Shown piece by piece: positions 1-64,000 of a stretch of DNA of 64,000 nucleotides. The notes beneath the pieces were generated by a model. It searched no databases and had not been told where the DNA came from. It was given only the letters and a program-made list of their open reading frames with translations. Location: assembly GCF_900112795.1 (NCBI RefSeq), contig NZ_FONA01000009.1, forward strand, positions 62,001 to 126,000. The letters are read 5' to 3'. The first letter of the stretch is position 1. Each line of letters opens with the position of its first letter. The position numbers and the translations under genes were made by a program. The stretch is from Thermophagus xiamenensis. Its GTDB lineage: Bacteria; Bacteroidota; Bacteroidia; Bacteroidales; Marinilabiliaceae.

Positions 1-75
1 AAATCATCGGCCTATCGGTTCAACCTCATAACAGGTGGTGATTACAATTTTATTTACAATTACAGAGTGGAATAG
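1..75 (+). CDS. 3' end of an unidentified gene (partial)
   Basis: An open frame runs from the first base to a TAG at 73-75 and gives a 24-residue tail ending in NYRVE. The residues are rich in aromatic and polar beta-strand formers, as at the C-terminus of an outer-membrane or beta-sandwich protein, but this is too short to identify. It may be chance. Confidence 0.4.
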   Translation, partial: KSSAYRFNLITGGDYNFIYNYRVE

Positions 76-214
76 TATTAATTAATGAATTTGAAATTGC
101 AATGAGTATCATAAAATGACAGAAAAATAAATGTAAAAAATCAGTCAAGCCCTAACCTCAAAGGCATGAATTGATTAAATCACTTTACATTAAATTTTTA
201 CAGAAAACAACGCG

Positions 215-1909
215 ATGGAATATTCCTTATTTGATTTTCTTTCACTTATTGGCTCCTTAGGGCTATTTCTTTATGGCATGAAAATTATGAGTGAGGCCTT
301 GCAAAAAGTTGCAGGGAATAAAATGCGGGCCATACTGTCGGCCATGACCTCCAACCGCTTTTTTGGCATATTCACCGGCTTTTTGGTTACGGCCATGATA
401 CAATCCTCCTCAGCCACAACGGTTATGGTGGTGAGTTTTGTAAATGCCGGATTAATCACACTAAAAGAATCTATTGGAGTTATCATGGGCGCTAATATCG
501 GGACCACTATCACCGGATGGGTCATCACAATATTTGGTTTCAAAGTTAAAATTAGTGCCTATTCACTTCCATTAATAGGGTTGGGCTTACCATTCATTTT
601 TTCAAAATCTGGCTCTAAACGTTCATATGGTGAATTGCTAATAGGTTTTGCCTTACTCTTTTTGGGTTTAGAGTTTTTAAAGCAATCTGTTCCAAACATT
701 CAAGGAAATCCTGAACTTTTAAGCTTTTTACACCGCTATACGGATCACGGGTTGGCAACAACGCTTTTGTTTTTAGTTATCGGAACTTGTTTAACCATCA
801 TCGTTCAATCTTCTTCGGCCACCATGGCCTTAACGTTCGTAATGTGCAACGAGGGATGGATAGAATTCAATCAAGCGGCCGCCATGATTCTTGGTGAAAA
901 TATAGGTACAACCATCACGGCCAACATAGCAGCGGCAGTAGGTAACTTAAGTGCCAAGCGGGCTGCCCGAATCCACTTAATTTTTAATCTTCTGGGAGTT
1001 TTGTGGATGTTATTTGTATTTAATCAATTCACCGGGCTCATTGATTCTTTAATGTCTCGCAATGGCGGTATTTCACCCAGTCACTCTCCCGCAGCCATCC
1101 CAACCGCCTTATCAATTTTCCATTCTTCGTTTAATATTATCAATGTACTTATATTCGTTTGGTTTACCCCGCTTATACAAAAAGCAGTTGAATATTTGGT
1201 TCCAAATAAATCAAAAGAGTCTGACGAAGAATTCCGGCTAAAATACATTACCACCGGAATGCTTTCAACAGCCGAACTGTCGTTACTTCAAGCAAAAAAA
1301 GAAATTCAATTTTATGCCAAACACACCACCAAGATGTTTGGTTTCGTCAGAAAAATGATGCATGAAGAAAAAGATAAAAAGTTTAATAAACAATTCTCCA
1401 AGGTTCAAAAATATGAAGGCATTAGTGATAATGTGGAAGTAGAAATAACTAATTATCTGGCACAAATTTCCCAATACAAACTCAGTGAAATTGGCCGAAA
1501 AAGATTAAGGTCTATGCTCAAAATGGCGGGTGATTTGGAGAGCATTGCCGATAGTAATTTCAATCTGGCAAGAACCGTCAACCGTATGCGGGAACAAAAC
1601 ATTAAATTTAAATCCTCGGCCTTGGAAAAGCTGGAACTCATGTTTAATCTTGTAGAAGAAGCTCTTTCAATAATGCGGGAAAACCTTCAGCAAGATGAAC
1701 TAGCCGTTTCACTCGACAAAGCTAAATTACTGGAGAGTCAAATCAACAACTATCGAAACCAGTTAAAAAGTGAGCATCTCGACAACCTGGCCAATAAAGT
1801 GTATTCCTACGAAGCAGGTATTATATTTAATGACCTGTTTTCGGAATGTGAAAAGCTGGCTGATTATATCATCAACGTATCCGAAGCAATTGAAGAAGTA
1901 GCAATTTAA
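215..1909 (+). CDS. Na+/phosphate cotransporter (NptA/YjbB type) with PhoU-like tail
   Basis: Likely inner-membrane sodium-coupled phosphate transporter of 564 residues. The N-terminal 310 residues are hydrophobic and contain the two inverted Na/Pi repeats: QSSSATTVMVV followed by GANIGTTITG in the first half, and QSSSATMALTF followed by GENIGTTITA in the second. The QSSSAT pair is the family hallmark. Residues from about 345 on are charged and helical and match the PhoU-like domain usually fused to bacterial members. The ATG at 215 gives a normal N-terminus leading straight into a membrane helix. The gene stands alone; the next gene starts about 90 bp later and is unrelated. Transport direction (uptake or export) cannot be told from sequence. 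Confidence 0.9.
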   Translation: MEYSLFDFLSLIGSLGLFLYGMKIMSEALQKVAGNKMRAILSAMTSNRFFGIFTGFLVTAMIQSSSATTVMVVSFVNAGLITLKESIGVIMGANIGTTITGWVITIFGFKVKISAYSLPLIGLGLPFIFSKSGSKRSYGELLIGFALLFLGLEFLKQSVPNIQGNPELLSFLHRYTDHGLATTLLFLVIGTCLTIIVQSSSATMALTFVMCNEGWIEFNQAAAMILGENIGTTITANIAAAVGNLSAKRAARIHLIFNLLGVLWMLFVFNQFTGLIDSLMSRNGGISPSHSPAAIPTALSIFHSSFNIINVLIFVWFTPLIQKAVEYLVPNKSKESDEEFRLKYITTGMLSTAELSLLQAKKEIQFYAKHTTKMFGFVRKMMHEEKDKKFNKQFSKVQKYEGISDNVEVEITNYLAQISQYKLSEIGRKRLRSMLKMAGDLESIADSNFNLARTVNRMREQNIKFKSSALEKLELMFNLVEEALSIMRENLQQDELAVSLDKAKLLESQINNYRNQLKSEHLDNLANKVYSYEAGIIFNDLFSECEKLADYIINVSEAIEEVAI

Positions 1910-1999
1910 TTATCAAATAATAACCAATTAATATTGCTTTAACATGACTGTTCTACTTTTGAGTCAGAAAGAAAAAAACAAATCAAAATCAGGAAAGTC

Positions 2000-2362
2000 A
2001 TGAAAGCAATTGTAATAGTTCTAGTATTAGCCTTTTCAACCTCAGCGGGATTGAAGGCTTCATCGGACAATGAAAACAAAAGAAACGACAAATCCATAGC
2101 TGTTAACAACATCATCTCAGGTACAATTATTGATGAAATAACAGGCGAAGCCTTAACCGGCGTAGAGGTAAAACTAAAAGGCTCTACCACTAAAACATAT
2201 ACCGATTTTGACGGCAAATTTCATTTCGATAAAATTAAGCCGGGAAATTACTCGATAGAGGCTAATATTATTTCTTACCAACCTATTATTAGAGAAATAC
2301 AAGTCAACCCTGATGAAATGCATGATTTGAATCTTGAACTGGCACCTGTCGCTACAGAATAA
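2000..2362 (+). CDS. small secreted protein with one carboxypeptidase-regulatory-like (CNA-B type) domain
   Basis: 120 residues: an N-terminal signal peptide (hydrophobic IVIVLVLAFSTSAG), a short polar linker, then a single beta-sandwich domain from about residue 37. It starts SGTIIDEITGEALTGVEV and includes the TDFDGKFHF turn typical of the CarboxypepD_reg-like fold. In Bacteroidota this domain usually sits at the N-terminus of SusC-like receptors; here it is alone. The gene is followed by a good intrinsic terminator at 2398-2428, so it is probably monocistronic. Function unknown; binding or scaffolding in the periplasm is a guess. Confidence 0.75.
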   Translation: MKAIVIVLVLAFSTSAGLKASSDNENKRNDKSIAVNNIISGTIIDEITGEALTGVEVKLKGSTTKTYTDFDGKFHFDKIKPGNYSIEANIISYQPIIREIQVNPDEMHDLNLELAPVATE

Positions 2363-2397
2363 CGAATTGCAGTTGTATACGTTACTCTATATTACCT

Positions 2398-2428
2398 GGA
2401 AGACGCTCAAACTCGTCTTCCTTTTTTT
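2398..2428 (+). terminator. intrinsic terminator after the small secreted protein gene
   Basis: An 8-bp perfect stem GGAAGACG (2398-2405) / CGTCTTCC (2414-2421) with an 8-nt loop is followed by seven T (2422-2428). Orientation fits the gene ending at 2362. Confidence 0.85.
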
Positions 2429-2529
2429 ATTAATGTTGTCAAATTGTAACTTTAATGTTAATTTTACGTTATCACACAAACAGGAACAAGTTGGGAGGCT
2501 TTATAAAACTCTTAAAAAATCATTAAGCC

Positions 2530-2985
2530 ATGAAAAAGCTGATGTTATTGCTCACAATGGTGGTATCAACAACCATCCTTCAAGCCCAGCTTGTTGAAAA
2601 AAACGGAATTTACTACGACTCAAACAACCAACCTTACTCCGGAACTTATATTGAGTATTATCCCGATGGTTCGGTCCGACTTGAAATGAACCTTCTGCAG
2701 GGAAAAAAAGAAGGAAAAACCACCTACTTTTACCCCAACGGAAAACAAAAAGAAGTGCGCATTTTCAAAGCCAATAAAATGGATGGGACATGGATTACCT
2801 GGGACGAAAATGGCACTAAAAAAGCAGAAGCCCGCTATAAAAACGGGAAAAAGCATGGAAAATGGTTTATTTGGGATGAAAACGGAACACTCCGATATGA
2901 AATGGAATATTCTTCGGGGCAAAAAACAGGTGTTTGGTCAATATGGGATGAAAAAGGAAATCTGATAAATCAAAGAGAATATTAA
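2530..2985 (+). CDS. secreted MORN/YwqK-type repeat protein
   Basis: 151 residues with a signal peptide (KKLMLLLTMVVSTTILQAQ) and then about five YwqK/MORN-like repeats of 20-23 residues, each built around a G.W or G.Y strand pair: YPDGSVRLEM, YPNGKQKEV, WDENGTKKAEARYKNGKKHG, WDENGTLRYEMEYSSGQKTG and WDEKGNLINQ. Such proteins are annotated as YwqK-family antitoxins by homology to a Bacillus protein, but no toxin partner is visible and the signal peptide points to the periplasm or beyond. Role unknown. It stands alone, with 168 bp upstream. Confidence 0.8.
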   Translation: MKKLMLLLTMVVSTTILQAQLVEKNGIYYDSNNQPYSGTYIEYYPDGSVRLEMNLLQGKKEGKTTYFYPNGKQKEVRIFKANKMDGTWITWDENGTKKAEARYKNGKKHGKWFIWDENGTLRYEMEYSSGQKTGVWSIWDEKGNLINQREY

Positions 2986-3069
2986 TTTTTCTCCCGTTGT
3001 TTTGCTTATTTTCCTCTATTAAATATCCTAACTATATATTACTCACTTTAAAAATGCCCTTCATCCATT

Positions 3070-3276
3070 TTAATTGGTCATAACATCTACCGGTTTTATT
3101 ACCTTTTTAGGAATTCCGTTGCAGTTAAAAGTTTTCAAAACAATATTTGCCGTTTCCATCAACCACTTGCAATAGTTTCTATTACCGACAGGAATATATC
3201 CTTCTTTTAAAGGATATTTTATATAAAATTCCCACAAATAATTATTAATCCTTTGAAGGATGTGATTTCGATTATT
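3070..3276 (-). pseudogene. possible gene remnant (start-less open frame)
   Basis: About 68 codons are open on the minus strand up to a TAA at 3070-3072, with protein-like composition (for example KEGYIPVGNRNYCKWLMETA and GIPKKVIKPVDVMTN). There is no plausible start codon, and its 5' part runs into the first units of the tandem array. I do not recognise a family. It may be chance in AT-rich DNA. Confidence 0.2.
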
Positions 3277-3443
3277 TTAATTATCCACAATATATCCTCT
3301 AGAGGATATGATATTGATTATTTTAATTATCCACAATATATCCTTTAGAGGATATGATATTGATTATTTTAATTGATTACAATAAATCCTCTAGAGGATA
3401 TAATATTAATCTTACTAATTAACCGATATGAATCCTTTTAAGG
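3198..3443. repeat. 46-bp tandem repeat with palindromic TATCCTCTAGAGGATA core
   Basis: Core palindromes begin at 3198, 3248, 3294, 3340, 3386 and 3432. The last four intervals are exactly 46 bp and the first is 50. The best unit has the perfect 16-bp palindrome TATCCTCTAGAGGATA followed by an AT-rich spacer containing GATTATTTTAATTATCCACA. Outer units are more diverged (TCCTTTGAAGGA, TCCTTTTAAGGA) but remain palindromic. Confidence 0.9.
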
Positions 3444-3590
3444 ACATAATTAATCTATTTTAAAAAGCCATAAAAGCCCGGTGAGTAAATTGAGAAAAGT
3501 GAATTAATATATAATTAAGTGTACGCACAGCTAAACAGTTCCATGAAAGGTAGAATTAGTTACCTTTTACCAGAATTTTAAACATGAATA

Positions 3591-3842
3591 TTAAGGTGCC
3601 ATGGAATTAAAAGACAAGTCTTTTAATTTTTCTTCGTATTCTTTTCTGTCGATTTCACCTTTTGCATAACGCATTTTAATAATAGCAAGCGGTGAAATTG
3701 TTTCTTCCTTATCACTCATTACCCTTTTGCAGGCCTTGGCAAACCAGTAAAGAACAGGAATTGTAATAAACCACCCCCAACCAATAGTCCAGGGGCCGGC
3801 CGATTTTTTCTTTTTCTTGGAAAGATCTACTTCACTTGTCAT
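3591..3842 (-). CDS. small SHOCT-domain membrane protein
   Basis: 83 residues. A basic lysine cluster (SKKKKKS, residues 8-14) precedes one membrane segment (about 18-40, TIGWGWFITIPVLYWFAKA). The C-terminal third carries a SHOCT motif (SPLAIIKMRYAKGEIDRKEY), a short helix-turn-helix often found at the ends of oligomerising membrane proteins. Function unknown. The ATG at 3842 is the only sensible start. Confidence 0.7.
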   Translation of the reverse strand: MTSEVDLSKKKKKSAGPWTIGWGWFITIPVLYWFAKACKRVMSDKEETISPLAIIKMRYAKGEIDRKEYEEKLKDLSFNSMAP

Positions 3843-4097
3843 AATCAGACTTTTAATGGTTTCGAATTATCAATATACGTATTTCTTTCCATAAGATAAA
3901 GAAGTAGTGCTTTCAAAAGATCCCAGCATGAACAGCATGGTTTGTCAAAACAAAATCATGTTTAAAAGCACTAAACCCTAAGAAAAAAGGAGTTAATGAA
4001 TTAAACTTTCTCATGCTTTGCGAGAACCAATAGTTTTATCTAAAAGCAAGATAACAGGAAAGCTGGTAAAAATAAATTTCAAACTAATAAAATTTCT

Positions 4098-5363
4098 TTA
4101 CTGCTTTGGATTAACAGAAACCCATTTATACAATTTATCAGAGCGTCTAATTTTCACTCCAACAGGCATTGAAAAACGGTCTCCTTTCCGGGCTTCTTCC
4201 ACCGGCTTAAGATCTACTCTTATTTCAGGTACTTTCATCTCAACAACCCCGGTGGTAGGTCCGGTAATTAAAATCTCATCACCAACTTTTAAACTTTTTG
4301 TTTCTAAAACAAATTCGGCAACACCTATTTTAGGGAAATAATTGGTTCCTTTCCCAATGTATACTTTCCTTTTGGTTGCCAAAGAACCATAATTGGCACT
4401 CCATTCCCCAAGTTTTTGTCCCAGGTAGTATCCATCCCAAAAACCGCGATTAAATACCGAAGCCAAACGTTGCTCCCACTCCTCAATTTTTTCTTGAGAA
4501 TAAGTATTGTTAACTACCGCATTAATAGCTTCACGATAGCAACTTACAACGGTTTTCACATACTCAGGCCCTCGAGCTCTGCCTTCAATTTTAAAAACAC
4601 GCACCCCGGCATCTATCATCTTATTTAAAAAGTGGATAGTTTTTAAGTCTTTGGGTGACATAATGTATTCGTTATCTACTTCCAGCTGTTGTCCTGAGTC
4701 TTTTTCAGTAACCATATAACTACGTCTGCAGGGTTGCAAACATCCACCACGATTAGCAGAACTGTTTAACTGATGCAAACTCAGATAACATTTCCCGGAA
4801 ATAGCCATACACAAAGCACCATGTGCAAACATTTCAATACGCATAAGTTTTCCGGAAGGACCTTTTATCTGCTCTTTCTCAATTGCTTTAAAAATTTCGC
4901 CTACCTGTTTCAGATTGAGTTCTCTTGCCAAAACAACTACATCGGCAAAATGGCTGTAAAATTTAAGCGCTTCTATATTTGATATATTGACTTGTGTAGA
5001 GATATGAACTTCTACGCCCCGCCTATTGGCATAATTTATAGCTGCCTGATCCGATGCAATAATGGCCGAAACACCATTTTCTTTAGCGGCGTCAATAAGT
5101 TTCCGCATTGTAGGAAGATCCTCATCATAAAGAACGGTGTTTACGGTCAAATATGTCTTTACATTATGCTCATTGGCAATGGCTACAATTTGTCGAAGGT
5201 CATCAACAGAAAAATTGGCGGAAGATCTCGACCTCATGTTTAATTTTTCGGCACCAAAATAAACCGAATCAGCCCCTCCCTGAATGGCCGCCATAAGAGA
5301 TTCATAAGAACCGACAGGCGCCATCACTTCGAAATCACTTTCTTTATATCTATTTCCACTCAT
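4098..5363 (-). CDS. U32 peptidase-family protein, tRNA hydroxylation (TrhP-like)
   Basis: 421 residues of the U32 family. The N-terminal half is TIM-barrel-like (MAPVGSYESLMAAIQGGAD, then HISTQVNISN). The conserved cysteine region follows: HGALCMAISGKCYLS and SANRGGCLQPCRR, then FKIEGRARGPEYV. These cysteines in YegQ/TrhP-type proteins are thought to hold an iron-sulfur cluster and the proteins are needed for prephenate-dependent 5-hydroxyuridine formation at tRNA wobble position 34. Protease activity is doubtful for this subgroup. The 5' end overlaps the upstream sulfatase-fold gene by 14 bp, so the two are co-transcribed. RlhA-like activity on rRNA is the main alternative. Confidence 0.8.
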   Translation of the reverse strand: MSGNRYKESDFEVMAPVGSYESLMAAIQGGADSVYFGAEKLNMRSRSSANFSVDDLRQIVAIANEHNVKTYLTVNTVLYDEDLPTMRKLIDAAKENGVSAIIASDQAAINYANRRGVEVHISTQVNISNIEALKFYSHFADVVVLARELNLKQVGEIFKAIEKEQIKGPSGKLMRIEMFAHGALCMAISGKCYLSLHQLNSSANRGGCLQPCRRSYMVTEKDSGQQLEVDNEYIMSPKDLKTIHFLNKMIDAGVRVFKIEGRARGPEYVKTVVSCYREAINAVVNNTYSQEKIEEWEQRLASVFNRGFWDGYYLGQKLGEWSANYGSLATKRKVYIGKGTNYFPKIGVAEFVLETKSLKVGDEILITGPTTGVVEMKVPEIRVDLKPVEEARKGDRFSMPVGVKIRRSDKLYKWVSVNPKQ

Positions 5364-7194
5364 TACTCAATCTCTCTTTAAAATCTTTCGCAATAATTTG
5401 CATCCATACTTTAGCTTTCAAACTATCTTCCTTTGTTTTGGCGCCCGACATCACCTGCACGCTAAAATTGTTTTTATTATACATCTGAAAAACATTTGAG
5501 TCAATAAATCCAAACCCATCAGGGTAATGCACAAATGCAAACCCATTTACCGATTCATCAAGTATATTTTTGCTAAACTTAAAATCAGATGCATCAATAT
5601 TAAGCTGGTTGAGAAGAGTTGCCGCGAGATCTACCTGCGAAGCAACAGTTTCAATAACGGTATCTTTTACAGCCACCGCACCGCCGGTCCACAACATTGG
5701 TATATGGTATCGACGGGCATTGGTATAACCCAATTTTTCGGGTCCAACAACTCCGTGGTCAGCAACAAGAATAAAAAGGGTATTATCCCACAATCCCCGT
5801 TTTTTTACCTGGTCGAAGAAAATCCCCAGACAATGGTCGGTATAATACACCGAATTAAGATAATCATCATTAATCACCCTTTCCATCGGAACATCAAAAG
5901 GTTCATGACTACTAAGGGTGAAGAAAAAACTAAATGAAGGATTGTTTGAATTCTCCAAAAGATTTAAAAGTTTTTCAAATGTATACTGATCATGCACACC
6001 CCATTTTTTCCCTCTGTATTTAGCCGGGAAATCTTCAATACTGGTAATGGAATCGAATCCTGCAAGTACAATTAATGACTTCATATTTTTAAAAGTCATA
6101 TCCCCCCCATACAAAAAGTTAAGGTCTTTATATCCGGCTTTTTTTAATTTTTGCGGAATAAAATTTAAATGCCGCGATTTTTCGGGATATTGCATAACAG
6201 AATATCCCGGTATCCCGGGATAGCCAGTAAGGACCCCTACAATTCCATAATCAGAACGAAAACTGGCCGAATAAAGGTTGGAAAAAAATATTCCTTCTTT
6301 CATCAATGTATTTAAGTTAGGGGTTACATTCTGTCCGCCAAGTTTTTTAATGGCTTGAGCAGAAAAACTTTCGAGAAGAATAACAACAATATTCGGTTTA
6401 TCGGTATTAAGTATTTTGGGAAATTTTCCGGATTGGTGCATCAAGTTGTTAAATCTTTCCTGAGCCTTTTGATCATCCATAAAAGAATACCCACCATCAT
6501 TAATGGCATTTCGTTTCATGGAATAGGCCAAATTCCATAAGGGATTGACAGCCGCATTATTTGCAAACAAATAACCAGAAAAGTAAGCAACTCCTGTATT
6601 AATAGGCGCAACGCTAAAGCTTCCCCGAATGGGTACAATCATAAAAGCACCCAAGAGAAGTGTATAAAGCCAGTTTACAGCAATTTGCTTTTGATTAAAT
6701 TTTGACTGAAAAGCGGTTTTTATAACAACCTTATTAAATAAAAAAATCCATAACCAGGAAAAAACTACACACAAGACAAAGAATAATATCGCCTCACCCA
6801 GATGTATAGAATCAAAAATAATATCAGGGGTTTTCAAAAAAGAAATGGCTTCTTTATTTAAATGTCCGGCCCAATAGCGAAACAAATTAATGTCGCCTAA
6901 TAATAACCCAACAAAAATAGGGATAAGAATATAATACACCCATTTAAAACATCGGTAACAAAAGTCTTTTTTTAACGGTAGCAGAAACAGTTGAAAAACA
7001 ATTACCAACAACATCAGATAGCCTGCAAAGGACATATCCATCCGAAGCCCCGGCCAATAAGAGGCCAAAAGAACTGTTATGGGGGTATCTTCAATAAATG
7101 ACTGGTTAACTATTATGAAAAGAGTTCTGAAAAAAGCAAAAAATACAAGCCAAAACAGATAAGCCCTCAAAAAAGAATAAATAAATCGCTTCAT
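5350..7194 (-). CDS. membrane sulfatase-fold phosphoglycerol transferase (LTA synthase/MdoB family)
   Basis: 614 residues: about five membrane helices in the first 210 residues, then a periplasmic alkaline-phosphatase-fold domain from about residue 265. It opens with NIVVILLESFSA (metal-binding Glu), followed by SFRSDYGIVGVLTGYPG where the nucleophile normally sits, then SSHEPFDVP and LVADHGVVG (metal-binding Asp/His). In most Bacteroidota relatives the nucleophile position reads RTD; here it is RSD, a conservative Thr to Ser change. The family transfers phosphoglycerol or phosphoethanolamine-type groups to envelope glycans or lipids; the substrate here is unknown. It overlaps the downstream U32 gene by 14 bp. 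Confidence 0.8.
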   Translation of the reverse strand: MKRFIYSFLRAYLFWLVFFAFFRTLFIIVNQSFIEDTPITVLLASYWPGLRMDMSFAGYLMLLVIVFQLFLLPLKKDFCYRCFKWVYYILIPIFVGLLLGDINLFRYWAGHLNKEAISFLKTPDIIFDSIHLGEAILFFVLCVVFSWLWIFLFNKVVIKTAFQSKFNQKQIAVNWLYTLLLGAFMIVPIRGSFSVAPINTGVAYFSGYLFANNAAVNPLWNLAYSMKRNAINDGGYSFMDDQKAQERFNNLMHQSGKFPKILNTDKPNIVVILLESFSAQAIKKLGGQNVTPNLNTLMKEGIFFSNLYSASFRSDYGIVGVLTGYPGIPGYSVMQYPEKSRHLNFIPQKLKKAGYKDLNFLYGGDMTFKNMKSLIVLAGFDSITSIEDFPAKYRGKKWGVHDQYTFEKLLNLLENSNNPSFSFFFTLSSHEPFDVPMERVINDDYLNSVYYTDHCLGIFFDQVKKRGLWDNTLFILVADHGVVGPEKLGYTNARRYHIPMLWTGGAVAVKDTVIETVASQVDLAATLLNQLNIDASDFKFSKNILDESVNGFAFVHYPDGFGFIDSNVFQMYNKNNFSVQVMSGAKTKEDSLKAKVWMQIIAKDFKERLSNEWK

Positions 7195-7368
7195 ACTATT
7201 GAGTTTTCTAAAACTGTTATTCTAAAAATCTAAACCTGCCCCCTGACGTCACAACAAGAAACATCTTTTCAACAATTGTGCAATTAATGAAATTACTTTA
7301 GCCTTCTCCAACTTCAGATTGCACTTTTTAAAATTAAGTTAGCATTACCATGCAAACTTTATTTTTAT

Positions 7369-7470
7369 ATGAAACGAGCATGACCAAAAAATTTATCACG
7401 ATAAGAACATGTAAAAACTGTAGTTCATGCGAGTTACATTCGTCCTATAACTTATATAAATTTTATACGA
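7369..7470 (+). repeat. interspersed hairpin element, GACC/GGTC subtype
   Basis: 102-bp unit starting ATGAAACGAGCATGACC, with right arm TTCATGCGAGTTACATT and end TTTTATACGA. The arms pair as GCATGAAC-type strands around a 40-nt loop. One arm position is mismatched relative to the other copies (GTTC for GGTC), so this copy is slightly decayed. No gene starts at its 3' edge. Confidence 0.85.
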
Positions 7471-7702
7471 ATATGAAGATTCATTTCAGCTAAAAAATTG
7501 CAACTTGCAAAGGTAATATAATTGGCATAAAACAGATAAAAATCCCTCTCAACCAACCAAAATACTTATTAAACCACCAAAGCCGATTCCGGATATTATT
7601 CTTTTAAATCTGCCTACGGTAAAAAAAGAGTAAAACTTGGGTAGAAAGGGAAGAGTTTAACCTTTGGTGAGAAATACTTTAATCAGCCTTTTCAAAAGCA
7701 AT

Positions 7703-7736
7703 AAAAAAAACCAAAGCGCAAAAGTTTCGCTTTGGT
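7703..7736 (-). terminator. intrinsic terminator, minus strand
   Basis: The stem ACCAAAGCG (7710-7718) / CGCTTTGGT (7728-7736) is preceded on the plus strand by eight A, so on the minus strand the hairpin is followed by a T-run. No annotated gene ends just before it, which hints at an unannotated minus-strand transcript. Confidence 0.75.
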
Positions 7737-7904
7737 CCCCCAAAAAGTTAAATTCTAGGCATACTACGTAGTATCTGGACTCAAAAAGGCCTTAAAAATG
7801 ACCTTAAACAGGCGGTGTCATGGATACAGTTCGATAATTTCAAATAAAAATTTTCCAGTGACCTAAGATAAATTAAAGAATTAAACCAACGGAAAACCAT
7901 TAAA

Positions 7905-8042
7905 ATGACCGCAATCAATACTGAATCCCACTACAAAACAATTAAAAGAATTAATGTAAGAAGCAAAACGATCTGTCCGGCTAAAAAGCGCTCGGGCAAA
8001 CCAATGGAAAGCCGCTTTGAACTCATGCCACATTATTTTTAA
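7905..8042 (+). CDS. possible 45-residue basic small protein
   Basis: The open frame ATG 7905 to TAA 8040-8042 encodes a basic peptide (MTAINTESHYKTIKRI, later KTICPAKKRSGKPMESRF). There is no clear ribosome site, no recognised family and no coding-bias test available. It lies between two terminators in a gene-poor stretch. Listed as a possibility only. Confidence 0.2.
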   Translation: MTAINTESHYKTIKRINVRSKTICPAKKRSGKPMESRFELMPHYF

Positions 8043-8103
8043 AAGATTAAACACTTGAACTCAGTATTAAGACGTAATGAAAACGAAATAGTTGCCTAAA
8101 AAA

Positions 8104-8140
8104 TTAAAAAACGCCGCATTATTTTCTGAAATGCGGCGTT
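8104..8140 (-). terminator. intrinsic terminator of the 8196-8666 gene
   Basis: The stem AACGCCGCAT (8110-8119) / ATGCGGCGTT (8131-8140) is perfect over 10 bp. On the minus strand it is followed by a T-rich run. It lies 56 bp past the stop of the gene it serves. Confidence 0.9.
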
Positions 8141-8195
8141 ATCTTTCTGAAAGTAATATTTGGCTTTCCGAAGAAAATAATTTATCGCGGGAAAA

Positions 8196-8666
8196 TTAGA
8201 ATCCCATTTCTCCGCTTTGAAATTGTTTTTGAAGAGATAGCACAGCCCTGGCACATCCTTCACTTCCTTCCGGGAAGGAAAAAACCAGGCTGTAAACTTT
8301 CGTAGAACGACAAATATAGCCGAAGGCTTTATACATTTTACCTTGAACTTTATTGCTTACCAGTAATTTTTCTCCATCATAAAGTTCCATTAGGACTTTT
8401 TCCGCATTTCCGGAAGCATTAACCACATTAAATTTGTATTGACTCCGGCTGTTGAGAATAACTGAATATTTAACGGAACCCGATTGTCCATCACCTTTTT
8501 TCAACTCTACAATGAAATCCTTAATATACTGCCCGCTACCCATTTCATTCAAAGCCTGTTTCAAAAGCGCATCATGATCACACTGAGCATAGACCCCAGC
8601 TGAACCAAGTACAAATATGAAAAAGAAGGTAAATAATACTTTTTTCATTTCTCTAATATTTTTCAT
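8196..8666 (-). CDS. secreted protein of unknown function
   Basis: 156 residues with a signal peptide (MKKVLFTFFFIFVLGSAGVYAQ) and a predicted cut after YAQ. The second Met (start 8648) gives a cleaner signal peptide and follows an AGAGA stretch, so it may be the true start. The mature part has four Cys (after the signal peptide at CDHDAL, in GYICRS and in EGCARAV) and mixed alpha/beta character: an N-terminal helix, then strands around SVKYSVILNSRSQYKFNVV. I do not recognise a family. It is monocistronic with its own terminator. Confidence 0.7.
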   Translation of the reverse strand: MKNIREMKKVLFTFFFIFVLGSAGVYAQCDHDALLKQALNEMGSGQYIKDFIVELKKGDGQSGSVKYSVILNSRSQYKFNVVNASGNAEKVLMELYDGEKLLVSNKVQGKMYKAFGYICRSTKVYSLVFSFPEGSEGCARAVLSLQKQFQSGEMGF

Positions 8667-8772
8667 AGGCCATAAGGTTATCCTGGTTATTCCCTCAAAA
8701 ACACCCTAAAAATATATGGCCGGTTTCACAAATCTTGCCTTGCTTAAATTCTGTTTATCCTTAAAATCTGCC

Positions 8773-9693
8773 TTAACTAATAATATAGGCGCGAATTTCC
8801 TTAATTTTTTCAATAATTTTCCCAAGAACGTCATGAGAGATATCCACATGACTGACTTCATCCTGAACTACAATTAGCATTCCATCTTGTTCAATTGTCT
8901 TTGGTTCAACCACTTCCCGTGTAATTTTTACGCCCTTATACAATTCTTTCAATTCGCCAATATACCCAATCAAGCTTTCAAAATTACTGTTTTGTTCATA
9001 ATTTTTCAAAATGATGTAGAGGATATCAACAATTTCTTTTTGCTCACCTAATCTGGAAATTAATTCATCATTGTTGGTTTTATCGATAACATTACTGGCA
9101 ATGTAAAGACCTTCGATCCATGCACCGGTAATAATCAACGCACTTACATTGCTCCGATTTTGGTTTCGCAGATAAGAGTCCATTTGGTTAAAACTGCTAA
9201 CCGACATTTGCATTAAGGAATCTAAGTTGCTAGAGTTGGTAGCCATTCGTTTTAAAGCCTCAAAGTCAAAAAATTGCCCCACACGAATGCCATCAGCTAA
9301 ATTTTTAACGGCAAGCAGATAAGAGACCACAATATTGCTTTTATCGTAGGAGTTAATGTAACCTAGGTCAGCACTAAAAACGCCTAAATTGAGTGCCCTT
9401 TTGTAACTGGTGCTATACTTGGAAATATTTTCCGGATTATTAAGAATTTGCTGAGAAAAATCCACTCCTGTTGATTTAATTAAATTGGCCATTTCAACAG
9501 GTGAAGATATATTTTGAATCACATCACCAATAATCTCCTCAGAAAGCTTCAATGGAGCATCTCCTTTAATTGAATCAGGTAAAATTAATTCATCTTCCTG
9601 CGCCTTTTCTTTTTTATTACCGCCTCCTGCACACGAAAAAAACATATTGGAAGAAACAATTATAAGCAACGCAACAAATAATTTTCTGATCAT
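8773..9693 (-). CDS. lipoprotein of unknown function
   Basis: 306 residues. It has a lipoprotein signal (LLIIVSSNMFFSC, lipobox Cys at 21) followed by GGGNKKEK, which lacks the acidic surface-export pattern, so it probably stays on the periplasmic side. The mature protein is all-helical by appearance. No recognised domain. It lies 62 bp downstream of the TerB-ABC gene on the same strand and is probably the last gene of the signalling block; a link with that transporter is inference from position only. Confidence 0.7.
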   Translation of the reverse strand: MIRKLFVALLIIVSSNMFFSCAGGGNKKEKAQEDELILPDSIKGDAPLKLSEEIIGDVIQNISSPVEMANLIKSTGVDFSQQILNNPENISKYSTSYKRALNLGVFSADLGYINSYDKSNIVVSYLLAVKNLADGIRVGQFFDFEALKRMATNSSNLDSLMQMSVSSFNQMDSYLRNQNRSNVSALIITGAWIEGLYIASNVIDKTNNDELISRLGEQKEIVDILYIILKNYEQNSNFESLIGYIGELKELYKGVKITREVVEPKTIEQDGMLIVVQDEVSHVDISHDVLGKIIEKIKEIRAYIIS

Positions 9694-9755
9694 AGCATTT
9701 TACTTTTAAATTTTGTTTCTGTTATACTGTTATGAAAACAAAAAGGTTACCCGTC

Positions 9756-12700
9756 TTATGATTTTATTCGTTTAAACCGGCCGGCAAAATTAAGACCTTT
9801 TTTAAGGAGATCAAAATAAAGCACAATATAGAGGAGGATAGTCAACACCCACACAACGGCAATATTAAACCACAATGTTTCAAAGAAATGTCCTGCAAAA
9901 TATTTTGCAGGGGCAAAAAAATGGGTTCTGAAATCCAAATAATTAGAAGGCTCTGGTTTTTGATAAATTGGATCAACCATTTGTATTAGATGATCATCCT
10001 CCCGCAAAATTTTATTCTTATCGAATACCTTACGGACAATATCATTAATACTTTCGTTAAAATAGTCATCGCGAATACGTTCAAACTTTTCCCTATTGGC
10101 GTTGATATTGGCCGTAAGAAACTGTTCTTTAGTGGAATTAGCTTTAAAGAATTCATTCTGGTAATATTTCAGGATACGATCCAAATAGTTATTAATATCA
10201 ACAACGGTTTTATCGGAAAATTGATCGGGTGTAATTTGATTAAGGTTATTAAAAGGTATAGAAGGAACTCTTTTCATTTCCCGTGAAATCTCGTTTCGCA
10301 GCAGCTCAATATTGCTTTTAAATTGCTCAGAGGAAATATTTTCATCACCATTGAGATAGCGTTGTGTTTCGGAAACAATATCTCTTAATGTAGGAATATA
10401 ATAAACCTGTTTAAAGTCAGCCATGCTTTCACGCATCTCCACATCAAAGATATTTTTCTTAAAATTGTTGTGCTTGTACTGATGCACCATCAATCCTTCA
10501 TAAATCCATCTGGAAGGCATGAATTCAGCAATAACGGGCACTACATCGGGGCTTGAAAAGTCCTTGTTTAGCTTATCGAAAGTAAACATAGCACCCCCCA
10601 ACACCATTTGGGGAATCATCAGTAAGGGAATAAGAATATAAATGGTAATAATGGAATTAAAAGATGCTGAAATAATCAGCCCCAGAATATTTGCAAAGGC
10701 AGATATCGTGAAAAGAGCTATCCAGAATTCAAAATACATATTTTTAATACCAAGAACGGTATTGGCCACCCAAACGAACAACACCATTTGAATGGCAGAA
10801 ATAGCAAAAAGTATAAGAATTTTAGACATCAGATAGCTCGATCGGCTTAGATTTAGGAATGCCTCTCTTTTTAATATTTTGGCATCCTTAAAAATTTCTT
10901 CGGCACTTATGATCAAACCAAAAAATAGTGCTACAACAATTCCCATAAAAATGTAAGGGGGGATGTTTTCATTCTCTCTAAAGATATAAACATTTGAAGA
11001 AGGGTCGGCAATATATCTTACCAAATAGGATAAAATAAACCCAAGTAACGGGGCTTCTAAAAGATTTAGCAGGATATATTGGGTATTGCTGATTTTAGAA
11101 AAGAAATCACGTAAGGTATAAATCTTAAACTGGTTAAACCAGGAAGGGATATTCAAACTTTTAGGTGGAGTATCATGAACGGTTTTTACCTGGGGAATCT
11201 GAATATTTTTTTTAAACTGTTCATGCCACTCTTCTGGCGACACCTTTCTTTGGTCTGTATAATTACCGTATTCATCAATTACATTAGAATCGATGATATT
11301 AAAAATTAGTTCGGGATTAAGGTTTCCACAAGTAGGGCACTCACCTACATCGCTATTAATTTGTGCATCAAGCCGTTTAAAGTAGATCAACGATTCACTG
11401 GGATTGCCATAATAGACAGGATACCCTCCGGTATCGAGAATATACATTTTATCAAACATCTTAAAGATGTCTGACGAAGGTTGGTGAATTACCACAAAAA
11501 TAAGTTTCCCTTTTAAAGCAAGTTCTCTCAACAGGTTCATCACATTTTCGGAGTCCCGTGATGACAAGCCTGAAGTAGGTTCATCAACAAATAAAATAGC
11601 GGGCTCGCGAATTAACTCTAAAGCAATGTTAAGACGTTTGCGTTGACCACCACTGATCATTTTATTGAGAGGGGACCCCACTTTAAGATGTCGGCGGTCA
11701 TAAAGTCCCAGGCTTTTAAGGGTATCATCTACCAGTTGATGAATTTCCTCTTCACTTTTATCTTTAAAGCAAAGTTTGGCGTTATAATAAAGATTTTCAA
11801 AAACGGTAAGCTCTTCAATTAAAAGATCGTCCTGAGGGATTAACCCAATAACCCCCTCTAACTTTTCGGCATCCCGATGGAGGTCATAGCCATTAATGAG
11901 AACTTGTCCTTTTGTTGGTGTTTCAATACCCGACAGCACATTCAGCAAGGTTGTTTTTCCCGCACCGCTGGCTCCCATAATACCGATGAGTTTTCCCTGC
12001 TCTTCAGCCATTTCAATGTTTCGAATACCGATATCACCACTTTTGAAACGGTACTCCACATTTTTAACCTCATAAGTAATGCGGGGTGTATTTGTATCGG
12101 TCATGAAATGACCAACCACATCGGTAAAGTAGATGGGTTTTCCTTTAGGTACCTTAATAAAGCTCCCGTTGGGAAACAGATAAATTCTTCTTTTATCGAT
12201 GACCAGTCCGTTAAGAAAGATTTCCTGATCACCGGTATATCTCATAAAGTAAAGATCTGCACTTTTAACCCTAAGAATAATAATGGCCCCATCTAATCCT
12301 GGTGTATGAATAAATTTAGCCTCCTTAAAACCAGGATCTTCCTCTTTAGCCATTAACAAATTACCAAAGTCGAGCTTTCCCGGGTCATTATGAATAACAA
12401 AGTTCTCGACATTGCTAATTTCCTGATCGGACAATTTAAAGACATTGGCCACCGTATTAATGATGGCCATTCGTTGTTCGGTAAACTTATGATCGGCATT
12501 AACCAGTTCGTACAATCTGACCAGTACAACAACCTTTTGTTCACGATTAAGTTGTTTGTTAATTTTCTTACAAATTCCCAAAATCCGAACCGAATCTTTC
12601 ATGGAAGTCAGCCGGATCTTACCCTCTTCGCCTCGTCCAACTCTGGAATCGGCAGTATATTTCAAAAATAATTTATAATACTCTTCAACAGCCTCAGAAT

Positions 12701-12818
12701 TAAGCTGGTGTTTAAGAAAGGTTCTGACATATTCCGTTTCGTTGGATTCAACGCCTCCGTCTTGTTTGGCAATCAAGCCAAACAGTTGCATCAATGCCTT
12801 AAGAATTTCTTCGCTCAT
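9756..12818 (-). CDS. ABCG-like half transporter with N-terminal TerB domain
   Basis: 1020 residues. Residues 1-150 resemble a TerB tellurite-resistance-type helical domain (ALMQLFGLIAKQDGGVESNE). Residues 165-265 look like a small beta domain (FHA-like is possible). Residues 270-480 are an ABC ATPase of the white/ABCG type with Walker A GASGAGKTT, signature SGGQRKRLNIALEL and Walker B ILFVDEPTSGLSS. A cysteine-bearing linker (ECPTCGNL) follows, then an ABC2-type membrane part (about 585-760), a long charged helical insert (about 790-950) and one last membrane helix. The substrate is unknown. It sits 33 bp after siaC on the same strand, suggesting it is an output or partner of the partner switch (inference). 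Domain order is unusual for ABCG proteins. Confidence 0.8.
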   Translation of the reverse strand: MSEEILKALMQLFGLIAKQDGGVESNETEYVRTFLKHQLNSEAVEEYYKLFLKYTADSRVGRGEEGKIRLTSMKDSVRILGICKKINKQLNREQKVVVLVRLYELVNADHKFTEQRMAIINTVANVFKLSDQEISNVENFVIHNDPGKLDFGNLLMAKEEDPGFKEAKFIHTPGLDGAIIILRVKSADLYFMRYTGDQEIFLNGLVIDKRRIYLFPNGSFIKVPKGKPIYFTDVVGHFMTDTNTPRITYEVKNVEYRFKSGDIGIRNIEMAEEQGKLIGIMGASGAGKTTLLNVLSGIETPTKGQVLINGYDLHRDAEKLEGVIGLIPQDDLLIEELTVFENLYYNAKLCFKDKSEEEIHQLVDDTLKSLGLYDRRHLKVGSPLNKMISGGQRKRLNIALELIREPAILFVDEPTSGLSSRDSENVMNLLRELALKGKLIFVVIHQPSSDIFKMFDKMYILDTGGYPVYYGNPSESLIYFKRLDAQINSDVGECPTCGNLNPELIFNIIDSNVIDEYGNYTDQRKVSPEEWHEQFKKNIQIPQVKTVHDTPPKSLNIPSWFNQFKIYTLRDFFSKISNTQYILLNLLEAPLLGFILSYLVRYIADPSSNVYIFRENENIPPYIFMGIVVALFFGLIISAEEIFKDAKILKREAFLNLSRSSYLMSKILILFAISAIQMVLFVWVANTVLGIKNMYFEFWIALFTISAFANILGLIISASFNSIITIYILIPLLMIPQMVLGGAMFTFDKLNKDFSSPDVVPVIAEFMPSRWIYEGLMVHQYKHNNFKKNIFDVEMRESMADFKQVYYIPTLRDIVSETQRYLNGDENISSEQFKSNIELLRNEISREMKRVPSIPFNNLNQITPDQFSDKTVVDINNYLDRILKYYQNEFFKANSTKEQFLTANINANREKFERIRDDYFNESINDIVRKVFDKNKILREDDHLIQMVDPIYQKPEPSNYLDFRTHFFAPAKYFAGHFFETLWFNIAVVWVLTILLYIVLYFDLLKKGLNFAGRFKRIKS

Positions 12819-12851
12819 TGGTCAGATAAAGGTAAAAAACCACTAAATAGT

Positions 12852-13232
12852 CTAGTCGTTATACAAAACGTAATCGAAGGGGATTTCAACAATATCGGCA
12901 TACTCTTCTCCCGCCTCCAACATATCCTCTTCATCTTCATGATAATGCCATTTAATCACCACTTCTTTACCTTTTTCCATAATTTCTTCCAGCTTCAATA
13001 ATATGTCCAGAATAATTTTAGAAGAAGCGGTGTTAAAATACTCTAGTTTAAAAGAAAACTCGGTCCGGTCATTAGGATCCTCACTATAGAGATCAATCCA
13101 ATCCAAAATAGGTTCATAAAACATATTAACGTCCTCAGGTAAGGAGCGACCTGAAATTTCAAATTTTCCGCTGGCTTTGTCTAAAATAACACTTGGAGTG
13201 TCATCAGTTCCCTGTATGTTAATTACATCCAT
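12852..13232 (-). CDS. siaC: SiaC-family (DUF1987) regulatory phosphoprotein
   Basis: 126 residues, full length for DUF1987/SiaC. The N-terminus has the family start (GTDDTPSVILDKASGKFEI, then GRSLPEDV), followed by the central motif EYFNTASSK. Thr68 in this motif matches the position phosphorylated by SiaB in the Pseudomonas aeruginosa system. By analogy, unphosphorylated SiaC would bind and activate a partner (a diguanylate cyclase in Pseudomonas); no GGDEF protein is present in this window, so the target differs or lies elsewhere. It lies 16 bp downstream of siaB. Confidence 0.85.
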   Translation of the reverse strand: MDVINIQGTDDTPSVILDKASGKFEISGRSLPEDVNMFYEPILDWIDLYSEDPNDRTEFSFKLEYFNTASSKIILDILLKLEEIMEKGKEVVIKWHYHEDEEDMLEAGEEYADIVEIPFDYVLYND

Positions 13233-13248
13233 AAATCTAAAAAATTTT

Positions 13249-13821
13249 TCAATTTCGTTTAATAGTAGAGGTTAATATAAAAAACGATACATCATCATTG
13301 AGCTCTTTAAATTGATAGGATAATTTACTTCCTGTCTTTTTAGCGATATCAATAAGTCCAAGCCCGGCACCACCCTTTTTGGAAAGTTTAGTTTCTTTGA
13401 TTTGCTGTTTGTAAAGGGAAGATAATCCGGCTTTATCAAGGCTATTGATATGTTCAAGACTTTCTTTTAAACCGGGGATTTTGGAATTACGGATAACATT
13501 CCCGGTAATAATTTTGTAGCTGTCTTCACCTTTACTCACCATAACAATACCACGCTTATCGGTTTCACCTTCGTCGGACAAGGTGTCGGCATGCTTACTA
13601 ATATTCTGCAAACACTCGACCATAACATTAAAAACCTTTCGCTGAACCTGATTAGGTTCTTCACTTCGGGCCATATTTTTTTCAGTAAGAGAAGTAAAAG
13701 TTTTGGTGATTTCTTGAGTAACTTCTCCTTCATAAACCAAATTAATCTCATTGGTTTTCATCGTCTTGTAGAGTTGGTAAGCAAACTCCAGAAAACGGTG
13801 ACTTTCTATTTCCTTACTCAT
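13249..13821 (-). CDS. siaB: SiaB-family protein kinase
   Basis: 190 residues, GHKL-fold kinase of the SiaB/DUF6272 family. It shows an N-box-like motif (NVMVECLQNISKHAD, with the Glu and Asn that bind Mg-ATP) and a glycine-rich lid (SKKGGAGLGLIDIAKK). By family it phosphorylates SiaC on threonine, opposed by the SiaA-type PP2C phosphatase encoded just upstream. The gap to the SiaA-like gene is 32 bp. Assignment rests on motif and gene order together. Confidence 0.85.
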   Translation of the reverse strand: MSKEIESHRFLEFAYQLYKTMKTNEINLVYEGEVTQEITKTFTSLTEKNMARSEEPNQVQRKVFNVMVECLQNISKHADTLSDEGETDKRGIVMVSKGEDSYKIITGNVIRNSKIPGLKESLEHINSLDKAGLSSLYKQQIKETKLSKKGGAGLGLIDIAKKTGSKLSYQFKELNDDVSFFILTSTIKRN

Positions 13822-13853
13822 AATGTATGAAGTCTTTAAAGATGTAAATATAA

Positions 13854-16469
13854 TTACAATTCAATTCCTATCAATAAAACATCGTCAACTTGTTTTTCAT
13901 TTCCCATCCATTCATAAAATGTTTTTGGGAAAAACCTGGAAAAATGGGCCATAGTAAAACCGGGATCCATAGTTAAGGCCTCTCGAACTCTTTTGGGTTG
14001 AAATTTCTTTCTGTCAGGACCACCCAATTGGTCGGGAAGACCATCCGAAAAAATAAAGATCTTATCTCCCTCCTGATACTCAATCAAGTGATTTTCGAAC
14101 ACTTTCTCCTTCCTTCGAGGTAGCGGAGCCCCCCCAACGCCTTTACGAGTTCCCTGAAATTCCAATAACTCACCTTTACGCAATAAAAATAAAGGTCTAT
14201 GAGCACCACAAAAATCCAGCACCTTATTTTGTGGATTAATTTTACACAGGGCAATGTCCATACCATCACGACCTGTAGAACCTTCTTTATCCTGTTTAAG
14301 CGTTCTACGCACTTCCTGATGAAGTTGTTCCATAATTTGTGCAGAGGATAAAGAAGGATCAGCACTAACAATATTATTAAGCAAGAAATAGCCTATAAAT
14401 GAGAGCAGAGCACCTGGCACTCCATGCCCGGTGCAATCGACCGCGGCAACAAAAAAGACATCGTCTTTTTTGAGGAACCAAGGGAAGTCACCGCTAACCA
14501 CATCTTTAGGCCGATAAAAAATAAACGAACGAGGAAAATACTCCTGCAAATATTTAGAATCGGGAAGCAATGAACTCTGAATGCGTTGTGCATAATTGAT
14601 ACTGTCAGATATCTTTTTGTTTTTCTCTTTAATTTCCGCTTCAATTTTTTTGACCTCTGTCATATCATGTGACACAAACAACACCGACTCGAGTTCATTA
14701 TCATCATTCAATTCGGGGATACTCTTAATTTCCATTATTCTTTCCCCTTCCTGAGTCATTACCTTTACTTCGGAAATTATTGTATCTTGCTTCTGTTTAA
14801 TATTTGACAAAGTTTCTTCAATATAATTAACAAACTGGGCATCAACTTCCAGGTCACTTACTCTCTTTTTAATAATTTCGGAAGTAGGGATACCGACAAA
14901 ACGAGCCACTGCAGGATTCACATAAACTAATTTCCCCATCATATTAACGCGCATAATCATATCGGGGCTATTTTCGGATAGGCTTTGCATCCGACTTTTC
15001 ATGCGCTCCTCTTTTTCGGCTCTTTTGCGCTCAGTAATATCCTGCGTATTAAAAATTATACCACGAATAGCAGGGTCATGCAGTAAATTTTTACCTTTGG
15101 TTTCAAGAAATAATTTTTCACCGTTTTTCCTCAGGTAGGTATATTGAGCAGTTTGTTCACCACCCGGCGTTTCCAGAAGATATTGAAAAAGATTATTAAT
15201 GGTACGATAACCTCTGGGAGTAAGCAAATCAGGGTCCATCCCCGTAACATTATCGTCATCATCGTAACCCAAAATTCTTTTTACGGAAGGGCTTTCAAAA
15301 ATTAATTCCTGCTTTTCATTATAGATGGAAATAAATTCAGATGCATTGGTCAACAGTGCTTCTAACCGTTTTTGAGCATTAGCAACCTCCTGCACTTGTG
15401 CCTCAAGCATTTGATTGGATTTTTCCAGCTCTTCCTGCGTTTCGAGCATCTCCTGAGCATTTTGCCGGAGTTGTTCTTCGTTTTTCTGAAGCGTTTTGGT
15501 TAATTCCTGAGACTCTTTCAAAAGCTTTTGAGTACGATCAGTAATTTTCAGGTTATAAATTGTTTGCCCAATAGATTCTGCTACCACTTCAGCAAATGCT
15601 AAATGCCGGTTTTCCAGGCGCTCTTTAAGGAATGCTACTTCGACAACACCTTGCAGTTCTTCTTCCTGCAACAAAGGAATAACAAGCAAAGACTTTGGTT
15701 TCTTATCCCCAAGTAAACCGGAAGTAACGCTCCAATAATCATCAGGTATTTCTGTTCTATAAATTAACTGCTTTTCATAAGCAGCGGCACCCACCAATCC
15801 TTGCCCGATTTTAAATTCGTCATATTCAAAGCGTCGACGATTATAAGCATACATGGCGCGACGTTTCAGAGTATCCTCTTCCAAAATGTAGAAAGCACCT
15901 TGAATAGCCCCCAGATATTCGATTAATTCACGTAGAACAGCAAGGGTTAGTTCCTCTAAATTTCTATGCATCCTTAAAAGGTCCGACATCTTCTCTTTGC
16001 CTCTGGAAATATAATTTTCCTCCTCCTCCCGAAGCCGGGCAACTTTTATATTTTTCCCGATATCGCGCAAAACCGTAGCCAAGGGGTCGTCGGCACAAAG
16101 TTCATCCAGGTCCTCTTTACCCTCTTTTAGATGATTAGCCAGGGCAATATTATGCTCGATTCGCTTTTTTAAATTCCAAATCTCTAGTCTAAAACGGTTA
16201 GTTTTTTCATTTAAATAATTCCGAACAAAGACGAAAGAAAAAGGAATGGCAATAATTAAAAAATCAACAAACCAAACCAACCACCAGGTATGCAACGACA
16301 ATATATTTGAAAAACTAAAAACACTTTTTTCAATGGACAGAAAACCTTCCCATGCCAAAAAAAGAAACAGAAAGATAAAAACCAAAAGATAGAAACGTTC
16401 CTTTACGGACAATACGCCTGTATAGAACAACTTTCTAACTCTTTTATATAATCTCTCAGATATATTCAT
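13854..16469 (-). CDS. SiaA-like membrane GAF-PAS-PAS PP2C (SpoIIE) phosphatase
   Basis: 871 residues. Two membrane helices (about 24-45 and 62-86) enclose only a short loop, so it is not a classical periplasmic sensor. Then come a charged linker, a GAF domain (about 185-325), a coiled coil containing EEQLRQNAQEMLETQEELEK, two PAS domains (about 370-485 and 495-625) and a C-terminal SpoIIE/PP2C phosphatase (about 645-871). Metal-binding motifs are present: VSGDF, VDCTGHGVPG and FSDGLPDQLG. It likely dephosphorylates SiaC. Unlike Pseudomonas SiaA it senses through cytoplasmic GAF/PAS domains. The ATG at 16469 sits exactly at the 3' edge of an interspersed element (TTTATACGG then ATG), so the element supplies the 5' untranslated region. 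Confidence 0.85.
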   Translation of the reverse strand: MNISERLYKRVRKLFYTGVLSVKERFYLLVFIFLFLFLAWEGFLSIEKSVFSFSNILSLHTWWLVWFVDFLIIAIPFSFVFVRNYLNEKTNRFRLEIWNLKKRIEHNIALANHLKEGKEDLDELCADDPLATVLRDIGKNIKVARLREEEENYISRGKEKMSDLLRMHRNLEELTLAVLRELIEYLGAIQGAFYILEEDTLKRRAMYAYNRRRFEYDEFKIGQGLVGAAAYEKQLIYRTEIPDDYWSVTSGLLGDKKPKSLLVIPLLQEEELQGVVEVAFLKERLENRHLAFAEVVAESIGQTIYNLKITDRTQKLLKESQELTKTLQKNEEQLRQNAQEMLETQEELEKSNQMLEAQVQEVANAQKRLEALLTNASEFISIYNEKQELIFESPSVKRILGYDDDDNVTGMDPDLLTPRGYRTINNLFQYLLETPGGEQTAQYTYLRKNGEKLFLETKGKNLLHDPAIRGIIFNTQDITERKRAEKEERMKSRMQSLSENSPDMIMRVNMMGKLVYVNPAVARFVGIPTSEIIKKRVSDLEVDAQFVNYIEETLSNIKQKQDTIISEVKVMTQEGERIMEIKSIPELNDDNELESVLFVSHDMTEVKKIEAEIKEKNKKISDSINYAQRIQSSLLPDSKYLQEYFPRSFIFYRPKDVVSGDFPWFLKKDDVFFVAAVDCTGHGVPGALLSFIGYFLLNNIVSADPSLSSAQIMEQLHQEVRRTLKQDKEGSTGRDGMDIALCKINPQNKVLDFCGAHRPLFLLRKGELLEFQGTRKGVGGAPLPRRKEKVFENHLIEYQEGDKIFIFSDGLPDQLGGPDRKKFQPKRVREALTMDPGFTMAHFSRFFPKTFYEWMGNEKQVDDVLLIGIEL

Positions 16470-16680
16470 CCGTATAAATTTTACTTACTTCATTGATATA
16501 TTGTTTCTTAAAAGTAGTCATTAGTGGTTATTCATTTGTCACTAGTCCATTAACACTAATGACTGTTCAACTAATGACTATTGACTTCTTCTGCCTGTGC
16601 ACTTCTGGTGCACTTCTGCCTCTTTGTTTTTATACATGTTCTTTTGTGGCGAAAGCCGCCATGCTCATTTCATCCGTATA
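16470..16680 (-). repeat. interspersed element with expanded AGTCATTAGT module, abutting a start codon
   Basis: Read on the minus strand: TATACGG, then ATGAAATGAGCATGGCGGC and the left half of the hairpin element (16626-16673). The right arm is replaced by a module (16470-16602) with AGTCATTAGT and ACTAATGACT words, ending TTTATACGG directly before the ATG of the SiaA-like gene. The 130-bp module is repeated in the opposite orientation at 36991-37123. Confidence 0.85.
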
Positions 16681-16837
16681 GTCAATATTTTCTGCTAACA
16701 ATATAGAATAGTGACCTTCATAAAATTCCTAAAAGAACAATCATAACCTTGGAAAAACAGAGAATTATTGTTAGCCCCAATTAAAAAACAATAATTTTTT
16801 TCCTGTTTTTAGCCATCGCTTAATCAGCCGACCATCC

Positions 16838-17617
16838 TTATAAAATATTCTTTTTAATTAGTTGTTCCATAATAGCCGGCCAATGCCGCTCTGCATCACA
16901 ATCCTTGAAGGTCATGATTTCTATCAGCCCAACACATTCACCTTCTTTTAAAATGGGTAATAAGTATAAAAAATAGTTCTTACTTTTCCCTAAGGCAGTT
17001 TCAACCGACACGTAGTCCGCAGGGACATCTTTCACCATCAAAGGTTTCTTGTCGGTAACAGCCTGCCCATTAAGCCCGTCGCCTTCAACAAAAGGTTTGG
17101 GTTCAAAATCTTCTGGTAATCCGAAAGAGGCTTCTACGTTAAATTGATTATCAGGTTCTTCTTTTTTGTACCAGATGGCGGCCATTCCTTGAAAAAACTC
17201 AATTAACAAAAACAAAAAATGGTGCTTATCAGATTGCACACGAGAATCGGTGACAAGTTTTTGGATAATTTTATCCTGGTACGAAACAAACCTTTTTTCT
17301 TCATCGTCTTTTCTGGCATATTCAGCAATTAAATTTTCCAATTCTCTTATTTTTTGTTCACTTTTTATCCGTTCATCCTCTAGCTTATTTTTATACTTTT
17401 TCAGTTGAAGATGAACAAATTGATTGTTTTTATCGCTAATATAGAAAGCGGCCAAAAAAAACAAAAAAGCCAGGGTTTCAACCAAATAATATGAAGTTCC
17501 TGGATAATGACTGAGAAAAACATTTTTAAACAACGACAAGGTAAAGGCAATACCTCCGAAAAGGAAAAGCCATTTTTGAAAATTATGGTTATTAAAAAAA
17601 TGCCTGATCATATTCAT
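16838..17617 (-). CDS. membrane-anchored coiled-coil GAF protein
   Basis: 259 residues. Two membrane helices (about 13-30 and 42-59), a coiled coil (about 66-115, rich in K/E), then one GAF domain (about 118-255) that resembles the GAF domains of the neighbouring 628- and 871-residue proteins (shared DVPADYVSVETALG-like segment). There is no output domain, so it probably works by hetero-association. It lies 17 bp downstream of the stand-alone CheB gene and 369 bp upstream of the SiaA-like gene, in the same direction. Probably a sensory subunit of the second signalling layer (inference). Confidence 0.75.
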   Translation of the reverse strand: MNMIRHFFNNHNFQKWLFLFGGIAFTLSLFKNVFLSHYPGTSYYLVETLAFLFFLAAFYISDKNNQFVHLQLKKYKNKLEDERIKSEQKIRELENLIAEYARKDDEEKRFVSYQDKIIQKLVTDSRVQSDKHHFLFLLIEFFQGMAAIWYKKEEPDNQFNVEASFGLPEDFEPKPFVEGDGLNGQAVTDKKPLMVKDVPADYVSVETALGKSKNYFLYLLPILKEGECVGLIEIMTFKDCDAERHWPAIMEQLIKKNIL

Positions 17618-17634
17618 TTTTTTACCTTGTTTTA

Positions 17635-18213
17635 TTACCCCTTTAATTGATTCAATACCTGAACAATTTCATCAGGTTTAAGGACCTGGTTGGGGGTAAA
17701 CAACTTGAGTGCAGCCCGAGGCATTGTATCGACCTCACAAGAAGCGGGGTCCTGAACAATTGTAAATCCTTTTTTATCGTGAATACATTTAATTCCTTGC
17801 GCTCCATCTCTATTGGCACCGGTCAGAATAATCCCGAGGGCTTTTTCTCTGAATGCAAATGCTGCCGACGAAAAGGCATAATCGATAGAAGGCCTACTAT
17901 GATTATTTACCTCTTCAGTAGACAAAGAAACCGTACCATCAAATTCAACAAAAAGGTGATAATTTGAAGGTGCCAACATGGCAATACCAGGCCTTAACTT
18001 ATCTTTATCATACGGTTCCACAACCGGAATTTTTGACTTCATATTCAGTCCCTCTACCAGCCCGGAGCGTATATGCTTAAGACGATGAAGACATAACACT
18101 ATTGGGACAGAAAAGGATGGATCCAGTTGAGAAAGTATCCTGGATACAACTGAAAAACTTCCGGCCGAACCACCTATAACGACCACTTTAAACTTCTGAT
18201 CCGGTATATTCAT
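17635..18213 (-). CDS. stand-alone CheB methylesterase domain, no receiver
   Basis: 192 residues, just the CheB catalytic domain. The triad is visible: Ser in VIGGSAGSF, His in VLCLHRLKH and Asp in LTGANRDGAQGI. The N-terminal receiver present in the 22106-23185 CheB is absent, so activity is not gated by CheA phosphorylation in the usual way. In Bacteroidota, receiver-less CheB is common as the first domain of large CheB-CheR-PAS hybrid proteins; here the same parts follow as separate genes. It removes methyl groups from, or deamidates, glutamates of a receptor-like partner. Confidence 0.85.
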   Translation of the reverse strand: MNIPDQKFKVVVIGGSAGSFSVVSRILSQLDPSFSVPIVLCLHRLKHIRSGLVEGLNMKSKIPVVEPYDKDKLRPGIAMLAPSNYHLFVEFDGTVSLSTEEVNNHSRPSIDYAFSSAAFAFREKALGIILTGANRDGAQGIKCIHDKKGFTIVQDPASCEVDTMPRAALKLFTPNQVLKPDEIVQVLNQLKG

Positions 18214-18325
18214 CCAATCCTTTTATATATTTAGTTTATTATCTCGTTTAATTAATAATTTCCCAAACTTGAACTTTTACCAACAGGGAACTATACGATC
18301 TGCAATAAAACAATCTAAAGAGCCT

Positions 18326-19135
18326 TCAAATTTTTTTAAATATACTTTCTTTCCTATCTAAAACACATAACTGATTATGAAATACCTCGGGAATAGACTC
18401 TCGAACACCCAAGGCAATAATTCCACCCGTTTTTAAATTGCTTAGCAACCTCGCTAAAAGCTCTTCTTTCTTACGAACCGTATAATTAATGCCTGAATTC
18501 CGAAAAAGAATTAAATCAAATTTTTCATTAAAATCGCCCACTCCTACCGAAGCACACTTAAACTCACAGAATTCCAAAAGCTCTTTGTTAAAATATTTTT
18601 CACCCTCCTTCTCGATAAAATAATTGTTGAACAAGTCTTTCTCTTCCAGCCTTCGATAGTTATTATAACTAATCTCTATTTTTTTCTGATCTATGACTCC
18701 TTCAGAGATTTCTCTGCATTTTTCTTTAGAGGGATGCTGACACAAAACCTTCACGTTATTAAGTATTCCTTGTTCTTTTAGCAAAATCAACAAAGAATAA
18801 ACCTCCTCTCCCGAAGGTGTATCGGGGAACCATACCGACCAGCCTTCCTTATCGAATAAAGAAAAAACATCACGTCTTAAGACCCTCCAAAATCCGGGGT
18901 CGCGGAACATTTCGGTCACATTAACGGCCATATGATAGTTTATCAATTCCCTGAAATTTTCATCAGCCAATTGTTCACAAAACTGGGTCAATCGGCGTAT
19001 CTTAAGTTGGGAAAAGATATGTCCAAGCCTTCTTTTTAAAAAAGAGAAGGAGTGCCCGGAATAATCCAAACAATCATACTTGGACATTTCACTGGTAACT
19101 GTTTTAATTTCTTTTATACTAAGAGAAACACCCAT
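18326..19135 (-). CDS. decayed CheR-like protein, probably catalytically dead
   Basis: About 269 residues from the ATG at 19135, 17 bp after the upstream CheR; an in-frame ATG at 19174 would overlap that gene. The CheR layout is clear: the N-terminal helical domain ends in AVNVTEMFRDPGFW, like VNTTDFFRDPELW of the neighbour. The S-adenosylmethionine site is broken: GCSTGEE is replaced by PDTPSGEE, the ATDIS strand by CQHPSK, and CRNVLIYF by FRNSGINYT. The frame is fully open, so it is expressed or recently lost. It probably arose by duplication of the adjacent cheR and may bind receptor without methylating it (inference). Confidence 0.8.
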   Translation of the reverse strand: MGVSLSIKEIKTVTSEMSKYDCLDYSGHSFSFLKRRLGHIFSQLKIRRLTQFCEQLADENFRELINYHMAVNVTEMFRDPGFWRVLRRDVFSLFDKEGWSVWFPDTPSGEEVYSLLILLKEQGILNNVKVLCQHPSKEKCREISEGVIDQKKIEISYNNYRRLEEKDLFNNYFIEKEGEKYFNKELLEFCEFKCASVGVGDFNEKFDLILFRNSGINYTVRKKEELLARLLSNLKTGGIIALGVRESIPEVFHNQLCVLDRKESIFKKI

Positions 19136-19151
19136 GTTCAAAATATTGTAA

Positions 19152-20012
19152 TCAGCATCTAAAATGAAACCCATTGCTTTTTTTAAAAACAGGGCCCGTT
19201 TTTTCAAATTTAGTTTTAAAAAAACCATTTAAACTTTCGTGAGCACCCAAAACAAGTGTACCATTAGAGAACAATACATCAAAAAAACGTTGAATAATTC
19301 TAGTTTGTAATTTGGCATTAAAATAAATAAGGACATTTCTGCAAAAGACAATATCCATTTTATTATAGAATGGTAAGCCATTTTTTACCAGATCATGGCG
19401 AATGAATTTTATATTTTTCTTTAGTAATGGTTTAACAGTAATGATGTCATTCATTGAATCAACGTCAAAATATTTATCTAAAATCTGCTCGCCTTTCTTA
19501 GGGTCATTAAAAACTTTTGAAAAATTGTCAATACATCCCCTTTCAATTTGGTGTTTATAAATTCCCTCTTTTGCTTTATCTAAAGCTTTTTGACTTATGT
19601 CGGTGGCAAAGACTCTGGTTTTAGGGAGCATCCCCAGTTCATTAAATAAGATTAAAAGGGAAAAAACTTCCTGCCCAGTAGAGCAGCCTGCATGCCAAAT
19701 ATTGATAACTCCATTTTTGCGATAAATAGATAAATGTTTTTCAAATAAAAATCTCCACAATTCAGGGTCTCTAAAAAAATCTGTTGTATTAACGGTGATG
19801 GCTTCAACAACCTCTTCAACAAAACGATTATCAGAGAGGGTACGGGCTGTTAACTCATCGAAGGTCATCTTATGGTCTTGCATCACCTTTTGGATTCTTC
19901 TGTTAATAGAATTATCGGAATATTCAGAAAAATCATAGGGTGTATGCTCTTTAAGCACCCGGAGGTATTCTTTATAGGTCATTACTTTGGGTTGATACAA
20001 CTCTTCAATCAA
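19152..20012 (-). CDS. cheR: CheR-type protein methyltransferase (second copy)
   Basis: 286 residues with intact CheR motifs: VNTTDFFRDPELW, the SAM-binding WHAGCSTGQEVFSLL, FATDISQKALDKA and the catalytic-side VFCRNVLIYF. It methylates glutamates on receptor-type coiled coils using SAM. The frame opens with TTG at 20012, abutting the stop of the 628-residue protein; an ATG at 19982 (MTYKEYLRVL) is an equally plausible start. Tight coupling to the GAF-PAS-PAS gene suggests that protein, not only the MCP, is the substrate or partner. Confidence 0.88.
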   Translation of the reverse strand: MIEELYQPKVMTYKEYLRVLKEHTPYDFSEYSDNSINRRIQKVMQDHKMTFDELTARTLSDNRFVEEVVEAITVNTTDFFRDPELWRFLFEKHLSIYRKNGVINIWHAGCSTGQEVFSLLILFNELGMLPKTRVFATDISQKALDKAKEGIYKHQIERGCIDNFSKVFNDPKKGEQILDKYFDVDSMNDIITVKPLLKKNIKFIRHDLVKNGLPFYNKMDIVFCRNVLIYFNAKLQTRIIQRFFDVLFSNGTLVLGAHESLNGFFKTKFEKTGPVFKKSNGFHFRC

Positions 20013-21899
20013 TTAAAACAACTCAACTTCAACATTTTGAATAAATGCGGTGTAAGAATGGTCGTCACCCACCTGGGCTTCTGATAATAGGAAAAGTACC
20101 GGAACTTCTTCACCGTATTTATTCAAAATAGGCACTTCTTTACGTTGTCCAATTATTTTGTTTTCTCCAGGATTAACAAAAGCAGACACAAATGGATCAT
20201 TTTTAGCTGTATTTTTTGAAAAGAGCTTAGAAACGTGTTTCCCTAACACCTCTTCTCGTGAATAGCCCCATAATTTTTCAGCCGCCGCATTAAAAAACTC
20301 CAAGATTCCATCTTTATTAGTGGTAATAATGGCATCAAGTGCCCCTTCCAGAGTCTTTTCATTTCTGATTTTCACAGCTTCAATTTCCTTAAAATGCTCT
20401 TTCACTTCATTTCTGGCCTCTTCAAGCATAATACCCAATTCCTCTTTGGAACGTTTAAGAGCCTCTTCCATCTTCACCTGCTCGGTTACATCATTCTCCA
20501 AACTAAGAATCTTCATTATATTGCCATCATTATCAACCACCGGCGAATAGGTGGTAAGTAAATATATTTCTTCCCCCAGTTTAGTTCTACGCCTTACACG
20601 ACCACGGAAGTTCTGCCCTTTTTGCAGTTGAGAAAGAATTTTATCTAGCTCAGGTTCATCTTCCTTAAAAAAGAAAATTTTAAGATTTTGCCCTTCAATT
20701 TCTTCAGGTCGATATTTGAAAGTATTCAGGAAATTATGATTTACCGAAATAAGTGTTCCATCAGTTTCAAATTCACAGCTTATAGCTGCATGGTCAATAG
20801 CATCGAGAATCCCTTGCATTTCTATTTCCCGCCTTTCACTTTCCTCTTGAGTGGCGGTCATCTCTTCAAGATTTTGCCGCAGTTCCTCTTCCTGCTGAGC
20901 CATTTTTTCCGCCTGAATTTGGGTTTCTTTCAGCAACTTGGAAGTTTTTATATTGGTCTTAACGGTAGAAATAGTAACTGCAATACTTTCACCCAACTTT
21001 TCAACAAATTCGATTTCAAATTGCTGAAAAGGCCTAAAAGAGGCTAGCTCAATAACACCATAAATCTCTTCATTAGCTTTAAGTGGCACAATCAAAATGG
21101 CACCAGGAGTAGCTTCACCAAGTCCCGAAGTTATATTGACATACCCATCAGGCACATCTGTCATATAAATAGTTTCTTTTTCCAAAGCGCACCGCCCCAC
21201 TAATCCTTCACCCCACTTAATTATTTTGTCGGCAAATTTTCTACGGTCGTAAGCAACACAGGCCGTCATTTCAAAATACTTTTCCCCTTCTTCCCCGGTT
21301 TCGGGTTGATTTAACAGGAAAAATCCACCTTGGTTAATCTTCATATAATTAACCAGATAATGAATAATGTTATAGGAAAGTTCTTCAAGGTTATCGTTAT
21401 TTTTCCTTAAAAGTTCGGCAAACTGAGCGAGACCTTGTGTCACCCAAGCCCGTTGTTCTTCCTCCAATCGACGCTGTTCCTGTTCTTTTTTGCTTTGAAT
21501 CATGAATTCTCTAAGCTTTATAAGGGCATTCGTCAAAGCATCGTGCTTCCTGTTATTAGGAATTATCTCATCTAATTTACCCTGTCTAAGGTTGTCGATA
21601 AACCCCAACACCATACGGGTTTTGCTAGCCTCTTTCTTGATACGTTTATGCTGTTTGCGAAGTGCCCTAACAAAAACACTCGATACCTGATAACCAAGAA
21701 AAGCAAAAATGAAAGGGAAAAATACCACAATCCACATACCTGGTACCAAATAAAGGAGGCTCCATAATCCTTCACCGGTTTGCTTTACTGGTCCGGCATC
21801 AAGACTAAGTAAAATTATGAGCACAGCCAAAATCAAACCAAAGGCAAAACCTCTGAGCGAATATTGCGATAATATGTTACGATAATCTTTCTTCTTCAT
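20013..21899 (-). CDS. membrane GAF-PAS-PAS sensory protein without kinase domain
   Basis: 628 residues. Two membrane helices (about 17-30 and 46-72), a HAMP-like stretch (about 90-140, GKLDEIIPNNRKHDALTNAL), a GAF domain (about 150-320), a coiled coil with paired glutamates (AQQEEELRQN and MTATQEESER), a PAS domain (about 365-475), a second coiled coil and another PAS domain (about 510-628). There is no histidine kinase, cyclase or phosphatase output. PAS 2 contains the FFNAAAEKLWGYSREEV signature. It resembles the sensory half of CheB-CheR-PAS hybrids. Its stop codon abuts the cheR start. The coiled-coil EE pairs could be methylation sites (inference). Confidence 0.82.
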   Translation of the reverse strand: MKKKDYRNILSQYSLRGFAFGLILAVLIILLSLDAGPVKQTGEGLWSLLYLVPGMWIVVFFPFIFAFLGYQVSSVFVRALRKQHKRIKKEASKTRMVLGFIDNLRQGKLDEIIPNNRKHDALTNALIKLREFMIQSKKEQEQRRLEEEQRAWVTQGLAQFAELLRKNNDNLEELSYNIIHYLVNYMKINQGGFFLLNQPETGEEGEKYFEMTACVAYDRRKFADKIIKWGEGLVGRCALEKETIYMTDVPDGYVNITSGLGEATPGAILIVPLKANEEIYGVIELASFRPFQQFEIEFVEKLGESIAVTISTVKTNIKTSKLLKETQIQAEKMAQQEEELRQNLEEMTATQEESERREIEMQGILDAIDHAAISCEFETDGTLISVNHNFLNTFKYRPEEIEGQNLKIFFFKEDEPELDKILSQLQKGQNFRGRVRRRTKLGEEIYLLTTYSPVVDNDGNIMKILSLENDVTEQVKMEEALKRSKEELGIMLEEARNEVKEHFKEIEAVKIRNEKTLEGALDAIITTNKDGILEFFNAAAEKLWGYSREEVLGKHVSKLFSKNTAKNDPFVSAFVNPGENKIIGQRKEVPILNKYGEEVPVLFLLSEAQVGDDHSYTAFIQNVEVELF

Positions 21900-22105
21900 G
21901 TTGTCAACTCTTTGACCTCTTAAGTAGTAAAATTAGTTATGCAGGATTAACTTTTTTCGTTTCTCTGATTAATAAAATTTTTCAAATTCCTTCAAATAAT
22001 GGAATATATTTTCGAACCTAAACGTACAATCAAAAAAAAAGTTATAACCGTGAAAAGCACTAATGCAAAATTATCAATTATAATTTGGAGGCGTATTTCA
22101 AAAAA

Positions 22106-23185
22106 TCAAATAAAATATTTCATAACATAAGGTGCCATTTTATCAATTGGAAGCACTTTTTGGGCCGCTCCTAATTTGATCGCTTCTTTAGGCATTCCAA
22201 AAACTACAGACGTTTCTTCATCCTGAACCAGGGTAGCAGCACCAGCCTCTTTCATTTCCAATAATCCTTTTGCGCCGTCACTTCCCATACCGGTAAGTAA
22301 GATTCCCATGGCATTTTGTCCAGCATAACGAGCCGCTGACCGGAAAAGAACATCTACGGAAGGGCGATGCCGGTTGACCAAAGGACCTTCTCTTACCTCA
22401 ACCGAATACTCTTTACCGGTACGCTTAAGCAGCATATGGTGATTTCCGGGTGCAATAAGCACTCGTCCCTGATATAATCTATCACCATTTTCAGCTTCTT
22501 TAACTTCCAGATTACACAATGCATTAAGACTTTTAGCAAATGAGCGGGTAAAGCCTTCGGGCATGTGCTGAACAATAGCAATTCCAGGCATTTTAGCAGG
22601 AAGCACTTTTAAAAAAGCACGGATAGCCTCGGTTCCACCTGTTGATGCACCTAATACAATGATTTTTTCGGTGTCAATGATTTTTTTATACGAAACGCTT
22701 TTTTTAAGAATAACATCGGCGGACAATTTAGGGGCAATCCAATCAATATGGTTATGATGATTTAACTTAAGGCGAGTAAGTTTTGCCTGGGAGGCCGCCT
22801 TAACAGCATCACACAATAAAATTTTAGACTCATTAATAAATTGCCCGGCATTCATGGCGGGCTTCCCAATAATCTCAGATGCACCATATTCAAGAGCTCT
22901 CATGGCTGTTTCAGTCCCTTCGGTAGTAAGAGAAGAAATTACAACAACAGGAATAGGATGTTGCGACATAATTTTTCGAAGGAATGTTAAGCCATCCATC
23001 CGGGGCATTTCAATATCCAGTGTAATTACATCCGGCACCTCTTTCATAATCTTTTTAACAGCAATTAGAGGATCTGCTGCAGTCCCCATGACTTCAATAT
23101 CGGGGTCAGACTCCAATATAGCAGACAAGCTTTGCCTAACAACAGCCGAATCATCAACAACTAAAACCCGGATTTTTTTACTCAT
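22106..23185 (-). CDS. cheB: CheB protein-glutamate methylesterase/deamidase
   Basis: 359 residues, typical length. An N-terminal receiver ([14 protein letters not shown], phospho-acceptor Asp57 in [12 protein letters not shown], Lys in the GKPAM loop) is linked to the methylesterase domain with Ser in [11 protein letters not shown], His in [10 protein letters not shown] and Asp in [12 protein letters not shown]. CheA phosphorylates the receiver and relieves inhibition of the esterase. It lies 9 bp downstream of cheD. Confidence 0.95.
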
Positions 23186-23194
23186 TTCTATAAA

Positions 23195-23668
23195 TTACAA
23201 TTCCTTTTTATCTAAAAACTTATGTCTTACCTCGCCAGTGTCGGTAAAAAAAAGAATCTTACGGCCTTTTCGACCTCCAGTGCTAGAAGCTACCACCGGA
23301 ATCTTTTTTTCTTCCAGAATAAGCCGAGCTACCCTTATGTTCCGTTCACCAATCAAAGTGCCATTAGCACCGCTTTCCAGTAATTCGGCGCCACCAAAAA
23401 TTTTGGCTTTGAGGTTTTCCCGTTTGGCACCCAAAAATATCATTCGTTCCAATAACTTATCAATGGCAATATTCCCATATTTAGGGGAGGCCAAATCATT
23501 CCCGTTCCAAGTGGGGAGCATATAATGATTAATACCACCAATTTTAGTTACCGGATCCCATAAACAAATGGCAACACATGATCCTAAAATGGTTTTCACC
23601 ACATAGGGCTCTCTACTGGCAAACAAGGTGGATGGGTATAAAAAATGTTGTGTATATTGTTGCTCCAT
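23195..23668 (-). CDS. cheD: CheD chemoreceptor glutamine deamidase
   Basis: 157 residues with the CheD catalytic Cys (TILGSCVAICL), His (GGINHYMLP) and Thr regions (ANGTLIGERN). CheD deamidates receptor glutamines and in other bacteria is controlled by binding to the CheY-P phosphatase CheC; no CheC, CheX or CheZ is found in this window. It lies 12 bp after the pseudo-kinase gene. Confidence 0.93.
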   Translation of the reverse strand: MEQQYTQHFLYPSTLFASREPYVVKTILGSCVAICLWDPVTKIGGINHYMLPTWNGNDLASPKYGNIAIDKLLERMIFLGAKRENLKAKIFGGAELLESGANGTLIGERNIRVARLILEEKKIPVVASSTGGRKGRKILFFTDTGEVRHKFLDKKEL

Positions 23669-23680
23669 TTAGTAAAAACC

Positions 23681-24580
23681 TTAAAAAATCTCATCACCAT
23701 CGTCAAAAAAGATGTCATTACCTTCACCACTAAAACCTTCAACAACATTTTTGGCTTCAGGAAGGTGTATGGTAAAGGTCGATCCCTCACCTTTCCGGCT
23801 TTCAATTTCAATTTCTCCTCCTAAAACATCCAGAAGAGCTTTTGTAATGGAAAGGCCAAGTCCATGACCACGGTTGATGGAGTTAATGCCAGTATCAAGC
23901 CTCTTAAAACGCTCGAAAATGATTTTTTGGTTTTTTTCGGAAATACCTGTACCAAAATCTCTTACTGAGAAACTCAGTATTTCGTCATTGGCCCAAACCC
24001 TAATAATTACCTTGCCATCTTTATAGCTATATTTCAACGCATTATTCAACAAATTGCTTAAAATAAGCTTCAGTTTTTCACTATCGGTTTTAAAATAAAA
24101 GTTTTTCCCAAAGCCATATTCAATTTCCCATTCAAAGTCTATTTCAATCCCCATTTTTCGGGCTACGAGACTAAAGGAATCGATAATACTTTGGATTACA
24201 CCCCGAATATTGACCTTTGAGATATTAGGTGTAACCTCCCCAGCTTCAATTTTTGCAGCAACAAAAATATTCCTCAATTGAAAATCTAAATTAAAAGCCT
24301 CACTATGAATTAAGGCCACCATGGAAACCACTTTCTTCCAGTCATTCTTTTCAACCGAAAGAATTGATTTGGATAACCCGAGAATAGAGGTAAAAGGGTT
24401 GACAATCTCATTGGAAATATTGGAAATAAAGTGGCTTTTAAGAGCTTCTGATTCTCTAAGCTTTTTGGTAACCTCCTGCAATTCCTTTGTGAGCATTTGA
24501 ACTTCCTGCTCAAATTTCTTCCGCTCGTTTAGCTTCTCTCTTAATTCTTTTAAAAGCTGTCTGTCACTAATGTTTGCCAT
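23681..24580 (-). CDS. histidine-kinase-like protein lacking the phospho-accepting His
   Basis: 299 residues: a coiled coil (about 8-48), a HisKA-like dimerisation region and a HATPase domain. The H-box reads FISNISNEIVNPFTSILGLS, so the residue that should be His (in the usual SHE) is Asn57. The ATP-binding parts look intact: N-box LSNLLNNALKYS, G1 RDFGTGIS and G2 GHGLGLSITKALL. With no sensor or receiver domain it cannot autophosphorylate at the normal site. It could bind ATP as a scaffold or regulate CheA (inference). It lies between cheR and cheD, with 93 bp upstream. Confidence 0.85.
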   Translation of the reverse strand: MANISDRQLLKELREKLNERKKFEQEVQMLTKELQEVTKKLRESEALKSHFISNISNEIVNPFTSILGLSKSILSVEKNDWKKVVSMVALIHSEAFNLDFQLRNIFVAAKIEAGEVTPNISKVNIRGVIQSIIDSFSLVARKMGIEIDFEWEIEYGFGKNFYFKTDSEKLKLILSNLLNNALKYSYKDGKVIIRVWANDEILSFSVRDFGTGISEKNQKIIFERFKRLDTGINSINRGHGLGLSITKALLDVLGGEIEIESRKGEGSTFTIHLPEAKNVVEGFSGEGNDIFFDDGDEIF

Positions 24581-24673
24581 AATGCATCATTTAAAAAAGC
24601 GTCATCGTATTAATAAATCATTTATCTTTTATAGCCTTAATTCAAATTCAAAACAATTACAACCATTAAAGTT

Positions 24674-25543
24674 TTATTTCCGCTTAAAAATAGTTGGCTT
24701 AACATTTTCGAGCGGAACATCCATTCCCGACAATGATTCAGAATGACCAATAAAAAAATAGCCGTCTGATTTTAGATGCCGACACAGACGGTTAATAACC
24801 TTTTCTTGAGTGTTTCTGTCAAAATAAATAAGCACATTTCTGCAAAAAATAACATCGAATTTTTCCACCACATCATATGACTGATCCATTAAATTCAAAT
24901 ACTTAAGTTTAAAATCTTTTTGGAGTTCAGGGATTACCCGAACAGTTGGATTCAGACGATTCTTGCTTCTTAAGAAGTAGCGCTTTTTTAATGCCTGAGG
25001 AACCATATCGATTTTAGCCTCCTTATAAACACCTTTAGCCGCAGTTTCAAGCATTTTATTTGAAATATCTGTCCCCAATATTTCAAACCTGAAACCTGGA
25101 TTTCTCAACTTAAATTCGCTAAGAACGATAGCAATGGTGTAACCTTCCTCGCCACTCGAAACGCCTGCACTCCATACTTTAAAAGGCTGTTTCATTCCTC
25201 CACGGGTAGAAAAATCCGGTAAGACCTGTTCCGATAAAAAATCAAAATGTACCGGTTCTCTAAAAAAATCGGTTTTATTGGTTGTTATAACATTTAAAAA
25301 ATTAAACAACTCCTTTTTTTGGCCTTCTTTACTAAAGAAAAAATCCCGATATTGGGAATAGGAATTCATCTTTAATTCACGAATTCTCTTTAACAACCTG
25401 CCTTGAAGCATAATGCGCTTGGCAGGAGGCATTTTAATCCCATATTCCCTATATATAAATGTACTAAAAGCCTGAAAATCTTGTTCAGACAGTTGGGCTT
25501 TAAAACAATCAAAACCTTTAGCACTATTTTCTTCAACCATCAT
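24674..25543 (-). CDS. cheR: CheR chemoreceptor methyltransferase
   Basis: 289 residues with the classical CheR arrangement: N-terminal helices, VITTNKTDFFREPVHFDFL, the SAM motif WSAGVSSGEEGYTIA, ILGTDISNKMLETA, the beta-subdomain (NRLNPTVRVIPEL) and VIFCRNVLIYFDRN. The beta-subdomain is where the C-terminal pentapeptide of receptors docks in tethered systems; the MCP here ends in NYEKF. The gap to cheW is 3 bp, so translation is coupled. Confidence 0.93.
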   Translation of the reverse strand: MMVEENSAKGFDCFKAQLSEQDFQAFSTFIYREYGIKMPPAKRIMLQGRLLKRIRELKMNSYSQYRDFFFSKEGQKKELFNFLNVITTNKTDFFREPVHFDFLSEQVLPDFSTRGGMKQPFKVWSAGVSSGEEGYTIAIVLSEFKLRNPGFRFEILGTDISNKMLETAAKGVYKEAKIDMVPQALKKRYFLRSKNRLNPTVRVIPELQKDFKLKYLNLMDQSYDVVEKFDVIFCRNVLIYFDRNTQEKVINRLCRHLKSDGYFFIGHSESLSGMDVPLENVKPTIFKRK

Positions 25544-25546
25544 TTC

Positions 25547-26023
25547 TTAACTACTCCACTGCTCTTTGGCAATCGAAACAATTTTATTCATTTCGATTAC
25601 CTCTTTATCAGTAAAAACTTTATCAGGATCTAAAACCAAAATAAAATCATTCTCAAATTTAAATAGGCCATCCACATAGCCTGGTTTATATTCCTGTTGA
25701 ATAGGCTTTAACGCCTTCTCCTCGACTTCAATTACATCAGAAACCGAATCGACCAAAATGGCAACTCTATAATTACCTTGGCCTGATTCTAAATTAAGGA
25801 CAACAAAAACTGAGTTTTTGGAGAGTTTCACAGAACCCAAATTAAATTTAATACCGGTATCAATTACCGGAATAACTTCTTCTCTAAATTCAAGCAACCC
25901 GGCTAAAAAAACCGATTGCTTGGGAACAGGTTTTGGTTGCTCGTATTCCCGGATTTCTAAAACCCTGGAAACATGTATTGCAAAGACTTCTTTGGCAAGT
26001 CTAAATGTCAGATAGGACTCCAT
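25547..26023 (-). CDS. cheW: CheW adaptor, copy 1
   Basis: 158 residues, a two-lobed CheW SH3-like fold: SYLTFRLAKEVFAIHV at the start, LLEFREEVIPVIDTGIKF in the middle, then RVAILVDSVSDVIEVEE and DGLFKFENDFILVLDPDKVF. It links CheA to receptors. It has a slightly longer tail than copy 2, so the two are divergent rather than recent duplicates. Confidence 0.93.
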   Translation of the reverse strand: MESYLTFRLAKEVFAIHVSRVLEIREYEQPKPVPKQSVFLAGLLEFREEVIPVIDTGIKFNLGSVKLSKNSVFVVLNLESGQGNYRVAILVDSVSDVIEVEEKALKPIQQEYKPGYVDGLFKFENDFILVLDPDKVFTDKEVIEMNKIVSIAKEQWSS

Positions 26024-26055
26024 CTATCTATTTTAATTAAAATCCAAAATTCAAT

Positions 26056-26508
26056 TTAAATTTCAGCTGCAATAGTTAACTCTTGCACGTCTACAATATG
26101 AATGAATTGGTTTTCAAAAAGAAAAGTCCCTTTAAAATTTTTAATGCGACTTTTCTTTGAATCAACCACTGTGGGTTTCACCTCAATACCTTCTGCCTCA
26201 ATAACCTCTTTCACCATATCCACCATTACCCCCAAATTATTCTCTTGTTGGTCATCCGGGGAAACAACAATAATGGCTGTGTCATGATTAATACCTTTAT
26301 CCGGAAAACCCATCATCACTCTTAAGTCAACTACAGGAACAATATTTCCATGAAGATTTATCACACCTTTCATAAATTCAGGAGTATTCGGAACTTTAGT
26401 GATCTCAGAAACCTCAAGGATATGATTTACCTTCATGGCATCTAAAGCAAAAAACTCCTCACCAACTTTAAAAGATAGAAGGGTATTATTTTGTTGTTGC
26501 CCGGCCAT
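26056..26508 (-). CDS. cheW: CheW adaptor, copy 2
   Basis: 150 residues with SFKVGEEFFALDAMKVNHIL, GVINLHGNIVPVVDLRVM and GVMVDMVKEVIEAE, the standard CheW motifs. It lies 18 bp downstream of cheA. Two distinct CheW in one operon may serve the MCP and the soluble or GAF-PAS partners separately (inference). Confidence 0.93.
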   Translation of the reverse strand: MAGQQQNNTLLSFKVGEEFFALDAMKVNHILEVSEITKVPNTPEFMKGVINLHGNIVPVVDLRVMMGFPDKGINHDTAIIVVSPDDQQENNLGVMVDMVKEVIEAEGIEVKPTVVDSKKSRIKNFKGTFLFENQFIHIVDVQELTIAAEI

Positions 26509-26526
26509 AATTTAACCTTTTGACAT

Positions 26527-28590
26527 TTAATTGTTTTTTCCACTATTATTACCACCACTGAATTGAAAAATTCTGTTGGTATCAACAACTAAAGCAATGG
26601 AACCGTCACCTAAAACAGATGCTCCGGATATTACTTCATGTCTTTGGAGATAGCGTCCCATTGGCTTAACAACCGTCTGATGCTCTCCCAGCACCTCATC
26701 AACCAATAATCCAAGTCTTTTATTCTCATGTCTAATTAATACCATCTGAATATTAGTAGTCTCTTGTTTTTCTTCTTTGAACACATCCCGCAAATCAACA
26801 TAAGGGATTTGTGTATTATCAATAACGACTACCCTATTAAATGAGTCTCTTAATTGCTCTTTCGCTAAAGAATAGATCTTTTCTATTGAAGAAATGGGTA
26901 CAACGTATTTGTTAAATCCTACTTTTAACAATAACCCATCGATAATAGACAAGGTAAGGGGTAAACGTAAAGTGATGGTTGTTCCTTGGCCAACTTGAGA
27001 ATCTATAGTAACTTCCCCCCGAATTTCGGCAATTTTTTTTCGAACAACGTCCATTCCCACACCACGGCCTGAAACATCTGATACGGTATCTCTTGTGGAA
27101 AAGCCACTGGTAAAAACCAGATCCATAATTTCCTTTTGGGTAAGTTCATCTGTTTCATGAATCAGTCCTCTTTTTATGGCTTTGGCTTTAATGGCGTTAA
27201 CATCTATCCCCTTTCCATCATCAGTGACTTCAATCATCACGTTAGCACCTTCATAATACGCCTTAAAATAAATATTACCTTTAGGCGACTTACCAGCAGC
27301 AACGCGCTCTTCAGGCGTCTCAATACCATGGTCAACGCAATTTCGTAAAATATGCAGTAAAGGATCTGTTAGATGTTCAATAATATTTTTATCCAGCTCA
27401 ATATCCCCACCTTCAATAACAAATTCAGTTTCTTTCCCAAGTTCTTTAGACAAATCCCTAACCAGCCGTTGAAAACGCATCAACTCGCTTTGCATGGGAA
27501 TAAGACTAATCTCAAAGGCATTATCCCTTAATTGTCGGGATAGCTTCTGGACATTTTCGGCCAAGGTCAAAATATCACTATCACCTTTTTTTTCGGCATA
27601 TACACTCAACTGGGCCTGTGTTGTTACCAGCTCACTTACCAGGTTTACCAGTTCATCAATCTTTTTGGAAGCAACCCGGATACTCGAAATTTTATGCTCT
27701 TTGAGCTGCGTTTTTTGTTTATTTGTCCCCGACTTAGCCTTTTGAGAAGATTTGTTATCCTCCTTTTTATCAACCTTATTTAATAATATTTTTAATTCAG
27801 AGGATTTAATCAAGGAATTAGCTTGACGCGCGCTTTCAATAAGTTTTTCAATGGGTGGGGTAAGTTTAAAACTTCCTTTTCCTACTTCTTCGATCGAAAG
27901 ATCACATTCATCTTCAACGAAAATGAAAACATCCTTAATTTCATTAACTGGTTCGGAAGTAGACAGAATAATTTGCCAAAAACAATAATTGTAATCAGGG
28001 ACTAAAGCATCAAAAGGGGGAACTTTATGAGTAAAAACGATGCTGTGTCCATCACCCAAGGCATGCAAATCATCCAGGAGGAACAATGGATTAGTTCCAT
28101 TTTGAAGCAAATTTTCCCGCGGGATAAAAGAAATTAAGTAAATCTTCGAATCCGAATTATCGTCAACAGCGTTGGAAGAAGATGTTTTATGAGAAACACT
28201 AGGTGCGCCGTCATCATGCAGAAAAGCCTGTATTTTCTCCATTAAGCTGTTAAATTCCTCCAGATCCTCTTCTTCAGTCAAATCTCCTTTATCCAGAAGG
28301 TATTTAATTTCATCAACCGCGGAAAAGGTGAGAGAAATCAAGTCATTAGTAACTTCAAGTTTGTTGTTTCGAATCTGATCAAATATATTTTCGAGGTGAT
28401 GTGTAAATTCGCTAAGGTGATTAAAGCCAAACATGGCTCCTCCACCTTTGAGGGAATGCATAGCCCGGAAGATGCGCTCTATAAGTTCTTTGCTTTGCAT
28501 GTCATTTTCTAAAGCAAAGAGAGCTTCTTCCAAATCATTCACATTATCTAAAGATTCTTCAACAAACTTGGCTTTAAATTTATCAATCAT
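26527..28590 (-). CDS. cheA: CheA chemotaxis histidine kinase
   Basis: 687 residues. P1/Hpt domain with phospho-His45 in FRAMHSLKGGGAMFGF; a divergent middle region (about 150-290) of the GTNPLFLLDDLHALG type rather than a classical CheY-binding P2; a lysine-rich linker; P3 dimerisation (about 310-370); P4 ATPase with HILRNCVDHGIE, DDGKGIDV and SGRGVGMDVVRKK; and P5 CheW-like (about 555-680). It phosphorylates CheY and CheB. There is no fused receiver. It is 76 bp from cheY. Confidence 0.95.
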   Translation of the reverse strand: MIDKFKAKFVEESLDNVNDLEEALFALENDMQSKELIERIFRAMHSLKGGGAMFGFNHLSEFTHHLENIFDQIRNNKLEVTNDLISLTFSAVDEIKYLLDKGDLTEEEDLEEFNSLMEKIQAFLHDDGAPSVSHKTSSSNAVDDNSDSKIYLISFIPRENLLQNGTNPLFLLDDLHALGDGHSIVFTHKVPPFDALVPDYNYCFWQIILSTSEPVNEIKDVFIFVEDECDLSIEEVGKGSFKLTPPIEKLIESARQANSLIKSSELKILLNKVDKKEDNKSSQKAKSGTNKQKTQLKEHKISSIRVASKKIDELVNLVSELVTTQAQLSVYAEKKGDSDILTLAENVQKLSRQLRDNAFEISLIPMQSELMRFQRLVRDLSKELGKETEFVIEGGDIELDKNIIEHLTDPLLHILRNCVDHGIETPEERVAAGKSPKGNIYFKAYYEGANVMIEVTDDGKGIDVNAIKAKAIKRGLIHETDELTQKEIMDLVFTSGFSTRDTVSDVSGRGVGMDVVRKKIAEIRGEVTIDSQVGQGTTITLRLPLTLSIIDGLLLKVGFNKYVVPISSIEKIYSLAKEQLRDSFNRVVVIDNTQIPYVDLRDVFKEEKQETTNIQMVLIRHENKRLGLLVDEVLGEHQTVVKPMGRYLQRHEVISGASVLGDGSIALVVDTNRIFQFSGGNNSGKNN

Positions 28591-28666
28591 ATTATTTTGC
28601 GGTTTCTCACATTTTTTTGCCTACAAGAGAAAGCAAATAGCTATTAATAGACAGATATAATAGAAT

Positions 28667-29032
28667 TTAGCGAAGAACCCTCGAAATAGCGCTTAACAAT
28701 TTAGCCGGGACAAAGGGTTTAATAATCCATCCGGTAGCGCCAGCCTGTTTAGCCTCCATTTTTTTTGCTGCCTGGGATTCAGTAGTAAGAAATAAAATGG
28801 GAATGTGTTTATAGTTATCCATCTCTCTAACTTTACGTATAAGCTCTAACCCATCCATGTTAGGCATATGGAGGTCTGTAATAATAATATCAATGGGTCG
28901 GCCATCCAAATATTGAAGAGCATCCTGCCCATCAACACCGACCAAAACATCATATCCTTCATTTTGGAGAGTGAAGTTCACAACTTCCCGGATACTTTCA
29001 GAATCATCAACAATAAGAACTGTTTTTGCCAT
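28667..29032 (-). CDS. cheY: CheY response regulator
   Basis: 121 residues, a single receiver domain: acidic pocket VLIVDDSES, phospho-acceptor Asp53 in IIITDLHMPNMDG, Thr in FLTTES and Lys in WIIKPF. The output is unlikely to be a flagellar switch because no flagellar gene is visible and the organism carries gldA; gliding or a non-motility output is more likely (inference). Confidence 0.93.
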   Translation of the reverse strand: MAKTVLIVDDSESIREVVNFTLQNEGYDVLVGVDGQDALQYLDGRPIDIIITDLHMPNMDGLELIRKVREMDNYKHIPILFLTTESQAAKKMEAKQAGATGWIIKPFVPAKLLSAISRVLR

Positions 29033-29036
29033 ATGT

Positions 29037-29366
29037 TTAATTGTTTACAGGGTTACAACTCAACAAGGTGGAAAATCCCGCATTGGATATTAAACTCAAC
29101 AACTCATTCGGTAAGGTTGCAGTTGCTGAGAAATTTTGTTGATTCTGCTCAAAAGTAATCTTTAACGATTGCAATAATTGCAGAAAAGTGATATCCAAAT
29201 TATCAGGGTTTTCTACCTTAATTTCTAAATCTTTAGAAAAGTTGATTTGCTTTGTTACAGCATCTTTAATTTTTTGAATATAATTTATTGTTAACTGACC
29301 GGAAAAGGTCAGCACTTGTTTTTCTTTTTCGTTTTTTAATTGGACTGAATAACTGTCGTCCTTCAT
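29037..29366 (-). CDS. STAS-domain protein of the chemotaxis operon
   Basis: 109 residues with a SpoIIAA/STAS-like alternation of strands and helices. The segment NLDITFLQLLQSL aligns with the phosphosite loop (normally D-S/T-S/T); Thr sits at the usual phosphorylated position. STAS proteins are partners of GHKL kinases and PP2C phosphatases, so it could link the chemotaxis operon with the SiaB kinase and SiaA-like phosphatase encoded downstream. It is 4 bp from cheY and probably the first gene of the che operon; 166 bp separate it from the MCP gene. Confidence 0.75.
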   Translation of the reverse strand: MKDDSYSVQLKNEKEKQVLTFSGQLTINYIQKIKDAVTKQINFSKDLEIKVENPDNLDITFLQLLQSLKITFEQNQQNFSATATLPNELLSLISNAGFSTLLSCNPVNN

Positions 29367-29532
29367 AATGGCGTTTCACTAAATATTAAACTTAATCTTC
29401 ATTTCAGTTTCAAGCTGATATCCAATAACTTCAACTCAAAAAAGTTAAAACACTCAATCGCTTCCTGACAAATTGAAAAAGCTATTTTGTTAAATTACTT
29501 GCCACTAATTCAAATAGAAAGAGAAACAAATA

Positions 29533-31281
29533 TTAAAATTTTTCATAATTATCCAGGTCAAACTCTTTTCCAAGGTTGGAAAGGTCTGGTTTTATTGATG
29601 ACATACCTTCTTTAAGGTCTGTTTTTTTATCTATTCCTCCATCAGTAGCCTTTACCGTGGAAACATTCTGATCGGCCAATCCGCGTTGGTCATGATCAAA
29701 ATCTTCTTTCATTTCGGACATTTCATTGACCTCATCATCTCCGCCAATATTAAAAATGCTAACTGCTTTTTGAAGGTTCCGAGCCAGTTCAGAAAGCTGT
29801 TTAGAAGACTGGGTTAATTCATCGGATGAAGAAGCATTTTCCTGAGTAATGAGATTTAACTGTTGCATGGCCTGATTAATCTGGTCGGCACCCGTTTTTT
29901 GTTCCAAACTGGCGGCAGCAATTTCTTTAATCAATTGAGTAGTTTTTTCAATTTCCGGAACAAGCATTTTGGTTTTTTCACCAGCTTCTTTTGAAACCTT
30001 CAACCCCTTAGCTACGAGATTCACGATTTCATCAGCGGCAGCTTTACTCTTCTCGGCCAATTTGCGAACCTCAGCAGCAACAACCGAAAAACCACGCCCA
30101 TGTTCACCTGCCCGAGCAGCCTCTACGGCCGCATTTAAAGCTAATATATTGGTTTGAAAAGCAATATCACTAATGATCGATATGCGTTCCGAAATGTCTT
30201 CCATAGCCTTGGCAGCCTCTGAAGAGAGCTCATTTGCAACATTGACCTCACGAGCAGTATCAACGGTAATTTTTTCAGTTTGAATAGCATTATCTGTATT
30301 CTGATCAATATTGGCTACCATCTCTTCAATAGAAGTAGAAACCTCTTCGGCAGATGCTGCCTGGTCGGCCGAACCACGAGATAGCTGTAATGAACTGTCT
30401 CTAAGATTTCGGCTTGAATGTACCAAATCGATTGCATTTCGCTTGATGGTTATCACAATATCTTTAAGGTTAAGGGCCATAGTTTTCAACTCTCGGGCCA
30501 AAACGCCAATCTCATCATCCTGATTAACTTCAATACTTGCTGTTAAATCACCTTGACCAAAGGATTGTGCAAATTTGACCCCTTTCGATAATGGCTTAAC
30601 TATAGATGAATAAAGAACATATCCAATTAAAAGAGATGCCGCTGTCAAAATAATACTCATGATAATCATATACCATGTGAAGGAAGAAAAGATGGAATGC
30701 ATATTTCCAAGAGAATCTTCATAACTATTTAGGTATTTCTCTTCCAAAGCAGTAACTTCTTTAATGATCTCATCACTTAGAACCATTACTTCGCCCCCTT
30801 CAACCACCATGGGTTCGACCTCAAAAAGAACCATGGGATCATCGTATGCCTCAAAAGAATTTAACGCAGTCATTATCTTCTGATGCATAGCAAACAGAGA
30901 ATCAATTTTATTAAACATATTTTCTAGCAGCTGCTTCTCATCTTTATTTTCCCATTGTTCAGAAAGCTTAAGAAGATCCTCTTTAATTTTAGGAAATCCT
31001 GTTTTATGTATTTCTTCCAATCTAACCTTATCAGGTGTATTGGCTTGACGATCAATATACACCCAGTTTTTAATAAGCATTTTGGTTTGGGTTACGACCA
31101 TACCAAGGTCTCCTAATTTTTCAACGGTTGGAGAATAAATAGTGGTAACATCCATCGAAAGATTTCTGCTTCTGGACAAAATTCCTAATGTCAATACTGA
31201 ATTAATAAGTATTGCCAATAAAATAATTCCAAAACCAAATATTAATTTTTGGGCAATATTAAACTTAATTTTCATTTTCAT
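29533..31281 (-). CDS. methyl-accepting chemotaxis protein with C-terminal NYEKF pentapeptide
   Basis: 582 residues: TM1 (about 12-33), a periplasmic four-helix-bundle type sensor (about 34-205), TM2 (about 206-230), HAMP (about 231-285) and the signalling domain. The hairpin tip reads [20 protein letters not shown] followed by [20 protein letters not shown], close to consensus. After about residue 520 a polar, low-complexity linker of some 55 residues ends in NYEKF at the very C-terminus, matching the aromatic-x-x-aromatic pentapeptide that tethers CheR and CheB (NWETF in E. coli). It is the only transmembrane MCP in the window. Confidence 0.93.
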
Positions 31282-31375
31282 GAACCCTGTTTTAGCATAC
31301 CGAATTTGTCGGTCCTTAATTCATAAATTATTAGTTCTAAACTTTTTTGCGATAAAATTTATAAAGTAATATTTT

Positions 31376-31888
31376 TTATAAAACTATGGCCGAAGACATA
31401 TTTCCTAATCGAGAACTGATTTGAAGTCCTTTATCAGAAGCATTTTTATTATGAATTTCAAATTTTAGAACTTCATCTCTAATCACAAAATTAATCATGG
31501 AACCAAAATCAGTAGCTCCTTCTTCCTCGGTAATTATTAGAGAATTATTGCCTAACTTTCCCTGTAATTGATCTGCGACTTTTGAAAAACGAGCCTTGGA
31601 AGAAACATAAAGAACTTGGCAATCTTCGACCTCATCTACAGAACTAAACTCCTTTACAACAACATCCTGAAAACCAAATTTCTTACCAGCTGATTGACTT
31701 TTGATCCATTTGGCAACACTAGATGAGTTTAATACGCCAATTACAAAATCTCCTTGGCGAGCATCTTCCGGCCACCCAATATACCTGATAAAATTCAAAG
31801 TAAATACGGCCTTGTACTTTTCTACTTGTCCCTCCATCGCAACGGGTATCAGAAGGAGAAATGCAAAAATCAAGTAAATCTTTCTCAT
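31376..31888 (-). CDS. YfiR-family periplasmic protein
   Basis: 170 residues: a signal peptide (IYLIFAFLLLIPVAMEGQ), then the YfiR/DUF4154 core (YKAVFTLNFIRYIGWPED, FVIGVLN, DCQVLYVSSKA, FGSMINFVI and LKFEIHNKNA). YfiR in Pseudomonas is a periplasmic repressor of a membrane diguanylate cyclase; Bacteroidota members often sit next to membrane sensors. Here it lies 94 bp upstream of the MCP gene in the same direction and could be a periplasmic ligand-sensing partner of that MCP (inference). Confidence 0.82.
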   Translation of the reverse strand: MRKIYLIFAFLLLIPVAMEGQVEKYKAVFTLNFIRYIGWPEDARQGDFVIGVLNSSSVAKWIKSQSAGKKFGFQDVVVKEFSSVDEVEDCQVLYVSSKARFSKVADQLQGKLGNNSLIITEEEGATDFGSMINFVIRDEVLKFEIHNKNASDKGLQISSRLGNMSSAIVL

Positions 31889-32227
31889 TTGTTTTTAAAT
31901 TGTTAATTTATTTCAAACAACCCATATTCAAAATTTAAAAATAGGTGTGGTTATTACAAAGTGACGAAGATCACCCGTAACCACAGGCAACATTCCATTG
32001 CTACGTAAACTATTAACTTTGGTTTCTTTTTAAATCTCAAATTTTCAAAAAAGACCAAAATAGCACCGCAACTTTTAGCAAAAAATAACAAATTCAATAG
32101 GAGAAGGGAAAATACCTGCTTAGAACTAATGAAACGAGAATGATGCCTTTTGTCACATTTAAGTTGGTCATGTTCGTTCCATTCTAATTCAATTCAACAT
32201 GATAATGCCATGAAAAGGTTTTAATCG
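31889..32227. other. 339-bp intergenic region with a decayed hairpin element
   Basis: No gene seen. A decayed copy of the interspersed element lies at 32128-32183 (left ATGAAACGAGAATGATG, right GGTCATGTTCGTTCC). The upstream part should hold the promoter of the YfiR/MCP genes; no clear TTTG/TAnnTTTG pair was found. Confidence 0.5.
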
Positions 32228-33058
32228 TTAGTTAAATTGAATTTGAGCCAAATAACCTGAATGGCGTCTGACATTAATTATTTTTTGATTATCGAATATT
32301 AGATATTGACCTTTAATTCCGGTCAATATACCATTAACCAAAGTTTCTTTATCGAAATTAATTTGAACGGGATTTTGAGGATAGAAATTTACCGGGTACT
32401 GAATTTCAAAAATATTGTTATCGTTTAAACCATATCTTTTTAACTCCCGCGGAAGCAAGTTAATAGCTTTTTCTTTATTATTTACCAAATCGATATTGTC
32501 AAGAGCCTCATTGGTTATCATTTTTTTCCAATTAGTTTTATCGCCAAAATGAGGCATAAGAAAAGTTTCAATTACCCCGGCAATATGGCGATTAGGAACT
32601 TGACAAATTCTGATTGCATGAGTCGCCCCCTGGTCAATCCACCGATAAGGCACCTGCGATAATCTGGTAACACCTACTTTTAATCCGCCACTTATAGCTA
32701 AATAAACGATGTGTGGCTGTAAACAATGATTTTCTGCCCAATACATATCGCGAGCAATCCCAAGGTGAGCTAAACAACGATCCGGTCTCAAAATACATTC
32801 GTCGGCTTCAGGGGCGGAAGAAAAACATTCATAACAAAATCCCTGACCATACGATTTTCGAATTTCTTTGCCACAAACCACACAATTAATTTTACCCATA
32901 TAGTGAATTTGAATAAATTTCCCCAACAAGTCATTTAAACGCAACTCACTACCTCCTAACCGCAGATTATAAACAACCTCTCCATTTTGAAGAGTTCCAT
33001 CCATCTTTACCAAATTACCCTGATATGTCATGAAATAATCTTTAAAATCAACCAACAA
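32228..33058 (-). CDS. DUF2797 protein with zinc-binding cysteines
   Basis: 276 residues. A CxxC pair (NCVVCGKEI) and another (FCYECF), plus later Cys (DECILRPDRCLAH), suggest a treble-clef-like zinc site. The second half has GLKVGVTR, RWIDQGATHAI and a GIY-YIG-like arrangement (LAISGGLKVGVTR followed by HIAGVIETFLMPHFGDKTNW), as in the DUF2797 family. Biochemical function is not established. An internal Met (MTYQGNLVKMDG, residue 10) may be the real start. Confidence 0.8.
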   Translation of the reverse strand: MLVDFKDYFMTYQGNLVKMDGTLQNGEVVYNLRLGGSELRLNDLLGKFIQIHYMGKINCVVCGKEIRKSYGQGFCYECFSSAPEADECILRPDRCLAHLGIARDMYWAENHCLQPHIVYLAISGGLKVGVTRLSQVPYRWIDQGATHAIRICQVPNRHIAGVIETFLMPHFGDKTNWKKMITNEALDNIDLVNNKEKAINLLPRELKRYGLNDNNIFEIQYPVNFYPQNPVQINFDKETLVNGILTGIKGQYLIFDNQKIINVRRHSGYLAQIQFN

Positions 33059-33088
33059 TTAGCCCTAAAACTATTCTTGCATTCCAGT

Positions 33089-34321
33089 TTAACCAAAGAA
33101 AAGGTACCCTAATAAAATTGCAGCAATAATGCCTGCGAAATCGGCAATTAATCCACAAACAACTGCATAACGGGTATTTCGAATGCCTACCGACCCAAAA
33201 TAAACGGCAATAACATAAAATGTAGTGTCAGTAGCCCCCTGTATAGTGCTGGCAACCCGTCCCACAAATGAATCGGCTCCATATTGTTGCATGGCATCCA
33301 CCATAAGCCCTCTGGCACCACTGCCACTAAGTGGTTTCATTATTGCGGTAGGAAGTGCTTGTACAAAATCGGTATTCAACCCCAGTGATGCTACACCCCA
33401 CTCTATACCGCTAATAAGAAAATCCATTGCCCCTGAAGCTCTAAAAACACCAATTCCTACAAGTATCGCTATCAGATAAGGAATAATGCGAACAGCGATC
33501 TGAAATCCATCTTTAGCCCCTTCGATAAAAGTTTCGTAAACATTCACCTTTTTATACAAGGCCATTGATATAAAAGTTATAATAATAAAAAACAAAATAA
33601 CGTTGGCAGTCAATATGGAAATCTGACTAATCTCATCTTTATCAAGCTTTGACAAAACATAAATAATAGAGCCGATAAAAAGTGTCAAGCCACCAAGGTA
33701 AGCTAGCACAACCTTATCGAACAAATTAATTTTTTGCCAAATTGCCACTGCAATAAGCCCTGCAAGAGTACTAAAAAATGTCGCTAAAAGAATAGGTAAA
33801 AAAATATCGGCAGGATTGGCGGCTCCCAATTGCGCGCGATAAACCATAACCGAAACGGGGATAATGGTCAGGCCGGAAGTATTCAGAACCAGAAACATGA
33901 TTTGTGCATCCGAAGCGGTATCTTTTTTCTCATTGGCTTGTTGCATCTCTTTCATGGCTTTAAGGCCCATCGGAGTAGCAGCATTATCAAGGCCTAACAT
34001 ATTGGACGCGATATTAAGCATCATGGGTCCGTATGCAGGATGGTCTTTGGTTAAAGTAGGGAAAATACGTCGAAAAAAAGGACCGATAGCCTTAGACATG
34101 ACTTTTACCATTCCACCTTTTTCTCCCACACGCATCAATCCAAGCCAAAGTGTAAGAACGCCCGTCAGGCCAAGCGAAATATCAAAGCCGGTCTTAGCGT
34201 TGTCAAAGATCGCATTTATTATACTGGTAAAAACTTCAAAATCTTGAAAAAAAACAAGCTTGATGAGCGCCACTACAAAGGCAACCAAAAAAAAAGCAAT
34301 CCAAATATAATTTAGTACCAT
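33089..34321 (-). CDS. SpmA-SpmB fusion membrane protein (nucleoside recognition domains)
   Basis: 410 residues, about nine membrane helices. It contains two nucleoside-recognition (Gate) domains: residues 40-190 like SpmA (GLTGVLTLWLGLMRVGEKGG, ASNMLGLDNAATPMGLKAM) and 250-410 like SpmB (GAKDGFQIAVRIIPYLIAI, KPLSGSGARGLMVDAM). In Bacillus these are separate spore-maturation proteins; in non-sporing Bacteroidota the fused form is common and its substrate is unknown. It lies 3 bp from the pyridoxamine-oxidase-like gene. Confidence 0.87.
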   Translation of the reverse strand: MVLNYIWIAFFLVAFVVALIKLVFFQDFEVFTSIINAIFDNAKTGFDISLGLTGVLTLWLGLMRVGEKGGMVKVMSKAIGPFFRRIFPTLTKDHPAYGPMMLNIASNMLGLDNAATPMGLKAMKEMQQANEKKDTASDAQIMFLVLNTSGLTIIPVSVMVYRAQLGAANPADIFLPILLATFFSTLAGLIAVAIWQKINLFDKVVLAYLGGLTLFIGSIIYVLSKLDKDEISQISILTANVILFFIIITFISMALYKKVNVYETFIEGAKDGFQIAVRIIPYLIAILVGIGVFRASGAMDFLISGIEWGVASLGLNTDFVQALPTAIMKPLSGSGARGLMVDAMQQYGADSFVGRVASTIQGATDTTFYVIAVYFGSVGIRNTRYAVVCGLIADFAGIIAAILLGYLFFG

Positions 34322-34324
34322 AAA

Positions 34325-34825
34325 TTATTTTTTATAGGCCCCATGTGGTGCACCGAATTCTTTACATCCAAAAGTGTCTATATCGACTCGCCAAATTTTA
34401 ACATTCCTAACGGCCGGGTCATTATATTTAAACGATTTATCGCTGTATTGAGCCATGATATAATCCAAAGCCTGACGTTTTTGCTCCATATCTTCTACAA
34501 AAGAAACTTTCCCTTCGGCCACCACGCTTTTGGCTTTCATCCGATAACTACAGGCCACTTCCGGGTGCTGGAAAGCAAGCTCCTCACCTAAATTAAAGGT
34601 CAGACAGATATGATTATTTTTCTCAAGCGCTCGAATAATACGGCCTTCGGGTGCACTGTGAAGATAAAATACCCCCTGATAATATCCAAAATTCATGGGA
34701 ACAACATAGGGTAATCCGTTTTCATCCACCACCCCGGCAAAACAAACCTTACACCCCGCTATAATCTCTTCTATAAATTCCTGATCGGCAATAGTATATG
34801 TTTTCATAAAAAAGCTATAATTCAA
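34325..34825 (-). CDS. pyridoxamine 5'-phosphate oxidase-family flavoprotein
   Basis: 166 residues, split-barrel flavin-binding fold: VCFAGVVDENGLPYVVPMNFGYYQG-like opening (residues about 26-50), LHSAPEGRIIRAL, VVAEGKVSFVEDMEQK and C-terminal HGAYKK. This resembles the NimA-like/PPOX group that uses FMN or heme. Substrate unknown. Met7 (start 34807) is a likely alternative start. It is grouped with the SpmAB gene and dnaG. Confidence 0.8.
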   Translation of the reverse strand: MNYSFFMKTYTIADQEFIEEIIAGCKVCFAGVVDENGLPYVVPMNFGYYQGVFYLHSAPEGRIIRALEKNNHICLTFNLGEELAFQHPEVACSYRMKAKSVVAEGKVSFVEDMEQKRQALDYIMAQYSDKSFKYNDPAVRNVKIWRVDIDTFGCKEFGAPHGAYKK

Positions 34826-34843
34826 TTATCCGCATAAAAATAA

Positions 34844-36799
34844 TTAAACAACAGTTCTTTCACCCAAAACCTTAGAAATATAAATAAACGCCTGTTGCAA
34901 CCCATTAATTTCCCGCAACAGCTCCATGAATTTTTGTTGATCTCCCTGTTCCTCGGCTATTTTTAATTGTCTTCGCTTTTCATCGAGAAGCACCTTTAAT
35001 TTACGCCATTTCAATTCGGTCACCACTTTAGGAACCAATTCCTCTAACTTATCACTCTCTTTTTCCACGTTTCCACCTTTGTTATGAATTCTGCTCAGAG
35101 GATACTCTTTAGCTATAAGGTCTGTAGTTAGGCTACTTATTTTACTATCGGGGTAGGTAATAAAAAAATGCGAAGTTTTAAAATTTTCCTTTTTATAATT
35201 TTCTTCATACAATCTCATGATTTCATTATAAAGAGGATTTACACTTTCCAGGTCATCTTGTCGAAGTTCTGAAACAATATATTCACCAACAGTTAATTGG
35301 CGAACTCCGTCTTCAGTCTCCAATTCACCCAAATCGTAGTCGCCGTATTTAAGCAGAAACCGTAAAACTTCTCTTTCTTCCGTATCAAAAGGATTGGATG
35401 CATTAAGGGCTTCTTTTTCAATCCGGACTGATGAAGCAACATTTTTTTCTGATAAAACAGCTCGTTGTGATCTCTTAGCCTCTTTTTCATACCTTTTACG
35501 ACGCAATTTCCCAATTTCCGAAAACAGAAGATGTTCTTCAATCTTCATCAAATTACTGCAATCCTTCACATATTCTGTACGCATAATGGAATCGGGGATT
35601 ACAGAAATTGAACGAACTATATCCTGAATAAGACGAGCCCTTCCAACAGGATCATCTTTTGTTTCATTCAATAGTAGCGATGTTTTAAATCGAATGAAAT
35701 CCGTTTCATGTTCCTTAATATATCCCTGAAGGTCTTCTCCTCCCAGTTTTTTTGAAAATGAATCGGGATCCTCCCCGTCAGGAAGCAACACCACCTTAAC
35801 ATTTAATCCTTCTTCAAGTACCAGGTCAATTCCACGCAATGATGCTTTTATACCGGCCGAATCCCCATCATAAATTATGGTCAAATTTTTGGTAAAGCGA
35901 GCAATAAGGCGAATTTGATCAGGCGTCAGGGCAGTTCCTGATGAGGCCACAACATTATGAATACCGGCTTGATGAAAAGAAAGAACATCAGTATAACCTT
36001 CCACTAAATAACATCGGTCCTGACGTGCTATCTCTTGTCGGGCCTGATATGCTCCGTAAAGTATACGGCTTTTATGATATATCTCTGATTCAGGGGAATT
36101 TAAATACTTGGCAGTTTTAGCATCCGACCGTAACACTCGCCCACCAAAACCAATAACTTTCCCGGCCAAACTGTGGATGGGAAAAATAACCCTACCTCTA
36201 AACCTATCAACTTTATAGTCATCCCTAACAATTGTAAGCCCGGTTTTCTCAAGAAACTCAAGTTTAAACCCCTTCCTCAATGCTTCTCGGGTAAAGGCAT
36301 CCTTGTTTTCAGGAGAATAACCCAATTCAAATTTCCGAATAATATCATCTCTAAAGCCTCTTTCCCGAAGGTAGCCTAAACCAACAGATTTCCCTTCATC
36401 AGATTGATGAAGCCTTTCAGCAAAATATCGTGCAGCGAAAGAGGTAACCACCATCATACTCTCCCGCTCGGTTTGATGGACAATATCTTCTGGTGTTAAG
36501 GCTTTTTCTTCTACCGGAATATGAAATTTCTTTCCCAAAATCTTAATGGCCTCAACAAAAGATATCTGTTCATGCTCCATTAAGAAGTTTACGGCATTTC
36601 CACCTTTACCACAACCAAAACACTTAAATATCCCTTTGGAAGGCGAAACTATGAAAGAGGGCGTTTTTTCATTATGAAAAGGGCATAAACCAATATAATT
36701 AACCCCCCTGCGTTTAAGATTAACAAATTCCGAAACCACATCGACAATTTGGTTCTGCGCAGTATCCATCACACGGTCTATGGTACCTTTATCAATCAT
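34844..36799 (-). CDS. dnaG: DNA primase
   Basis: 651 residues. The N-terminal zinc ribbon is complete (CPFHNEKTPSF with IFKCFGCGKGGN), followed by the RNA polymerase core with RGRVIFPIHS and GFGGR, the TOPRIM motif YLVEGYTDVLS and IYDGDSAGIKA with its metal-binding acids, and a C-terminal helicase-binding helical domain. It synthesises RNA primers at the replication fork. Confidence 0.97.
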   Translation of the reverse strand: MIDKGTIDRVMDTAQNQIVDVVSEFVNLKRRGVNYIGLCPFHNEKTPSFIVSPSKGIFKCFGCGKGGNAVNFLMEHEQISFVEAIKILGKKFHIPVEEKALTPEDIVHQTERESMMVVTSFAARYFAERLHQSDEGKSVGLGYLRERGFRDDIIRKFELGYSPENKDAFTREALRKGFKLEFLEKTGLTIVRDDYKVDRFRGRVIFPIHSLAGKVIGFGGRVLRSDAKTAKYLNSPESEIYHKSRILYGAYQARQEIARQDRCYLVEGYTDVLSFHQAGIHNVVASSGTALTPDQIRLIARFTKNLTIIYDGDSAGIKASLRGIDLVLEEGLNVKVVLLPDGEDPDSFSKKLGGEDLQGYIKEHETDFIRFKTSLLLNETKDDPVGRARLIQDIVRSISVIPDSIMRTEYVKDCSNLMKIEEHLLFSEIGKLRRKRYEKEAKRSQRAVLSEKNVASSVRIEKEALNASNPFDTEEREVLRFLLKYGDYDLGELETEDGVRQLTVGEYIVSELRQDDLESVNPLYNEIMRLYEENYKKENFKTSHFFITYPDSKISSLTTDLIAKEYPLSRIHNKGGNVEKESDKLEELVPKVVTELKWRKLKVLLDEKRRQLKIAEEQGDQQKFMELLREINGLQQAFIYISKVLGERTVV

Positions 36800-36990
36800 A
36801 CCTATGTTTCGGTTTGGACTTTCAAAGGTAGAAAATTTTAGCCGCTTTTACCGATTTAATAATGCTAATGTCAACTGAAATTTATACTGCTCCAATTTAC
36901 CGGCCACTTTGGTAAATTTCTATACCCTAAGTTGATAATAACTCTATAAAATATTTAATAATTATATTTGTAAAAAAGATAAAAATACAG

Positions 36991-37123
36991 AGACAGAAGG
37001 CAGAAGAAGTCAATAATCATTAGTCAACAGTCATTAGTGCTAATAGACTAGCGACTAATGACCAACCACTAATAACTACTTTTAAGAAACAATATATCAA
37101 TGAAGTAAGTAAAATTTTTACGG
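36991..37123 (+). repeat. AGTCATTAGT module, second copy, abutting the AraC start codon
   Basis: Begins near GACAGAAGGCAGAAGAAGTC, contains AATCATTAGT and CAGTCATTAGT words and the string AACAATATATCAATGAAGTA, and ends TTTTTACGG immediately before ATG 37124. It matches the reverse strand of 16470-16602 at roughly nine positions in ten by eye. The hairpin left half present at 16626-16673 is absent here. Confidence 0.88.
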
Positions 37124-38014
37124 ATGAAAAATCAAACAAAAAATCATATCCATAGAGAAATAACACCTCTCCAAGATGATGATTGTTTTTTGATTTTTGA
37201 TCGTCAAAGAAGACTTTTTAATTTCCCGATTCATTTTCACCCCGAATACGAAATCAATTTTATAGCCAATGCCAGGGGGGGACGGAGAATAGTTGGTGAC
37301 CACATTGGAATCATTGATGACTTAGAATTAGTAATGATAGGACCTAATTTATTCCATGGATGGGAGAACTATAAAAACAAAGGCGATAAGCTTCTTCACG
37401 AAATCACCCTGCAATTTCCACGAGATCTGTTTCAACATCATCTACTAAGAAAAAACATCTTAAAGCCTTTAAAAGATTTACTCCATAATGCCAACAGAGG
37501 CATTTTATTTTCTCAGGAAACAGCACAATTGGCAGCACAAAGACTAAAGCGAATAAACAAAAAAAGGGGGTTTGATTCTTTTTTGGAATTTCAATCTCTT
37601 TTATATGAGTTAGCAATTTCAAAGAATCAAAAACTTTTAACAAACATATCCTTCCAAAATCAAAATGACTTTTTTAATAGCGATAACATTGAAAGAATTT
37701 ACCACTTTGTAAAAGAAAATTATAAAAATAGGATTAAACTGGAAGAGGCCGCCAAACTTTTGAATATGTCTGTTGTTTCGTTTAGCAGACTAATCAAACA
37801 AAGAACTGGAAAAACATTTATTGAATTTGTAAATGAAATCCGCTTGGGATATGCTACACGTATGTTAATAGAAACCACTAAAAACATATCGGAAATATGT
37901 TACGAATGTGGCTTTAATAATATTTCCAATTTTAATCGAACTTTCAAAAAGAAACAAAATTGTACACCCACTGAATTTCGTTCAAATTTTAATGGAATAA
38001 AAAACGTATTCTGA
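37124..38014 (+). CDS. AraC-family transcriptional regulator
   Basis: 296 residues. The N-terminal cupin-like sensor domain has the HFHPEYEINFI motif (residues about 32-45) followed by GDHIGIIDDLELVMIGPNLFH; the C-terminal 100 residues hold two helix-turn-helix units (LEEAAKLLNMSVVSFSRLIK and NISEICYECGFNNISNFNRT). It stands upstream of the mannan locus on the same strand, 498 bp before susC, and is the likely local regulator, responding to a sugar or oligosaccharide. An AraC regulator instead of the usual hybrid two-component or SusR sensor is less common for such loci. The start codon is supplied at the edge of an interspersed element. Confidence 0.88.
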   Translation: MKNQTKNHIHREITPLQDDDCFLIFDRQRRLFNFPIHFHPEYEINFIANARGGRRIVGDHIGIIDDLELVMIGPNLFHGWENYKNKGDKLLHEITLQFPRDLFQHHLLRKNILKPLKDLLHNANRGILFSQETAQLAAQRLKRINKKRGFDSFLEFQSLLYELAISKNQKLLTNISFQNQNDFFNSDNIERIYHFVKENYKNRIKLEEAAKLLNMSVVSFSRLIKQRTGKTFIEFVNEIRLGYATRMLIETTKNISEICYECGFNNISNFNRTFKKKQNCTPTEFRSNFNGIKNVF

Positions 38015-38511
38015 GCAACTTCAGCAATTCTATTTTCTTAATCATTTCTTTTTTAATTGGTTATATCCGAAAATCCCCCCCGAATTGAGCCCAACTCATC
38101 AAATGTAATAATTTCAATAACCTTACAAAATATAACTAATCAAGGATTTAACATTTCCCGGTATCCTAAAGTCATTCCATTTAAATATCAATAAAAAACA
38201 CCTTTTTTTCTTTTTTAGTTTTTAGTATAACTTTTAAAACACCTATTGTTAAGATTGTATTATTATCTATTATCCAACCTTTCATCATGCTATTCAAACA
38301 ATTAATAAATTTCTAAAAATCCCCATTATTATTCTTAACACATTCTTTTACACACAACAATAACACATTCAGTTAAAATCAGGCCTGACCAAAAAGTAAA
38401 AGAAAGTGATAAAATAGTATCGGACTTTATGTGTTTTTTGGTTTATTTTTGTAAAGGTATTTTTAGTGTGCTTTTTACACGTTGTCATAATAAAATTTTA
38501 ATATTCGCCTT
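38015..38511. other. 497-bp promoter region upstream of the mannan locus
   Basis: AT-rich with no gene. It presumably carries the AraC operator and the locus promoter. The best Bacteroidota-type -7 element is TATTTTTG at 38444-38451. Confidence 0.55.
38444..38451 (+). promoter_or_regulatory. candidate -7 element for the mannan locus
   Basis: TATTTTTG fits the Bacteroidota TAnnTTTG consensus exactly and would give a leader of about 55 nt. A matching TTTG about 19 bp upstream is not present (nearest is CTTT at 38425-38428), so an activator may be needed. Confidence 0.35.
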
Positions 38512-41500
38512 ATGAAAAACAATCTGCAGTTTTTTTTAGCGATGTTTTTTCTTGCATTTCAAATAACAGTTCATGCGCAAGAAAAGGTCGTAACAGGAAA
38601 GGTTACCGATGAAACGGGCGCCCCCTTACCAGGGGTATCCGTGATAATTCAGGGAACTACTTCCGGTACAGTAACTGATATGGACGGTCATTTTACCATT
38701 AACCTTAAAGAAGGTCAAAACAGCCTTAAATTCTCCTTTATAGGATTCGAAAGTCAAATCATTCAAGTAGATGACCAAAGAGAACTTTCGATTCAACTAA
38801 TACCTGAAACAAGAGCAATAGATGAAGTGGTGGTCATTGGTTATGGGACAATGCGTAAAAGCGATATTTCCACTGCAAGTGTTTCAGTTAGCGGCGACGA
38901 CCTTCAACAAACCATGTCGGCCAATCTGGATCAGGCCCTTCAGGGTAGGGCAGCAGGGGTTACAGCAATCACAACCTCCGGTCAACCAGGGGCGTCAGTA
39001 TCCATTCGCATCAGAGGGCAAAGTACCTTAAGTACAGGATCGGCCGAACCTCTTTATGTCGTTGATGGAGTACCTATTCAAAATGTAATTCAGGGTGGTC
39101 ATGATGTGGGAATTGGCGATCGTTTGGGGAATGGTCCCGTCAGCACTTTTGGCGGTGGATTATCCAGTATCAATCCTTCAGATATTGAATCAATAGAAAT
39201 ACTCAAAGATGCATCTGCAACGGCCATTTATGGTTCAAGAGGAGCAAACGGTGTGGTACTGATTACCACAAAGCGTGGAAAAACCGGTGAAGCCAGCTTT
39301 AACTATTCATTTGAATATGGAATTCAGGAACAGGCCAAACGAATCGATGTAATGAATCTCCGTGAATATGCCGAATACAGCAATAATATTGCTGCCGAAA
39401 CGGACGGTCGGGAGTCCAGGGAAGAACTACTGGATCCCAGCTTGCTAGGAGAAGGAACGGATTGGCAGGAGGCAGTATTTCGCACTGCACCGTTGCAAAA
39501 ACATCAAATTAGTGCGAGTGGCGGAACAGACAAGAGTCGGTATTATATCTCGGGCAGCTATTTTAATCAGGAAGGAACAGTTATTGGCAGTGGTTACGAG
39601 CGTTTTACAGGAAGAGTAAATCTGGATGTTGAGCTTAAGGAATGGTGGAATATGGGAACTAATATTACCATTGCCCAATCTGAGGATGATTTAGGTCTCA
39701 ACAATAGCGATGAAGGAATAATCAATGTTGCACTGAAAACATCCCCGGATGTTCCGGTTTATAATGTGGACGGAACATGGTCGGGTGATGAAAGGGAAGG
39801 GTCCCCGGGAAAAATAAACCCTATCGCGAAGGCGTTGGATGAAGAGATCAAATTGGAAAGATTAAATTTCATCGGTAATATTTACAGCGATATCACATTT
39901 CTGGAGGGGCTTAGCTTAAGGACAGAAGCTTCTCTTAACATCGGGAACACCGATGCCTATACATTTCTTCCCACCTATCAATATGGCAATGTCAGCAATA
40001 CTCAAAACAGTTCCCGTTGGCAATACAATAAAAACAGATATTGGGAATTAAAGAATTATCTTACTTACAGCCGGTCATTCGGATATCACAATCCCACTAT
40101 AATGGTGGGTCAGGAAGTATCGGAATCCTCTTGGGAATACCTCAGTGGTGCCAGCAATGCCCTGTCCAGCAATGAAGTCCATTCCCCCTCATTGGGAGAA
40201 AATAATACCATGACGGTAGGTTCCGGTTTTGGAAGCAGTGCCATGGCGTCATTCTTTACCCGCGCCAATTATAACTATAACCGGAAATACTATTTAACCT
40301 ATACTTTCCGATATGATGGTTCTTCCAATTTTGGTCCCGAGAACCGATGGGCCCCTTTCCACTCTGCTTCAGCCATGTGGCGGGTCTCCGATGAACCTTT
40401 TTGGAACGGGGTAAGCCATATTGTGAACAGCTTTAAAATCCGCGCCGGTTGGGGACAAACAGGTAATGCCGACATTGGCGGTTACCAGTGGGGCGCTTCT
40501 ATAACTAAAATGCCTACCGGACTGGGAATGGGTTATCGCCAGAGCAATATCGCCAACCCCTATATTCAGTGGGAAGAGCAAGAACAATACAACCTGGGCG
40601 TTGACATGGGTTTCTTCAATAACCGTATTGATCTGATTGTGGACCTTTATCATAAAACCTCCACAAACATGCTCATGGCCATGCAATTACCCTCCTACAT
40701 GGGAACAAGGGGTAATGCATCCTCAAGATTAAATCCTCCTATGGGTAATTTCGGTGAAATTCGTAATAAAGGAATTGAAATAACATTCAATGCCATACCG
40801 GTATCCGGGCCTCTCTTTACCTGGAAAAGCAATATCACCTTCACCATGAATGACAACACCTTGCTGGGGTTGACCGATGCTCCTTCGGCACACATCGAAG
40901 GTTACGGTCAGTGGACAGATGTCGTTACACTAACAGAAATCGGACAATCACTCTATGGCTTTTACGGTTATAAGGTAGAAGGAATATTCACAAGTAAAGA
41001 AGACATCTTAAACAGCCCCAAACAGGAGGCTTTCCCCGCCACCAACGAAGCAACGGGTGAACTAATGTGGGATCGTGCAACTACCACCTGGGTAGGCGAC
41101 CTGAAATTCAAGGACATTTCAGGTCCAGATGGAAAACCTGACGGAATCATCGACCAGTATGACCGTACTTATCTGGGTTCACCATGGCCCAAATTTTCTT
41201 ACGGTTGGAACAATTCATTCCGCTATAAAAATCTTGAACTCACCGTTTTTGTAAACGGAAATTATGGAAATAAAGTGCTGAACTACATCGGCAGAAGTCT
41301 TACCACAATGGACAACATGTGGGACAATCAACTCTCGGATGTAACCAAACGTACTATTCTTGGGCCCATTGAAGAGGTTGAAGGGTGGTACAACGACATT
41401 GACAATGTTCAGATTATTCAGATGGGAGAAGACAATATGCCTAGAGCCATTGCAGGTGACCCCAATGACAACAACAGAATTTCCGACAGGTATATTGAAG

Positions 41501-41748
41501 ATGGTTCATACCTGAGATTCAAAAATGTTTCCCTCTCTTATTACGTTCCGAACAGAATAATTAACCGTTATGGGGTTGATAATTTGAAAATAACAGCGGG
41601 AGTTCAAAACCTTTATACAATCACCAATTATTCGGGTTTTGACCCCGAAATTGGTGCCAGCCAAACAAGCGACAATGTTTATGGACTTGACAATGGACGA
41701 TATCCGGCACCTAGAATCTTCATTTTCGGGTTAAACGTTGCATTTTAA
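38512..41748 (+). CDS. SusC/RagA-type TonB-dependent glycan transporter
   Basis: 1078 residues: signal peptide (FFLAFQITVHAQ), a carboxypeptidase-regulatory-like domain (VTGKVTDETGAPLPGVSVI, about 27-100), the TonB box region (AIDEVVVIGYG), a plug (PLYVVDGVPI, LKDASATAIYGSRGANGVV) and a 22-strand barrel ending in IFIFGLNVAF. It forms the outer-membrane channel with the SusD lid. Downstream enzymes imply beta-mannan oligosaccharides as substrate. First gene of the locus; SusD follows after 45 bp. Confidence 0.95.
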   Translation: MKNNLQFFLAMFFLAFQITVHAQEKVVTGKVTDETGAPLPGVSVIIQGTTSGTVTDMDGHFTINLKEGQNSLKFSFIGFESQIIQVDDQRELSIQLIPETRAIDEVVVIGYGTMRKSDISTASVSVSGDDLQQTMSANLDQALQGRAAGVTAITTSGQPGASVSIRIRGQSTLSTGSAEPLYVVDGVPIQNVIQGGHDVGIGDRLGNGPVSTFGGGLSSINPSDIESIEILKDASATAIYGSRGANGVVLITTKRGKTGEASFNYSFEYGIQEQAKRIDVMNLREYAEYSNNIAAETDGRESREELLDPSLLGEGTDWQEAVFRTAPLQKHQISASGGTDKSRYYISGSYFNQEGTVIGSGYERFTGRVNLDVELKEWWNMGTNITIAQSEDDLGLNNSDEGIINVALKTSPDVPVYNVDGTWSGDEREGSPGKINPIAKALDEEIKLERLNFIGNIYSDITFLEGLSLRTEASLNIGNTDAYTFLPTYQYGNVSNTQNSSRWQYNKNRYWELKNYLTYSRSFGYHNPTIMVGQEVSESSWEYLSGASNALSSNEVHSPSLGENNTMTVGSGFGSSAMASFFTRANYNYNRKYYLTYTFRYDGSSNFGPENRWAPFHSASAMWRVSDEPFWNGVSHIVNSFKIRAGWGQTGNADIGGYQWGASITKMPTGLGMGYRQSNIANPYIQWEEQEQYNLGVDMGFFNNRIDLIVDLYHKTSTNMLMAMQLPSYMGTRGNASSRLNPPMGNFGEIRNKGIEITFNAIPVSGPLFTWKSNITFTMNDNTLLGLTDAPSAHIEGYGQWTDVVTLTEIGQSLYGFYGYKVEGIFTSKEDILNSPKQEAFPATNEATGELMWDRATTTWVGDLKFKDISGPDGKPDGIIDQYDRTYLGSPWPKFSYGWNNSFRYKNLELTVFVNGNYGNKVLNYIGRSLTTMDNMWDNQLSDVTKRTILGPIEEVEGWYNDIDNVQIIQMGEDNMPRAIAGDPNDNNRISDRYIEDGSYLRFKNVSLSYYVPNRIINRYGVDNLKITAGVQNLYTITNYSGFDPEIGASQTSDNVYGLDNGRYPAPRIFIFGLNVAF

Positions 41749-41793
41749 AACATTAACTGAATCTCTCTCTTAATGAATTAAAAACATAAAAAA

Positions 41794-43494
41794 ATGAAAA
41801 AAATAGCACCCCATAAAATCATTTGGCTCTTTACAGGTCTGTGGTTGGCTACCTCTTCCTGTGAAGACTTTTTGGACAGACCAACAGAAGACTCTTATAC
41901 CATTGATAATTTTTATCAAACGGATGAACAGTGTTTTCAAGCTGCTAATGTATTATACAATTCACCCTGGTACGACTTTCAAAGAGGATTTCTGTGGATT
42001 GGTGATCAACTAGCTGGAAATATATATACCGGAACTGAAACCATATATCAAAATTTTAATCTCAACTCAAGCAATGAAGATTTGGTCAATGCTTCTAACT
42101 CGTTATGGCTGGTAAATGGTCACTGTAATGCGGTAATTGAAAACATTGCTGCCAAATCCGGTCCAAATGTTAGCCAGGAAGCAAAAAATACAGTCACCGG
42201 CGAGGCTATGACAATGAAAGCTTTGGCTTATTTCTACCTTGCCAGGATTTGGGGGGCAGTTCCAATCATTCATAGTAACACCCAAATTATTGGTCAGGGA
42301 AATGCGACAAGCCTTAAAAGAAATAACCTCGAAGATGTTTATGAATATATTGAACGAACCCTGCTAAAAGCAATCGAATTATTGCCTGAAGAAAATAAGG
42401 AAGGGCGTATTAACAAATATTCAGCCATGGGCTTGCTTTCAAAAGTATATCTTACCCGTTCCGGGCTTGGAATGAATGGAACCAGAAATCAGGAATATCT
42501 GGACCTCGCAAAACAATATGCCAAAACGGTGATTGACGAATATCCGGGCTCTCTGGAGCCAGTTTACAGTAACCTTTTCCGCATCAGCACTGGCAACTTT
42601 AACTCTGAAAATCTCATTTCCTGGCGTTGGACTATTTCAGATACGTGGACCTCACAAAATTCTATTCAGTCTGACGTCGCACTTAATAATTTTACCGGCA
42701 TTGCCGGCGACACATGGGGATCCTGGAGGGGCGTAACCATCGATCTTCAAAACCTCTTTGGTGAAAATGCCCTTAGTCCCACCCGTCAAAATGACGATAC
42801 ACGACGAAAAGCCACCATGATGATGTGGAACGACCATTACGATTATTTCTGGCGGCACGTGGGCGGCTTCACAGCTACCATGGACAATGACAACAATGTG
42901 GCCGGAGCTGTTTTTGGAGTTCCTACCGGCGGTTTCATGGTTAAACATATCGTGGGACACTATGAAGGTGATCATGCAGCAGAAAATGGCAATCTAGGGC
43001 AACGAATGGCAACGGATCTGGCTACTCATATTCTGAGACTGGCCGATATTTATCTCATTTATGCCGAAGCCATTCTTGGAAACAATGAAACCACCACCGA
43101 CCCGGAAGCATTGAAGTATTTCAATGCCGTCAGACAGAGAGCCATCCCCGACGCCGATCCCGTCACGGAACTTTCTTTCGAAATGATTTTCAATGAGCGA
43201 AGAAAAGAATTCGCCCTGGAAGGGGATAATTGGTATGACTATGTGCGTCTTTCATACTATAATCCCGAATTGGCTCGCCAATGGATCAATCAACAGGAAA
43301 GAGGTAGTTATGAAGGTGACCTGTATGGCTATTACAAAGGAGAAGTCGATGCTTCCAGCATCTCAATAAATTCATTCAAGGTTAATATAACCAACGACGA
43401 TTTTACACTTCCTTTCCCCGACATCGATTTGTCCATGAACCCTAATCTAAGCGAAGATCCTGTTCCATTCGATTTCAGTACCATCCCTTATTAA
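41794..43494 (+). CDS. SusD/RagB-type glycan-binding lipoprotein
   Basis: 566 residues. Lipobox in LWLATSSCEDFLDR; the Cys is followed by E-D, consistent with surface export. TPR-like helices follow (AMTMKALAYFYLARIWG and YSAMGLLSKVYLTRS), and the C-terminal RIIHG-like motifs FEMIFNERRKEFALEGDNWY and MNPNLSE are SusD hallmarks. It forms the hinged lid over SusC. Substrate by context: manno-oligosaccharides. Confidence 0.95.
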   Translation: MKKIAPHKIIWLFTGLWLATSSCEDFLDRPTEDSYTIDNFYQTDEQCFQAANVLYNSPWYDFQRGFLWIGDQLAGNIYTGTETIYQNFNLNSSNEDLVNASNSLWLVNGHCNAVIENIAAKSGPNVSQEAKNTVTGEAMTMKALAYFYLARIWGAVPIIHSNTQIIGQGNATSLKRNNLEDVYEYIERTLLKAIELLPEENKEGRINKYSAMGLLSKVYLTRSGLGMNGTRNQEYLDLAKQYAKTVIDEYPGSLEPVYSNLFRISTGNFNSENLISWRWTISDTWTSQNSIQSDVALNNFTGIAGDTWGSWRGVTIDLQNLFGENALSPTRQNDDTRRKATMMMWNDHYDYFWRHVGGFTATMDNDNNVAGAVFGVPTGGFMVKHIVGHYEGDHAAENGNLGQRMATDLATHILRLADIYLIYAEAILGNNETTTDPEALKYFNAVRQRAIPDADPVTELSFEMIFNERRKEFALEGDNWYDYVRLSYYNPELARQWINQQERGSYEGDLYGYYKGEVDASSISINSFKVNITNDDFTLPFPDIDLSMNPNLSEDPVPFDFSTIPY

Positions 43495-43604
43495 GGAAGC
43501 AACAATGAAACCAATACCATATTTCTTGGGCTTACAAACAAAAAAATAAATAGTCATTGGTTATCATGATATTAAAACCTAATTAACAACAAAAAACTGA
43601 AATA

Positions 43605-44876
43605 ATGAACAATATAAAACAGCAATTGAAAAGAAGTACGTCTTTTATGACCGTTGTACTGCTTTTATTGTTCGGTACTTTTTCCGGGACAATTCTTAAT
43701 TCCTGCGATGACGATTCCGACGATGGAGCCGGAGAAGTGCCGGAAATAAAATATATCCGAATCACTGATCCTATGGCATCGGATTCTCTCGTGGTTCGGG
43801 CATTTTTGGGTAGTACCATTGCATTGGTGGGTGATAATCTCGGAGATGTGGTTGAGATTTGGTTTAATGACCAAAAGGCAGTTTTAAATGTGAATTATAT
43901 CACGGATAAAGCCATTATTGTTACCATACCCAATGAGATCCCGGAAGAGGTAACCGATCAAATTAAGTTAATCACCCGCAGTGGTGTGGAATACACTTAT
44001 GATTTCCAGGTACAGGTTCCACAACCTCTGCTCAATTCAATGACATGCGAATATGTACCCGACGGGGAAGTGGCTGTTATCAACGGCAATTATTTCCTTG
44101 GTGATGAGGAACGACCTCTTCAGGTCTTTTTCCCAGGTAATATTGAAGCGGAAATAGAGAGTTATACTGTTGACCAGATTCGCGTCATTGTTCCTGAAGG
44201 CGTATCGCCCGGCCCCATTACGGTAAAATCCATGTACGGATCAACGCGTTCATCCTTCTATTTCCGCGACGACAGAAACATTTTCCTCGATTTTGACACC
44301 AAGCTGGGTGCCGGCTGGCGATCAGGTGTTACGCAAGCATCCAGTCCCGATGGAGTCTCCGGTAACTATCTGGCCCTTACCGGAACACTTTCCGACTGGG
44401 CTTGGATTGAAGACAACCTTGCCATGAACCTATGGGGCGGTTGGAGTAGCAATCCCGACCAACAAAATCCTTTGTTCGATCTGGGACAAAACAGTCTTTC
44501 TGATATGGTTCTGAAATTCGAGGTTAATGTAGTAAATCCCTGGGCAGTTGGTTATTTGCAATGTATCTTTACACCCTATGACATCCCCGGTCCTGATGGA
44601 GGAAATGCCTATTATAGTGATACCAGTTTGGGACGTGCCCTCTGGAGACCATGGTTCGAAATCGGGGATAGTTATCAGACTGAAGGCTGGATTACTGTTT
44701 CTATTCCCTTAACGGAGTTCAGATTTTCTCATGACGCTTCTGTCAATAATCTCTCATTGACCTATCCTGATGATTTCGGTGGTTTTACCTTTTTTGTCTG
44801 GGGACCAGCTTTGGATGCTGAGCTCGAACAGGATCTGTTTATTGCCATTGACAACGTTAGAGTAGTCCCAAAATAG
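43605..44876 (+). CDS. TIG-domain surface glycan-binding lipoprotein, short form
   Basis: 423 residues. The lipobox Cys is in LNSCDDDSDDGAG; the acidic run after Cys is a strong Bacteroidota lipoprotein surface-export signal. Two TIG/IPT-like domains follow (about 45-135 and 140-225: RAFLGSTIALVGDNLGDVV and GEVAVINGNYFLG), then a C-terminal beta-sandwich (about 228-423) rich in Trp (SDWAWIEDN, LWGGWSS), probably the carbohydrate-binding part. It presents the ligand-binding domain away from the cell. It lies 110 bp after susD. Confidence 0.85.
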   Translation: MNNIKQQLKRSTSFMTVVLLLLFGTFSGTILNSCDDDSDDGAGEVPEIKYIRITDPMASDSLVVRAFLGSTIALVGDNLGDVVEIWFNDQKAVLNVNYITDKAIIVTIPNEIPEEVTDQIKLITRSGVEYTYDFQVQVPQPLLNSMTCEYVPDGEVAVINGNYFLGDEERPLQVFFPGNIEAEIESYTVDQIRVIVPEGVSPGPITVKSMYGSTRSSFYFRDDRNIFLDFDTKLGAGWRSGVTQASSPDGVSGNYLALTGTLSDWAWIEDNLAMNLWGGWSSNPDQQNPLFDLGQNSLSDMVLKFEVNVVNPWAVGYLQCIFTPYDIPGPDGGNAYYSDTSLGRALWRPWFEIGDSYQTEGWITVSIPLTEFRFSHDASVNNLSLTYPDDFGGFTFFVWGPALDAELEQDLFIAIDNVRVVPK

Positions 44877-44901
44877 TTGATAATCCGTTAATCTGTTAAT
44901 T

Positions 44902-47043
44902 ATGCAAACAAAACACAATATTTTTCAAAGGTACTCATGGTTGCCACTGATCCTTGTAATCGTTGGGGCTGTCATGTTCATGACATCCTGTGATGACGAC
45001 GACGATCAAAACAGTGGCAATGTTGAACTGCTAAGCTATGGGCCAATGCCCGTGGCACGTGGTGCTGAACTTAGGTTTATCGGTATTAACCTGGACAAGG
45101 TGTCGGCCATTATTATTCCGAACAACATCGAAATTAACGCTTCGGAATTTACTTCACAGTCGGCGGAACTAATTACCCTTACAGTCCCGCAAACAGCCGA
45201 AGAAGGCCTGGTCGTATTGAAAACCCCTCCGGGCGACATTACCACCAAAACACCAATTGGCTATTCTGAGCCTATTTCTATCGAAACCTTTTCCCCCGAA
45301 ACCATTCGACCAGGCGAAGTCCTTACAATTACAGGGGATTACCTGAACTTGGTCAACGAAGTCATTTTCACCGACAGAGTCGTTGCCGATACCTCGTCCT
45401 TTGAAGCACAAAGCCGAAAGGAACTAAAAGTAATAGTACCCGATGAAGCGCGGACAGGCATCATTGGCGTTTCCAACGGGGCCGAAGATCCCGTCATCGT
45501 CTATACCGAAACGGAGTTAAACGTGACTCTACCTGTTCTGAACGATTTTTCTCCAAACCCTGTAAAGGCAGGAAATAACCTGACCATTTCGGGTACCAAC
45601 CTAGACCTTGTCGTTTCATTTAAATTGGGAAATATTAAAATCGATTCTGCCGAATTTGTCAGCCATAGCCCGGAGGAAATCGTTGTTACAATTCCTGACA
45701 ACGCCATGGACGGAAATATTGTTTTATTGCCTGCATCACAAGTAGAAGTGGTTTCGGAAACAGAGCTTCAAATGATGCTCCCGACTATTTCATCCATCAC
45801 GCCTACAACGCTCAAGAACGGTGAAATAATAACCGTCACCGGTGAAAACCTGGATCTTGTCTCTTCCGTCGTTTTTGAAGGCGGCTTTGAAGGAACCATT
45901 TTGGATGGTAGAACTGAGACAGAAATTTCGGTTACCACACCCGACGGGGCACTCTCAGGGGCTGTGGTGTTCAACACCCTGGCACAGAAATCCGTTACGG
46001 CCGATGAGCTTACATTCCTGGACCCTGTCCTCACCTCATTTAGTCCTTCTGAAATAAAACCCAACAATACACTTACCATTACCGGCGAAAACCTTGACTT
46101 GGTTGACAAAGTCATATTTAGCGGTGGTGTCGAAGGAGACATCATCAACCAAACCGAATCGGAAATAATGGTAACAGTGAAAGTGGGGGCCCAGACCGGT
46201 ATTTTAACTCTGGTAGCCATTAACGGAGTTGAGGTACCATCTACCGGTGCGGTTACTATTCTATCTAACCTTCCCGATGTTACCGGGTATTTGGAAAATA
46301 AAGGTACGCCTGGTGAAATTCTTACCATTCTTGGCTCCAACCTAGATCTGATAAAAGAATTGGTATTCCCGGGCGAAATCAAGGCAACGGCTTACGGTGA
46401 AAAAACCGATACCCGTGTTGAAGTCTATGTCCCCGAGCAAGTACTTACCGGAAATGGTCAGATCCGGGTTATTACTTACGAAGGTGAAGAAGGTCTGTTA
46501 CCGGTATTATTCTTTGGCGGTGTTGATCAGATTTTTAATCCCGATCTGGTATTTAACGATTTTGATGAAGAGGGACACAGTCTTGATTGGGATAACTGGA
46601 GTGGGGTGAGCACTCTTATGGACGATGAAAATGGCGTTTCCGGCAAATACCTGAAAGGCAACACTCAAATCGCCTCGGGAAGTTGGACATGGGTATGGGG
46701 TTGTAACCATAACGACGCCTTCCCGAAACCGGAAATCACTGCCGATAATTACCTCGTAAAAATTGATGTCAAAATTGAAGGAACCATTAGTGATGCCGCC
46801 AATAATTTCCAGTTGAAATTATCAGGAATGGATTCTAACTGGTTCAAACTTGGTCTTCAAAACGATGACACCACCTGGGGTACCGGAAACAGTTGGGTTA
46901 CCGTCACCTATAGTCTAAGTGAGCTGGGCATTAGTGGAAATATTACCAACAGTGGTGACTGGGGATTCATTGTTCAGCCATTCGACAATTTGGATTTCAC
47001 CAAAATCAGTCTGGATAATTTTAGGTTTGAACCTGCTCCATAG
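44902..47043 (+). CDS. TIG-repeat surface glycan-binding lipoprotein, long form
   Basis: 713 residues. Lipobox Cys30 in FMTSCDDDDDQN with a very acidic tail, so surface exposed. Six TIG/IPT repeats of about 80-85 residues follow, five carrying a recognisable GxNLDLV-type signature (GINLDKV, GDYLNLV, GTNLDLV, GENLDLV twice, GSNLDLI). The C-terminal domain (about 545-713) resembles that of the 423-residue neighbour (WDNWSGV, ENGVSGKYLKG, SWTWVWG). It likely acts as a long stalk holding a mannan-binding domain. It starts 25 bp after the short form. Confidence 0.87.
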   Translation: MQTKHNIFQRYSWLPLILVIVGAVMFMTSCDDDDDQNSGNVELLSYGPMPVARGAELRFIGINLDKVSAIIIPNNIEINASEFTSQSAELITLTVPQTAEEGLVVLKTPPGDITTKTPIGYSEPISIETFSPETIRPGEVLTITGDYLNLVNEVIFTDRVVADTSSFEAQSRKELKVIVPDEARTGIIGVSNGAEDPVIVYTETELNVTLPVLNDFSPNPVKAGNNLTISGTNLDLVVSFKLGNIKIDSAEFVSHSPEEIVVTIPDNAMDGNIVLLPASQVEVVSETELQMMLPTISSITPTTLKNGEIITVTGENLDLVSSVVFEGGFEGTILDGRTETEISVTTPDGALSGAVVFNTLAQKSVTADELTFLDPVLTSFSPSEIKPNNTLTITGENLDLVDKVIFSGGVEGDIINQTESEIMVTVKVGAQTGILTLVAINGVEVPSTGAVTILSNLPDVTGYLENKGTPGEILTILGSNLDLIKELVFPGEIKATAYGEKTDTRVEVYVPEQVLTGNGQIRVITYEGEEGLLPVLFFGGVDQIFNPDLVFNDFDEEGHSLDWDNWSGVSTLMDDENGVSGKYLKGNTQIASGSWTWVWGCNHNDAFPKPEITADNYLVKIDVKIEGTISDAANNFQLKLSGMDSNWFKLGLQNDDTTWGTGNSWVTVTYSLSELGISGNITNSGDWGFIVQPFDNLDFTKISLDNFRFEPAP

Positions 47044-47065
47044 CTTTGTGTTTCTTCAAAAATAG

Positions 47066-47095
47066 CAGGGGCCTTTCACGAGCCCCTGTTATTTC
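47066..47095 (+). terminator. hairpin between the surface binder and GH26 genes, weak terminator
   Basis: The stem CAGGGGC (47066-47072) / GCCCCTG (47082-47088) with a 9-nt loop is followed by TTATTT. The T-tract is interrupted, so it probably attenuates rather than stops transcription between the capture genes and the enzyme genes. Confidence 0.55.
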
Positions 47096-47124
47096 CTAAA
47101 TATTGTCCTACAATCTTTTAGAAT

Positions 47125-48498
47125 ATGTTAAAAATAGGTTGGATTCTTTGTTTACTTTTCTTTTTATCCGTAGGTTGTTCCCATGACGCCGGAGAAAAAC
47201 CAATTCCTCCTGTTTTGGAAAGTACTAATCCTGTTGACGGAGCTGAGGAGGTCCCTATAAATGCTGAGGTATCTGTCACATTTGATGAAGTGGTTCATAT
47301 AAATGAAAAGGTAGCCATCACAGTGAACGGGATTCCCGTATCGGCCAATGCTTCTTTCCGGAAAGTAATATTAAACACGGAACTGGAATATGGTACTCAT
47401 TATACGGTTATCGTTCCGCCAGGAGCTGTAATAAACACTTTGGATGTACCCTCAAAAAACGAAATAAGATTCTCTTTTACTACTCAAGCACCGGTTATTA
47501 TTAAAGAAAAGCTTGCTGTTTCCAATCCCTCTCCCGAAGCTCAAAACGTTTATAATTTCCTCAAGGAAATTTATGGTACATCCATTATTTCGGCCACCAT
47601 GGCCAATGTAAACTGGAACATTAATGAGGCGGAATGGGTACGGTTACACACAGGGAAATATCCCGCCATGGCCAACTTTGATTATATCCATTTACCCTAT
47701 TCACCTTCCAATTGGATTGATTACTCCAACACCCAGATAGTGGAAGAGTGGTGGCAAAACAAGGGGCTGGTAGGCGCCTGCTGGCACTGGTTAGTTCCGG
47801 TATCCCAAGGAGCTACGGAATACACCTACCGCCCCTCCGAAACATCTTTCCGCGCAGCCAATGCCACTGTTGAAGGAACATGGGAAAACGAGGTGCTAAA
47901 TGCCGACCTGAATAAAGTTGCCGGTTACCTAAAACTACTTTCTGACAAGAATATTCCTGTTATCTGGCGCCCTCTTCATGAAGCGGCTGGGAACATTTAT
48001 GAGTATAATGACGGTACTGCCTGGTTTTGGTGGGGATATGACGGCGCTGAGGCATTTAAAAAATTATGGATCTATATGTTTAATTACTTTGAAGCACAGG
48101 GTTTGAACAACCTCATCTGGGTATGGACAACACAAACCAACGATGAAGATTTCTATCCCGGTGATGACTATGTGGATATCATTGGCAGGGATATTTATGA
48201 TGTATCGGATGTCTCGGTTATCTCCGCACAATTTGAAACCATCCAGACGGATTATCCCGACAAAATCATCACGTTAAGTGAAATGGGCGGTGTTCCGCAC
48301 ATCTCTGACCAGTGGGCATCACTGGCCAAATGGTCTTGGTTCATGCCCTGGTACGATTATGAACGAACCAATAATCCCAATAGTGCAAATTTTAACGGGA
48401 CTGACCATGAATTCGCCGACATCGCATGGTGGCAAAATGCGTTCAATGATGATGCGGTAATTTCCAGAGATGAAATGCCTGACTTAAAACAACATTAA
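47125..48498 (+). CDS. GH26 endo-beta-mannanase, lipoprotein with Ig-like domain
   Basis: 457 residues. Lipobox Cys18 in LFFLSVGCSHDAGE. A Big_5-type Ig-like domain (about 27-122: STNPVDGAEEVPINAEVSV) precedes the GH26 barrel (about 128-455). The predicted acid/base is Glu286 in WRPLHEAAGN and the nucleophile Glu386 in ITLSEMGGV, both in the standard clan-A places. It hydrolyses beta-1,4-mannosidic bonds in mannan or galactomannan. The residues after Cys (S-H-D) are only weakly acidic, so surface exposure is likely but not certain. Confidence 0.9.
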   Translation: MLKIGWILCLLFFLSVGCSHDAGEKPIPPVLESTNPVDGAEEVPINAEVSVTFDEVVHINEKVAITVNGIPVSANASFRKVILNTELEYGTHYTVIVPPGAVINTLDVPSKNEIRFSFTTQAPVIIKEKLAVSNPSPEAQNVYNFLKEIYGTSIISATMANVNWNINEAEWVRLHTGKYPAMANFDYIHLPYSPSNWIDYSNTQIVEEWWQNKGLVGACWHWLVPVSQGATEYTYRPSETSFRAANATVEGTWENEVLNADLNKVAGYLKLLSDKNIPVIWRPLHEAAGNIYEYNDGTAWFWWGYDGAEAFKKLWIYMFNYFEAQGLNNLIWVWTTQTNDEDFYPGDDYVDIIGRDIYDVSDVSVISAQFETIQTDYPDKIITLSEMGGVPHISDQWASLAKWSWFMPWYDYERTNNPNSANFNGTDHEFADIAWWQNAFNDDAVISRDEMPDLKQH

Positions 48499-48991
48499 AG
48501 GGATAACATAACATTGGCGATACTTCATGGCCCGTAACATATACTTTTAGATTCGGTAATGAAACATATGAAAATTTTATATCTCATTGCCTGTAAAAAC
48601 AGGAAATTCTCATGGAACGAGCATGACTCCAAAAGGTTAATACAACAAGTACATTTGCTAATTAAATGCAGAAGCTGAAGTGCACAAGCAGAATGAAGAA
48701 GGTGAATTTTTCAATTCTATGACTTTGTAGGATAGTAGTTTTCTCATTCAACTGAGATTATGCCAGGCTTTTAGTCCTAGACACGAGCTCAGTCGATTGA
48801 AATTGAAGGGTGAATGTTAGACATAACAAGCTTTAGCCAACCACATAAGTTCATTTTATGCAAATAAAAAAGGAAAACACAACAAATACTATAATCAAAT
48901 GAAAAAATCGTACTTGGAACAATATTAAAAATTCCTGTATTTAGCGTATGGTAAGTTCTTAGTTTTCTTTTTTTCTAAATATTTCTGCAAT
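48499..48991. other. 493-bp intergenic region inside the mannan locus
   Basis: No gene. It contains a decayed interspersed element at 48611-48720 (left GGAACGAGCATGACTCC, then GCAGAAGCTGAAGTGCAC, a string also seen near 16600). The long gap suggests that the GH27 gene has its own promoter. Confidence 0.6.
48611..48720 (+). repeat. decayed interspersed hairpin element
   Basis: The left arm GGAACGAGCATGACT is retained and the right arm is lost. It is followed by GCAGAAGCTGAAGTGCAC, resembling the AGAAGTGCAC repeats on the minus strand near 16600-16620, so it belongs to the composite type. Confidence 0.6.
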
Positions 48992-50206
48992 ATGAATTCA
49001 AAAACAAGTTGCCTTGGAATCTTTATTTTTCTTTTCGGAATCCTAATTCAAGCTCAAAAATTTGAAAAGTTGGCACTTACCCCACCAATGGGATGGAATA
49101 GCTGGAACAAATTTGGCTGCGAGGTGAATGAAGAATTGATTCGCAGTATTGCGGATGCCATGGTGGAAAGCGGTATGAAAGACGCCGGCTATGAATATAT
49201 TGTGATAGACGACTGTTGGCAGGGTGGCCGTGACAGCCTCGGATTTATCTATCCCGATTCTGCCAAATTCCCTAACGGGATGAAAGCTCTTGCTGATTAT
49301 GTTCATAGTAAAGGACTGAAATTGGGCATCTACTCCGATGCCGGAACAAAAACATGCGCCGGATATCCGGGAAGCCGTGGATATGAGTACCAGGATGCGC
49401 TTCAGTATGCCCTATGGGGCATTGATTACTTAAAATATGACTGGTGTAACACGGAAAACATCAATCCCATCGGTGCTTATTCTACCATGAGAGACGCTCT
49501 CTACAAGGCAGGTCGTCCCATTCTTTTCAGCATGTGTGAATGGGGCACCAGCAAACCCTGGGAATGGGCCAAAGACATCGCCCACATGTGGCGAACAACG
49601 GGTGATATCTTTATTTGTTGGGATTGTAAACATGACCACGGCGGATGGTACTCCTGGGGAGTGATGAAAATTCTGGACATGCAGGAGGGACTACGTCAAT
49701 ACGCCGGACCAGGACATTGGAACGACCCAGATATGCTGGAAGTAGGCAACGGATTGTCGGTTAATGAAGATCGGGCACATTTTTCTATGTGGGCAATGTT
49801 GGCGGCACCGCTGATTGCCGGAAATGACCTGAGAAACATGTCGAAAGAGACCGTCGAAATTCTGACCAATCAGGAAGTTATTGCGGTTAACCAGGATTCT
49901 CTTGGGATACAGGGGTTCAAATACAATAGCATTGACAGCCTCGAAACCTGGTTCAAACCATTAAGCAACGGTGAGTGGGCTGTTTGTTTCCTAAACAGAA
50001 GGGATCAACCTGCTGTGATAAAATTTGACTGGAAAATAGAAAATGTAGTGGATGAAATCTTTGGTTTCGAAACAGCATTTAATGAAACAATCTATAACAT
50101 ACGCAATTTATGGGATAAAAAAAATATCGGTAACACCAAAAGAGTTTTCAAGGCTACAGTCCCATCGCACGATGTTATTATGCTACGACTCACTCCGCTG
50201 AAATAA
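48992..50206 (+). CDS. GH27 alpha-galactosidase
   Basis: 404 residues with a signal peptide cut near LIQAQ, so periplasmic or exported but not a lipoprotein. The catalytic barrel begins LALTPPMGWNSWNKFGC. The nucleophile is Asp150 in DYLKYDWCN, and the acid/base Asp lies in the HWNDPDMLEVGNG motif (about 242-254). The typical GH27 active-site motif VIDDCWQGGRD is present. A C-terminal beta domain closes the protein. It removes alpha-1,6-galactose branches from galactomanno-oligosaccharides so that the GH26 and later enzymes can act. Confidence 0.93.
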   Translation: MNSKTSCLGIFIFLFGILIQAQKFEKLALTPPMGWNSWNKFGCEVNEELIRSIADAMVESGMKDAGYEYIVIDDCWQGGRDSLGFIYPDSAKFPNGMKALADYVHSKGLKLGIYSDAGTKTCAGYPGSRGYEYQDALQYALWGIDYLKYDWCNTENINPIGAYSTMRDALYKAGRPILFSMCEWGTSKPWEWAKDIAHMWRTTGDIFICWDCKHDHGGWYSWGVMKILDMQEGLRQYAGPGHWNDPDMLEVGNGLSVNEDRAHFSMWAMLAAPLIAGNDLRNMSKETVEILTNQEVIAVNQDSLGIQGFKYNSIDSLETWFKPLSNGEWAVCFLNRRDQPAVIKFDWKIENVVDEIFGFETAFNETIYNIRNLWDKKNIGNTKRVFKATVPSHDVIMLRLTPLK

Positions 50207-50343
50207 AAGTTTATACCTTTAATTAAACAAGCCAGAAAAGCCAAATACCCACCTCATTTTTCCAAGCGCTTTCCTTACGAGATGACTTTAATAATTACAT
50301 TCCAATGACAAGGTTTTCTAGGAATTATAAACAAATAAATTCG

Positions 50344-50446
50344 ATGAAACGAGCATGACCAAGAAAATTTATCACAACAAGAACATATATAAACTGTAGG
50401 TCATGCGAGTTCCATCCAACCAATAACTTAGATAAATTTTATACGG
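50344..50446 (+). repeat. interspersed hairpin element, GACC/GGTC subtype
   Basis: 103 bp: starts ATGAAACGAGCATGACC, right arm GGTCATGCGAGTTCC, ends TTTTATACGG. The perfect inner stem is GCATGACC/GGTCATGC. It is joined directly to the next element. Confidence 0.9.
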
Positions 50447-50547
50447 ATGAAACGAGCATGGCGGCTTTAGTCACAAAAGAGCATGTATAAATTTTATTAA
50501 GCCATGCGAGTTCCATTAGACCAAAGAATTAATTAAATTATATACTA
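50447..50547 (+). repeat. interspersed hairpin element, GGC/GCC subtype, ending at a GH26 start codon
   Basis: 101 bp: starts ATGAAACGAGCATGGC, right arm GCCATGCGAGTTCC, ends TTATATACTA directly before ATG 50548. The inner stem is GCATGGC/GCCATGC. Confidence 0.9.
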
Positions 50548-51663
50548 ATGAAAAAAATTATCATTACACTATTGACCGTCAACTTAATGATCGCATGTGG
50601 TGCCGGTAAATCCTCAGATACCGAAAATAACTCTGCGAAAATCTTATTTAAACAATTGAAAGCAATTAAAAACAATGGGATCCTTTTCGGGCACCAGGAT
50701 GATCTGGCTTACGGCATTGGCTGGAAATATGAAGAAGGCCGGTCCGACACCTATGAAACGGCAGGTGACTATCCCGCTCTTTTGGGATGGGAGCTGGGAG
50801 GTATTGAACTTGGAAGAACAGTTAACCTGGACAGTGTTCCTTTCGAGACAATGCGTCGTTTGGCCCTGAAGGGATATCAACAGGGTGCCGTCATAACCTT
50901 TAGCTGGCATCCCTACAGCCCGCTCGACCCAACAAAAAATGCCTGGACAACCGATACCGAGGTTGTCAAACACATCCTTCCCGGAGGAACGCATCATGAT
51001 GTTTTTAAAAAATACCTGGACCGGGTAGCCCTATTCATGGCTTCCCTAAAAACCGAAAAAGGCGACCAGATTCCTTTCATTTTCCGTCCCTGGCACGAAA
51101 TGGATGGCGACTGGTTCTGGTGGGGAAGTTCATTGTGCTCACCGAAAGAATTTAAACAACTTTTCAGATTTACCATCGAATATTTGCGCAACCAAAAAGA
51201 AATCAATTTCCTTTCGGCATACTCACCCGATAACCGGTTCAATACCGAAGACGAATACCTGACCTGGTATCCCGGTAACGATGTGGTAGATATCATTGGT
51301 GTGGACAATTACGGTGATTTTCGTCCCGGCACCGAAAACATTGAAGCCGCACGTCACAAACTTGAAATTGTGGTCAACTATGCAGAAAAAACCGGTAAGG
51401 TGGCTGCCTTCACCGAAACCGGACTGGATAAAATGACAGACTACAAGTGGTTTACTCAAAAACTTGGAAAGTCAATTTTTAGTGGGAAAACAGCCGATAA
51501 AATTGCCTATGTCATGCTTTGGCGAAATGCCGACACCACCCACTTCTTCAGCACTTATCCCCACCACCCTTCTGCATCTGACTTCAAAACTTTTGTTAGT
51601 AATGAAAAAGTATGGCTGCTAAAGGACTGGAACCAATTTAAACAAAATAACAACCTTAATTAA
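50548..51663 (+). CDS. GH26 mannanase or mannobiohydrolase, lipoprotein
   Basis: 371 residues. Lipobox Cys17 in [13 protein letters not shown], without acidic residues after Cys, which predicts a periplasm-facing lipoprotein. The GH26 barrel starts near residue 30 ([15 protein letters not shown]). The acid/base is Glu184 in [14 protein letters not shown] and the nucleophile Glu290 in AAFTETGLD. It differs from the 47125 enzyme in lacking an Ig domain and in having GHQDD near the -1/-2 subsites, like enzymes that release mannobiose. Likely role: trimming imported oligosaccharides to mannobiose (inference). The start codon is at the edge of an interspersed element. Confidence 0.9.
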
Positions 51664-51808
51664 GCCCATAAAACCTGGCAAAAAACTAAAGCTTTTGACC
51701 CCCAGGCATTTCAGCAAGAATCACAGAAAAAAAATTGGGCACTCAGGATGTAATAAATCAAATTCCAACATCTTTCACCTTATAATCTATCCTTCTAAAA
51801 ATAATTGT

Positions 51809-53014
51809 ATGGCTGTGGAGAATAAACTGTTTAATGAACGATATAAGATCATTTCGCAGGAACATGAAAAACTTCTCGCCCGACCCAATGAACCCTTGTT
51901 TAGTATCAATGGTATTTACAACCGATATAAATATCCGGTACTGACCCGAGATCATATTCCCCTTCACTGGCGGTTTGATATGAACCCCGACACCAATCCT
52001 TTTTTTATGGAACGTATCGGATTCAATGCCACCTTCAATGCCGGGGCTATCAAATGGAAAGATAAATATTTGCTGGCGGTAAGAGTAGAAGGTAACGACC
52101 GGAAATCGTTTTTCGCTATAGCTGAAAGTCCCAACGGCATCGATCATTTCCGCTTTTGGGAGAGGCCGGTCACCTTACCTCAAAATGAAAATCCGGACAT
52201 CAATGTTTACGACATGCGTCTTACAAAGCACGACGATGGATTTATTTACGGCGTCTTTTGCACCGAAAGGAAAGACCCCAACGCACCTGAAGGCGACACG
52301 AGCAGTGCCGTGGCATCGGCAGGCATTGCCCGCACCCGTGATTTCATTACCTGGGAACGGCTGCCAGACCTCATCTCCACCAGTGGTCAGCAGCGCAACG
52401 TAGTATTGTTTCCTCACAAAATCGATGGCAAATACGCTTTCTTTACACGCCCGCAGGATGGATTTATTGATACCGGGAAAGGTGGTGGTATTGGCTTCGG
52501 GCTGGCCGACAATATTGAACATGCCGTGATTAAAAACGAAATCATTGTCGATCCCAAAAGATATCATACCATATATGAACTTAAAAACGGTTTGGGACCG
52601 GCACCAATCAAAACCAGCAAAGGATGGCTCCATCTGGCGCATGGAGTAAGATATACCGCCGCAGGGTTGCGATATACCCTCTATCTTTTTATGACCGATC
52701 TGGAAAAGCCATGGATCGTCACGCACAAACCAGCCGGACATTTTATGAGTCCCCTTAAAGAGGAACGCATAGGCGACGTTTCTAACGTTCTTTTTTCCAA
52801 CGGTTGGATTGCCGATGACGATGGAACGGTTTTCATCTATTATGCTTCGTCCGATACCAGATTACACGTAGCAACTTCTACCATCGATCAATTGGTTGAT
52901 TATTGCATCCACACTCCTCCGGACAAATTTTGCAGCGCTGGTTCAGTTGCAACAATAAACCAATTGATAAACAAAAACACACATTTCTTCAAAACCCAAA
53001 ACAAGCAAACATGA
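51809..53014 (+). CDS. GH130 beta-1,4-mannosylglucose phosphorylase
   Basis: 401 residues from the ATG at 51809 ([14 protein letters not shown]); an upstream in-frame extension to 51695 has non-protein-like sequence and was not used. The five-bladed beta-propeller family is shown by [20 protein letters not shown], the catalytic-Asp strand [33 protein letters not shown] and LHLAHGVR. The length and the [10 protein letters not shown] motif fit subfamily 1, which phosphorolyses mannosyl-beta-1,4-glucose to mannose-1-phosphate and glucose. No signal peptide: cytoplasmic. It overlaps the epimerase gene by 4 bp (ATGA). Confidence 0.9.
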
Positions 53015-54246
53015 TGGTAGAAAAAGAGCAATTGATCAACGAATTTGACAAGGAATTAAAAAATATTCTTCATTTCTGGCAAACCCGCACCATTGACCAT
53101 CAGTATGGCGGCTTTGCAGGCCAGATCGATGCCAAAGGAAAAATGGTGGCCAAGGCAGACAAAAGCCTGGTACTGAATACCCGTATTTTATGGACTTTCT
53201 CTGCTGCTTATAATTTCCTCGGAAATAGACATTACCTCGACCTGGCTCATCGCGCCTTCGATTACCTCATTCACCATTTCCTGGACAAGAAGCATGGAGG
53301 CCTTTTCTGGGCTGTCGATTACAAAGGCAATGTAATTAACCCCCGGAAACAGATTTATGGTCAAGGGTTTGGTATCTATGCTTTTTCTGAATATTATAAA
53401 GCTTCGGGTAAACATGAAAGTCTGGATATGGCCATCCAATTGTTTCATTTAATTGAGAAACACAGTTTTGACCCACAATACGGGGGATACCTGGAAGCCC
53501 TCTCTCGAGAATGGAAAACATTGAAGGACATGAGGTTGAGCGACAAAGACGCCAACTTACCCAAAAGTATGAATACCCATCTCCATCTCCTGGAACCTTA
53601 TTCAAATCTTTTGGGAATATGGCCGGACAATAATTTAAAAAATAAGTTGACAGCTCTGCTACGCATATTCCTTGAAAAGATATTGGACAAACAGTCGTAC
53701 CATTTCAATCTCTTTTTCAGCAACGACTGGACAGTACAGTCAGGCATTGTTTCTTTCGGACACGACATCGAAGGCGCATGGCTGATTAATGAAGCAGCAA
53801 TTTTGACAGGGAACAAGGCACTGATAAACGAAGCTAAAAAGGAAACATTGAAGATGGTGAATGCTGTAATTAAAGATGGTATGGCACCCGATTATTCCCT
53901 CTATTATGAACATGACTTTAAAAAGAACCAATGGCTCAAAGAACGTCATTGGTGGGTGCAGGCCGAAGCCCTTGTAGGACTGTTGGATGCTTTTGAACAC
54001 TCAGGTATTGCAGACTATTTTGACCTATTTCTGAAAGTATGGGAATATATCAAACGATATGTAATTGATTACAAACATGGTGAATGGCATGAGTTAATCA
54101 ACGATAATGGCAACCCCCTACCCTCGGAATTAAAAGCAGGTTTTTGGAAATGCCCCTATCATAACACCAGAGCACTATTAGAGAGCATGAAACGGATAAG
54201 AAATATTGATGCGTCGTATCCAATAGTCGCCAATCAAAGCAAATAA
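53011..54246 (+). CDS. AGE-family cellobiose/mannobiose 2-epimerase
   Basis: 412 residues from ATG 53011 ([16 protein letters not shown]), an (alpha/alpha)6 barrel. Family motifs: [19 protein letters not shown] at the start, [60 protein letters not shown] (His of the catalytic pair), [17 protein letters not shown] and [15 protein letters not shown]. It epimerises mannobiose to mannosylglucose, feeding the GH130 enzyme encoded just upstream; the ATGA overlap implies translational coupling. N-acylglucosamine epimerase activity is the family alternative but the context argues against it. Confidence 0.9.
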
Positions 54247-54258
54247 TATTTAAAATTT

Positions 54259-55659
54259 TTGGAAGATATGAGCCCTTCTGCCATCAAATTAAAAGAGAAA
54301 ATAGGTTACGGTTTTGGTGATGCTGCATCATCCATGTACTGGAAGATCTTCACTTTTTATCTGGCCATCTTCTACACAGATGTTTTCGGAATCCCTGCAG
54401 CCGCAGTAGGAACCATGTTTCTGGTCACCCGAATCTGGGACACGGCCAACGATCCCATCATGGGAATTATCGGGGACCGCACCAATACACGATGGGGAAA
54501 GTTTCGCCCCTGGCTGTTATGGGTGGCCGGTCCTTTTGCCATCATAGGTGTGCTCTTATTTTCGGCCCCTGATATGAGCGTTAACGGGAAAATTGCCTAT
54601 GCATATATTACTTATACGCTAATGATGATGGCTTATACCGCCATCAATGTACCCTATGCAAGTTTGCTGGGAGTAATGACTGCCGATCCCGACCAGCGGA
54701 CAACCTTTGCTTCCTACCGGATGGTCTTCGCTTTCGCCGGCAGTCTCCTCGTTGTCGCTGTTTATCAACCTTTGGTCGACTTCTTCGACAATACCATCAA
54801 CGTAGATACCGATGAAGCCTATCAACTTACCATGACCATTATCGGCATACTGGCTGTTATTTTCTTTCTGATGACCTTTTCCTGGACACGCGAACGCATT
54901 AAACCTCCCAAAGGGCAACAAAACAGCCTTAGGGAAGATCTTAGAAACCTTTTCGGAAACATCCCCTGGTTCATCGTTCTGGCGGCAGGAGTCATGACAC
55001 TCATATTTAACTCGGTACGCGATGGTGTGGCCATGTACTATTTTAAGTATTATGTTATTGATGAGACAGCTCTCTCCATCTCTTCTGCAACCTTTACCTA
55101 CAGTACCTTATACTTTTTTCTGGGGCAGGCGACCAATATGATAGGCGTAATGATGGCGAAACCGGTTTCGGCAACCATCGGTAAAAAAAGAACTTTTATC
55201 TATGCAATGTTTCTGGCAGCGTTATTAAGCTCTTTGTTTTACTTCTGTAATCGCGAAAACTATTTATTCATCTATCTTCTTCAGGCTTTAATCAGCTTTT
55301 GCGCCGGCATCATCTTCCCGTTAATGTGGTCGATGTATGCTGATGCGGCCGATTATTCCCAGTACAAAACCGGACGTCGGGCAACCGGCTTGATATTTTC
55401 AGCATCCAGCATGTCACAAAAACTGGGTTGGACATTGGGTGGTGCCGTCACCATGTGGCTCCTGGCATTCTTTGGCTTCGAAGCCAATGTAGATCAGACA
55501 CCCGAAACCATTAATGGCATCAAATATATGATTAGTTTTATTCCGGGTATTGCTGCCCTCATCTCAGGTGCTACAATGATCTTTTATCAGTTAAGCGATC
55601 AAAAAATGAAGAAGATTATGACCGAATTGGAAAAAATACGCAAAGAAGAGAATCTATGA
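54259..55659 (+). CDS. GPH-family sugar:cation symporter (MFS)
   Basis: 466 residues, about 12 membrane helices. GPH signatures: KIGYGFGDAASSMYWK at the N-terminus, TRIWDTANDPIMGIIGDRTN with TRWGKFRPWLLW, and a central FPLMWSMYADAADYSQYKTG typical of the C-terminal half. It likely carries mannobiose or small manno-oligosaccharides across the inner membrane with H+ or Na+. It lies 12 bp after the epimerase gene and is the last gene of the locus, followed by a strong terminator. Confidence 0.92.
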   Translation: MEDMSPSAIKLKEKIGYGFGDAASSMYWKIFTFYLAIFYTDVFGIPAAAVGTMFLVTRIWDTANDPIMGIIGDRTNTRWGKFRPWLLWVAGPFAIIGVLLFSAPDMSVNGKIAYAYITYTLMMMAYTAINVPYASLLGVMTADPDQRTTFASYRMVFAFAGSLLVVAVYQPLVDFFDNTINVDTDEAYQLTMTIIGILAVIFFLMTFSWTRERIKPPKGQQNSLREDLRNLFGNIPWFIVLAAGVMTLIFNSVRDGVAMYYFKYYVIDETALSISSATFTYSTLYFFLGQATNMIGVMMAKPVSATIGKKRTFIYAMFLAALLSSLFYFCNRENYLFIYLLQALISFCAGIIFPLMWSMYADAADYSQYKTGRRATGLIFSASSMSQKLGWTLGGAVTMWLLAFFGFEANVDQTPETINGIKYMISFIPGIAALISGATMIFYQLSDQKMKKIMTELEKIRKEENL

Positions 55660-55701
55660 TTTAAGAAAATTATTACGCTTAAAGAGGAAATATCTGTTAA
55701 C

Positions 55702-55722
55702 GGGGGCACTGCCCCCTTTTTT
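55702..55722 (+). terminator. intrinsic terminator of the mannan locus
   Basis: The stem GGGGGC (55702-55707) / GCCCCC (55711-55716) with a 3-nt loop is followed by six T. It lies 43 bp after the MFS gene. Confidence 0.9.
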
Positions 55723-55725
55723 ACT

Positions 55726-55818
55726 TTACGCTGTTATCGACCATCTTAAACCAAGAGATGTGACACCGCTCTCCCGGATGAAAGCATCCCTTGCCTGACG
55801 TCCCATTGGACGAGCCAT
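55726..55818 (-). CDS. possible 30-residue peptide downstream of obg
   Basis: An ATG at 55818 opens a frame of 30 codons to a TAA at 55726 (MARPMGRQARDAFI, then VTSLGLRWSITA). It lies directly downstream of obg and ends at the mannan-locus terminator. The sequence is unusually GC-rich for this intergenic DNA. Not recognised; it may equally be a fragment of a mobile or structured element. Confidence 0.2.
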   Translation of the reverse strand: MARPMGRQARDAFIRESGVTSLGLRWSITA

Positions 55819-55829
55819 CTTAATCCCCT

Positions 55830-56819
55830 TCAACTATCCAATTCTTTCCAGATCATATCCTTTAGCTCTGCGATACCTTTTTGCGTAACTGATGAGATAA
55901 AAACCCTGGGGATATCCGGCAAGTCTTGTTCTATTTCGGCTTGAAGCTCATCATCAATTAAATCAGCTTTGGTAATGGCGAGCAATCGCTTTTTATCCAG
56001 CAGTTCAGGGTTATATTGACGCAGTTCATTAAGCAACACCTTATACTCTTTGTGGATATCATCACTGTCGGCAGGAACCATAAACAAAAGAATAGAGTTT
56101 CGCTCGATGTGTCGGAGAAACCGCAATCCCAAGCCTTTACCCTGGTGTGCACCTTCAATAATACCGGGGATATCCGCCATCACAAATGAACGAAAATCCC
56201 TATACTTCACGATGCCAAGGTTGGGCACAAGCGTGGTAAAAGGATAGTTGGCTATTTCGGGTTTAGCAGCACTCACCACCGACAAAAGGGTTGATTTACC
56301 GGCATTGGGGAAGCCTACCAAACCCACATCTGCCAACACTTTTAACTCCAGAATAACGGTCATCTCTTTTCCCGGTTCTCCCGGTTGTGCATAACGCGGC
56401 GTTTGGTTCGTTGCACTTTTAAAATGAACATTTCCTAACCCCCCTTTACCGCCATGCACCAAAATGCGCTCCTCTTTGTCGTGGGTTATTTCAAACAACA
56501 CTTCACCTGTTTCTCCATCTTTGGCAACGGTACCCGGCGGAACATCGATATAAACATCTCTACCATTGGCCCCGGTAGAGGTTTGTTTACCACCGGGTTC
56601 TCCATTTCCGGCAAAGACATGCCGTTGATATTTCAGGTGAAGTAATGTCCAGGTATTTCGGTTGCCGCGCAGGATAATATGCCCTCCGCGACCACCATCA
56701 CCTCCATCGGGACCTCCCTTGGCTACAAACTTTTCGCGCCGCAAATGACGTGACCCTGCCCCTCCTTTCCCGGAACGACAGAAAATCTTTACATAGTCAA
56801 CAAAATTCGATCCCGACAT
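55830..56819 (-). CDS. obg: Obg/CgtA ribosome-associated GTPase
   Basis: 329 residues. The glycine-rich Obg fold (about 1-158: [14 protein letters not shown]) is followed by a G domain: G1 [11 protein letters not shown]2 switch [12 protein letters not shown]3 [10 protein letters not shown]4 TKAD and G5 ISSV. It acts in 50S ribosome assembly. The C-terminal extension of longer Obg proteins is absent, as is usual in Bacteroidota. It lies 20 bp after adk. Confidence 0.97.
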
Positions 56820-56839
56820 GTTAATTTAATTAGTTTAAA

Positions 56840-57412
56840 TCACTTGACACTATCAATCGCATTACTAATGCGTTCAAAAATTTCATCGATACTTCCCTCG
56901 CCGGGAATGGCATGATAACTTCCTTCCGCTTTATAGAACTCAATTACCGGGGATGTTTGTTCTTCATAGACATGAATACGTTTTTCAATAGTTTCCAGAT
57001 TATCATCCGACCGGCCCGAAACCTCGCCACGTTTAAGCAAACGCTGAATAAGTTCCTCACGCCCCACTTCCAAATTAAGCATAACATTCACATCTTCCCC
57101 TCTCTTTTGAAGCATCTTTTTCAATGCACCGGCCTGATCAACTGTTCGTGGAAAACCATCGAAAATCACTCCCTGTTCATTATTCAACGTTTCCAACTTT
57201 TTTTCAAGCATATCGATTATGGTTGCATCCGGAACAAGTTCTCCCTGATCGATATATGACTTGGCTTGTTTTCCGAGTTCGGTTTCTTCTTTTATCTCCT
57301 GACGTAAAATATCGCCCGTAGAGATATGTGCCAAACCATATTTGGCAATAATCTTTTCACTTTGTGTTCCTTTCCCTGAACCCGGAGGGCCAAAAATTAC
57401 AATATTTAACAT
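56840..57412 (-). CDS. adk: adenylate kinase
   Basis: 190 residues. P-loop FGPPGSGKGTQSEK, AMP-binding STGDILRQEI and DGFPRTVDQA, and a short lid (RGEVSGRSDDN), so it is the short-lid form without a zinc knuckle. It catalyses ATP + AMP to 2 ADP. It lies 16 bp after hpt, in the hpt-adk-obg order common in Bacteroidota. Confidence 0.97.
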   Translation of the reverse strand: MLNIVIFGPPGSGKGTQSEKIIAKYGLAHISTGDILRQEIKEETELGKQAKSYIDQGELVPDATIIDMLEKKLETLNNEQGVIFDGFPRTVDQAGALKKMLQKRGEDVNVMLNLEVGREELIQRLLKRGEVSGRSDDNLETIEKRIHVYEEQTSPVIEFYKAEGSYHAIPGEGSIDEIFERISNAIDSVK

Positions 57413-57428
57413 AGTAGCGTAATATTTT

Positions 57429-57965
57429 TTATTTTACAACAGTATAAATATCAGGTAAGTTACGACCATAACCATCATAGTCGAGACCGTATCCAACGAT
57501 AAAATCATTTGGGATTTCGAGACCAACATAATCGAGTTTAATATCTCTTGTGCAGGCTTCGGGTTTAAAAAGCAGAGTGGCAACCTTTACATCAGCAGGA
57601 TTCTGCGTCTTTAATTGTCTCACCAAATTATCAATGGTTACGCCAGTATCCACAATATCCTCAAGCAGGACAACGGTACGGCCCTCAACATTTTCGTTTA
57701 ACCCAATTAATTGCTTCACTTCACCTGTACTCTCCATTCCATGATAGGATGAAAGCTTAACAAAACTTATTTCACATGGAAATTCAATAAGCTTCATCAA
57801 ATCGGCAGAAAACATAAAAGAACCGTTAAGGATACATACCATTAGTGGATTCTTGTCATGAAGATCACGATTGATTTTCATGGCCATATCCCAAATAGCC
57901 CTTTTTATGTCACTGGCAGGAATTGAAAGGACAAACTCTTTATCTAACAATTGGATACGTTTCAT
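57429..57965 (-). CDS. hpt: hypoxanthine phosphoribosyltransferase
   Basis: 178 residues with the PRPP loop VVLLEDIVDTGVTIDNL and the flexible-loop region VKLSSYHGMESTGEV; C-terminal base-binding DYVGLEIPNDFIVGYGLDY. It makes IMP/GMP from the free bases and PRPP. First gene of the hpt-adk-obg operon. Confidence 0.95.
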   Translation of the reverse strand: MKRIQLLDKEFVLSIPASDIKRAIWDMAMKINRDLHDKNPLMVCILNGSFMFSADLMKLIEFPCEISFVKLSSYHGMESTGEVKQLIGLNENVEGRTVVLLEDIVDTGVTIDNLVRQLKTQNPADVKVATLLFKPEACTRDIKLDYVGLEIPNDFIVGYGLDYDGYGRNLPDIYTVVK

Positions 57966-58066
57966 TAGTTGTTTTTTAAATTCAAAATAATATCAGCTTT
58001 ACAATTTTCACTACTTTCAATGGGCCGGGATCTGCTTTCCACATTAACCATTAACCATATCACCCG

Positions 58067-58166
58067 ATGAAACGAGCATGGCGACTTTTGCCACAAAAGG
58101 ACATGTATAAATTTAATTATGCCATGCGAGTTCCATCCAACCAATAACTTAAAAAATTTTATACGG
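58067..58166 (+). repeat. interspersed hairpin element, GGC/GCC subtype
   Basis: 100 bp: starts ATGAAACGAGCATGGCGAC, right arm GCCATGCGAGTTCC, ends TTTTATACGG. It is joined head-to-tail to the next copy. Confidence 0.92.
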
Positions 58167-58267
58167 ATGAAACGAGCATGGCGGCTGTTGCCACAAAAGG
58201 ACATGTATAAATTTTATTAAGCCATGCGAGTTCCATTCGGCCAATGAGTTAAATAAATTATATACGA
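58167..58267 (+). repeat. interspersed hairpin element, GGC/GCC subtype
   Basis: 101 bp: starts ATGAAACGAGCATGGCGGC, right arm GCCATGCGAGTTCC, ends TTATATACGA, then ATGAAATTCTAA: the edge ATG opens a frame of only three codons before a stop. This is the control case in which the element ends at an ATG that is not a gene start. Confidence 0.92.
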
Positions 58268-58575
58268 ATGAAATTCTAACTTACCTCATTCAAATTTAAC
58301 AAACATTTTATTAGGCCTGCACTATCACCGGAATGTCCCTTCAAATCTTCCCGCCGAAATCTTTTGACAGCGTAAAACAGTTTCTTTAAAGGAGGCAAAA
58401 GTATAAAAATTTGAACAGATAGGGATAATTAATGGTTAATGTTCGTAGTTTTGCAAAAAAACAATTAACATCGCAAATATCAAACTATTACTATAAATCA
58501 GTACATCGCTATACAATCAGTGACAAGAACCTTTTACACAAATTACATAATATTAAACCAAAAACAAACACATCG
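58268..58575. other. 308-bp leader region upstream of purE
   Basis: No gene. An in-frame upstream extension of purE (from 58432) encodes non-conserved-looking sequence. TAGTTTTG at 58446-58453 fits the TAnnTTTG -7 consensus but lacks a good -33 partner. Confidence 0.5.
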
Positions 58576-59088
58576 ATGAATCCATTAGTGAGCATTATTA
58601 TGGGGAGTACTTCCGATTTGGCGGTAATGGAAAAAGCTGCCAAAGTTCTTAACGATTTTCAAATTCCTTTTGAAATTAATGCCCTTTCGGCCCATAGAAC
58701 GCCCGACCAGGTCATGCAATTTGCTCGTGAAGCTTATGGCAGAGGAATACGCGTCATCATTGCCGGCGCAGGAGGTGCCGCTCATTTGCCCGGAGTCATT
58801 GCAGCACTGACACCAATTCCTGTCATTGGTGTGCCCATAAAAGCCTCTATCTCTATCGACGGGTGGGACTCTATACTTTCAATCTTACAAATGCCTCCCG
58901 GCATACCCGTAGCTACGGTTGGTTTAGACGGAGCGCAAAATGCCGGTATTCTGGCGGCCCAGATTTTGGGAACAGGGGATAAAAATATTTATCAGAAGGT
59001 AGAAACATATAAGGCCTCTCTCTCTCAAAAAATAGAAAAAGCAAATCAGGAACTGGCAACCATTAAGTTTGATTACAAAACCAATTAA
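58576..59088 (+). CDS. purE: N5-carboxyaminoimidazole ribonucleotide mutase
   Basis: 170 residues from ATG 58576 (MNPLVSIIMGSTSDLAV), the normal length; the longer frame from 58432 adds 48 residues unlike any PurE. Class I motifs: GSTSDLAVMEKA, SAHRTPDQV, GAGGAAHLPGVIAAL and PVATVGLDGAQNAGILAAQI. It catalyses N5-CAIR to CAIR in purine synthesis. It lies 12 bp before pdxH. Confidence 0.95.
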   Translation: MNPLVSIIMGSTSDLAVMEKAAKVLNDFQIPFEINALSAHRTPDQVMQFAREAYGRGIRVIIAGAGGAAHLPGVIAALTPIPVIGVPIKASISIDGWDSILSILQMPPGIPVATVGLDGAQNAGILAAQILGTGDKNIYQKVETYKASLSQKIEKANQELATIKFDYKTN

Positions 59089-59100
59089 TCATTCCCTGTT

Positions 59101-59742
59101 TTGGAAAGTAAATTTTACCAAATTCGCAAAGATTACGGCAGACTAACACTGGACAGAGAGCACCTTCATCCATGGCCTCTTGAACAACTAAAAAACTGGT
59201 TACAAGAGGCCATATCATCCGAACAAACCGAACCCACAGCCATGTCTCTGGCCAGTGTGGATGTCACAGGACAGCCTTCACAGCGCATTGTTTTGATGAA
59301 AGGAGTTACAGATAAAGGCATTTGTTTTTACACCAATTATCAAAGCCGTAAAGGTGCCCACTTTTTGTTTCACCCCAAAGCTTCGGCTCTCTTTTTCTGG
59401 CCAAAAATGGAAAGACAGGTTAGAATTGAAGGTGTGGTACAAAAACTTTCTGAACAGCAGTCGGACGAATATTTTAGCTCGCGACCCAGAGACAGTCAAA
59501 TAGGCGCCTGGGCTTCACCACAAAGTGAATTTATCACAAACAGGAAGGCGCTCGAAGATAGGTTTGAGACCTTTAAAGCCAAATTCGAAGGACAACCGGT
59601 TCCCCGACCACCGCACTGGGGTGGATATATTCTTATTCCGCACCGATTTGAATTCTGGCAAGGGGGACCAAACAGATTGCACGACCGATTTGAATATTAC
59701 CTAACTCCCAATGGATGGGTTATTCGACGATTGGCACCATAA
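59101..59742 (+). CDS. pdxH: pyridoxine/pyridoxamine 5'-phosphate oxidase
   Basis: 213 residues, starting at TTG 59101 because no ATG precedes the conserved N-terminus (KFYQIRKDYGRLTLDREHL). FMN and substrate motifs: QRIVLMKGV, FYTNYQSRKG, SRPRDSQIGAWASPQS and the C-terminal RFEFWQGGPNRLHDRFEY with RLAP at the end. It makes pyridoxal 5'-phosphate. Probably co-transcribed with purE (12-bp gap). The non-ATG start is a testable point. Confidence 0.94.
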   Translation: MESKFYQIRKDYGRLTLDREHLHPWPLEQLKNWLQEAISSEQTEPTAMSLASVDVTGQPSQRIVLMKGVTDKGICFYTNYQSRKGAHFLFHPKASALFFWPKMERQVRIEGVVQKLSEQQSDEYFSSRPRDSQIGAWASPQSEFITNRKALEDRFETFKAKFEGQPVPRPPHWGGYILIPHRFEFWQGGPNRLHDRFEYYLTPNGWVIRRLAP

Positions 59743-59811
59743 TGAGGTTGGTTTACAAAATGAACCAATGTAATTAGTTCATAACAGAGCCAACGCTCAT
59801 TCTCCTTATCC

Positions 59812-59866
59812 CATTAGGCTATGTTCATGTCAAGACCTAAAAGCCTGACATGAGCATAGCCCAATG
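59812..59866. repeat. strong inverted repeat between convergent pdxH and gldA
   Basis: 21-bp arms (59812-59832 and 59846-59866) pair with two mismatches; the core is GGCTATGTTCATGTCA / TGACATGAGCATAGCC around a 13-nt loop. There is no T-run on either side, so it is not a typical terminator; an mRNA-end stabiliser or element remnant is possible. Confidence 0.85.
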
Positions 59867-59892
59867 AAACGAGCATGGCAACTTTTGTCACA
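59864..59892 (+). repeat. truncated interspersed hairpin element
   Basis: Only the left arm is present: ATGAAACGAGCATGGCAAC followed by TTTTGTCACA. The right arm is missing. It overlaps the end of the inverted repeat at 59812-59866. Confidence 0.75.
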
Positions 59893-59911
59893 CTCACTTC
59901 ATTTTACCATA

Positions 59912-60817
59912 TCACGAGGTTAGAGAGTGAAAGACTTCCTCCAGAGATTGATGTTCTACGGTTAAGGTGAGTATAATCAGGTCATTGTCTACTGCCAGCT
60001 TAAAAAGAGCAGGACGGATATCCTCATCGGCCTTGGCTGTAACCAACCAACCATTGTCTTTGGGCATAACCTCTACCACCCCGGAAATGGCATTCAACTT
60101 TTCGGGCGCAATTTTTCTATCATATTCAACAAATACTTTTTGCTGATTCTGTTTAAGACGATGTTCTAAATTGTCCGATTTCTCATTAGCAACCAAAGTA
60201 CCCCGATTGATAATAATCACCCTTTCGCATATAGCTTGCACCTCTTGCATGATGTGCGTAGAAAGCAAAACGGTTTTCTCCTTCCCCAATTGACGAATAA
60301 GGTTCCGAACCTCTACAATCTGATTAGGGTCAAGCCCAGTAGTTGGCTCATCTAAAATCAACACTTCCGGGTCAGGGAGTAAAGCCTGCGCTAATCCTAC
60401 ACGTTGCCGATACCCTTTTGAAAGAGAACCTATTTTTTTGTGGCGTTCAGCAGTAAGACCCGTCATTGCAATAATCTCTTCAACCCGTTCTTTCTTATTG
60501 CCAAGCTTATAAATATCCGCCACAAACATCAGGTATTCGGCAACATACATATCAACATACAGCGGGTTATGCTCCGGCAAATAACCGATTTTTCTTCGTA
60601 CTTCCTGATTGTTTTTCCCCACTTCAAGCCCGCAGACCATTACCGTACCCGACGTTGCCGGCAAATAACCCGTAATAATTTTCATCATCGTAGATTTTCC
60701 TGCACCGTTAGGTCCCAAAAAACCAACTATCTGCCCGCTTGGAACTTCAAAACTAACATTATCTAGTGCCTTTTGACTTCCATAATTTTTTGTTACTCCT
60801 TTTACTTGTATCGACAT
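59912..60817 (-). CDS. gldA: GldA, gliding-motility ABC transporter ATPase
   Basis: 301 residues. ABC ATPase with Walker A GFLGPNGAGKSTMMK, signature SLSKGYRQRVGLAQALL, Walker B VLILDEPTTGLDPNQ and the H-loop STHIMQE, then a C-terminal extension of about 80 residues found in GldA (KVFVEYDRKIAPEKLNAISG). With GldF and GldG (not in this window) it forms a transporter required for gliding in Flavobacterium. Close non-gliding homologues exist in many Bacteroidota, so the motility link is likely but not certain. Confidence 0.85.
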   Translation of the reverse strand: MSIQVKGVTKNYGSQKALDNVSFEVPSGQIVGFLGPNGAGKSTMMKIITGYLPATSGTVMVCGLEVGKNNQEVRRKIGYLPEHNPLYVDMYVAEYLMFVADIYKLGNKKERVEEIIAMTGLTAERHKKIGSLSKGYRQRVGLAQALLPDPEVLILDEPTTGLDPNQIVEVRNLIRQLGKEKTVLLSTHIMQEVQAICERVIIINRGTLVANEKSDNLEHRLKQNQQKVFVEYDRKIAPEKLNAISGVVEVMPKDNGWLVTAKADEDIRPALFKLAVDNDLIILTLTVEHQSLEEVFHSLTS

Positions 60818-60874
60818 TTCACTTATTTTTCAACTTACACAAAACCAAATTTATTTCCTTTATCAACTATCTAA

Positions 60875-60977
60875 ATAAAACGAGCATGACCAAATAGGTG
60901 TGTCACAACAAGAACATGTATAAACTTTAGGTCATGCGAGTTCCATCCGGCCAATAACTTAGATTAATTTTATACGA
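60875..60977 (+). repeat. interspersed hairpin element, GACC/GGTC subtype
   Basis: Starts ATAAAACGAGCATGACC, right arm GGTCATGCGAGTTCC, ends TTTTATACGA. The edge sequence is ACGAAAGAA, so the terminal ATG is lost here. The perfect inner stem is GCATGACC/GGTCATGC. Confidence 0.9.
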
Positions 60978-61003
60978 AAGAATTTATATCCCGACAAAGT
61001 TAT

Positions 61004-61011
61004 TAATTTTG
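61004..61011 (+). promoter_or_regulatory. candidate -7 element for ispG
   Basis: TAATTTTG fits TAnnTTTG; a TTTA lies near the -33 position (60983-60986). It would give a leader of about 20 nt to ATG 61037. Confidence 0.35.
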
Positions 61012-61036
61012 TCAACCTATAAATAACACTTCTTTG

Positions 61037-62917
61037 ATGCAAAATCAAAAATATCACTTTTGCCAATCATATTTTCAATATTGCCGCAATAAGACGGCAC
61101 CTGTAAAGGTGGGCAACGTTACAATTGGTGGCGATTCGCCCATAAGAGTTCAATCCATGACCACCACCAACACGCTTGACACCGCCGCTACTGTTGAACA
61201 GTCGCTTAAAATTGCACGTGCCGGCGGCGAATTGGTGCGCATTACCACACAAGGCCGTCGTGAAGCACTCAACCTGAAAAGCATCAAAGAGTCTCTCACT
61301 CGGTTGGGATGTGAAGTCCCTCTCGTGGCTGATGTCCATTTCAACCCTTCGGCGGCTGATATCGCCGCACAACTGATAGAAAAGGTACGCATAAATCCGG
61401 GCAATTTCACTGGCGGTGCCAAAAAGTTCAGACACATCGAAGCAGGAAGTGAAGAAGACCGGGAAGGATTAGAACAAATCCGACAAAAGTTAATTCCATT
61501 CCTCCGTCAATGTAAAAAACACTTCACGGCCATACGTATTGGTGTTAATCACGGCAGCCTTTCTGACCGTATTATGTCTAAATATGGTGATACTCCCGAA
61601 GGAATGGTCGAATCATGTATGGAATACCTCCGTATATGTCGCGAAGAGAATTTTAATGACGTGGTTTTGAGTATAAAATCCAGCAACACCCGGGTAATGG
61701 TACATACCGTTCGCCTGCTGGTTCACCGAATGGGGGAAGAAAACATGTCATACCCGATACATTTGGGTGTAACAGAAGCAGGCAGTGGTGAAGATGGTCG
61801 CCTTAAATCGGCTGTTGGAATTGGGGCACTGCTCATCGATGGCATAGGCGACACCCTTCGTGTTTCTCTTACCGAACCTCCCGAAAATGAAATTCCCGTC
61901 GCTAAATCATTGGTTCATTATATCAGTAAAAAAGCCAATCATCCGCCTGTTGCTGAAACAAACCCGCAACATTATTCTCCTTGTTCATATGTAAAACGTC
62001 AAACCCACCAGGTAGAAACTATTGGCGGCGAAAATGTGGTGGCCGTTGCGGCAGATATCAGAAATGTACCACCAGAACTTCTTCAATTTCACACATTACC
62101 TGAAGTTATTATTTGCCATTCCAATCAAATAAACCACCTGCCAGAAAATTTGCATAACACCCGCCTTGTGGTTGAACACCAATCTAATAAATTTGGCCAC
62201 AAACCCGGCACCATTCCCCTATTCAAAATCGATGAAGAATGGCACCATTTTGATGGACCGGTATTTGTTGAGCTAACTTACCCTGACCTAAACAGCCATA
62301 ATGCAAACCGGCTCCGTAGCAAAAAGGACACTGTTCTGCTATTAAAATCCAATAACATTAATTCTACGGCCGAACAAAGAGCTTTTTTCATGACCATGCA
62401 AAACCTGGGACTTTCTCACCCGGTTATCATTCATGGTTATTACGAAGATAAAAACCTTAAAGATTTCCAGTTAAAAGCCGCAGCAGATAAAGGTCTACTC
62501 TTCCTCGACGGTTATGGCGATGGATTGTGTTTGTCAACACCCAATATTACTACATCTCAGGCAATTCAAACATCATTTGGAATACTTCAGGCATCAAGGG
62601 TTCGGTTCACTAAAACAGAATTCATATCCTGCCCCGGCTGCGGACGAACACTGTTCGACTTGCAGAAAACCGCTGAAAAGATTCAGAAAAAGACCAGCCA
62701 CCTCAAAGGATTAAAAATTGCAATTATGGGATGTATCGTTAACGGGATAGGCGAAATGGCCGATGCCGACTACGGATATGTGGGTGCCGGACCCGGACGA
62801 ATATCTCTTTTCCGTAATCGGGAATTAATAAAAAAGAGTATTCCTGAAGAGCAAGCCGTAAATGAGTTGATTAAATTAATTAAATCGTATGGTGACTGGG
62901 TCGACCCCATTGAATAA
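61037..62917 (+). CDS. ispG: 4-hydroxy-3-methylbut-2-en-1-yl diphosphate synthase, long form
   Basis: 626 residues from ATG 61037 (a TTG lies one codon earlier). TIM-barrel half: VGNVTIGGDSPIRVQSMTTT, VADVHFNPSAA, INPGNFTGG and RIGVNHGSLSDRI. A long insert (about 290-530) separates it from the 4Fe-4S domain: SCPGCGRTLFDL, with the third Cys and Glu in MGCIVNGIGEMADADYG. The three-domain long form is usual in Bacteroidota, Chlamydiae and plants. It catalyses MEcPP to HMBPP in the non-mevalonate isoprenoid pathway. Confidence 0.97.
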   Translation: MQNQKYHFCQSYFQYCRNKTAPVKVGNVTIGGDSPIRVQSMTTTNTLDTAATVEQSLKIARAGGELVRITTQGRREALNLKSIKESLTRLGCEVPLVADVHFNPSAADIAAQLIEKVRINPGNFTGGAKKFRHIEAGSEEDREGLEQIRQKLIPFLRQCKKHFTAIRIGVNHGSLSDRIMSKYGDTPEGMVESCMEYLRICREENFNDVVLSIKSSNTRVMVHTVRLLVHRMGEENMSYPIHLGVTEAGSGEDGRLKSAVGIGALLIDGIGDTLRVSLTEPPENEIPVAKSLVHYISKKANHPPVAETNPQHYSPCSYVKRQTHQVETIGGENVVAVAADIRNVPPELLQFHTLPEVIICHSNQINHLPENLHNTRLVVEHQSNKFGHKPGTIPLFKIDEEWHHFDGPVFVELTYPDLNSHNANRLRSKKDTVLLLKSNNINSTAEQRAFFMTMQNLGLSHPVIIHGYYEDKNLKDFQLKAAADKGLLFLDGYGDGLCLSTPNITTSQAIQTSFGILQASRVRFTKTEFISCPGCGRTLFDLQKTAEKIQKKTSHLKGLKIAIMGCIVNGIGEMADADYGYVGAGPGRISLFRNRELIKKSIPEEQAVNELIKLIKSYGDWVDPIE

Positions 62918-63063
62918 AAACATCTGTTTATCAAAAAAATTAAGACGAACATGTAAAAGTTGGGCCGGTGGCATCTATCCTTTTTGTAGGTAGTGGTTAT
63001 TATGGTTAACTTGCACTAATCAAAGAGTTAATCAGTTAACCCAAAATAATCTTTTCCAGTTCC

Positions 63064-63846
63064 ATGAAATCATTTTGCCTGTTCGTTGTTATATGCCTTT
63101 CTACACTGATGGGATTTGCCGGAGAATTGGAATTAAAAGGCACCTACCAGGGCGACAATTTGTATGTCAAAAATCCTTACATTGATTCAGGGGTTGGATA
63201 TTGTGTTTATGAAGTAATGGTCAATGGAATGACCAGTAGCGATGAGATCAACTCCAGTTCGTTCGAAATTGACCTTTCGGTCTATAACTTTTCAATTGGC
63301 TCACCGGTACATATCGTATTGAAACATAAGGATGGATGTCATCCTGTTGTGATAAATCCCGATGTAATAGCTGCCAAAGCAACATTCGAAACCATTGACA
63401 TAAAATTAGAAAACCGTCGGTTAAAATGGACTACAACTAAAGAATCAGGTGTCCTTCCATATATCGTTGAACAATACAGGTGGAACAAGTGGGTTCAGGT
63501 CGGTGAAGTAGAAGGTAAAGGAATTCCGGGACAACACGAATATGAATTAACCGTTCCGCTGCATAGTGGTGAAAATCGTTTTCGGGTTCGGCAAACCGAT
63601 TCTTTCAATCGAAGGCAATTATCTCCCGAAGTTATTTTCGTCAACAACGAACCTCCCGTCGAGGTGCTTTCCAATAAGGTAAGTGAAAAACTTGTCTTCA
63701 CCAAGGCGACCCTCTATGAAATTTATGATATCTACGGCCGAATTGTATTTAAAGGTGTTAGTGATACGGTAAACATTGCTGACCTGAGCAAAGGAGAATA
63801 CTATTTAAACTTCGACAACCAAATGTCTTTCTTTACAAAGAAGTGA
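63064..63846 (+). CDS. secreted protein with possible type IX-like C-terminal domain
   Basis: 260 residues with a signal peptide (CLFVVICLSTLMGFAG). The body looks all-beta with a fibronectin-like repeat (RRLKWTTTKESGVLPYIVEQ). The last about 45 residues (YEIYDIYGRIVFKGV followed by DLSKGEYYLNF and a basic FFTKK end) resemble type A sorting tails of type IX secretion. If so, it is exported to the surface or medium. Function unknown. Confidence 0.65.
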   Translation: MKSFCLFVVICLSTLMGFAGELELKGTYQGDNLYVKNPYIDSGVGYCVYEVMVNGMTSSDEINSSSFEIDLSVYNFSIGSPVHIVLKHKDGCHPVVINPDVIAAKATFETIDIKLENRRLKWTTTKESGVLPYIVEQYRWNKWVQVGEVEGKGIPGQHEYELTVPLHSGENRFRVRQTDSFNRRQLSPEVIFVNNEPPVEVLSNKVSEKLVFTKATLYEIYDIYGRIVFKGVSDTVNIADLSKGEYYLNFDNQMSFFTKK

Positions 63847-63908
63847 TATTTGTCCGTTTTAATGCTTGGTTGTAAATTGCACCCGAATCATATGAAAATT
63901 TTCGGACC

Positions 63909-64000
63909 ATGACCAAGTATATTTTTGTAATCATTGCATTGTTAGTTGGAGGATTTCTGTCCATTCAGGGAAGCATCAATGCACAACTCTCTTCTTTTTT
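63909..64000 (+). CDS. 5' end of a DMT-type membrane protein (YdcZ/DUF606-like), partial
   Basis: The frame from ATG 63909 runs off the window: MTKYIFVIIALLVGGFLSIQ, then GSINAQLSSF. A first membrane helix followed by Q-x-x-x-N-A-Q-L is typical of the YdcZ family of DMT-like proteins. Only 30 residues are visible. Confidence 0.55.
   Translation, partial: MTKYIFVIIALLVGGFLSIQGSINAQLSSF

Follow-up and report, generated by a model that had tools for sequence, protein, structure and literature searches.

A receiver-less CheB, an intact and a degenerate CheR and a Sia-type switch in Bacteroidota: candidate parts of a CheA-independent methyl-accepting module

Introduction

Methylation by CheR and CheB is usually regarded as the memory of CheA pathways. 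The Bacteroidota cassette described here shares with MCP–CheA adaptation a CheR with intact motifs, the CheB catalytic triad and an EExxAT coil, and its receptors are likewise membrane-bound, carry dCache and HAMP domains and themselves lack any known output domain. It differs in that no MCP signalling domain is present, the CheB (CheBr) has no receiver, a second CheR (CheR') is degenerate, CheA and CheW are dispensable and the output is a PP2C phosphatase.

In the gliding bacterium Myxococcus xanthus, CheR-type methylation (FrzF/FrzCD) controls cell reversals, and one methylation site of FrzCD fits the E. coli consensus, according to PMC2535941. Both features have a counterpart in the cassette, a predicted one as regards methylation; unlike the cassette, FrzCD is described there as an MCP and Frz as a chemosensory system. 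The phosphatase part of the cassette resembles SiaABC(D) of Pseudomonas aeruginosa, with a SiaA-like PP2C, a SiaB kinase and a SiaC with an aligned Thr. It departs from that system in the GAF-coil-PAS-PAS architecture of SiaA, the linkage to CheR/CheB and a TerB–ABC transporter downstream. Stand-alone CheR–CheB pairs located beside hybrid histidine kinases in Bacteroidota (loci L098–L101, L103, L104 and L221; the gene caller found no CheB in L103) also have a membrane GAF sensor and a CheR next to a CheB that lacks a receiver. In contrast to the cassette, they signal through a receiver-bearing histidine kinase, the coil is absent or a weak match, and there is one CheR with intact motifs (L098–L104 examined). 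Neither a degenerate CheR partner nor a coupling of CheR/CheB to SiaABC was found described among the matches listed from the open-licence PMC literature.

The comparative data suggest that CheR/CheB chemistry takes place on receptors without an MCP domain, including in genomes without CheW, and the proposed wiring leads to a serine/threonine switch that operates without a diguanylate cyclase. Since the analysis points to a probable methylation site, to a CheR pseudoenzyme that is conserved and to a large receptor family awaiting characterisation, the role of receiver-less CheB and of extra CheRs in Bacteroidota becomes directly testable.

Gene content of the locus

The window, a stretch of 64,000 nucleotides from Thermophagus xiamenensis, contains five open reading frames between positions 16838 and 21899, all on the minus strand. 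A sequence-only reading had described them as a GAF-PAS-PAS protein, a CheR, a dead CheR, a receiver-less CheB and a membrane GAF protein, and this run was confirmed by the ORF coordinates and Pfam searches. The GAF-PAS-PAS protein (GPP, 20013–21899), the proposed methyl acceptor, has two transmembrane segments, a GAF domain, a coil and two PAS domains, and Pfam shows no output domain in it. Its conserved coil (residues 315–371, positions 20787–20957) contains the sequence EEMTAT (E345–T350, positions 20850–20867), which matches the E. coli CheR consensus and has E346 as the predicted methyl site. The following CheR (19152–20012; Pfam CheR, E 1.7e-41) has intact SAM motifs; its called start is TTG, with an ATG at 19982 as possible alternative. 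The degenerate CheR' (Pfam CheR, E 1.8e-17) is present as claimed, but its ORF as called, which extends to 19228, is probably over-long: the initial 31 residues correspond to the end of the preceding CheR gene in another frame, while an ATG at 19135, just past the CheR stop, gives a protein of 269 residues (18326–19135), near the lengths in relatives. CheBr (17635–18213) matches the Pfam CheB methylesterase domain alone (E 2.7e-49) and has the Ser/His/Asp triad. The two-TM GAF protein (GAFm, 16838–17617) gives a weak Pfam GAF match under the Pfam cut-off (E 4.6e-5).

The module extends on the same strand beyond these five genes and past the interval marked out in the sequence-only reading. The Sia genes (12852–16469) come next in the order claimed, although not directly, as a gap of 368 bp separates GAFm from SiaA. 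A gap of 206 bp precedes the GPP gene. Because of these two gaps a single transcript for the module is only putative. A promoter scan gave 53 promoter-like sites against a shuffle mean of 57.1, and a Bacteroidota-type pattern stayed at chance level (3 vs 3.37). The SiaA-like phosphatase (13854–16469) consists of two transmembrane segments, GAF, a coil (15378–15545) with the degenerate motif QEMLET, PAS-PAS and a PP2C/SpoIIE domain. It is followed by a SiaB-family kinase (DUF6272, 13249–13821), SiaC (12852–13232) and a conserved TerB–ABC ATPase–ABC2 membrane protein (9756–12818), the candidate output. Two further conserved genes code for a lipoprotein-like protein of 306 residues (8773–9693) and an exported-looking protein of 156 residues (8196–8666). 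No family was found for either of them, with zero NCBIfam matches for both and, for the 306-residue protein, zero Pfam matches and zero PDB fold matches at E 0.001.

Upstream of GPP the gene run continues, also on the minus strand, into a full che cluster (22106–31281) that the sequence-only reading had omitted. It comprises REC-CheB, CheD, a histidine kinase, CheR, two CheW, CheA, a CheY-like protein, a STAS-like protein (assigned by eye) and an MCP.

Recurrence of the cassette

In Bacteroidales the order CheR, CheR', CheBr, two-TM GAF protein, SiaA-like phosphatase, SiaB, SiaC and TerB–ABC transporter was found repeatedly, and Cytophagales have a version with a single intact CheR. The proposed association of both CheRs with a receiver-less CheB, a GAF protein and SiaABC thus holds in relatives, and since the window's gene order recurs there, it is not due to chance. 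Of the named loci, 63 had a downstream stretch of at least 8.5 kb; CheBr was followed by GAFm and PP2C in all of them, by SiaB in 51 and by the ABC transporter in 50. A CheR-like gene immediately preceded CheBr in 77/78 loci. The 40 order-mates had two CheRs in 37 cases, GAFm in 38 and SiaA-B-C in 29. The counts of 39/40 and 79/80 are undercounts, as the searches locate CheBr in L042 and L125 but the gene caller missed it in both. In the order sample SiaB was present in 88 of the 89 genomes with CheBr; against the model, SiaA lacked an adjacent SiaB–SiaC in 12 of the 63 named loci. All co-occurrence figures are inflated by relatedness, families f1 and f8 being single lineages. A plasmid search with CheBr returned 586 records, each below 60% identity.

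CheR, CheR' and CheBr

The Asp of the SAM site is kept in 38/38 CheR and lost in 38/40 CheR', so that the latter lacks the SAM-site signature. CheR' nevertheless has the CheR fold, as its AlphaFold2 model (pLDDT 87.5) finds 5ftw as best PDB match with a TM-score of 0.84 on target length. The Ser/His/Asp triad of CheBr was found in 40/40 sequences. CheR and CheBr therefore carry the active-site residues expected of MCP–CheA adaptation enzymes, and their activity is predicted on that basis. Simple gene decay of CheR' is unlikely. Eight pairs were compared, and the three with an estimate gave dN/dS of 0.10, 0.07 and 0.05, at dS values of 0.81, 2.79 and 1.46, not every one of which is well clear of saturation; of the five remaining pairs, four had a saturated dS and one had an untyped gene. 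A CheR-binding C-terminal pentapeptide was not seen among the listed tails of GPP-like proteins and SiaA, nor in receptor tails, which were inspected by eye only.

The coil and its methylation-type motif

EExxAT agrees with the consensus for CheR methylation in E. coli as given in PMC1079850. In the order sample, a GAF-linked coil with this motif was detected in 82/89 genomes with CheBr and in 8/206 others. The CheBr cut-off of E 1e-51 was our own choice and leaves out two cassette genomes without coil (G004, G168); with both counted, the figure becomes 82/91. In the phylum sample, strong coil matches occurred in 4/4 CheBr genomes and 0/234 others; three of the four positives belong to one family. 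Coils were counted only where the profile matched (E 0.01), and strongly decayed ones may be missing.

In the window's family, EExx[AS]T was found in 32/32 GPP coils and in 0/38 SiaA coils. In other families it was present in 67/73 coil proteins without PP2C or histidine kinase and in 54/62 SiaA. Family f8, which has neither CheR' nor CheBr, kept the motif in 1/11 coils, a count that excludes one doubtful row (L214, score 11.6). This comparative evidence suggests that the GPP coil holds a maintained methylation-type site, with methylation itself predicted.

The coil could also be a mere structural signalling helix of the receptor family, in which case CheR, CheR' and CheBr would have a different target to modify or bind, such as SiaB or SiaC. 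CheBr occurs nearly always with SiaB, as noted above, and in G147 and G168 the order CheR-CheR'-CheBr leads directly to SiaB–SiaC, without SiaA, GAFm or coil; G026 is similar (CheR'-CheBr-SiaB-SiaC, with CheR on the opposite strand). From these layouts CheR/CheBr may have another substrate. However, CheBr predicts the coil even among genomes with SiaB (82/88 with CheBr, or 82/90 including G004 and G168, vs 8/35 without), the motif is identical to the CheR consensus, and both in SiaA of the window's family and in f8 the helix is kept with changed EE and AT positions. A purely structural helix is thus considered unlikely, though it is the main rival to a methylated coil. Further cases count against a methylated coil: G026, G033, G123 and G147 have the cassette with zero coil matches at E 0.05, G192 gives only a doubtful match (E 0.027), G243 combines CheBr with two decayed coils, and f8 keeps an intact-looking CheR despite its decayed coils.

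Receptors and independence from CheA

The coil occurs in receptors without known output domain, often of dCache-HAMP-GAF-coil-PAS architecture, with up to 22 matches per genome. Pfam scans of ten coil receptors found neither an MCP nor a kinase, a receiver or a PP2C domain. The MCP signalling domain was also absent from GPP (Pfam) and from 35 coil proteins (profile search).

The module had been proposed to be separate from the CheA pathway. In the window, MCP-CheA-CheW-CheR-CheD-CheB comes ahead of GPP and the cassette, and close relatives show the same cluster as far as the fetched stretch reaches, so that extra CheR/CheB copies could serve adaptation of the MCPs next door. Against this, the window already has a canonical CheR and REC-CheB, and CheA lies inside the fetched stretch in only 3/40 order-mates, all from the window's family. 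Moreover, a CheW domain is missing from 21 of 76 cassette genomes (each at least 90% complete), 16 of which have the coil. Since these genomes lack CheW, CheA is not needed, and a role in chemotaxis only was rejected as general explanation; we regard it as improbable. Separation from CheA therefore stands as a general statement, but in the window's family the module adjoins a canonical che cluster.

The Sia switch and the proposed mechanism

The set comprises a SiaA PP2C, a SiaB kinase and a SiaC phospho-Thr site, the Thr of YFNTASSK in SiaC aligning with that of YLNTSSIK in the solved SiaC. The window's SiaA, SiaB and SiaC all score below the NCBIfam equivalog cut-offs, with SiaB above the SiaB-family cut-off. 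A GGDEF domain was found in none of nine cassette genomes searched, including that of the window, in contrast to SiaABC(D); because of this absence, a diguanylate cyclase of SiaD type is not the output there. In six coil-less cassette genomes a SpoIIE search gave 9 to 49 PP2C matches, so that another phosphatase could serve SiaC in them.

What was established directly is the gene order, its conservation, the state of the catalytic motifs (intact or degenerate), and where the coil motif co-occurs with the cassette or has been lost. On the side of mechanism we infer methylation, the CheR–CheR' partnership, complexes, the direction of control and the transporter as output. A CheA-independent methyl-accepting adaptation module that tunes a Ser/Thr partner switch is, by a modest degree, the probable reading, with methylation predicted. 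CheR, probably partnered by CheR', would methylate a glutamate in the EExxAT site of the coil after the GAF domain of membrane sensors, and CheBr would demethylate the same residue. The acceptor would be GPP (site E346) in the window's family; in most other sampled families, the dCache/HAMP-GAF-coil-PAS receptor set and the SiaA-like phosphatase itself would be modified. The methylation level may then change how the sensors act on SiaA, which with the kinase SiaB would set the phosphorylation state of SiaC, and SiaC would act on a target encoded nearby, for which the TerB–ABC transporter is the likeliest candidate. That Bacteroidota possess a separate methyl-accepting class, with sets of dCache/HAMP-GAF-coil-PAS receptors that can number 20 or more, a CheR/pseudo-CheR pair and a receiver-less CheB for adaptation, and a Ser/Thr phosphatase switch that replaces CheA and drives an ABC transporter, is put forward tentatively, as conceivable rather than probable.

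Relationship to CheB-CheR-PAS proteins

The locus had been framed as a CheB-CheR-PAS hybrid taken apart into separate genes. The domain types are indeed identical and the families are shared, but the hybrid is one polypeptide and CheBr is not closest to it. After CheBr's own subfamily, the best scores in the phylum sample came from stand-alone CheBs (E 1e-57 to 8e-46), whereas the giants (open frames near 1000–1500 residues) scored 3e-30 or weaker; the best REC-CheBs, too, score closer to CheBr than the giants do. On these profile scores, which alone define the kinship, and on gene layout, a hybrid origin was rejected, and a split giant appears very improbable. Four of these stand-alone CheBs were mapped (L098–L101). 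Each has a hybrid histidine kinase and a CheR as neighbours; in L099, a stretch without Sia genes, the stand-alone pair coexists with a CheB-CheR-PAS giant.

Gene organization of the locus

The whole gene run lies on the minus strand. A canonical che cluster extends from 31281 down to 22106 and encodes, in transcription order, an MCP, a protein judged STAS-like by eye, a CheY-like protein, CheA, two CheW, CheR, a histidine kinase (HK), CheD and REC-CheB. It is followed, after a gap of 206 bp, by GPP (20013-21899), a sensor with two transmembrane (TM) segments, a GAF domain, a coil and two PAS domains. Next come CheR (19152-20012), a degenerate CheR named CheR' (ORF 18326-19228, probable start 19135), the receiver-less CheB named CheBr (17635-18213) and GAFm, a two-TM GAF protein (16838-17617). 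After a gap of 368 bp, a SiaA-like PP2C, SiaB, SiaC, a TerB-ABC-ABC2 protein and two conserved proteins complete the run. No family was found for the last two (8196-9693), and no fold match in the PDB for the larger of them. The source genome has three CheR-domain matches, all within this run. The MCP (29533-31281) ends in NYEKF, a sequence similar to a CheR-binding pentapeptide.

Recurrence of the cassette

As for the gene association raised by the sequence-only reading, a conserved joint occurrence of CheR, CheR', CheBr, GAFm and SiaABC was borne out. Matches to CheR' were obtained in 143 of the 295 genomes of the order sample, and 40 of the stronger ones, with long contigs preferred, were mapped with our own profiles over up to 20 kb. 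Two CheRs were located at most three genes apart in 37/40 of these loci, and GAFm was present in 38/40. A stand-alone CheB was called in 39 and placed by profile search in the 40th (L042). Downstream, SiaA-SiaB-SiaC were found in 29 and the ABC transporter in 28. A GAF-PAS sensor adjoined the CheRs in 13, while CheA fell within the fetched stretch in three, all of the window's family.

A second set consisted of the best 80 named loci by CheBr score, half of them window-like; among the best matches listed, CheBr identity was 83% and 82% for Anaerophaga and 78-79% for Marinilabilia, which places the window close to the Marinilabiliaceae. CheBr was called in 79 of the 80, and at least 8.5 kb of downstream sequence was available in 63. 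All 63 carried GAFm and PP2C after CheBr, 51 SiaB, 51 SiaC and 50 the ABC transporter; named Carboxylicivirga accounted for 8 of the 12 loci lacking SiaB. The same block occurs in Cytophagales (e.g. Marivirga arenosa L183, Cesiribacter andamanensis L167) with a single CheR and intact motifs, and some of these intact CheRs were typed as CheR' by our profile. At seven other loci (L098-L101, L103, L104, L221) hybrid histidine kinases with three receivers adjoin a CheR of another kind, in most cases accompanied by a stand-alone CheB.

Neither CheR/CheB chemistry nor the Sia switch is new by itself. We did not find the cassette make-up, the coil receptor family or the pseudo-CheR described in the open-licence literature, the part covered by our search.

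The degenerate CheR

The SAM-site Asp of the CheR alignment, an AdoMet contact, is kept in 38/38 CheR and lost in 38/40 CheR', window included; the two exceptions are L048 and L054, the latter being a lone CheR of active type. Among the matches listed for named Bacteroidales-type loci, the residue is kept in 65/65 CheR and 0/61 CheR'. L178, titled Bacteroidales and counted apart with Cytophagales, has a single CheR, typed by profile as CheR', with the Asp kept. The CheR fold is predicted to be retained in CheR' (pLDDT 87.5; match to 5ftw, TM-score 0.84 on target length). Purifying selection also seems to act on CheR', with dN/dS of 0.05-0.10 in the three pairs allowing an estimate. In a maximum-likelihood tree of 73 rows with midpoint root, a branch supported at 100/99 separates 23 of 24 CheR' rows, and CheR together with the CheRs of f8, one family lacking CheR' and CheBr, forms one group (98/100). 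P_L215 groups with L178, and three CheR' branches are very long. We read CheR' as the product of a duplication followed by loss of activity in Bacteroidales; it is perhaps a partner of CheR.

A conserved coil as candidate methylation substrate

A coil behind the GAF domain is common to GPP and the SiaA-like proteins, and further membrane proteins contain it as well. Alignment of 26 rows showed no variation at E31, E32 and T36 and almost none at A35, giving E-E-x-x-A-T, which matches the E. coli CheR methylation consensus given in PMC1079850. By this consensus, E346 of GPP (motif at E345-T350) is the predicted methyl site.

Stretches fetched for coil matches gave 35 coil proteins in 19/20 cases (none in L071 by our gene caller). 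Our profiles detected HAMP in 31/35, and no PP2C, histidine kinase or receiver in 34/35. Ten were scanned with Pfam: eight showed a match to a Cache-type or four-helix-bundle sensor such as MCPs carry, five HAMP, ten GAF, nine PAS and one hemerythrin, and none an MCP, kinase, receiver, PP2C or GGDEF domain. The hemerythrin domain is terminal in a dCache-HAMP-GAF-coil-PAS receptor (L086:4264-7275), whose neighbour, judged by eye, ends similarly. Coil receptors often stand in tandem, in runs of three to five without known output domain (L072, L073, L088, L089, L090), and one genome has 22 coil matches.

Across genomes, the coil co-occurs with CheBr. In the order sample, with a CheBr subfamily cut of our own choice (E < 1e-51), CheBr was found in 89 genomes, the coil in 90 and both in 82; the coil occurred in 8/206 genomes without CheBr. 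SiaB was present in 88/89 CheBr genomes. Among the 123 genomes with SiaB, the coil was detected in 82/88 with CheBr versus 8/35 without (Fisher 1.4e-14, a probability that is not that of independent trials since the genomes are related). G004 and G168, just below the cut, possess the cassette and no coil, so that counting them lowers the coil share to 82/91. Of the eight genomes with a coil but no strong CheBr, four are less than 90% complete (G009, G127, G181, G228), three belong to f8 and the last is G264. The phylum was sampled evenly with 238 genomes. Strong coil matches (E < 1e-12) were confined to, and found in all of, the four whose CheBr scored E < 1e-80: the source genome of the window plus three members of a single other family. 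Weak matches (E 4e-6 or worse) turned up in another eight genomes. Among the 76 CheBr genomes with completeness of 90% or more, 21 gave no CheW-domain match, and 16 of these 21 have the coil.

In unique coils of other families, EExx[AS]T is present in 67/73 proteins without PP2C or HK and in 54/62 SiaA. In the window's family it occurs in 0/38 SiaA and 32/35 of the class without PP2C; its three exceptions (L106, L120, L132) are truncated or broken fragments of SiaA, hence 32/32 for GPP itself. In this family GPP seems to have taken over the proposed acceptor role from SiaA. The f8 locus (G007, G125, G223; L226, L227, L228) has CheR, a GPP-like sensor, GAFm, SiaA, SiaC and ABC, with neither CheR' nor CheBr; SiaB was called in G007 and G223 and uncalled in G125, where several genes look broken. 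Its coils keep the motif in 1/11 (one doubtful row dropped), with much of the helix remaining. Inside the CheR group the f8 CheR takes a nested position (support moderate, 81/93), consistent with a loss. The motif losses come from two lineages and therefore count as two events, not dozens.

Several genomes argue against the coil as the sole substrate. At E 0.05 the coil had no match in cassette genomes G026, G033, G123 and G147, and G192 gave only a doubtful one despite its cassette. SiaB-SiaC directly follow the cassette in G147 and G168, without SiaA or GAFm; in G026 CheR'-CheBr-SiaB-SiaC-ABC form one block and CheR lies on the opposite strand. All three have many other PP2C genes. CheR is retained in f8 despite decayed coils, and G243 has CheBr with decayed coils. 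Coil-less cassettes, the f8 CheR and G243 together suggest that CheR and CheBr may act on an additional or earlier substrate. Cassette variants in L215, L218 and L220 have CheBr then SiaB-SiaC, without SiaA, GAFm or coil.

Proposed mechanism

In the reading we favour, CheR together with CheR' would add a methyl group to the sensor coil and CheBr would remove it, and the methylation level would reset sensors acting on SiaA, much as CheR/CheB reset MCPs acting on CheA. In P. aeruginosa, according to PMC7647112, SiaC phosphorylation at T68 is balanced by SiaA and SiaB; the authors of PMC8457831 suggest that modulation of neighbouring proteins is a common role of DUF1987 (SiaC) proteins. A search of nine cassette genomes gave no GGDEF protein in any of them, and the TerB-ABC transporter is the most constant neighbour after SiaC; it is therefore put forward as the putative target of SiaC. 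At least ten SiaB-like matches were obtained in many genomes of the SiaB search, some of them in open reading frames 370-540 aa long, and L224 has a SiaB-SiaB double protein.

Sensors beside CheR in other families, which share about 35-44% identity with GPP over the common part, are possible orthologues of it. In G214 (L233), a protein that shares 40% identity with GPP and likewise ends in EVELF is encoded two genes away from a canonical che cluster, so that GPP might additionally connect the CheA pathway with the Sia switch.
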